Shown here in pieces: positions 1 to 33,737 of a stretch of DNA of 33,737 bases. The notes beneath the pieces were generated by a model. That model made no database searches. It saw only the letters and a program-made list of their open reading frames with translations, and was not told the origin of the DNA. Every line of letters begins with the position of its first letter. The stretch's first letter is position 1. This stretch comes from Microcaldota archaeon (GTDB lineage: Archaea > Micrarchaeota > Micrarchaeia > Micrarchaeales > CABMGC01): positions 1-33,737 of the forward strand of contig JAJYYF010000010.1 of assembly GCA_021801225.1 (NCBI GenBank), in the 5' to 3' direction. The translations under genes were made by a program, and so were the position numbers.

Positions 1-87
1 CTTTATATGACCTCGAAACTCAATGGAGAGAATTATGTTGAGAACCTGCAGGACATAATTGATGAGAAAAGGGGCTTCAGACGGTAA
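1..87 (+). CDS. C-terminal fragment of an unknown protein, truncated by the window edge
   Basis: Frame 1 open from base 1 to TAA at 85-87: ...LYMTSKLNGENYVENLQDIIDEKRGFRR*. No family recognised. Confidence 0.35.
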   Translation, partial: LYMTSKLNGENYVENLQDIIDEKRGFRR

Positions 88-144
88 CGTTATTGGACTG
101 TTACATAAAAACAGATATTATTATGGCTAAAATTAGTATAAATA

Positions 145-285
145 TCAGTATAATCTTGCTGCATATAAATAAGCTCCAGTAATTATTAGCACTGCAACAA
201 TTATAAATAAAAACATTACCGCCGGCATTCCTATTAAAAGTTTAGGATCATTCGATATGTATCTACCACTGCCGCCTCCTGAACC
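145..285 (-). CDS. Possible Sec61-beta-like small tail-anchored protein; start codon unclear
   Basis: Minus-strand frame GSGGGSGRYISNDPKLLIGMPAVMFLFIIVAVLIITGAYLYAARLY*. Gly-rich N-term, R-Y/F then acidic/Pro, then one TM, as in Sec61-beta (GG..RFY.ED.P.LKVGP-TM). No in-frame ATG/GTG/TTG before the Gly-rich segment; an ATG at 285-287 is out of frame by one base. Confidence 0.4.
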   Translation of the reverse strand, partial: GSGGGSGRYISNDPKLLIGMPAVMFLFIIVAVLIITGAYLYAARLY

Positions 286-635
286 ATATATCTCACAATT
301 ATTTTGAATTAATTACAAAATTATTTTTATAAATGAACATATAAAAATGTTATTATACGTATCTTCATATTACTATGGGTTACTATTTACGCCACAGAGT
401 AACAGTTTAGTTACCTTGGAATGACAATTAATAAAGGTCAATCCTTTGCATGATGTAGTTATTGTATGATATAGTACAACTCCGTGCTATTCTACTGATT
501 TGGTGATCTAATTATGAATTTTGAAGCTAAAAATGCCACCAAATGGTAACTATTAAGCCCCTTAAAATATGATTTTAATATACGCATAAATAAAGAAAGG
601 ATTAAATACTTTACAGCTCTAAATCATATTCACAT

Positions 636-941
636 TTGATAATAGTTATGGACTATGATAATAAAAATATAGTCCTCAATGAGCTCATAGGTTTGAAAGT
701 ATTGGTTCTAAGTTGCATCGACAAAAATCAAAAAGGTATACGTGGAGTAGTAATTGACGAAACAAAAAACCTAATAAAAATAAAATCAGGAAAAGATGTA
801 CTTTCTTTGATAAAGAAAAATACAAAGTTCAGATTTTATTACGGAAAACAGCACTTCGATGTAGAAGGAAAAGAAATAAACTTCAGATCAGATGAACGTA
901 TTGAGAAAGGACTAAAGTATTATAAAAGAAGAAATATTTAA
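636..941 (+). CDS. rnp1: Ribonuclease P protein component 1 (Rpp29/Pop4 family)
   Basis: Protein ELIGLKVLVLSCIDKNQKGIRGVVIDETKNLIKIKSG... and position immediately before S17, as in archaeal S10/spc operons. The ORF begins at TTG; the ATG at 648 may be the real start. Confidence 0.85.
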   Translation: MIIVMDYDNKNIVLNELIGLKVLVLSCIDKNQKGIRGVVIDETKNLIKIKSGKDVLSLIKKNTKFRFYYGKQHFDVEGKEINFRSDERIEKGLKYYKRRNI

Positions 942-959
942 AATTTATTAAAATACACG

Positions 960-1253
960 GTGTATATGTTGGAATGTAATGATTTAAAATGTCCGATTCA
1001 CGGAAATCTAACAACAAGAGGTACTAGACTATCAGGAAAAGTAGTTAGTGCAAAGACAAAGAAAACTGCAATAGTTGAGATAGATTATACAAAATATATC
1101 TACAAATATGAACGTTACCTGAGAAAAAGATCTAGAATACCTGCTTATAATCCAGACTGTATTGCAGCAAAGGAAGGCGATATAGTAAATATAGATGAAA
1201 CAAGAAGACTTAGTAAAACTAAATCTTTTGTTGTAACTGAAATTGTAAAATGA
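960..1253 (+). CDS. rps17: 30S ribosomal protein S17
   Basis: CPIHGNLTTRGTRLSGKVVSAKTKKTAIVEIDY, RRLSKTKSFVVTEI; synteny. Confidence 0.93.
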   Translation: MYMLECNDLKCPIHGNLTTRGTRLSGKVVSAKTKKTAIVEIDYTKYIYKYERYLRKRSRIPAYNPDCIAAKEGDIVNIDETRRLSKTKSFVVTEIVK

Positions 1254-1670
1254 TTGGTGTTAAAAATGAGAGGAGTATCATCTAAAGTAATTAAAACGCT
1301 TATTCCAGGAAGTGTTCTTACCTGTGCAGATAATAGCGGTGCATATGAGTTCAGAATAATCCACATTATAGGAAAAGGTGGAGGCGGAAGACACGGAAAA
1401 CTTGCTTCAGCAGGAATAGGAGATATAGTTTCAGCAAGTGTAAGGAAAGGAACACCTACATATATTAAAAAACCGGTAAGAGTTGTAATAGTGAGGCAAA
1501 AAGCAACATTAAGAAGATCAAACGGTCTTCACATAAGATTTGAAGACAATGCCGGAGTTATGGTAAATGAAGAAAACATGCCAATAGGTACTGAAATAAA
1601 AGGAGCAATAGCACGTGAAGTAGCAGAAAGATTTACTAATATAAAAGGAGTGGCATCAAGAATTGTGTGA
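1254..1670 (+). CDS. rpl14: 50S ribosomal protein L14
   Basis: IPGSVLTCADNSGAYEFRIIHIIG, VGVMV-like RFEDNAGVMVNEENMPIGTEIKGAIAREVAERF. Likely start at ATG 1266. Confidence 0.95.
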   Translation: MVLKMRGVSSKVIKTLIPGSVLTCADNSGAYEFRIIHIIGKGGGGRHGKLASAGIGDIVSASVRKGTPTYIKKPVRVVIVRQKATLRRSNGLHIRFEDNAGVMVNEENMPIGTEIKGAIAREVAERFTNIKGVASRIV

Positions 1671-2044
1671 TATTTATGCATATTAAAAGTAGCAAACCTA
1701 GAAAGCAAAGATTGTTCAGACTTCAAGCACCAGCACATGCAAGAAAAGCATTTGCTCATTCAAGAATATCTAAAGATTTGATAAAAAAACTCGGTATTAA
1801 AAAAAGATCAATTCAAGTAAGAAAAGGAGATACTGTAAAAGTAATGACTGGTTCTAATAAGGGAAAATCAGGAAAAGTAAACAAAGTAGAAACAAAACAC
1901 GGAGTTCTTCTAATAGAAAACTTAACAAGAAGAAATGCAAAAGGGAAAGAACTACAGATACCTATAAAAACATCAAATGTATATATTACTGATCTAGATC
2001 TTAATGACAAATTAAGAAAACAAAAATTAGGTTTAAAAGAATAA
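1667..2044 (+). CDS. rpl24: 50S ribosomal protein L24
   Basis: KOW motif VRKGDTVKVMTGSNKGKSGKVNKVETKHGVLLIENLT; synteny. Confidence 0.93.
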   Translation: MIFMHIKSSKPRKQRLFRLQAPAHARKAFAHSRISKDLIKKLGIKKRSIQVRKGDTVKVMTGSNKGKSGKVNKVETKHGVLLIENLTRRNAKGKELQIPIKTSNVYITDLDLNDKLRKQKLGLKE

Positions 2045-2056
2045 TAATGTGATAAA

Positions 2057-2743
2057 ATGGGCGTAAAGGCAAACAGAAGGCATATTAAAAGACTCGCATC
2101 AAGCAAATATATAGGAGTAGGTAGAAAGAGTTCGGCCTATGTAGCTAAGCCACTTCCAGGAAGACATACCAAAACCTCAAACATAGCTATTAAAACAATA
2201 CTTACTGAAAAACTAGGCTTAACTAGTACTGGAAAAGAATCAGAAAAAATCATAAAGGGTAAAAATATAAAAGTAAATGGAAATGTAATTAAAAATCCTT
2301 TATATCCAGTTGGTTTTGGAGATATAATAGAGATACCTGTATTAGGAGAGAATTTTTTCATAAATAATACTAAAAACGGATCTTTTACATTAGAAAAAAT
2401 AAAAGAACCAAAACAACAATTATTCAAAGTCATAGGTAAATATAAAACAAAAGGAAACAAAGTAATGCTTCGTTTACATGACGGTAGAATAATAAACACA
2501 GATAAATCTAAAGAGATAAATGTTAATGATTCAGTGGATATAAAAAACAAAGAAATATCCTCTATAATAAAGCTGGAAGAAGGCGGAAAGTGCCTTGTTA
2601 TAAAAGGAAATCACACCTCGCAATCCGGCATAATAAGAAAAATAATAAACGGTACTGCTACAAGATCCTCTTTGGTTTCAATCTCTTCTGGGAAAGAAAA
2701 CTTCGAGACGACCTTAGATAATATTATTGCAATAGCTGATTAA
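2057..2743 (+). CDS. rps4e: 30S ribosomal protein S4e
   Basis: KRLASSKYIGVGRKSSAYVAKPLPGRHTK, KOW-like CLVIKGNHTSQSGIIRKI; synteny. Confidence 0.93.
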   Translation: MGVKANRRHIKRLASSKYIGVGRKSSAYVAKPLPGRHTKTSNIAIKTILTEKLGLTSTGKESEKIIKGKNIKVNGNVIKNPLYPVGFGDIIEIPVLGENFFINNTKNGSFTLEKIKEPKQQLFKVIGKYKTKGNKVMLRLHDGRIINTDKSKEINVNDSVDIKNKEISSIIKLEEGGKCLVIKGNHTSQSGIIRKIINGTATRSSLVSISSGKENFETTLDNIIAIAD

Positions 2744-2744
2744 A

Positions 2745-3260
2745 ATGACGCAGAATCCAATGGAAAATATATATCTTGAAAAAGTAGTAATAAACATAGG
2801 TGTAGGTCTAAATGAAAATATGGTGGACAATGCCAAGGCTTTAATTAAAAAATTAACAGGACATGATGCAGGAACTACAGTTTCAAAAAGAAGAGATCCT
2901 GAGTTAAAACTTAAAAAAGGCCAACACATAGGAGCTGTATCAACAATAAGAGGCAAGGAAGCCTTTGATTTCCTAAAAAGAGCACTAGACGCAAATAACA
3001 ATATACTAAATAAAAATGCAATAGCAAACAACTCATTAAATTTTGGCGTTAAGGAATACATTTATTTTTCAGGAGTAAAATACGATCCTAAAATAGGAAT
3101 ATTAGGTATGAATGTTAACGCAGCATTTACAAGAAAGGGCTCTCGAGTAGCAAAAAGAAAGAGAAAGACAACTAAACCAGGAGCAAAACATAGCAGAATA
3201 ACAAAAGAAGAGATAACTAAATATTTAGAAGACAAATTAAAAATAAAGATACAAGAATAA
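2745..3260 (+). CDS. rpl5: 50S ribosomal protein L5
   Basis: MENIYLEKVVINIGVG, FGVKEYIYFSGVKYDPKIGILGMNVNAAF; synteny. Confidence 0.95.
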   Translation: MTQNPMENIYLEKVVINIGVGLNENMVDNAKALIKKLTGHDAGTTVSKRRDPELKLKKGQHIGAVSTIRGKEAFDFLKRALDANNNILNKNAIANNSLNFGVKEYIYFSGVKYDPKIGILGMNVNAAFTRKGSRVAKRKRKTTKPGAKHSRITKEEITKYLEDKLKIKIQE

Positions 3261-3275
3261 AGAGGATATGGTTAA

Positions 3276-3431
3276 ATGAAGGTTAATTTCGAACAAAAAT
3301 TGAAAGGCAAAGGAGTAAGAAAATGCAGATTATGCGGAAATTCAAGAGGTATAATAAGAAATTATAACCTTAGAATTTGTAGAAGATGTTTTAGAGAGTA
3401 CGGTAAACAATTAGGTTTCGAAAAGTATTAG
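3276..3431 (+). CDS. rps14: 30S ribosomal protein S14 (zinc-binding form)
   Basis: Not in the ORF track (51 aa). ATG 3276 to TAG 3431: MKVNFEQKLKGKGVRKCRLCGNSRGIIRNYNLRICRRCFREYGKQLGFEKY*. CxxC...CxxC Zn ribbon; sits between L5 and S8 and overlaps the S8 start. Confidence 0.95.
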   Translation: MKVNFEQKLKGKGVRKCRLCGNSRGIIRNYNLRICRRCFREYGKQLGFEKY

Positions 3432-3820
3432 TGAATATTATGGATGTTCTTGCAGATGTTTTAAATAAAATAAAGGTATGTGAAAATATAGGTAACTTAG
3501 AGTGCGTAGTTCCATCTACAAAGTTGATAAAAGCCGTATTAGAAACAATAAAGAAAAATAATTACATAGAAGATTTTGAAGAAGTAACTCAAGGTAAATT
3601 CAAAGTAATAAAAATAAAGCTATCAAAAAAAATAAATGACATAGGTGTAATAAAACCTAGACATGCAGTTTCGATAAAAGAATATCAGACATATGAAAAA
3701 AGATATATTCCAAGTAAAGATTTTGGTGTACTAATAATCTCTACTCCAAAAGGTATAATGACAAACAAAGACGCAAAGCAAAAGAATACAGGCGGAAGAT
3801 TATTAGCATACTTATATTAG
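3431..3820 (+). CDS. rps8: 30S ribosomal protein S8
   Basis: MDVLADVLNKIKVCENIG..., GVLIISTPKGIMTNKDAKQKNTGGRLLAYLY; synteny. Confidence 0.94.
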   Translation: MNIMDVLADVLNKIKVCENIGNLECVVPSTKLIKAVLETIKKNNYIEDFEEVTQGKFKVIKIKLSKKINDIGVIKPRHAVSIKEYQTYEKRYIPSKDFGVLIISTPKGIMTNKDAKQKNTGGRLLAYLY

Positions 3821-3835
3821 TTTAGTGTTGATTAA

Positions 3836-4357
3836 ATGCAGGAAATAGAGATAGAAAACGGAGTAAATGTTTCAATTGAAGGAGAACATGTCCATATAAA
3901 GGGCAAGTTAGGTTCAACTTCAAAGAAATTTAATAGCAGATTACTCTCACTTTCACAAGAAGGTAAAAAAATAAAAATAAATATAACTCAAAATAAAAAA
4001 CTTCAGAAGAAATCTAAATTAGCAGAACAGGCATTTGCTTCAGAATTAAAAAACTCTATAAAAACAGTACAAGATGGAATAGAAACAAAAATGACTGTTC
4101 TATTTGCACACTTTCCTATGACTATAGAGGTAAAAGGAAAGGTAGTTTTTGTAAAGAATATTTTTGGAGAAAGAGTTCCTAGAGAAACAACTATTGTCGG
4201 AGATACAAAAGTAGATGTGAAAGGCCAGTCAATAACTGTAAAAGGCGTAGATGCTTATGATGTAGGTCAAACAGTTGCAAACTTAAGAAAAATATGTTTT
4301 CCAAGAGGTTTTGACACTAGGGTATTCCAAGATGGAATATACAAAATAAAAGAGTAA
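3836..4357 (+). CDS. rpl6: 50S ribosomal protein L6
   Basis: VFVKNIFGERVPRETTIVGDTKVDVKGQSITVKGVDAYDVGQTVANL; synteny. Confidence 0.94.
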   Translation: MQEIEIENGVNVSIEGEHVHIKGKLGSTSKKFNSRLLSLSQEGKKIKINITQNKKLQKKSKLAEQAFASELKNSIKTVQDGIETKMTVLFAHFPMTIEVKGKVVFVKNIFGERVPRETTIVGDTKVDVKGQSITVKGVDAYDVGQTVANLRKICFPRGFDTRVFQDGIYKIKE

Positions 4358-4373
4358 ATATTGTTGTGTTTGT

Positions 4374-4730
4374 ATGAATATTAAAAAGAAATCAAAATTC
4401 GTAGTTCCTAACTATGGTGCAAAGAGCAGAAAAGGAGTAAAAAATAGATGGCGTCATCAAAGAGGAATAGACAACAAAAAAAGAGTAATGAGAAGTGGTT
4501 ATGGCGCAATACCTAAAATAGGTTATAAAAATGACGTTATAAAGAACGGACTTGGCGCTGACGGAAAACAAAAAGCATTAGTTAGAAATGTTTTTGAGTT
4601 AAAGGATGCAATGTTAATTCCTGATGTTTCAATAGTTTTACACCACGCTTTATCAAAAAGAAAAAAATTAGAACTGCAAAAAATAGCAGAGAAAGAAGGC
4701 CTAAAGGTCGCAAATAGGGTGAAAGCATGA
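4374..4730 (+). CDS. rpl32e: 50S ribosomal protein L32e
   Basis: WRHQRGIDNKKRVMRSGYGAIPKIGYKNDVIKNGL; synteny. Confidence 0.93.
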   Translation: MNIKKKSKFVVPNYGAKSRKGVKNRWRHQRGIDNKKRVMRSGYGAIPKIGYKNDVIKNGLGADGKQKALVRNVFELKDAMLIPDVSIVLHHALSKRKKLELQKIAEKEGLKVANRVKA

Positions 4731-5218
4731 CTATAAAATTTGCTAAAAGAGTAGCATCTGAAATATTAAATAGAGGAGAAAGTTCAATAAGAATAAATTC
4801 TTCTGGGTTAGACGAAGCAAAAAAAGCAATGACAAGAGAAGACGTTAGAACTCTTATAAAAAATGGAGGTATATACGCATTAAAGGCAAAACACAATAAA
4901 AGCACTAACTCAAAATTATTAAAAATTAGAAGAAGTAAGGGAAGAGGAAGAGGACAAGGTAAAAGAAAAGGAACATTAAAAGCAAGAAGAGGAGAGCTTT
5001 GGATAAAAAAAGTAAGATCCCAAAGACTTTTATTATTAAGATTAAAATTAATGGGTAAATTAGACAATTCAAAATACAACAAGTACTATATGCTTATAAA
5101 AGGTAACAGCTTTTCTGATAAAGCTTCATTAATATTACACTTAAGAGAAAGCGGTATAAAAATATCCGATGACGAGTTAAAAAATATAAAAGACTTCATG
5201 AAAGCCCAGTATAAATAG
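4727..5218 (+). CDS. rpl19e: 50S ribosomal protein L19e
   Basis: AKRVASEILNRGESSIRINSSGLDEAKKAMTREDVRTLIKNGGI, SKGRGRGQGKRKGTLKAR; start overlaps the L32e stop (ATGA). Confidence 0.94.
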   Translation: MTIKFAKRVASEILNRGESSIRINSSGLDEAKKAMTREDVRTLIKNGGIYALKAKHNKSTNSKLLKIRRSKGRGRGQGKRKGTLKARRGELWIKKVRSQRLLLLRLKLMGKLDNSKYNKYYMLIKGNSFSDKASLILHLRESGIKISDDELKNIKDFMKAQYK

Positions 5219-5226
5219 ATGAGATT

Positions 5227-5793
5227 ATGGCAAAGATTTTCAAAATAGGTTTCAAAAGAAAAAGAACGCATGTAACTAATTACAAGAAAAGGTTATCTCT
5301 TGTAAAAAGCGATTTAAAAAGGGTAGTTATACGAAGATCAAATAAAGGTATAATATCACAAATAGTCAAGTACTCTGAAATTGGAGATGAAGTTTTAGTA
5401 ACTGCATACTCAAAAGAATTGTTAAAGTATGGTTGGCCTTCAAGAAGCAACAGAAACACAGCATTTCTAACAGGATTGTTGTTAGCAAAAAAAGCAGCAT
5501 CGAAAAAATTAGAAAATGAAGAATATATATTAGACATAGGTCTAAGTGCTTCTGTAAAGAACTCAACACCATTTATATTTGCACAAGGCTGCATCGAAGG
5601 CGGTTTGAAACTCCGTTCAGGGTTATCTACAGATAAATCATTATTTGAAAAACAAAATATGTACATAAATAAATTAAAAGAAGACAAAGCGGCTTACGAA
5701 AAGGCATATAGCGGATACTTAAAATCAAAAATAAATCCCGAAGAGCTTTCTTCATTATTCGAAAAGGTAAAAACAAAGATTCTTAATGAGTGA
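5227..5793 (+). CDS. rpl18: 50S ribosomal protein L18
   Basis: RKRTHVTNYKKRLSLVKSDLKRVVIRRSNKGIISQIV, NTAFLTGLLLAKKA; synteny. Confidence 0.93.
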   Translation: MAKIFKIGFKRKRTHVTNYKKRLSLVKSDLKRVVIRRSNKGIISQIVKYSEIGDEVLVTAYSKELLKYGWPSRSNRNTAFLTGLLLAKKAASKKLENEEYILDIGLSASVKNSTPFIFAQGCIEGGLKLRSGLSTDKSLFEKQNMYINKLKEDKAAYEKAYSGYLKSKINPEELSSLFEKVKTKILNE

Positions 5794-5797
5794 TTAA

Positions 5798-6451
5798 TTG
5801 GAAAAAAGAGATAGAGAGATCAATACTGTTTCAGAGTTTGCATGGACCCCAAAAACAAAATTGGGAATAATGGTAAGTGAAGGGAAAATAAAAAATATCG
5901 ACGAAATCTTTGCTATGGGAAAACCAATAAAAGAAGTAGGTATAGTTGACTCATTAATTCCTAATCTTGAAGATAAAGTTCTTGAAATTGCATCAGTACA
6001 GAGAATGACAAAAAACAACAGAAGGCAAAAGTTTAGAGTTACTGTTGTAGTTGGGGATAGAGCTGGACATGTAGGTATCGGTGTAGGGAAAGATGTAGAG
6101 GTAAGACCTGCAATTGATACTGCAATAAGAACAGCTAAGAAAAACATAGTATCTGTAAAGTTCGGTTGCGGTTCCTGGGAATGTAATTGCGGTACTCCAC
6201 ATTCACTTCCATTAACTATAAGATCAAAAGTAGGTAGTTCTGAGGTAATACTTAAGCCCGCACCAAGAGGTGTAGGAATAGTTGCAGCAGAAACCATGTA
6301 CTCAGTTATTGAGTTAGCAGGATTAAAAGATGTATGGACTTACTCGCGTGGCAGAACAAGAGACATATATAACGTAGCAACTGCAACACAAAAAGCACTT
6401 AAAAAAATAAGCGAGATAAGAAATCCAGAAGCAGTTAAGGCTTTACAATAA
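5798..6451 (+). CDS. rps5: 30S ribosomal protein S5
   Basis: RRQKFRVTVVVGDRAGHVGIGVGKDVEVRPAIDTAIRTAKKNIV, VILKPAPRGVGIVAAETMYSVIELAGLKDVWTYSRGRTRD; synteny. Confidence 0.95.
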   Translation: MEKRDREINTVSEFAWTPKTKLGIMVSEGKIKNIDEIFAMGKPIKEVGIVDSLIPNLEDKVLEIASVQRMTKNNRRQKFRVTVVVGDRAGHVGIGVGKDVEVRPAIDTAIRTAKKNIVSVKFGCGSWECNCGTPHSLPLTIRSKVGSSEVILKPAPRGVGIVAAETMYSVIELAGLKDVWTYSRGRTRDIYNVATATQKALKKISEIRNPEAVKALQ

Positions 6452-6500
6452 ACAGCTATTTTTAATCAATTTATTTATTTTTATTTATTTTATAGTAATT

Positions 6501-6520
6501 TTATAAATACGTTTATAAAT
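6501..6520 (+). promoter_or_regulatory. Tandem archaeal TATA-like boxes upstream of tRNA-His
   Basis: ttttataaatacgtttataaat; the second TATA-like element is about 25-32 nt before tRNA position 1 (6545). Confidence 0.5.
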
Positions 6521-6544
6521 GAGTTTATCTTAAATTACTTCATT

Positions 6545-6615
6545 GCCTTGATGGTGTAGCGGCAGCATAAGGGACTGTGGATCCCTAGGTCCGGGTCCGA
6601 CCCCCGGTCAAGGCC
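6545..6615 (+). tRNA. tRNA-His (GTG)
   Basis: Acceptor GCCTTGA/TCAAGGC with discriminator C73, T8, D stem GTGT/GCAT, anticodon arm AGGGA-CTGTGGA-TCCCT, T arm CCGGG-TCCGACC-CCCGG. No encoded CCA. Confidence 0.93.
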
Positions 6616-6677
6616 TAGTTTTTCAACCAATTAAACACTATTAATATATATTTACTTTGTATTGTATATTTGTTTAA

Positions 6678-7787
6678 ATGTTAATAGAAATATTCTCTGT
6701 AGGTGCAATAGATGCACTAGTACCAGTTTTAATAATAGTTATATTTATTGGTGCAGCAGCAGGGATAAGCAGAGGCTTTAGTTTTTTCAATCTATTTGGA
6801 GTAGGTACCTTGATGGGGATGGGTCCAAAAGCTAAAGGATCTTTAGCACAAAAAACCTTCAAAAAGTCCTATACTAAACCCTCTCAAAAACCATTAAAAG
6901 TAAAAAAGACCAAATTTGAAGATGAAAAAGAAAATAAAGATAAACAAATTAGAAATGATTTTAATAGATACTTCAACAAAGGCACAACAGCCGCAACTAT
7001 AGATACAAGTGGTCCAGAACCAAAGGGAGCAAGTCAATTAAATGAACCTGATAAAAAATCTTCAAGTATATTTGTAAATGCTTTTGAGAAATCACTAATT
7101 TTAACATCACCCTTAGTTAGAGGAACATACGGAGCTGGGAAAGGTTTTGTAAATTTAGTTGCTAAAAAAGGTAGACTTAAAAAATTAGCCGGAGTGGTAT
7201 ATAAATATGATGAGGAGACCTTCAAAATAAAGAAAAATGGAGAAGAGAAAAACTTCGCAAGATATACTAATAGAGGTTATAATACCCTTCTAGAAGAAAA
7301 TATGTTTGGTTTGGCAGTAGCAAGAAGAGAAGTTTTAAAAGAAAAGCAAAAAATAATAAATGACAAAAAACTTTCACAGATTAAAAAGAAACTTCTACTT
7401 GCAAATCTTGCTGGTCTTGATCGTGTTTTTTCAAAAAGACTTGAAAATTTAGAAAATTCTTTTGATAAAATAAATAAGTTACAAGACTCTTATACTAAAA
7501 AATTATTGAGTTTAAGAACAATTCAAGATGAAAAGATTAAAGAGGAAAAACGACAAAAAATAATCGATGAAACTTATAATGAGTTTGCAAAAATATACAC
7601 AAAATCGTTCAACACCACTAGTGATTATAGGGCAGAGGATTTAATAAATAACATTCAACAAATTACTAATAAGAGATATGGTAAGTTTACATTTAATCTT
7701 AGAGTAGGAGGTAAAGATCCGAATGAAAAGTCTAAAGATTACCGCACACTTATAGAGTTCAATCTAGGTAGAAAAGAAGAAAAATAA
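6678..7787 (+). CDS. Single-TM protein with a long charged, coiled-coil-rich cytoplasmic region; first gene of the secretion-like cluster
   Basis: N-terminal TM (IDALVPVLIIVIFIGAAAGI), then ~330 aa of Lys/Glu-rich sequence. No known domain recognised. Confidence 0.75.
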   Translation: MLIEIFSVGAIDALVPVLIIVIFIGAAAGISRGFSFFNLFGVGTLMGMGPKAKGSLAQKTFKKSYTKPSQKPLKVKKTKFEDEKENKDKQIRNDFNRYFNKGTTAATIDTSGPEPKGASQLNEPDKKSSSIFVNAFEKSLILTSPLVRGTYGAGKGFVNLVAKKGRLKKLAGVVYKYDEETFKIKKNGEEKNFARYTNRGYNTLLEENMFGLAVARREVLKEKQKIINDKKLSQIKKKLLLANLAGLDRVFSKRLENLENSFDKINKLQDSYTKKLLSLRTIQDEKIKEEKRQKIIDETYNEFAKIYTKSFNTTSDYRAEDLINNIQQITNKRYGKFTFNLRVGGKDPNEKSKDYRTLIEFNLGRKEEK

Positions 7788-7803
7788 ATGGTAGAGATTT
7801 GCT

Positions 7804-9051
7804 ATGCAAAAAATGAAAACATTTCGTATATCTGTCCTTTTAACCTTATTATTATTTGGAATTTCATATGCGGCACCAGTTCTTTGCAACTCCAATCTGT
7901 TAAATACTAATCTCTATTCAGAAATTGCATACTTTTCAAATTATTCTATTAATGTTGCAATTTCATTTTCATTATTTGCAATATTGACATCATTTTTCTT
8001 TATAGCAGTTATTTATATAATAAATAAAGTATTTCCAGAAGCACGTTTGGGTTCATTTATAAATAACGAGTACAAAGAAATAGTAAAATCAATACTAATA
8101 ATAATTATAATTTATGGTTCATTAGCATTTTTTAGTGGTGTTGCAGTTTCATTAACCGGAGCTTCAGTAGGTACCTTCTCTACAAGTTTAGGAAATCTTC
8201 TTTATAACAGCGAAGTTTATTTATGTGGTACAAATAATATCTTAACAACAGGTACCGAAAATCTGATAAGTGTTGCATTAGCTGATGGGTTATTAAAAGG
8301 ATTAACAATAAGTTGGGGAGGTCTTCCAATACCTCCGGTTCCTCTTCCCGGAATCGGAGCATTTCTTCCTGTAGTAAAATCAGGTGTAGAATTTAATTTA
8401 CTAACTAATAATATATTTCAAACAGACTTCGTATCAGGAACTCAATTTGTAACCTCAGTAATGAACGATATCTTTAACAATGTGATATTTCCAGCAGTTA
8501 ATTTAATAACTGTTCAAATAAGTATACTACCTATCTTTGAAATTATAGGTTTATGGTTCTTAATACCACTGGGCTTGATATTCCGTGCACTTCCATTTAT
8601 TAGAGGAATTGGTGGAACATTAATCGCATTAGGGATAGGGATAGCTATAATATGGCCAGCGACTCTTGTATTATTTAATATACCTGTATCTAACTTTTTT
8701 TATGGTTATCTCTCACTTCATGGAGAAACACCTACTTCAGCATGTAGTTCATTAGGCTTATTATCAACAATATGTTCTGGCCTCTCAGAGTATTCATATT
8801 TTTCTCCATCAATTGCTTTAACAAGTTCTGCAGTTTCTAGTATAACTCCATTTTCAATAGCATTATCCTCTTTGTCTTCAATATATCCTGGGCTGAATTA
8901 TATACTACAAAATACCTTATACATAATACTTCAGGTTTTCATACTTTTCATATTTGATTTAATAATAGCCTATACAATTACGGAAAACATAGCAAAAACA
9001 TTAGGAGGATCTTTAGATCTCTCTTTAACTAATAGATTGAAGTTGTTTTAA
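7804..9051 (+). CDS. Polytopic membrane protein, paralog 1 of 6 (P1)
   Basis: Signal peptide-like N-term, several TMs, shared motif IPLGLIFRALPFIRGIGGTLIALGIGIAIIWP and C-terminal ITENIAKTLGG. Confidence 0.82.
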   Translation: MQKMKTFRISVLLTLLLFGISYAAPVLCNSNLLNTNLYSEIAYFSNYSINVAISFSLFAILTSFFFIAVIYIINKVFPEARLGSFINNEYKEIVKSILIIIIIYGSLAFFSGVAVSLTGASVGTFSTSLGNLLYNSEVYLCGTNNILTTGTENLISVALADGLLKGLTISWGGLPIPPVPLPGIGAFLPVVKSGVEFNLLTNNIFQTDFVSGTQFVTSVMNDIFNNVIFPAVNLITVQISILPIFEIIGLWFLIPLGLIFRALPFIRGIGGTLIALGIGIAIIWPATLVLFNIPVSNFFYGYLSLHGETPTSACSSLGLLSTICSGLSEYSYFSPSIALTSSAVSSITPFSIALSSLSSIYPGLNYILQNTLYIILQVFILFIFDLIIAYTITENIAKTLGGSLDLSLTNRLKLF

Positions 9052-10301
9052 TGATACCACTCTTATTCGCAGTACAATCAACGGCATGCAATCTGGGCAA
9101 TATTAATGCTAACAATTGGATTGGAATAAATGGATTGGTAATCATAGCAATGTTTTGTGTTGGTGCATTAATTTACAGTTTAAGCTCTCTACTACCTATA
9201 CAAACAGGTAAGAAGATAAAAGGAAATGTTATTTATGAATTAAGTGAAGGAATAATAAGTCTAATAATACTTCTTTCTTTAATCTCATTAGTATATGCAT
9301 CATGTTCTGTAGGTTCAACTCTATCTGGACAAAGTAATTATCAAAATATTTTTCAAGCAGATGAATATTATGTTGGTAACTTACTTTTTGTTAAAGGAAC
9401 TTCATTAGTTACCCAACTCAGTTTCCAAGGAATTGCAGTAGCAATAGATGGAAACATAGTCACATTAATTCTAGGAAAAGTTACAGGCGCTTTAAACAAG
9501 AATTTAGGCAGCGGAAATAGTTTATTTAATCTAGGTAACTCCGGTTCAAGTTCTTCTGGTTCTACGGGAGCAGCTCAAATAGGTTCACAAGGAAGTACTA
9601 CAAATCCAACAGTTGGCTTCAGCGTGACTCTTGCTACTTCATCAGATGTTGAAGGATTATTTGATAGTTATGCTGGAACATATGCAACTTATGGAGCAGG
9701 AGTGGTAGTTACATTTGGTTTACTTTTTGTTCTTTATCTTTTACTTCCAATAATAACTGCATTAGCCTTTACTCTTGTTGTCCCTATATCCCTAATATTA
9801 AGATCCTTTGGATTTTTAGGTCATGGCTTACGATCAATATCAAATACTTTGCTTGCTTTAGCAATTGCTTTTTATATTGTTTTTCCCTTAACAATAAGTA
9901 TGAATGCATTTATAGTTAATTGGATGTACTGCAGTAATGGCGTTACAGTTTGTAATCCTTATACAATATACACTGGAAACTATAAAATTGCTACAATACC
10001 TATAGGTTCACTTTTTAAACAAAATACAGTTAACTTTTTAAATTATGGAGGATTTTCTTTATCACTTCCAACAAATTTCTATAGTTCTTTGGCTACTAAT
10101 GGGGGAGGTGTAGGGCAAACGGTGAAAAATCTTTTAGAAGGTATAGTCACATTACCTAATCAAGTTGCAGGTGTCTCAACAGAAATATCTGAGTACTTTT
10201 TTGAAGGGGTTTTATTAGTTGCAATTGATTTAATGATAACTCTTGCATTTGCTCAAGGCCTTACAAAAGCATTTGAACAAATACCACATTTAATAAATTA
10301 A
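9051..10301 (+). CDS. Polytopic membrane protein, paralog 2 of 6 (P2)
   Basis: Start overlaps the P1 stop (TAATG). Shared motif VPISLILRSFGFLGHGLRSISNTLLALAIAFYIVFPLTISM; no clear signal peptide. Confidence 0.8.
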   Translation: MIPLLFAVQSTACNLGNINANNWIGINGLVIIAMFCVGALIYSLSSLLPIQTGKKIKGNVIYELSEGIISLIILLSLISLVYASCSVGSTLSGQSNYQNIFQADEYYVGNLLFVKGTSLVTQLSFQGIAVAIDGNIVTLILGKVTGALNKNLGSGNSLFNLGNSGSSSSGSTGAAQIGSQGSTTNPTVGFSVTLATSSDVEGLFDSYAGTYATYGAGVVVTFGLLFVLYLLLPIITALAFTLVVPISLILRSFGFLGHGLRSISNTLLALAIAFYIVFPLTISMNAFIVNWMYCSNGVTVCNPYTIYTGNYKIATIPIGSLFKQNTVNFLNYGGFSLSLPTNFYSSLATNGGGVGQTVKNLLEGIVTLPNQVAGVSTEISEYFFEGVLLVAIDLMITLAFAQGLTKAFEQIPHLIN

Positions 10302-10319
10302 ATGAAATAAGAAGATATT

Positions 10320-11762
10320 ATGGATAAAAAAATAAATTTAAAGATTTCAAGAATTCTTTTAAGTTTACTTTTAATCTTTTTAACATTTAATTTAGCTTCA
10401 TCCGCAACAACAAATACTTATAATCTAGAAACTCCTGTATCACAATTTCAATCATGGTTCCCAATTATAACACTTGCAGTTATAGCGAGTTTTTCAGTAG
10501 TTATACTCTATTTTGTATTGGGCTATGTACTTAATAACAAAAACATGATTAGCGGAGCAAAATTAGAAATGCAAAAGGTTTTGTTTACAATTGTTGTAAT
10601 GGTCATAATTATTTTATTATTAAATTATGTTGGAACTGCAGAGTACTCAACTAATTTAATATCAAAAAGCTCAATACAAACAATATGTAATCAATTAAAT
10701 AATCCAAATACTGATAACTCACTTGCATTTGTTGATTCTGCAGAAAGTGTTAACTCCCCAACTTATAATATCTGTTCAGGTTTGATAGCTAATGCAGGAG
10801 GTAAAAGTATAACTACAAATTTAGATTACGGACTTGCAGCTACTTATGTAATACTATCAAATCTTACAAATCAAGCGGCTAATAATCTAAACGCAATTTA
10901 TGTTTATAGAACTTACGTAGGTTTTCTGTCCAACTTCAAGGCTACTGACGGTTTGTGTTTTCCACAAGTAACCTGTTTGTTAGGAGGTGAGGGAGCATCA
11001 TTTAGCGTAGAGTATGGTTATGATCCATTTGCAGGATACAATCCATTAATTACTCGTTCTACAGAGTTTGTTTCAAATCAATCTACATTAATATTTTATC
11101 TTTTCATAATTCAACTTCTCTTTATACTGCTGGTAATTTATGGTTGGCCATACCTTCTAGCTGCAGGATTAATCTTAAGTGCATCTACTCTTACAAGAAA
11201 AGCAGGTGGTTTTCTAATAGCATTTGCAATTTCTGCATTAATAATATTTCCAATAATTTATCTGATGGAGTATACTGCATTTACCTCAAATACTTTATCT
11301 CCAATAGGTGCTTCATCCTTACCTTCTTTATCATTAACCGGAGAAACATTTAACTCAAAAATAATACACTATGATGCAACAGGATCAAACTTTTTTGTAT
11401 TTCCAAATGCTACGTATGTTCTTAATTACGATGGTTGTTGGCCGCATGGAGGATTAATAGCGCAAGAGTTACTAGTTGTTGGTGCTTATAGTGTACCAGT
11501 TTACGGCCTTGTTCTCGGAGTTGTAAATATATTAGGTACTGTAGGAAATAACCCTATTAGCGTTCCAATACCTTTCTTTAATTGCAATCCATCTAATGCA
11601 ATAAACTCAATCTTTGACCTAATGAATCTTTATGGAATTATGTCAGTTATTGGTTTAATATTTCCATTATTAAATATATTTATAGGGATTACGGCAACAA
11701 TAGGGATCTCACAATTATTGGGTGGAACAACAAATATACTGGGATTAAATAAATTATTATAG
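10320..11762 (+). CDS. Polytopic membrane protein, paralog 3 of 6 (P3)
   Basis: Signal peptide-like N-term, SWFPIITLAVIASF motif, LLAAGLILSASTLTRKAGGFLIAFAISALIIFP motif, C-terminal ISQLLGG. Confidence 0.82.
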   Translation: MDKKINLKISRILLSLLLIFLTFNLASSATTNTYNLETPVSQFQSWFPIITLAVIASFSVVILYFVLGYVLNNKNMISGAKLEMQKVLFTIVVMVIIILLLNYVGTAEYSTNLISKSSIQTICNQLNNPNTDNSLAFVDSAESVNSPTYNICSGLIANAGGKSITTNLDYGLAATYVILSNLTNQAANNLNAIYVYRTYVGFLSNFKATDGLCFPQVTCLLGGEGASFSVEYGYDPFAGYNPLITRSTEFVSNQSTLIFYLFIIQLLFILLVIYGWPYLLAAGLILSASTLTRKAGGFLIAFAISALIIFPIIYLMEYTAFTSNTLSPIGASSLPSLSLTGETFNSKIIHYDATGSNFFVFPNATYVLNYDGCWPHGGLIAQELLVVGAYSVPVYGLVLGVVNILGTVGNNPISVPIPFFNCNPSNAINSIFDLMNLYGIMSVIGLIFPLLNIFIGITATIGISQLLGGTTNILGLNKLL

Positions 11763-13010
11763 TTGAAATATATGTTAAGGAAAAAGATTTTATTGTTTTT
11801 TTTCATTTCAATGTTAGTTCTAGGTTTATCCGGCGCCTCACAAACTTACTGTAGCGATCTTTTCAATAATGTTCATGGAATTGTAAGCAATACAGTTTAC
11901 AATTTATCAACATTTAATGCTTTAATATCATTTACTGGTTTAATAATAATAGCTGTATTAATAACTATGTCGTTAATCTACGGTTTAGGGGTAGCTTTAG
12001 GTCTAGACAGCTTCAAACAATTTGCAAAAACAGAGTATATAGAATCCTTTGTTAACCTATTAATCTTGTTGTTTGTTGTAGGAACAATTTTTACATCAAG
12101 CGGTTCAATTTTATTTATTTCTAACTTAACATCTTCAGTTATACCTTCACAATCTGCATCAATAAATACTAATTTAATATCCCCTAATGCTCCTTCGAGT
12201 GGTATAAAAGGGGTATACATACTTACCTGTAATAATATTCTTAATGTACAAATACTCACCGGAATCACTATTTTAATAGGAACTTATTTAGAACTTATTC
12301 TTTATCAAATTCTTTCAGGTTTATCAATACAATTTAGTTTCTCAGGTACACACTCATTTTCACTAGGAAATCTTATACCTAGCTTTTCAATTACTCCATT
12401 TGCAGGATTAGGAATAACACAGGCATTTATTTATAATGAATTTTCAGCATTAAGTGCTTTTATAGGTGTAAGCATAGGTGCAGTAGTTCTACTTTTTGTA
12501 ATATACTTTCTATTTCCAATATTTTTCTTTGTTGGAATTTTATTCAGATCATTTCCATGGACAAGAGCAGCCGGTGGCTCATTAATAGCCTTATTTATAA
12601 CATTCTTCATAATATTTCCTTCAATACTCTCAGTATTTACATTTTCAGGAGCATCTAACATCTTATCTAATGTGAACTCTTTATGTTCAACTTCAAACTC
12701 TGTAAGTCCGGGTAAAAGTTCTTGTTTTTCATCAAATGGCCTTAATTTAGTTTCATTTGCACAACAATATGGTTTAGGTTATTTATCAGGAACCTCTCCA
12801 GGATCCTTTATCGCAGGATTCTTATTTAAAAATGGGTTTTCATTTAGCTCTAATATTTCTCTATACTCAGAAGAGGTTTCATTTTATGTAATCATGCTTT
12901 TAGGTTTATTTATATCATTTCTTATATCGTATGATGTGCTTGGTGTATTAACAAGCATTTTAGGTTCGCCATCATTTAGTGCGAAGAGCATATTAGGAAA
13001 GATTGTATGA
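11763..13010 (+). CDS. Polytopic membrane protein, paralog 4 of 6 (P4)
   Basis: Signal peptide-like N-term, FFFVGILFRSFPWTRAAGGSLIALFITFFIIFPSILSV motif. Confidence 0.82.
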   Translation: MKYMLRKKILLFFFISMLVLGLSGASQTYCSDLFNNVHGIVSNTVYNLSTFNALISFTGLIIIAVLITMSLIYGLGVALGLDSFKQFAKTEYIESFVNLLILLFVVGTIFTSSGSILFISNLTSSVIPSQSASINTNLISPNAPSSGIKGVYILTCNNILNVQILTGITILIGTYLELILYQILSGLSIQFSFSGTHSFSLGNLIPSFSITPFAGLGITQAFIYNEFSALSAFIGVSIGAVVLLFVIYFLFPIFFFVGILFRSFPWTRAAGGSLIALFITFFIIFPSILSVFTFSGASNILSNVNSLCSTSNSVSPGKSSCFSSNGLNLVSFAQQYGLGYLSGTSPGSFIAGFLFKNGFSFSSNISLYSEEVSFYVIMLLGLFISFLISYDVLGVLTSILGSPSFSAKSILGKIV

Positions 13011-14119
13011 CATTATTAATTCAAAATATAATGGTATTTGTCGTAAACAGCTGTATAAGTAGTGTTAACTACTTTTTAACATCTCCATATACAACTTGGT
13101 TTCCAGTTGTAACCTTAGCAGTTCTTGCCAGTTTCACAATTTTAATAATAATTTATTCATTATCTACAATAATAAATGCCGGAAAAGTAAGAAGTTGGAT
13201 AAAAAATAAGTTTCTAGATTTATTCATTACCCTTATTCTTATAATGTCATTTGGAACTATATCTACCTTGATATGTGCAAGTAATCCTACTCCTTACTTC
13301 TCAAAAGCAGGTCTATTACCAAATAACTGTAATGTATCCTCAGTAAATGACATATACTCCCTTTCTTTATGTGATTTAAATCAATTCAATACATATACTC
13401 TTCAATTCAATCAATATCTTTACTTTTTACTTTTACTATTTTCAATAACTCCTAAAGTTTCAGGTACTTTATCAATAGGCTTAAATGGTCAAAATGGAAT
13501 AGCCGGTATAAATCCAAAGCTATCCGCTCAAACCGGCGCTGTAGATCTTGATCCATTTGGAAAAATAAATAAGTTTGATGGCTTTATACTTCCTGCACTA
13601 TATGCATTAACATTATTGAATGAAGTAGAGTTACTTTTACTGGCATCATCACCATTACTTTTTGCCATATTTATTGCAATAGGTTTAATTGCACGTTCAT
13701 TTGAGATCACTAGAACCTTTGGTAATGGTATGATAGCCTTTGCAATAGGTATAGGCTTCATCTTTCCAATAATAGTTAGTCTTAATTATGGTTTTATGGA
13801 TTACAGTGTACAAAATTCTTTGACATTAGGATTGGGTTCCTCAGTTTCTGGGATAACTCCTACACTACTACCTGTAGCTAATCCTGTTGTAGTATTTATT
13901 TCAGCGGCAATTGGTTTTGCAACAGGAAGTGGTTCTCCATTAGGTCAAGCTGCCACCTTATTACCAGAATATTTATTTTCATACTTAGGCTTGATAGTTG
14001 TAGGAATAACCATAATACCCTTGCTTACCTTTACTATAGTCACATCATTTGTTTCTGATTTTTCAGGAGCTCTGGGTGAAAAATTTGATTTAGGAAATCT
14101 TCTAATAAACTTACTGTGA
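13007..14119 (+). CDS. Polytopic membrane protein, paralog 5 of 6 (P5)
   Basis: ATGA overlap with the P4 stop; TWFPVVTLAVLASF and AIGLIARSFEITRTFGNGMIAFAIGIGFIFPIIVSL motifs. Confidence 0.82.
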   Translation: MTLLIQNIMVFVVNSCISSVNYFLTSPYTTWFPVVTLAVLASFTILIIIYSLSTIINAGKVRSWIKNKFLDLFITLILIMSFGTISTLICASNPTPYFSKAGLLPNNCNVSSVNDIYSLSLCDLNQFNTYTLQFNQYLYFLLLLFSITPKVSGTLSIGLNGQNGIAGINPKLSAQTGAVDLDPFGKINKFDGFILPALYALTLLNEVELLLLASSPLLFAIFIAIGLIARSFEITRTFGNGMIAFAIGIGFIFPIIVSLNYGFMDYSVQNSLTLGLGSSVSGITPTLLPVANPVVVFISAAIGFATGSGSPLGQAATLLPEYLFSYLGLIVVGITIIPLLTFTIVTSFVSDFSGALGEKFDLGNLLINLL

Positions 14120-14125
14120 TTAAAT

Positions 14126-15214
14126 ATGAAGAAAAAGTTAATATTTATTATTTCAATTCTTGTTTTGTTATTGCAAGTAAGTTTTATCTACTCCGCAACA
14201 ACTACCTCACAACAATACTGCAGTTCACAAAGTTTAATAAATCAAAATGCTCCATGGTACTGTAATCAAATAAATCAAGCTATGGTGTCATACTGGGAAA
14301 AGTGGAGTCCTATAGCATATCTGGCGCTTTTTGTATCTTTCGATATTGCTTTGGTTATTTATTTAGCAAGTGTTTTATTAGGAAATGATAAACTTAAGAA
14401 CATCGCATACTCTGAATTTTATGAAGCCATAGCAACAGGCCTTATAGTTATAGGCTTTTTATCCTTAAGTGCAACAATTTTAGGATTAGGTCCATCATTA
14501 ATCGTAAATGCAAATCCATACATTACCTCTCTTTCCTATATAAATAACACAATTGCATCTACAAAAGCAGTTGTATTGCAACTATTTACTATATCACAAA
14601 AAGATTATGTATATACTAAAACCTCCTTGGGATTCTGTGTCTCAACTACAGTTAGTTCTTATTGTGTATCAAATGTCGTTGGTGTATTTAGTTTTGCAAT
14701 AAATTATTTATTCATAATACCTGCCTCTACCTTAATATCATTTCTCATGGATGGTCTAACTCTTCTTTACGGTGAGTTTTATCTAATACTACTATTCATG
14801 TATGCAGCAATACCTGTATTTTTAATTCCTGGGATAATTCTAAGGGCTATTTTACCTACAAGATCTCTCGGAGGCCTAATGATAGCTATAGCAATAGGTT
14901 TTTACATCATACTGCCAACTTTATTCTCTGTAGCATTTTACTTTACAAATACTAGTTTGATAAATCAATTTAACTCTCAAAGTTCATTTTTGTCAACACA
15001 CTCCTCAGGAGGAGATGCACAGTTAAATGCAGCTTATCAAACTTCTCCTTTAGTTACTGAGTTGAATCTAGCTCAACAAGGATTAGGTTCATTTTGGGTA
15101 TCTGTATTGTTCTATCCGATACTCATATTTGCTATGACTTATGCGATAATAACTCAACTCGCACAGTTCCTAGGAGGGGCAATTAAATCTTCTTCAAGAT
15201 TAAAAATAATATAA
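14126..15214 (+). CDS. Polytopic membrane protein, paralog 6 of 6 (P6)
   Basis: Signal peptide-like N-term, KWSPIAYLALFVSF and IPGIILRAILPTRSLGGLMIAIAIGFYIILPTLFSV motifs, C-terminal LAQFLGG. Confidence 0.82.
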   Translation: MKKKLIFIISILVLLLQVSFIYSATTTSQQYCSSQSLINQNAPWYCNQINQAMVSYWEKWSPIAYLALFVSFDIALVIYLASVLLGNDKLKNIAYSEFYEAIATGLIVIGFLSLSATILGLGPSLIVNANPYITSLSYINNTIASTKAVVLQLFTISQKDYVYTKTSLGFCVSTTVSSYCVSNVVGVFSFAINYLFIIPASTLISFLMDGLTLLYGEFYLILLFMYAAIPVFLIPGIILRAILPTRSLGGLMIAIAIGFYIILPTLFSVAFYFTNTSLINQFNSQSSFLSTHSSGGDAQLNAAYQTSPLVTELNLAQQGLGSFWVSVLFYPILIFAMTYAIITQLAQFLGGAIKSSSRLKII

Positions 15215-15298
15215 TTTATTATTTTTTATATAATTGTATTTATCTCTTAAATAGATATATTTATATTTTCTGTTTTATCTATATTATCATATAATAGG

Positions 15299-16138
15299 TT
15301 GTTAAATTTGGCTATAAAAACTAATATTCTTATTTTTACAATCTTTATCTCAATAAGCGTTTTGTTTGCAGTGGGCACATTAGTCAGTACAAACCCTGCA
15401 TTAACAATTTTATTTTCAATAATTGCTTTATTTTTTTCAGTTCTAGGTTTTTCTACACGATTTTATACTTATTTATACATTCCATTATTTAGATCTAGAA
15501 AAAGAAATATAGTTTTAAGTAATCAGGAGGCATTTTTATTATCACCTTCTGGAAATACAATAATTATAAACGACTCTGTAGGAACATACGCTACTGCATT
15601 TGTTAAAATACCACTTTATAGATCTTCTACAGAAATGACCGAATCTGAAAAGTTAGATTTAGGGCGAACATTTAGTAGGGTACTTACATTAACTAAAGAA
15701 ACAACTAAGTTCTCATCAGAGATGTATGTTGTAAACAAAGACGAATACATAAACAAAGTAAGAGCGAAACTACAAAATAGCTCAGAAAAATTAAGAGAAA
15801 TGCAATCCTCTGAGCCTTCTAACTCTGAAAAATTAAATCGTTTAAAAGGCGAACTTACAATGTGGGAGAACTTAATATCAAACATTAGTAGTTCTAGATC
15901 CGAGTCATTAGTTACTTATAATATGGTAAGTGCTTTTGGTCAAAACGAAGAGGAAGCTTCTAGCATAGCCTATCAAAAAGCAGAAGAAATAGCTGCAGGA
16001 ATAAGTGCAGCTTTAGGTGTAACTGCATATATTGCAGAAGGAGAAGAGCTGTTATCTTTAATAGAACCAAATTATATGATACCTGTAGAAACAGTTAATG
16101 AAATAATAAGACAAAAAAGTATAAAAGAGGGAATATAG
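15299..16138 (+). CDS. Two-TM protein with cytoplasmic alpha/beta domain; possible VirB3 + VirB4-N-like module
   Basis: Two N-terminal TMs then ~215 aa soluble domain ending GQNEEEASSIAYQKAEEIAAGISAALGVTAYIAEGEELLSLIEP. Homology to VirB3/VirB4-N is by layout only. Confidence 0.7.
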   Translation: MLNLAIKTNILIFTIFISISVLFAVGTLVSTNPALTILFSIIALFFSVLGFSTRFYTYLYIPLFRSRKRNIVLSNQEAFLLSPSGNTIIINDSVGTYATAFVKIPLYRSSTEMTESEKLDLGRTFSRVLTLTKETTKFSSEMYVVNKDEYINKVRAKLQNSSEKLREMQSSEPSNSEKLNRLKGELTMWENLISNISSSRSESLVTYNMVSAFGQNEEEASSIAYQKAEEIAAGISAALGVTAYIAEGEELLSLIEPNYMIPVETVNEIIRQKSIKEGI

Positions 16139-16145
16139 GGATAAA

Positions 16146-16973
16146 ATGGATGAACAAACAGTGATGTATTTAGGTGTATCTGCAATAACACCATTTGTAC
16201 TTTTAGTTTCTGCATCTAGTTTAGGTCCTTTAGGGATAATTATAGATGTATTTGCATTAATCGCAGTGGCTTTAATACTAATGCTAAATTACGCAGACTT
16301 TCTTATATTTCCAGCTGTAACAAAACTCTTAGGTATAAAAATACAATTATCAAAAGAACATTATTGTTTAAAGGAACAAAACGCCATATTGAAGTATACT
16401 GGAGGTATTTATTATGCAACAGGGTACTTGACGGCTAACATATACAATTATGTTTTCAATGCAGAGTCATCAAATCCTAACTCAGACGATGATCAAATCT
16501 CTTTAGCTCCGGAAAAGTGGGAACGAATACTTATGAATGTTGATTTTCCATTTAAATTCAATGTAATAACAGATGCAAAAGATGTTCAAAAATACAGAGA
16601 AGATTTAGAAGGTGAACGTGGTTTCCTAGAGTTCCAATTATCTAGAGAATCAAACTCATCAAATCCAAATCAAATGACATTAACTGAGTTAGAAAGAAAA
16701 ATAAATGTTACACAAGCAAAAATAGATAAAATGTCTTCTGGAGAGCTGCCTTTAAATACAATTATGTATATAGAAACTACTGCGGTAGGTATAAGCGAAA
16801 AAGATGCGGTAGATTCACTTACTAATCAATTAAATAGACTAGAAACAGTATTTCATACATTTGATGTAAACATTCTAAGAGTAGTCGGCAGAGAGATACA
16901 TACCCTATACAAATTAAATTATCTTTTATATGAACCACAATTAATTGAAAAGTTATTCAATCATCAAAAATAA
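16146..16973 (+). CDS. Two-TM protein with cytoplasmic alpha/beta domain; second copy of the same architecture
   Basis: Two N-terminal TMs, then soluble domain with MYIETTAVGISEKDAVDSLTNQLNRLETVFHTFDVNILRVVGREIHTL, collinear with the preceding gene's domain. Confidence 0.7.
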   Translation: MDEQTVMYLGVSAITPFVLLVSASSLGPLGIIIDVFALIAVALILMLNYADFLIFPAVTKLLGIKIQLSKEHYCLKEQNAILKYTGGIYYATGYLTANIYNYVFNAESSNPNSDDDQISLAPEKWERILMNVDFPFKFNVITDAKDVQKYREDLEGERGFLEFQLSRESNSSNPNQMTLTELERKINVTQAKIDKMSSGELPLNTIMYIETTAVGISEKDAVDSLTNQLNRLETVFHTFDVNILRVVGREIHTLYKLNYLLYEPQLIEKLFNHQK

Positions 16974-17019
16974 TCATATAAAATACTACTAATTTAAATA
17001 ATATTATCATTAATTATAA

Positions 17020-18537
17020 TTGATAACAATGACGCTTTTACGTATTCAAACACTAATGAGTAATGAGATATCAAAGCGTATATTCATCACTAGACCTCCT
17101 GAACCTCCATCAGAATTTTTATTTAATGATCCTACAAATTCAATCTTTATAGGAACAAGTAAAATTTTCAAAGTTCCCTTTACATGGACCTTCTCAAATA
17201 TAACTAATCCGCACATATCAGTTGTAGGTATAACCGGAGCAGGAAAGAGTTTTTTTGTAAAAACATTCATAACGAGGGCTAGTTATGTTTGGAATACAAA
17301 TGCAATAATAATCGATTGGGCAGGAGAGTACATTTCATGGGTAAAACAAAGTGGTGGAAAGGTAATTGCTTTATCTAAAGGGGATTACCTAAATATAATG
17401 GATCTTTCAGGCATGAAACCTTTAGACAGAACAAAACAAATAATGAACTCATTGGATATACTTACAGATATCTCAACGTACCCTGAGCAAAGAAGACTCA
17501 CCTCAGAAGCTATCGAGCAAGCTTACTTGAATCTCGGTTTTCCATTAGCCTCACCCCCGCCACCAGGAAAAGAACCACCAACGCTAAAAGATGTATCCAA
17601 ACTTCTAGACGAAAAACTACAAGAGGGGACTTATGAATATCCAGCAGAGCTTGAAAATGCAATATACCGTTTAAGACAGTTTTCCCGTGAAGGAGAGGAT
17701 TACTTTGCCAATAAAAGCACAATAGATATAGGTAAACTTACTACCTCTGGTTTAGTGGATCTAGATTTATCTAGCCTTCCTGATGAAAGATTCAGAGCAA
17801 TGGCTGCTTTGTTCATACTTCAAACATTAAAGGAAAAGATGCGTCTTGAAAGCTGGAGTTCGTCTGCAGGACTTAAAACCTTGGTTGTTTTAGATGAAGC
17901 CTGGAAGGTAGCTAGCGATGAAAGAAGCGATGCTGTTACGATTATAAGAGAAGGTAGAAAGTATAGCTTCGGTTTAATTGTAGCTTCACAAAACCCTACT
18001 GATGTAAATGAAGCAATCTTCTCAAATGTAGGAACAACTTTCATGCTTAGAATACGTTTTGAAAAGTTTATGAATTATCTACAAGGGTCATTAAACTTTT
18101 CTGATTTTATAAGAAATGAGATAAGCAAATTAGGTGTCGGTCAAGCAGCAATAGATATGGCATTTAATACTGGAGTAAGATTCCCTAATATATTTTTAGT
18201 TGATAAAATAGTCGGAGAGCTGCCTTTAGATACCTACTCTTTATTTATTTCAGATATCTTGTCTGAAAAGGAGCTTTCTGATCCAGAAATTAAAAAAGAG
18301 TATTCCTTGGATAAAATGTCGATAAATTCACGTTTAATTGAGTTGGGTTTTGGTTCAGAGGTAATAACCAAATTGCTTAGTTACATGAATGAAAAAGGAA
18401 GAACTTTAGATATTAGAGATTTTATTAAGACAGCTATGTCTTATGGAGTTAATAAAGATACACTTATATCATTCATGCGTTCAATAGGAATTAGTGATTC
18501 AATAATCTTAAAAATAATGTCTTATATAGTTGTGTGA
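17020..18537 (+). CDS. VirB4/HerA/TraC-superfamily ATPase with C-terminal helical extension
   Basis: Walker A GITGAGKSF, Walker B LVVLDEAWKV, sensor-like VASQNPTDVNEAIFSNVGTTFMLRIRF. TTG start at 17020 or ATG at 17029. Confidence 0.88.
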   Translation: MITMTLLRIQTLMSNEISKRIFITRPPEPPSEFLFNDPTNSIFIGTSKIFKVPFTWTFSNITNPHISVVGITGAGKSFFVKTFITRASYVWNTNAIIIDWAGEYISWVKQSGGKVIALSKGDYLNIMDLSGMKPLDRTKQIMNSLDILTDISTYPEQRRLTSEAIEQAYLNLGFPLASPPPPGKEPPTLKDVSKLLDEKLQEGTYEYPAELENAIYRLRQFSREGEDYFANKSTIDIGKLTTSGLVDLDLSSLPDERFRAMAALFILQTLKEKMRLESWSSSAGLKTLVVLDEAWKVASDERSDAVTIIREGRKYSFGLIVASQNPTDVNEAIFSNVGTTFMLRIRFEKFMNYLQGSLNFSDFIRNEISKLGVGQAAIDMAFNTGVRFPNIFLVDKIVGELPLDTYSLFISDILSEKELSDPEIKKEYSLDKMSINSRLIELGFGSEVITKLLSYMNEKGRTLDIRDFIKTAMSYGVNKDTLISFMRSIGISDSIILKIMSYIVV

Positions 18538-18838
18538 TTATTTGCAAAAGACATTTGTAATAAGTAAAATAGATATTAAAAAGATGCTTTCTCCTTTAGG
18601 GATAAGCCCTGGGAGCATAGAAGCAATGTTAAGTATAATGGATAAATCACATAAACATGTAGATGCGATTGCATTTGTTGGTATGTTACAAAAATTAGGA
18701 TTAAGTCTAAATAAAATAGAAAACATTTTAAGAAGAATAGGAATTGATGACACTAGAATAATAGAGATATTTAACTCTTTAGACGAGGAAAAAATAGAAG
18801 CAACCTTCGGAAAAGTTGTTGATTTAAAAATTGAATAA
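18530..18838 (+). CDS. Small all-helical protein homologous to the C-terminal module of the adjacent ATPase
   Basis: GTG start overlaps the ATPase stop. Ungapped alignment to the ATPase C-term (see findings). Confidence 0.75.
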   Translation: MCDYLQKTFVISKIDIKKMLSPLGISPGSIEAMLSIMDKSHKHVDAIAFVGMLQKLGLSLNKIENILRRIGIDDTRIIEIFNSLDEEKIEATFGKVVDLKIE

Positions 18839-18864
18839 TATGTATTTTTATTAGGTAGAATAAA

Positions 18865-19317
18865 ATGGCAAAATCAAAATTAAATTCAAAGTCAAATATG
18901 AAAGACAGGAAAACATACTGCATAATGTGTGGAAAAGAAAAAAATGGGATAGAGATAAAAATAGATAACGTCATAAAAACAATAAGGTATATAAAGAAAA
19001 AAATATTCCACACCGAAAGGAATAATAGACTGGTCGTCTGCGAAGAATGTTACCAAACATATGCAAAAAATAGAAAAAGATTTGTTTCACGACAACGTCT
19101 TTACATAGGTCTTGGTGTTGTTTTTCTTATCTTTTCAGTATTTCTAGCCCCTAACGTCGGTTCATTTATAATAGGGTTAGTAATTTTATTGTTACTTTAT
19201 ATATTATCATTTCTTAATTACACTCCTGAGTTATCAATTTCGATTACAAATGATAAAAATAAGCTATCAAAGTTCTTAAACACTCATAATAAAAAGGAAT
19301 TAAAAAATAATACTTGA
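18865..19317 (+). CDS. Membrane protein with N-terminal zinc-ribbon-like motif and two TMs
   Basis: CIMC...CEEC pattern followed by two hydrophobic helices (LYIGLGVVFLIFSVFLA, SFIIGLVILLLLYILSFL). Confidence 0.7.
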   Translation: MAKSKLNSKSNMKDRKTYCIMCGKEKNGIEIKIDNVIKTIRYIKKKIFHTERNNRLVVCEECYQTYAKNRKRFVSRQRLYIGLGVVFLIFSVFLAPNVGSFIIGLVILLLLYILSFLNYTPELSISITNDKNKLSKFLNTHNKKELKNNT

Positions 19318-19364
19318 AACGTAACCAATAAATACGTTTTAGGATTAGTATTATTCGTGGTTCC

Positions 19365-20090
19365 TTGGCCGAAGAAGTTATAATAACTCCAAAAGTTGAA
19401 AAAATAGAGATTACTGCTAAACTTAACGGTACACTTAACGAGATAGCCGCTAATGCATCAAAATTACCTTTTTACTCAGTATCTACTGCAGAGGACTCAA
19501 TATCCATAGGTATGGTCGAAAGTAGAAATATAAGAAAACAACCGTATCTTTTCTACATTTTTGAAATACGAGCCGATAAAGTTTCAATAATTTACTCAAT
19601 ACCTAACGACATAAGTGAAAGTATGCGTCGTGCTTTCGTTCTAAGAAATTTTTCATCATTTTTAGCTGGAATATCTAATATATACGAAGTATCACAACAA
19701 GAACTTATGCAGTATGTTGATTCGACTATAGATAAATTACTTTCAGGTCTATCTCAAAACTATAGTTCATTATTCAACAAATATGAATCATTACTTACCG
19801 AGTACAGAGCTACAAAGAGACTTAACATAGAACTTTCAGCATCAAACAGAAACTTAACATTAGAAACATCAGAATTAACAGAGGATAATAAAAAACTAAG
19901 ATTAGAACTTGACAGACTACAAAAGTACTCTGATGAATCACTAATGTCAATGGTAGAAGATTGGATAACTGTACATGGGAGTAGTATAGACGTTGATGAG
20001 TTTGCCAAGACCTATAATCTAACTTCTCCAAGAGTAGAGGATATATTAAATAAAATGGTTTCCAAAGGTTATATTGAGTTGAGGGGTTAA
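19365..20090 (+). CDS. Cytoplasmic protein with central coiled coil and C-terminal wHTH-like domain
   Basis: Heptad-rich LTEYRATKRLNIELSASNRNLTLETSELTEDNKKLRLELDRLQ then IDVDEFAKTYNLTSPRVEDILNKMVSKGYIELRG (wHTH-like). TTG start. Confidence 0.75.
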   Translation: MAEEVIITPKVEKIEITAKLNGTLNEIAANASKLPFYSVSTAEDSISIGMVESRNIRKQPYLFYIFEIRADKVSIIYSIPNDISESMRRAFVLRNFSSFLAGISNIYEVSQQELMQYVDSTIDKLLSGLSQNYSSLFNKYESLLTEYRATKRLNIELSASNRNLTLETSELTEDNKKLRLELDRLQKYSDESLMSMVEDWITVHGSSIDVDEFAKTYNLTSPRVEDILNKMVSKGYIELRG

Positions 20091-20092
20091 AT

Positions 20093-20239
20093 TTGAAATA
20101 TAATGTTTATATAAATACACATTTTAAATACATTAAATCCTACAAAATATTAAAAAGTGTTAAAAATAATACAAATTTTCTATCAAAGTTAGTGATGTCA
20201 TTTGTAGAGAAAAAAATAATGAAGAAAGAAAGTATTTAG
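20093..20239 (+). CDS. Small basic ORF (48 aa), not in the ORF track
   Basis: TTG 20093 to TAG 20239: MKYNVYINTHFKYIKSYKILKSVKNNTNFLSKLVMSFVEKKIMKKESI*. Fills the gap between flanking genes; no homology claim. Confidence 0.35.
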   Translation: MKYNVYINTHFKYIKSYKILKSVKNNTNFLSKLVMSFVEKKIMKKESI

Positions 20240-20256
20240 TTTAAATGTGTATATAA

Positions 20257-22617
20257 ATGGTTTCAAGAAAAAAGTTAATAATTGCGGGATTGATAATAAC
20301 TTTAGCAATAATTCTAATGTTTGTATTCATTTTTGCATATATAAACAATATTCTTCTTAATTTAAAACCTACCTATATAGAAAATGGAAATATCTCTACA
20401 TCATTATCTATATTTTCATCAGGGCTGGCTTCTTATAACAACTCATTATCTGCAGTAGCATATGCTTATATAAAATATGATATTAAAAATGCAACTAACT
20501 CATCAATAGGTTTGTATTTATTTGAAAAAAACCCATTAGAAAGAATTTATCTTATAAATCCATCTAACTCTTGTTATAATTGTTTCAATTTTGATGCACT
20601 TAAAAGTAACTTAACAAATGATTTAGAAAAATATGATTTTATAAAAAACTCAAGTAGTTTCCAAACTATAAATCTTTTAAATACCTCTAACATACCGCCA
20701 GGATCTACGGTCATAATCCCTACTGGGTTACTTCCTGCAAGCTTACTTCCAGATACTGGTTTTTCTTCATTAAGCAGTATAAAAAATATAATAACACTAC
20801 TTAACGAAAATGATACAATAATTTATATAGGAGAGAACTTTTCAAGATTAGATGAGGACGGACAAATATTATTGACATCTAACACTACCTCTACTATATT
20901 AGATAAATATGGATTAGGTACATATCCTTTTTCCAATATAACTACAACAAAACAATATAATTTTTCATCCCCTACTTTCAGATTTAATAATGGTTCGTCA
21001 TTAGGAAGTATTTCATACATAAATCTAAGCAGTGGTTCTGTAATCGCATTCAGCAATACTCAAAAATCCGGTTGGAATAGTACCTCTGCATTATCTCATG
21101 ACATTTCAAAAGCAATTTTTGATAGATTTTGGATTCCTATTCTTGCAGATGGCTTTCTAAATATCTCAACAAAATCAAATCAATCCTCTTTATCTGGGAA
21201 AAATTTGTTAATAACTCTTAAAAAGACAATAAACGCTACTGGAAATTATTTGGAGTTAGTTAATAACTCATATCCATTAATACTAGTGAACAGTAATAAC
21301 AGTTACAAAAATCAAATATTTCAAGAGTTATTTAACTTGACATACTTAAATAAAGCTACAATAGGCTTACCTTCTGTAATTGGTTATGGACAGTTAGTAC
21401 CTACTAAAATAACCATAAGTCCGTACTCAACAAATAAGGCTTTTAGTCTTATAGAATATAACTCTTCATTAAATTATGTTTATAGTTTTCCACTTAATTT
21501 TTTCAATACCTCCTACACCATCTTAAAGTATAGTAAGTTTGATGTACCTACGGGCCAGTATTATATAGCTTCACTTGTCGATATAAACAATGAATCTTAT
21601 GGAAATGCTGCCTTCTACGTTCCTTATTTAAACATAACAACTACTCTAACTGATTTCAAAAATGCAAGTTTTGCACTTAATATAATGAGTGGAAGCATAC
21701 CTCTATCAAATGTTCCTTATACTATAACAATAAATAATCAATTTGAACAACAAGGAGTAATCAATAACGGTATTATAAATTATACTCTTCCAAAAGGTAC
21801 AGTTTTGAATTATGGTTATCAAGAAATTAAATTAAACCTAATTAATATCAACTACTCTGTTTTCGAGTATTATCAAGCTCCACCAGGAATTCCCCCCTTA
21901 TATATAGAATTTGGTGTAGCTGCATTCATAATCCTTTTATTAAATGTGGTTTTAAGACCACCAAACACTGAAAATTACTTTATAGATGTTCCAGAAATGG
22001 CCCCTATAAAAAAAGAAGAAGTAACTGTTAAAGCAGAAGAAATAATTACATTATTTGACACACTCAACTTTAAGTACAACTGGAAGTATATGCCTTTGAC
22101 ATCAGAAGAAATAAAGCTTGGAATAAGCAATAACATAAGAAAAGGCAACCTGCCTATCTCCATTACTCTTCAAAATACAAAGGGTATCTTGTATAAACTT
22201 TCTTCAGAAGGAAAAATAGAATCAAAAAATAATTATTATCTTCCTACTGAATGGATTAAAAAATCTGGACATGACTCGGAGTATTTAATAATCTTCAGAA
22301 AACTTAGGGATTTCTTTGTTTCAAATGCGATTCCATTTACTGATTTGGACAAAGCATCTGACTCAGATATTATAGCAACTATAAGGCAAAAAACATATAA
22401 ACTATTTATTTTTTCACAAACTTCAGGAGTAAGGCCTATAAAATTAACTAACGAGAACAAAAATGTAATAATATTCTTAAATAACGAAGAAAAACTTAAG
22501 TTTGTAGATTCATTGTATTCTGTTTATGATTCAGAAATGAATGAATTAAGACTCGCATTGTATTCAGGATATATAGAATTAGGAGATTTAGAAAATCTTA
22601 GCTCTACATTTTCGTAA
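20257..22617 (+). CDS. Large ectodomain protein: N-terminal TM, ~530-aa extracytoplasmic region, second TM, ~220-aa cytoplasmic domain
   Basis: TM LIIAGLIITLAIILMFVFIFAYI, region rich in N-x-S/T sequons, TM LYIEFGVAAFIILLLNVVL, then charged soluble domain. Confidence 0.8.
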   Translation: MVSRKKLIIAGLIITLAIILMFVFIFAYINNILLNLKPTYIENGNISTSLSIFSSGLASYNNSLSAVAYAYIKYDIKNATNSSIGLYLFEKNPLERIYLINPSNSCYNCFNFDALKSNLTNDLEKYDFIKNSSSFQTINLLNTSNIPPGSTVIIPTGLLPASLLPDTGFSSLSSIKNIITLLNENDTIIYIGENFSRLDEDGQILLTSNTTSTILDKYGLGTYPFSNITTTKQYNFSSPTFRFNNGSSLGSISYINLSSGSVIAFSNTQKSGWNSTSALSHDISKAIFDRFWIPILADGFLNISTKSNQSSLSGKNLLITLKKTINATGNYLELVNNSYPLILVNSNNSYKNQIFQELFNLTYLNKATIGLPSVIGYGQLVPTKITISPYSTNKAFSLIEYNSSLNYVYSFPLNFFNTSYTILKYSKFDVPTGQYYIASLVDINNESYGNAAFYVPYLNITTTLTDFKNASFALNIMSGSIPLSNVPYTITINNQFEQQGVINNGIINYTLPKGTVLNYGYQEIKLNLININYSVFEYYQAPPGIPPLYIEFGVAAFIILLLNVVLRPPNTENYFIDVPEMAPIKKEEVTVKAEEIITLFDTLNFKYNWKYMPLTSEEIKLGISNNIRKGNLPISITLQNTKGILYKLSSEGKIESKNNYYLPTEWIKKSGHDSEYLIIFRKLRDFFVSNAIPFTDLDKASDSDIIATIRQKTYKLFIFSQTSGVRPIKLTNENKNVIIFLNNEEKLKFVDSLYSVYDSEMNELRLALYSGYIELGDLENLSSTFS

Positions 22618-22631
22618 ATCTTTATTTTTTA

Positions 22632-24284
22632 TTAATCTTCTAATTTTTCTTCTTGTTCCTCTTCAGATTTATTCTCGATTTCTTCATCAGGTTTATTATC
22701 ATTCTGGCCAAAAAGTTTACTATATCTTTTTTCTATGAGTGTTTTTAGTGAAGCTTCAATTTCTTTTTGATCAGTTTCAGTTATCTCTGAAAGATCATTA
22801 GATAACTGTTTAATATAACGCATAATTGTTTTATACCTTGTTTCTTGCAACTGCATATTTTTAACTCCACTCAAGTATCTTTGAAGTATTCTACCGCAGT
22901 CCATGACAGCAAGTTTTATCTCTTCAATTATATCATCTTCTTTTGCTATTGCTTGTTTCCCAACTCCAGAATAAGGCACATAAACACTTGAAACATTTAT
23001 TAATACACTAACCGGTTCTTCGTCAAATCTTCCAATACCATATCTTTTCCATTGTATCCCTTTTACCGCTTCTGTTATTGCACAGTTTGAGCCATCAAAT
23101 AGTAATGGAACTTTATTTGCAAATCTTAAAACATTACCTTCTGCTTCAATAACATTTCCATCTTTATCCACTTCATTACTTTTTTTACCAGAATCCCCTC
23201 CATAAGATATACCTGCTTCTACTACAAATGGTATTCCGCCTCTGAATACTTTTGGTTTTCTTTCTACGACACTCTGGAACTTAGGATTAAGTATATTCTT
23301 CATTGCTATTTCTATCTGTTTTTCTCCAATAGTTGACAACGAATCTAGCTCTGGTGCCATCCACTTTATCTGTTTGAAAACTTTAACTAATTTTTCAGCA
23401 TCTGACCACTGAAGTTTACTAGGTTCAATATCAAATAAAATATCTGGTGCTACTGCCTTTATCTCAGCTATCTTTCCTTGAGACACTCTAGAAAAACTTT
23501 CAATCAGAAAATCAGACACCGTTTTTTCGTGACTTCTATGTGCAAACTCTATCAAATCATTTGTATCAACTCCTAATGGATGTGGTTTTATCTCCTTAGG
23601 CTTCTTTGGCATCTCATTAACCGCTCTTAAAAATACAATCTCCTTTCCATCAGGATCATTTAATTTTATGGTAGCATGCGGATTTGATAAAACTGTTCTT
23701 TTAATATACTCCTCAACTCCATGATCACTTTTTTCATATTTTAACTCGCCAAACTCTCCAAATACCTCTGTCCCTCTTGTCATTTCCTCTATTTTTTTCA
23801 TGTTTGTTATCAATGGCTTATTAGTTTTAATTTCTAAATCTACATTGCATTCATAAGATTCCTTTTCATTAGATGACCTAATTGTTATTGGTTTACCTGT
23901 AGTTATTTTCGAAAATAATGTACAACCAGAGGCTCCTATACCTTGTTGACCTCTCTGTTGGACATATCTATGGAACTTTGTTCCGGCTAAAACAGTTGCA
24001 AATACCTTTCCAACAAGTTTAGATGGTATTCCAGGACCGTTATCTTTGACACTTATTGAGTACTTTCCTTCTTCTATTAACTTTATAGTTACATCTATCT
24101 CTGGCAAAATTCCTGCTTCCTCACACGCATCCAAAGAGTTAGTAATATACTCGTGAATTATTGTAGTCATAGACCTAGTTTTTCCAGAGTAGCCCAACAT
24201 CTGACTATTTTTTCTAAAGAACTCTGATATTGAGTGCTCCTTAAACTCTTTAAAAATTTCTTCTGATTTAACATACTCAGCCAT
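22632..24284 (-). CDS. top6B: DNA topoisomerase VI subunit B
   Basis: GHKL ATPase motifs HEYITNSLDACEEAG, VKDNGPGIP, FHRYVQQRGQQGIGASGC. The ORF track extends to 24353, but ATG at 24284 (MAEYVKSEEIFKEF) follows the upstream stop and fits the family N-term. Confidence 0.95.
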   Translation of the reverse strand: MAEYVKSEEIFKEFKEHSISEFFRKNSQMLGYSGKTRSMTTIIHEYITNSLDACEEAGILPEIDVTIKLIEEGKYSISVKDNGPGIPSKLVGKVFATVLAGTKFHRYVQQRGQQGIGASGCTLFSKITTGKPITIRSSNEKESYECNVDLEIKTNKPLITNMKKIEEMTRGTEVFGEFGELKYEKSDHGVEEYIKRTVLSNPHATIKLNDPDGKEIVFLRAVNEMPKKPKEIKPHPLGVDTNDLIEFAHRSHEKTVSDFLIESFSRVSQGKIAEIKAVAPDILFDIEPSKLQWSDAEKLVKVFKQIKWMAPELDSLSTIGEKQIEIAMKNILNPKFQSVVERKPKVFRGGIPFVVEAGISYGGDSGKKSNEVDKDGNVIEAEGNVLRFANKVPLLFDGSNCAITEAVKGIQWKRYGIGRFDEEPVSVLINVSSVYVPYSGVGKQAIAKEDDIIEEIKLAVMDCGRILQRYLSGVKNMQLQETRYKTIMRYIKQLSNDLSEITETDQKEIEASLKTLIEKRYSKLFGQNDNKPDEEIENKSEEEQEEKLED

Positions 24285-24288
24285 AATA

Positions 24289-24780
24289 TCATCTATATTT
24301 TTTTCTAAGGCTCTCCATAATCCTGTAAGCTTTTTTATGGGTTCCTCCCTCAACTATAATCTGTAGTGCAGCTGTAGCTATTGCTAATTGTTCTGTAGTG
24401 CCTATTATTCCTAGCGTATTTTCTTGCAAAGCAATTACTGCACCACTAACATCTTCTATATAATTTTTGGTTTTTCCTGAAGTGCCTATTATCCTAGCCT
24501 TTACTCTAAGTAACTCAGAATCCTTTTTAATTAAGTCTTTTAAATCGATATACTTGAAGTAGTACTCTTCATTTAATAATTTATAAGCGTGGTTAAGTGG
24601 GAAGCCCATTGATATGGCAATTAGTATATTTTTTAAGTTATACTCATCATACGGTTTTCCATCTATTTTTATTCTAGCTTCATCTAGTATATCTATCTTA
24701 CACTCTAATCTTTTTTCAAGCTTATCTATTACCTTTGATATTCCAGATATCTTTTTGTTTGGTATAAAAACTATGTCCAT
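24289..24780 (-). CDS. KH-domain protein, Dim2/Pno1 (Krr1-like) family
   Basis: Two KH-like segments (RLECKIDILDEARIKIDG; RVKARIIGTSGKTKNYIEDVSGAVIALQENTLGIIGTTEQLAIATAALQIIVEGGTHKKAYRIME). Confidence 0.85.
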   Translation of the reverse strand: MDIVFIPNKKISGISKVIDKLEKRLECKIDILDEARIKIDGKPYDEYNLKNILIAISMGFPLNHAYKLLNEEYYFKYIDLKDLIKKDSELLRVKARIIGTSGKTKNYIEDVSGAVIALQENTLGIIGTTEQLAIATAALQIIVEGGTHKKAYRIMESLRKKYR

Positions 24781-24891
24781 TAAATTCCCATTTTTATGTA
24801 AATTGAGATAAACAATTTAGCTGTACTTCGCCTTGAGTAATACTAATATTGTTAATTATTAATAAATCTTTCCTGTATTTATGGTATATTG

Positions 24892-24971
24892 TTACATTTA
24901 CTCTGATTTACTCAAATTTACATATATCTACATAAATTTACACAAATTTACATAATTTTACATAAATTTAC
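24892..24971. repeat. Helically phased 10-bp tandem repeat array, consensus (ATAAATTTAC)n
   Basis: TTTAC (one TCTAC) starts at 24897, 24907, 24917, 24927, 24937, 24947, 24957, 24967: exact 10-bp spacing. Confidence 0.9.
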
Positions 24972-25238
24972 CATACGGACATATCCCCCTATAATTAATA
25001 AAACTCCAGATGATCAATACCTTCAAATATCAAAAATCTAAAAATTCCTAATGAATCATTCATGATTCTTATATTTTATTTATTTTTTTGTGATAATTAA
25101 CTGTATTTTTTAAAGCTGTCTTCGTCAATATATATTTTTTATGTATATTATATTACGATCATTATACGATACCTTTATATATCTTTCCATTTAATAATAT
25201 GATTAAATCGTGATTGTTTCAAGATAACAACACATAAG

Positions 25239-25248
25239 GTTCATGAAC
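25239..25248. promoter_or_regulatory. Perfect palindrome GTTCATGAAC, candidate operator
   Basis: Self-complementary 10-mer ~28 nt upstream of the ATG of the wHTH gene at 25277. Confidence 0.35.
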
Positions 25249-25276
25249 TTCACGGTTTTGTCGAGGATGCGTTAAT

Positions 25277-25795
25277 ATGGCAAAAACTCAAAAAAGAATT
25301 GAAAAGGAGCTTCTATCCTTAAAACATGAGTTAGCCACGCTTTCAAACAAAGGCAAAGCAGTTCCTTCAGAAACTGATGTTAATACTTTATTAAAATACA
25401 TAATAGAAGAGAGAGAAAAAACAAATAAACTTTTATACTCATTAACTGAAAAAATCAAAAAAATTGAAGAGGAACTCGGAGATGAATACGAATCAGAGGA
25501 AGTTCATTATGCAGATCCTATGTTAGTAACCAAATCTCCTACATTATTAAATAGAGAAATTCCATTGTCAACATTAGATGTTAAAATATTGAACTACGCG
25601 CAATCTAAAGGAATGATATGTGCAGATGACTTAAGGATAGAGATGAACTACAAAGGAAAAAATGCAGCATGCGCAAGGCTCAATAAATTATTCAAGCAGG
25701 GTCTATTAGATAGATTCCAACTTGGTCACAAGGTTTATTACAAATTTGATGCTGGCAAGGCGACCAATACACTTATTATATCACCTCCACGGTAG
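25277..25795 (+). CDS. Coiled-coil plus winged-helix DNA-binding protein, putative transcription regulator
   Basis: N-terminal coiled coil, C-terminal wHTH LSTLDVKILNYAQSKGMICADDLRIEMNYKGKNAACARLNKLFKQGLLDRFQLGHKVYYKF. Confidence 0.78.
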   Translation: MAKTQKRIEKELLSLKHELATLSNKGKAVPSETDVNTLLKYIIEEREKTNKLLYSLTEKIKKIEEELGDEYESEEVHYADPMLVTKSPTLLNREIPLSTLDVKILNYAQSKGMICADDLRIEMNYKGKNAACARLNKLFKQGLLDRFQLGHKVYYKFDAGKATNTLIISPPR

Positions 25796-25797
25796 AT

Positions 25798-25837
25798 GGC
25801 AAAGCCTGCCTCCACAGCGGGCTTGCCGTCCTTTTTC
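25798..25837 (+). terminator. GC-rich hairpin followed by a T-run; terminator-like
   Basis: ggcaaagcctgc-ctccaca-gcgggcttgcc (one bulged A, one G-T pair) then gtcctttttc, right after the stop of the wHTH gene. Confidence 0.55.
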
Positions 25838-25965
25838 TAACTTGCCACTAAATTATCTCAATCACTTCGTGTGTTAAGAATATTTGTGTTTTAACAATAT
25901 AAATGTAAAGTCCTGCATTATTTACGAATAGGATAAAAATCAAAAATACAAACAAGTATATAAAA

Positions 25966-26139
25966 ATGAATAACGATATAAATAACATGCAAAAAAAGGT
26001 AAAAGTTGTTTTTTATAAAAGCAAAGACACTACTAAACAAGCAGGAACTTACATTCATGGAGATTTGATTATGTTTCAAGATGATGTTGTTGTAAAGCAA
26101 CTGAAAACATATTTTGCTTCAAAGGAGTTGAATTTATGA
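25966..26139 (+). CDS. Small protein (57 aa) translationally coupled to the DHH gene; not in the ORF track
   Basis: MNNDINNMQKKVKVVFYKSKDTTKQAGTYIHGDLIMFQDDVVVKQLKTYFASKELNL*; TGA overlaps ATG of the next gene (ATGA). Confidence 0.6.
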   Translation: MNNDINNMQKKVKVVFYKSKDTTKQAGTYIHGDLIMFQDDVVVKQLKTYFASKELNL

Positions 26140-27146
26140 CACAGATGAAATCAAGAAAGTTTAAAACTGGCAAGAGGTTACCAAAAGCAATTGTAATAAC
26201 ACACATAGCCGATTTGGATGGAATTTTGAGTGGAGCATTAATAATGCGTAAATATAATCTAAGTAAAAATGATGTTTTATTTGCTGATTATAACAAAGAA
26301 AAACTTTTAGAAATAGAAAAGATGTTTAATAAAAAACTCAAAAAAGGAGTATCTCTTTTTATAACAGACATAGGCGTAAATACATCAACAATTAATATTT
26401 TCAAGAGAATGATTTTAAAAGTTAAAAAAAATAAAGGAAAGGTCTTCTGGTTTGATCATCATACGTGGAACAATGAAGCCTTAGAAAAACTAGCCTCTCT
26501 TTGTGACATTGCTGTTGTAAATGAAAATAAATTATTTTGTGCAGCAGAGATAACTGCTAAGGAGTTAGAGTTAAAAGATGAATTTACAAAGAAAATTTTA
26601 AAGGTAGTCCATTTATCTGATTTTAACATCAAACCAAAGGACAAAAAAACAAAGCAATTAATAGGGTATTATGTCTTAGCCACTACTTATTACTCTTCAT
26701 TTAATGATAAAAAAAGACAAAAAATAACAAGGAATATAGCGGAGCAGTTAAGTAAATCTATATTTACACCAAAGTTCCTTGTGAATGATGCAAAAAAGTT
26801 TGAAAGAATAAATGAGATTCATCTAAAAGAACTTCTAAGTACTATTAAAAAATCGGGAACTTCTGCAGTTGGTTTTACTAAATATGTTTCTACAAATCAA
26901 GCTTGTGAAGCTATTCAAAGGTTTGCAAATGTAGATGTAGGAATATATGTCAATACAGAAACAAATAAGGCACATTTAAGGAGCAAGGTTGCAGATTGTT
27001 CTGTGATCTCCCGTTCATTTGGTGGTGGAGGACATCCTCATGCTTCAGCATTTGAGATAAATAAAAAAATGTATAACTTACGATTAAAGGAAGGAAGAGA
27101 AAAAATATCTGATGAAATATTAAAAAGAGCCTCTAAATTATTATAA
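26136..27146 (+). CDS. DHH/DHHA1-family phosphoesterase (RecJ/NrnA-like)
   Basis: ITHIADLDGILSGAL, DIGVN, WFDHHTW, C-terminal GGGGHPHASAFEI. Confidence 0.9.
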   Translation: MTQMKSRKFKTGKRLPKAIVITHIADLDGILSGALIMRKYNLSKNDVLFADYNKEKLLEIEKMFNKKLKKGVSLFITDIGVNTSTINIFKRMILKVKKNKGKVFWFDHHTWNNEALEKLASLCDIAVVNENKLFCAAEITAKELELKDEFTKKILKVVHLSDFNIKPKDKKTKQLIGYYVLATTYYSSFNDKKRQKITRNIAEQLSKSIFTPKFLVNDAKKFERINEIHLKELLSTIKKSGTSAVGFTKYVSTNQACEAIQRFANVDVGIYVNTETNKAHLRSKVADCSVISRSFGGGGHPHASAFEINKKMYNLRLKEGREKISDEILKRASKLL

Positions 27147-28337
27147 TACTCCAAATCCAGAAAGCTTCCATCTTTGATTAAAGTTTCTTAATACAGAGAT
27201 CTTTGATGAGTCGTCGATACACGCTAATCTATTCAATTTAATCTCTAATACATTTCTTTTTAACTTTGTAATATAACCCACAAATGTTCCAGTGCCTATT
27301 CCTAATAACAATTGTTCATTTTCTTTGAATGCTTGTTTTGGTATATCTGATCTGTTCAAAGAGGTATACGTCATTGTTATTTTATTTACTACGTCTGGCA
27401 ATGTCCCTACCTTTCCTATTATCTGTCCTACCAATCCATCAGCTTTTGTAATTGATGGGTCGCATTCAGTTCCAATAGCAATTAATCCTCCAGCTATTGC
27501 TGTATTTAGCCTCTCATTGCCTGCTGACAAAGAATCTACCTTTGTAATTATCGGAGTGTAACTCTCTTTTTTCTGTGGATTAAGATTAACTCCTGGACGG
27601 ATCTCTATCTCGGTGCCTTCTTTAAATGTACCTCTAATTATTGAACCGCCTACAACACCTCCTACTAAATCATCTATCTTTGTACCGGGTTTGTTAATAT
27701 CAAAAGATCTTGCGATATTCATAACTGGATTTGAGGTTGTATCTCTTTCAGGAACCTTTATTTTTACCAACTCCTCTAATAAAGAATCAACATTTATTCC
27801 TTTATTGGCCATTATAGGTATTATCGGAGCGTCTTCAGCTGTACTCCCTTTTAAAAATGCCTTTATTTGATCATAACTTTTCTTAGCCTTCTCTTTTCCA
27901 ACTATATCTATTTTTGTTTGTGCTACGATTACATTTTTAATTCCTAGCGCATTTATTATCATTAAGTGTTCTTTAGTCTGTGGCATTGGACAAGGCTCAG
28001 CTGCAGATATTACAAAAAGTGCACCATCAATAATACTTGAACTAGCTATAGCTGTTGCCATAAGCGTTTCGTGTCCTGGCGCGTCTAGTAAGGAAATTTT
28101 TCTAAAAGGAGAAGCCACCTTTCCATCTATACATGTCTCTTCAACTGTAAATTTGTCCTCAGCTCCACATTTTCTTATTAACATATCCGCATAGCCTAGC
28201 TTTATTGTCATACTTCTTTTCAAGCTTTCACTATGTACATCTGTCCAGGTGTGAGTCAACGCAGAAACTAGGGTTGTTTTACCATGATCTACATGACCTA
28301 GCGTTCCTATGTTTAACTCACTTTGTGTATTCATCAA
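27141..28337 (-). CDS. eif2g: Translation initiation factor aIF2 subunit gamma
   Basis: GHVDHGKTTL, LLDAPGHETLMAT, AQTKIDIV, SFDINKPGTKIDDLVGGVVGGSIIRG. Confidence 0.94.
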   Translation of the reverse strand: MMNTQSELNIGTLGHVDHGKTTLVSALTHTWTDVHSESLKRSMTIKLGYADMLIRKCGAEDKFTVEETCIDGKVASPFRKISLLDAPGHETLMATAIASSSIIDGALFVISAAEPCPMPQTKEHLMIINALGIKNVIVAQTKIDIVGKEKAKKSYDQIKAFLKGSTAEDAPIIPIMANKGINVDSLLEELVKIKVPERDTTSNPVMNIARSFDINKPGTKIDDLVGGVVGGSIIRGTFKEGTEIEIRPGVNLNPQKKESYTPIITKVDSLSAGNERLNTAIAGGLIAIGTECDPSITKADGLVGQIIGKVGTLPDVVNKITMTYTSLNRSDIPKQAFKENEQLLLGIGTGTFVGYITKLKRNVLEIKLNRLACIDDSSKISVLRNFNQRWKLSGFGVL

Positions 28338-28347
28338 TTCTCAACTA

Positions 28348-28734
28348 TTACTCACTTTTTTCTTTTGGTTTGAAAAGTTCTTCGTGTGGTTTTGAACCAA
28401 ACTGCTCTATTACTGTGTTTATCTGAACTGTATCTGGACCTATAGCATTTCCTCTTACTAACTTTCTAGCCCTATAACCTTTTTCTTTGACTCTCATTCC
28501 TACTCCAAAGTTTATCAAAGCCTTTGTTTTTCTTATGCCATCTATCTCTTTTCTTGATGGAGCTCCTGAAGAATCACTTAATCCAGTTATCTTTAATTTA
28601 AAGCCATCTAAACCTGCAGCAGCTCCTTCTATCTCTTCGCCAATAATCTTTCCTATAAGCTGTCCTTCTCTTTCTTTTGGTATCTGCGCATGTCCTGTTT
28701 TTCCTGTCTTTCTATCTGAATAAACAATCTGCAT
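28348..28734 (-). CDS. rps6e: 30S ribosomal protein S6e
   Basis: LIGKIIGEEIEGAAAGLDGFKLKITGLSDSSGAPSRKEIDG, RARKLVRGNAIGPDTVQINTVI; adjacent to aIF2-gamma. Confidence 0.93.
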   Translation of the reverse strand: MQIVYSDRKTGKTGHAQIPKEREGQLIGKIIGEEIEGAAAGLDGFKLKITGLSDSSGAPSRKEIDGIRKTKALINFGVGMRVKEKGYRARKLVRGNAIGPDTVQINTVIEQFGSKPHEELFKPKEKSE

Positions 28735-28797
28735 TTTTTCACCTAATAAATTATTATTAATATTATATTTCTCTACTATTTAACTCTATTTGAATTA

Positions 28798-30954
28798 TTA
28801 TCTGTACATACTATCTGGTTCTTCTTTGAATCTTCTAATTCTATCACTTACTTCCTTAGGAACAGCCGGTCTTACTTCCTTCAATGCTTTTACGAAGTCC
28901 TCTCCTTTTACTATGTCTCTATTATTTCTTATTGCATTCATTCCTGCTTCTCTGCATATATTTTCTAACTCAGCACCAGTATAGTTTTCTGTACTCTCAG
29001 ATATTTTTTCTAAATTAACATCTTTATCTAATGGCATCTTTTTTGTATGTACCTTTAATATCTCAAATCTTGCTTTTAAGTCAGGCATAGGTATCTCAAT
29101 TATTTTATCAAATCTTCCTGGTCTTAATAAAGCAGGATCTACCTCCTCTGGACGATTTGTTGCACCTAAAACAACAACATTCTTTAACTCCTGTAATCCA
29201 TCCATCTCAGTAAGCATTGTGTCTACAACCCTCTCTGTTACTCTTGTATCATCCTCTCCAGAGTTTCGTGAGTGTGCTATTGCGTCTATCTCATCAATAA
29301 AAATAATACAAGGCGCAGCAAGTCTTGCCTTTCTAAATATCTCTCTTACTGTTTTTTCACTTTCTCCTACGTACTTGCTAAGAACCTCTGGCCCTTTTAT
29401 TGATATAAAATTTGCTTCCCTTTCCGTTGCAACTGCTCTTGCAAGCATAGTCTTTCCTGTGCCAGGAGAACCTACTAATAAAACTCCTCTAATGGCGCGT
29501 ATCCCTAACTTCTCAAACTTCTGCGGTTCTTTAAGTGGCATCTCAACAGCTTCTCTGATTTCTTCCTTTACACTTTCTATTCCACCTATGTCCTTCCAAT
29601 GTACATTTGGTCTTTCTACAAATACCTCCCTAAGTGCACTAGGTTGAATATTTTTTAATCCCTCCATGAAGTTATCTCTTGTAACTGTTAAGTTTGATAA
29701 TACCTCTGCAGGTATACTTTGCTTGTCAACTATATTAGGAAGTATTATTCTTAATGTAGCCATAGCCGCTTCTTTAACCAATGCATTCATATCTGCTCCA
29801 GTATAACCGTGAGTTATATTTGCTAACTCATCTAAATCCACATCCTTTGCAATAGGCATATTTCTAGTGTGTATCTGTAATATTGTTTTTCTTGAGTTTC
29901 TATTTGGTACACCTATCTCTATTTCACGATCAAATCTTCCTGGTCTTCTTAAGGCAGGATCTATCGCATCTGGACGGTTTGTTGCTGCAATTATTATTAC
30001 CTGACCTCTTGGCGGCATTCCGTCCATAAGTGTTAATAGTTGTGAGACCATTCTTCTCTCAACCTCATTTGTCGCATCCTCTCTTTTAGGAGCAATCGCA
30101 TCTATCTCGTCCATGAAAATAATTGTAGGTGCCTTTTCATTTGCACTTTTAAATATCTCTCTTAATTTTTCTTCGCTTTCTCCAACAAACTTACTCACTA
30201 ACTCAGGTCCGGATATTGTTATGAAATTCGCATCGCTTTCATTAGCTACTGCCTTTGCTAAAAGTGTCTTTCCAGTACCTGGTGGTCCATACAATAAAAC
30301 TCCTTTTGGCGGATCTATTCCTAACCTTTCAAACAACTCTGGATATCTAATAGGTAGCTCTACCATCTCCCTTATTTTTTGTTTTGCGTCGTCCAAACCC
30401 CCTATATCTTCATAATGTACATCAGCTATCTTAACTAAAGACTCCGAAACTGGTTCATCCTTGACTACTAAATTAGTATTGCTTGTTATCTTTACTATTC
30501 CGTGTGGAACTACCTGAACCACTAAAAAATTGAAAACCAATCCAAACATAGGTATCGGTATTGAGTCTCCTTTTGCTAAAGGTCTTCCCTCTAATCTTCT
30601 TTTTGCATAATCTGGAAAATCAGGAGAAAGTGGTGGCCTTTGACTAGGCGGTGGTGCTAAAGTAACCTTTTCAGCATCCTTCACCTCTGCTTTTGATACA
30701 AAGATTTTGTCTCCTATTCCAACTCCTAAATTTTGTCTTAAATATCCGTCAATCCTTATAAAACCTAAACCTTCATCACTAGGGTGTGCAGGACCTACTA
30801 TTGCAGCAGTTGATTTTATCTTACCTTTTAACTCTATCATGTCTCCTGAGTTTATATCTAATATTCTGCGTGATTTCCCGTCAACTCTCGCAATACTCTT
30901 TCCAGAGTCCGTAACTAATGCATCTGCAACTGTAAGCTCTATTATATTAACCAT
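28798..30954 (-). CDS. Cdc48/VAT-type double AAA+ ATPase
   Basis: Two AAA modules ([34 protein letters not shown]), N-terminal double-psi-barrel-like region; ATG at 30954 ([14 protein letters not shown]) preferred over the 30993 start. Confidence 0.95.
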
Positions 30955-31130
30955 ATCTTGGGCACCAAAGTAATAGTGATACTTATTTATCAAAAAACTT
31001 ATATATACTTTTGCTTATAAATTTACGTTAACAAGAAATTGTTCAGTTCACCTTAAAAGTTATTCTTGATTGGAATAAATTATATATCTTTCCTTATAAT
31101 ATTATATGAAAATATTAATTCGTGTTACTT

Positions 31131-31283
31131 ATGGGAAAATTTCCACTAGCAGATGAAGTGTTGACAAATATCTGGCTATGCAGAAAATGCAAAGCAAGAA
31201 ACAAAGCAGGAACCTTAAAATGTAGAAAATGCGGTAGCAAATACATGCGTGTCAAGAGAAAAGAGAAGATGGCAAAGAAGTAA
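31131..31283 (+). CDS. rpl40e: 50S ribosomal protein L40e
   Basis: Not in the ORF track (50 aa): MGKFPLADEVLTNIWLCRKCKARNKAGTLKCRKCGSKYMRVKRKEKMAKK*; CxxC...CxxC. Confidence 0.93.
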   Translation: MGKFPLADEVLTNIWLCRKCKARNKAGTLKCRKCGSKYMRVKRKEKMAKK

Positions 31284-31319
31284 TAAGGCTTAATATTAAA
31301 AAATAATAAAGTGAGTTTA

Positions 31320-31535
31320 ATGGTAGAATTAACCCCTATAGAAAGTATGATTTTAGAAGCAATGAACGAACTAGGCGCAGTTAGTGATGAAAAGAAAAAG
31401 ACTGCAGACGACATAGCAAAAAAATGTAATAGACCTAAAAGTATGGTAACAAATGCATTGGTTACGATGTCACAAAAAGGAGCAATTAAAAGGGTAGTAA
31501 GAGAAAAAGCATCAGGCTATTATGTAATAAAGTGA
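31320..31535 (+). CDS. Small winged-helix protein
   Basis: MVELTPIESMILEAMNELGAVSDEKKKTADDIAKKCNRPKSMVTNALVTMSQKGAIKRVVREKASGYYVIK; ATG at 31320 preferred over GTG 31311. Confidence 0.8.
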   Translation: MVELTPIESMILEAMNELGAVSDEKKKTADDIAKKCNRPKSMVTNALVTMSQKGAIKRVVREKASGYYVIK

Positions 31536-31560
31536 TTAGCAATAATTAACTGATGATATT

Positions 31561-32007
31561 ATGGAATCAGATAGTGTAGAGTTTACGGCTAAATACAAAA
31601 ATTGGGTAGCAATAAAGAAGATAACTATATATCCGGACACAAAGCCGGAAGAGATAGCATTTTCTTTATCCGGGATAAGACAATCTATAGACAAAAAAGC
31701 CTTCGAGCTTTTAGATATAGATATGGCTTCTTTAGATGCATATGCTGAAAAACTAGCTACCTCAGTTAAAAAAAATCCTTCTGGATTTTCAGAAGCACTG
31801 ATTAAATTATCATCACCTGAAGCAAAGGCTTCAATTGAAAAAGCATCAGAAAAGAAACCAACACATCAAGCATTTGCCCGTATATACTTAATAAGAAAAA
31901 TAGCACAACTTCTTAATCTTGATTTTGATGTAAGTCAAGAAGCATTATCAAAAATATATCCTAATTTAAAACCTCCGAAACCAAGAGGCAGAGTGGCAAA
32001 GTCATAA
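31561..32007 (+). CDS. Conserved-looking archaeal hypothetical protein, possibly DUF2666-like (not verified)
   Basis: ORF in a compact + strand block: VEFTAKYKNWVAIKKITIYPDTKPEEIAFSLSGIRQSIDKKAFELL; two imperfectly repeated halves. Confidence 0.65.
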   Translation: MESDSVEFTAKYKNWVAIKKITIYPDTKPEEIAFSLSGIRQSIDKKAFELLDIDMASLDAYAEKLATSVKKNPSGFSEALIKLSSPEAKASIEKASEKKPTHQAFARIYLIRKIAQLLNLDFDVSQEALSKIYPNLKPPKPRGRVAKS

Positions 32008-32055
32008 ATTTAAACTTATATTTACTTTAAAAATCAATAAAAAATAAATATCTGC

Positions 32056-32128
32056 GGGGAGTTAGGCTAGCTTGGTAGGCTTTCAGGTTTGGGACCTGAC
32101 GACAGGAGTTCAAATCTCCTACTCCCCA
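32056..32128 (+). tRNA. tRNA-Pro (TGG)
   Basis: Acceptor GGGGAGT/ACTCCCC + A73, anticodon arm TCAGG-TTTGGGA-CCTGA, T arm AGGAG-TTCAAAT-CTCCT. T6 run follows. Confidence 0.95.
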
Positions 32129-32202
32129 GATTTTTTGCGGGGTTATATATAGAACGATGATTTTGCACCCCTGTCTAACATAGTTTTAGGATGGAAATTG
32201 GT

Positions 32203-32325
32203 TTACCCATTCAGAATTAATGCTTCTACTTGTTTCTTTGCATTTTCTAATTCTTCCTTCACTTTTTTCTTCTGCTTTTCATATTACTTTATCAATAAAT
32301 CCGCATAGTCAATTTTCTTCTCCAT
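32203..32325 (-). pseudogene. Small coiled-coil ORF interrupted by an in-frame TAA
   Basis: MEKKIDYADLLIK*YEKQKKKVKEELENAKKQVEALILNG*, one frame from ATG (32325) to TAA (32203) with TAA at 32284-32286. Confidence 0.5.
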
Positions 32326-32347
32326 ATTAACCTAAGGTATTTGAAAA

Positions 32348-33289
32348 TCATGGAATATTTATCGAAGCTACCTGACTTTCATAATAAGAATTATTGATAG
32401 CAGTGGGTTTGCCTGAGAATTCTGTATAATTTAACCAAAGATATCCTACAAAAGTTCCATTTTGGGTTCCAGTACAAGTGAGGTTATCTATTTGCTTAGG
32501 CTGATACTTAGTCAAATTAAACGTCTCATTGTAAAACTGGGCATTTGGGAAGCCATTTGATTGAATGGTATTGCCACAGCCTATCTGGACGTTATACATT
32601 ACTGGAATGACTTTCTGTCCAATGATAATATTCAACTTATTTTTTTGTGAAAGGGATGCATTTGCACATGAGAAGTTACTAAGTGCATCACAAGTTCCCT
32701 TGTAGATTATAGTAGTAGTTGAAGAAGTAGAAGTACTTGAACTTGTTGATGTAGTGCTCATAGAAATTGTACTTGTTGTAGTATTAATGGTAGTTGTGCT
32801 TGTATTCATGATGCTGTTTTGACCAAATCCTGAAAGAGCAAAGGACACGATCACTATAATACTTAAAACTACAAAGAAACCAAGAGCAAAATTGTCGTTT
32901 GTCGCTGAACTAATATCATCAGAATGGTGAACTAATAAAAATACGAAAAGTGGAAATGCAAAATTGAATACGAGTTCCCAGAAACTGATCAGTGATATTA
33001 AAAAGAAGATGATAGAGAGGAACCAATATCCAACAATAAATGCATATCGTTCTTTAATAATTTCTTCAGCTAAGACGATTAGGATAATTGCGGGTATCAA
33101 TGCTATTGCTACATTGATGCCAGAAATTGGAACTAAACCTGCTTTCTCAAAAGCTTGTATTAAAAGGCTTATTACAGCAAGAAGGATACCTATGAGTAGT
33201 TCTTCGCCCCTTGAATGCTCACCACGTTCAAATGCACCCCAATCCTGTGTAGATACAAATCTACCAGTATTGGGATCTCTAACTACCAA
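32348..33289 (-). CDS. Membrane protein with several N-terminal TMs, Ser/Thr-rich linker and Cys-containing, sequon-rich extracytoplasmic C-terminal domain
   Basis: VVRDPNTGRFVSTQDW N-term, TM bundle, STTTINTTTSTISMSTTSTSSSTSTSSTTT linker, CDALSNFSCANASL...CGNTIQSNGF domain. TTG start. Confidence 0.75.
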   Translation of the reverse strand: MVVRDPNTGRFVSTQDWGAFERGEHSRGEELLIGILLAVISLLIQAFEKAGLVPISGINVAIALIPAIILIVLAEEIIKERYAFIVGYWFLSIIFFLISLISFWELVFNFAFPLFVFLLVHHSDDISSATNDNFALGFFVVLSIIVIVSFALSGFGQNSIMNTSTTTINTTTSTISMSTTSTSSSTSTSSTTTIIYKGTCDALSNFSCANASLSQKNKLNIIIGQKVIPVMYNVQIGCGNTIQSNGFPNAQFYNETFNLTKYQPKQIDNLTCTGTQNGTFVGYLWLNYTEFSGKPTAINNSYYESQVASINIP

Positions 33290-33737
33290 TCAGATCACCT
33301 TACTGAGCTTGTTTAGTGTTTTCTTCTTTAATACTATTTGCTTATTGTTCTTTACCTTCATTTTCAAATATCGAAGATTTCTTTTAGATATTCCTATCTT
33401 CTTTGCCTGTTTTGGCGTTAGTTTCTTGATAATGTCCTTTATCTTTTGCTCAGTTTTGTTATCGTAAATAACATAATCGTTATCCGAAACGCCGATAACT
33501 TCGCTTTCCTCTAAATTATTCGATTCTTTGCCGATGTGTTCTATGCCATCAATCAAAATGTGCTTCCTATGTAACTCACCTATCTCACCATCATACTTGC
33601 CGTCATGGTGTTCAAAATAGCTGAAAAGAAATTCTGATAATGGTTTCCAATAGGATTTTGTGTTATCTTTGTACAATTTGCCAGTTTTGTAATCTATAAA
33701 TGGCGTATAAGGAACTAAATCGTAGTTCTTTGTGTAA
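33290..33737 (-). CDS. C-terminal part of a larger unknown protein ending in an HTH-like segment; truncated at window end
   Basis: The reported start is a TTG with the frame still open to the window edge: YTKNYDLVPYTPFIDYKTGKLYKDNTKSYWKPLSEFLFSYFEHHDGKYDGEIGELHRKHILIDGIEHIGKESNNLEESEV...LTPKQAKKIGISKRNLRYLKMKVK. Confidence 0.65.
   Translation of the reverse strand, partial: YTKNYDLVPYTPFIDYKTGKLYKDNTKSYWKPLSEFLFSYFEHHDGKYDGEIGELHRKHILIDGIEHIGKESNNLEESEVIGVSDNDYVIYDNKTEQKIKDIIKKLTPKQAKKIGISKRNLRYLKMKVKNNKQIVLKKKTLNKLSKVI

Follow-up and report, generated by a model that had tools for sequence, protein, structure and literature searches.

A conserved operon in Micrarchaeota

The DNA analysed here (the window, 33,737 nucleotides at its full length) comes from a Micrarchaeota MAG that is ~91% complete. 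Between positions 6678 and 22617 it carries 14 open reading frames on the + strand, co-directional and mostly abutting, with spacings of −8 to +84 bp apart from 166 bp ahead of the last gene. All the components that a sequence-only reading had listed for this tightly packed, co-directional block were confirmed.

6678..7787, + strand: A, one TM and a long basic/coiled cytoplasmic part; lineage-variable accessory protein
7804..9051, + strand: P1, polytopic, P family, slot 1 of the six; the slot-1 clade is class-wide
9051..10301, + strand: P2, polytopic, P family, slot 2
10320..11762, + strand: P3, polytopic, P family, slot 3
11763..13010, + strand: P4, polytopic, P family, slot 4
13007..14119, + strand: P5, polytopic, P family, slot 5
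14126..15214, + strand: P6, polytopic, P family, slot 6
15299..16138, + strand: B1, 2-TM hairpin and a cytoplasmic domain like the VirB4 N-terminal domain
16146..16973, + strand: B2, paralogue of B1 in the same HMM family
17020..18537, + strand: ATP, VirB4/HerA-type ATPase, motor domain only
18530..18838, + strand: C, 102 aa, paralogous to the C-terminal helical domain of the ATPase
18865..19317, + strand: Zn, CxxC/CxxC protein with a 2-TM hairpin
19365..20090, + strand: WH, with an alpha/beta domain, a coiled coil and, at the C-terminus, a winged helix
20257..22617, + strand: ECTO, TM, ~500-aa ectodomain, TM and cytoplasmic tail

Conservation of the neighbourhood had been proposed as a check on the locus, and the operon's gene order holds in ~75 relatives, an arrangement far from chance. 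This order is conserved within the taxonomic order of the source genome, and nearly all Micrarchaeota genomes have the motor of VirB4/HerA type as well as the B family. B, P and the pilin described below are jointly absent from one same set of six genomes. The P clusters of several other families sit apart from the core formed by B and ATP, with families f1, f2 and f11 as exceptions; outside these three, we infer that the P clusters are partners of that core.

The N-terminal ~60 residues of A are conserved in 13 distant relatives, several of whose genes lie in the operon itself, between P6 and B1. C matches the ATPase C-terminal domain by hhalign (97.1%, E 5e-11) and keeps its position among relatives; this small gene was not on the earlier list. 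The Zn family occurs at 79 loci, with its position conserved in other orders, and the WH family at 68. ECTO (66 loci, conserved across orders) has no Pfam match and belongs to no known family, and it does not match R388 VirB8, the only VirB8 compared.

Six paralogous membrane proteins

P1–P6 form one HMM family, in agreement with the six paralogous polytopic proteins noted earlier: any of the six seeds retrieves 318 hits in 61 loci. Exactly six P genes are found in 39 of 39 complete operons of the source genome's order and in 19 of 19 clusters from other orders or families. Five of the six positions (slots 1, 2, 3, 5 and 6) are orthologous across the class, and slot 4 is the only one without a single class-wide clade. 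Slot 3 proteins carry large insertions in some relatives, reaching a total length of up to 1143 aa. The AlphaFold2 model of P6 (pLDDT 88.7) is built of long bent helices, and its core holds the motif RxxxxxRxxG...P, with near-invariant G236, R240, R246 and G249 and an invariant P264.

Profile comparisons of P with VirB6 proteins were negative. No TrbL match (Pfam VirB6/TrbL) was obtained in 33 members of the family or in the ~91% complete genome. Comparisons by hhalign with R388 TrwI alone, and with a six-member MPF_FATA VirB6 set plus a haloarchaeal 7-TM protein, gave nothing above controls, and a seven-member MPF_T VirB6 set scored at the level of 60 membrane-protein negative controls. Neither P1–P6 nor the P protein of the second locus (P_II) matched NCBIfam CedA/TedA-like families (E limits 0.1 and 1). 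P sequence profiles retrieved nothing from the PDB, and P contains no enzyme motif and has no Pfam match. A Foldseek search of the PDB with the P6 model placed the VirB6 chain 7o3v_G at rank 18 (probability 0.28); viral structures were also compared, and the fold search singled out no relative. By eye, P and TrwI looked alike in a P...PT(R/H) pattern, but this resemblance was not supported and was dropped.

Because the profile comparisons were negative and the fold search was undecisive, the assignment of P1–P6 to the VirB6 position rests on position, topology and partners. The sequence-only reading of a VirB3/VirB4/VirB6-type machine with six VirB6-like subunits thus stands for the six paralogues, while homology to VirB6 finds no support above controls. 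The place taken by a single VirB6-like gene in simpler systems appears to be occupied here by six distinct ancient paralogues.

The motor and a probable split of VirB4

The ATPase probably starts at 17029, not 17020, judging from an ATG at 17029 that coincides with the start in relatives. In Pfam it matches DUF87 (5e-14), AAA_10 and TraG. Its best NCBIfam match is CedD (2e-20), followed by VirB4 CD1110 (1e-17), CedB (5e-17) and HerA (3e-16); the CedD score is 73 bits against a family cut-off of 600. The VirB4 family is matched by hhalign at 99.7% over the motor part only. With CedD, CedB and HerA scoring about like VirB4, the motor sequence by itself is not decisive. We rejected an identity as soluble repair HerA, a reading on which the motor alone is ambiguous and against which the partner genes speak. 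VirB4/HerA-type ATPases are a hexameric family.

B1 and B2 belong to a single HMM family with 147 hits in 74 loci, in whose tree the B1 clade has a support of 1.0 and the B2 side 0.40. By profile, B matches VirB4 weakly (probability 16%), PrgI not at all and nothing in the PDB. The AlphaFold2 model of B1 (pLDDT 85.4) displays an N-terminal two-helix hairpin plus a domain, and its top eight Foldseek hits in the PDB are all R388 TrwK/VirB4 or its complexes, with probabilities of 0.82–0.99 and E-values from 5e-3 (best) to 4e-2. Because the best structural matches of the model are all R388 VirB4, VirB4 is probably split here into B (the N-terminal part) and ATP (the motor). The 2-TM proteins had been called VirB3-like. 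Given the modelled VirB4 N-terminal domain, the preferred reading of B1 and B2 is no longer a plain VirB3 but a VirB3/PrgI-like hairpin attached to that domain.

Pilins, a simpler second locus and the search for conjugation genes

In all 14 genomes examined from outside the source genome's genus, a VirB2-type pilin gene sits immediately or almost immediately upstream of P1, and in other families it adjoins B. Within this genus the gene has moved elsewhere, and in the source genome it is found at loci L121 and L170. Among 29 pilins, 22 match Pfam T4SS_pilin (best 4e-7) and 19 match TrbC/VirB2; the sole match in the PDB is R388 TrwL (1.2e-4). Relatives show pilin duplications, with three genes in tandem and up to 10 matches per genome.

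The same genome encodes a second, simple locus of the order pilin-P-B-ATP-WH-full VirB4. Its products match the window's families (P_II 3e-39, B_II 7e-16, ATP_II 2e-36), and its WH is homologous to that of the operon (98.5%, E 4e-15). The final ATPase has a match to VirB4 (99.1%) that takes in part of the N-terminal domain. This order is identical in 20 of 20 relatives checked, with a single P between pilin and B in every genome and WH in most. The second locus is probably the ancestral, Ced-like form.

The sequence-only reading saw no relaxase or VirD4, and genome searches agree. The one relaxase family searched (PF03432) is without a hit in the genome, which is ~91% complete, and the sole match of the coupling-protein family PF02534 fell below the cut-off and was to an unrelated HerA-like gene. 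Because neither was found in these searches, the machine is not read as classical conjugation. The motor had no hit in phage records or viral contigs and only distant partial hits in plasmids, with no close relatives.

A proposed host-contact machine

We read the locus, with a probability of about 0.72, as the core of a chromosomal, vertically kept T4SS/Ced-like machine of Micrarchaeota. The VirB2-type pilins outside the window strengthen the earlier proposal of an undescribed machine of this type, and no description of a six-P machine was found in the literature searched. Acquiring or delivering macromolecules at host contacts is its likeliest use, and by analogy with Ced nucleic acid import is slightly favoured over other uses.

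In the proposed mechanism, P1–P6 would assemble, one copy apiece, into a ring or platform in the membrane, matching the hexameric motor, which B would hold to the membrane. ATP hydrolysis would draw pilin subunits from the membrane into a thin VirB2-type pilus at the host contact, and the assembly would let macromolecules through. WH may recruit nucleic acid or a partner from the cytoplasm, and ECTO may guide or anchor the assembly on the outside. A stricter version is doubtful in its entirety: an obligate hetero-hexameric platform, set before the Micrarchaeota class diversified, in which the six VirB6-position proteins would each fill a different position of a pseudo-sixfold ring, with a hexameric split VirB4 motor beneath it, joining episymbionts to hosts and possibly corresponding to the 21-nm barrel at ARM-1 host contacts.

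Several more specific or competing readings were weighed. A Ced/Ted-type importer, in which P would act as a multi-subunit CedA and the DNA of kin or host would serve repair, recombination or nucleotide supply, is less likely than not; it would agree with the motor's ranking (CedD, then a VirB4, then CedB), with the resemblance of the two VirB4-type motors of the second locus to CedB plus CedD (PMC11868833), with the Ted-like order pilin-membrane channel-VirB4 (PMC9905601) and with the missing relaxase, but six distinct channel subunits are not known from Ced/Ted. Host-directed delivery of effectors or proteins is a tentative alternative modelled on the essential relaxase-free T4SS of Saccharibacteria, an episymbiont parallel with VirB4, pilin arrays and no recognisable T4CP or relaxase (PMC10633639, PMC12102498). 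Near-universal retention of the machine in small genomes and the large ectodomain protein also point to delivery, whereas the winged-helix protein hints at nucleic acid. That the machine merely builds a cargo-free VirB2-type fibre, used to attach or retract, seems unlikely: the duplicated pilins of relatives recall adhesive or antigenically varied arrays, but a translocation-type motor and six channel-like subunits exceed a simple fibre's apparent needs, and both loci are retained.

More improbable again is that P1–P6 belong to an unrelated membrane family, one that assembles lipids, glycans or S-layers, travelling with a small VirB4 pilus system. The undetected VirB6 homology and the P clusters lying away from the B-ATP core in several families would suit this, yet the second locus keeps one P between pilin and B in all 20 genomes, P shares presence and absence with B and pilin, and it shows neither the motif of an enzyme nor a hit in Pfam. 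A conjugative mobile element inserted beside the ribosomal operon would account for component types that are those of conjugation machinery. It is highly improbable, with no coupling protein above cut-off, a motor that finds only distant partial plasmid hits and none in phages or viral contigs, and order and slot orthology conserved across the class; the lack of a match to the relaxase family searched and deep vertical conservation led us to reject it.

On how DPANN archaea attach to and exchange material with hosts, cryo-ET has revealed nanotubes, attachment organelles (PMC11420986) and, within the envelope of ARM-1, a 21-nm barrel (PMC11329633). The machine preferred here is a candidate for the apparatus by which Micrarchaeota contact hosts and exchange material. 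As a near-universal, operon-encoded, T4SS-like machine it offers a concrete protein list for proteomes (e.g. PXD045678) and tomograms, and its invariant six P proteins yield a directly testable structural prediction, a hetero-hexameric platform.

Comparison with known systems

The Ced (Sulfolobales) and Ted (Thermoproteales) systems are likewise chromosomal, archaeal and without relaxase (PMC9905601, PMC11868833), and combine a VirB2-like pilin, a polytopic channel-like protein and a VirB4/HerA-type motor. They share the order of pilin gene then channel gene and two VirB4-type motors, CedB and CedD, and the P-B-ATP order mirrors that of tedC-tedA (PMC9905601). In the channel position, Ced/Ted have one or two proteins and Micrarchaeota six distinct ones. 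Unlike in Ced/Ted, the VirB4 N-terminal domain is here a separate 2-TM protein, and WH, Zn, C and ECTO are extra. VirB3 and VirB8 have been reported absent from archaea (PMC11868833).

Among bacteria, the T4SS of Patescibacteria (CPR) is also relaxase-free and found in ultrasmall episymbionts, with VirB2 arrays, PrgI/VirB3 and VirB4 as components (PMC12102498); among Saccharibacteria, Ca. S. epibionticum cannot grow epibiotically without it (PMC10633639). The Patescibacteria system differs in its intact VirB4 and in a recognisable VirB6 in part of the genomes, with no fixed six. The P-B-ATP order also mirrors PrgH(VirB6)-PrgI-PrgJ(VirB4) of pCF10 (MPF_FATA), whose PrgH matches TrbL (1e-6) where P does not; pCF10 is plasmid-borne with relaxase and T4CP, and its PrgI/PrgJ are not rearranged into B and ATP. 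The nanohaloarchaeal SPEARE proteins also belong to the surface machinery of DPANN archaea; they include a VirB4-type motor and have been proposed as a T4SS (PMC10266531), but in these giant VirB4/TraG-domain proteins the motor is fused to a giant Ig-repeat protein, and no six-paralogue set has been described there.

The rvh T4SS of Rickettsiales has five VirB6 paralogues with recognisable TrbL domains, a Gram-negative outer-membrane core and VirB8–B11/VirD4. Its RvhB6a–e, found in obligate symbionts or parasites, are tandem and ancient paralogues in the VirB6 position that have diverged strongly, and some carry very large additional domains (PMC2653234); the six P paralogues of Micrarchaeota parallel these five.

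The operon and its surroundings

The operon comprises 14 genes, all on the forward strand and separated by short gaps or overlapping, on one contig of a Micrarchaeota MAG of ~0.96 Mb. Directly upstream, a ribosomal-protein operon (L14 to S5) ends and a tRNA-His is encoded; core genes follow downstream.

Features of the window and of two further loci in the same genome
6678-22617, +: 14-gene operon
22632-33737: topoisomerase VI B, KH-domain-like protein, aIF2 gamma, S6e, CDC48, DUF2666
25277: coiled-coil/winged-helix protein, after the operon
26136: DHH-family protein, after the operon
32348-33289: hydrophobic protein of unknown family, sub-threshold Pfam match only
L170:8069-9346: VirB2-type pilin and 243-aa 6-TM gene, a pair separate from the operon in this genus
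L121:3256-14703: second, simple Ced-like locus, on another contig

The VirB4/HerA-type ATPase (ATP) is the sole operon product with a firm Pfam match. Iterated HMM searches with 80 fetched relatives place the six polytopic membrane proteins (P1-P6) in one family and the two 2-TM proteins with a cytoplasmic domain (B1 and B2) in another. Gene order is conserved across these relatives: six P, two B, ATP, a 102-aa paralog of the ATPase C-terminal domain (C), a CxxC/CxxC 2-TM protein (Zn), a coiled-coil/winged-helix protein (WH), and an ectodomain protein (ECTO).

Six P paralogs

Placed in one tree, 225 Micrarchaeales P proteins fall into six perfect clades, one per operon position, with support of 0.945-1.0. 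All 39 operons uncut by a contig or locus end carry six P genes, and each locus with fewer is truncated within its first P; L034 displays nine ORFs, with frame breaks inside an apparent six genes. Other families of the class also have P clusters, and a genome often carries two; all 19 clusters fetched from these families contain exactly six P each. In the class-wide tree, positions 1, 2, 3, 5, and 6 form one clade apiece and position 4 splits into two; the strays are members of L153, whose numbering is offset with one gene removed by the overlap filter, and one L206 gene. The six paralogs thus arose before the class diversified. The simplest reading is that each complex would contain one copy of each P. 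Many genomes of other Micrarchaeota families (L199-L217) hold two separate six-P clusters distant from the B-ATP core, and some of their P proteins, with large insertions that bring them to as much as 1143 aa in total, are reminiscent of RvhB6.

The P6 model (pLDDT 89) displays long, bent helices, and its fold searches reveal no clear homology to VirB6. Pfam likewise gives none, nor does profile-profile comparison with VirB6 sets and 60 membrane-protein controls, in which the hydrophobic protein at 32348-33289 was the highest-scoring negative control. A TrbL search across the whole genome revealed no VirB6 homolog; PrgH, used as a plasmid control, does give a TrbL match. P is therefore "VirB6-like" solely in place, topology, and company. 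Gene order is the same as in tedC-tedA (PMC9905601) and PrgH-PrgI-PrgJ.

A probably divided VirB4 motor

ATP aligns with VirB4 over the motor only; among NCBIfam models it scores best with CedD, a VirB4, and CedB, followed by HerA. The B1 model (pLDDT 85) consists of a 2-TM hairpin followed by an alpha/beta domain that includes a coiled-coil hairpin; R388 VirB4, as a chain or in a complex, accounts for all eight of its top PDB matches (probability 0.82-0.99, E 5e-3 to 4e-2), and profile alignment places B1 weakly on the VirB4 N-terminal domain. In our reading, B and ATP together represent a two-part VirB4 that carries its own membrane anchor. Elsewhere, L122:8432-10066 encodes a HerA-like ATPase with an extra C-terminal domain (best NCBIfam match CedD, 6e-21) adjoining an endonuclease IV-like gene.

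Associated pilins

Pfam T4SS_pilin is matched by 22 of 29 pilin members and TrbC by 19; their sole PDB match is R388 TrwL/VirB2 (1.2e-4). Outside the window's genus, all 14 genomes examined have a pilin no more than two genes upstream of P1 in the six-P operon, and a ~243-aa 6-TM gene precedes P1 in 13 of them. Within the genus, this pair sits away from the operon (L170 in this genome, also L185 and L187). Pilins adjoin B and ATP in other families (L154, L155, L163, L166), and the family f11 operon (L153, L161) comprises two pilins, six P, two B, ATP, C, Zn, WH, and ECTO. Tandem arrays of three VirB2-type pilins each (L154:6822-8050, L166:292-1548), together with up to ten pilin matches in one genome (G058), recall Patescibacteria pilin arrays.

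A second locus and phylum-wide distribution

L121 encodes an ectodomain protein, a 200-aa membrane protein, a VirB2-type pilin, one P, one B, a small ATPase, WH, a 177-aa protein, and a full-length VirB4-type ATPase (739 aa). Its P, B, and small ATPase match the window families (3e-39, 7e-16, and 2e-36), and the WH proteins of both loci match each other (98.5%, E 4e-15). The order pilin, P, B, ATP recurs in all 20 relatives fetched, followed in most by WH. The 739-aa ATPase matches VirB4, part of the N-terminal domain included (99.1%), which gives this locus two VirB4-type motors, a parallel to CedB and CedD of the Ced system (PMC11868833).

Among 96 good-quality genomes of the phylum, 88 contain B and 89 contain pilins; the six genomes without B that were examined also lack P and pilin. 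Neither a relaxase nor a coupling protein above threshold was found in this genome, and the motor has no close relative among phages, viral contigs, or plasmids.

Proposed function

Most likely, the machine would combine a VirB2-type pilus with a translocation platform, driven by a hexameric motor and used at host contact. It may serve nucleic acid import, protein delivery, or simple attachment. We found no earlier description in the open-access literature searched, and the text examined in the genome paper on Mia14 mentions type IV pili and no such system (PMC5498576). In ARM-1, cryo-ET shows nanotubes from the host docking on a barrel (PMC11329633), which, speculatively, could be this machine. 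Saccharibacteria possess a relaxase-free T4SS essential for epibiotic growth (PMC10633639), and Rickettsia a fivefold VirB6 expansion (PMC2653234).
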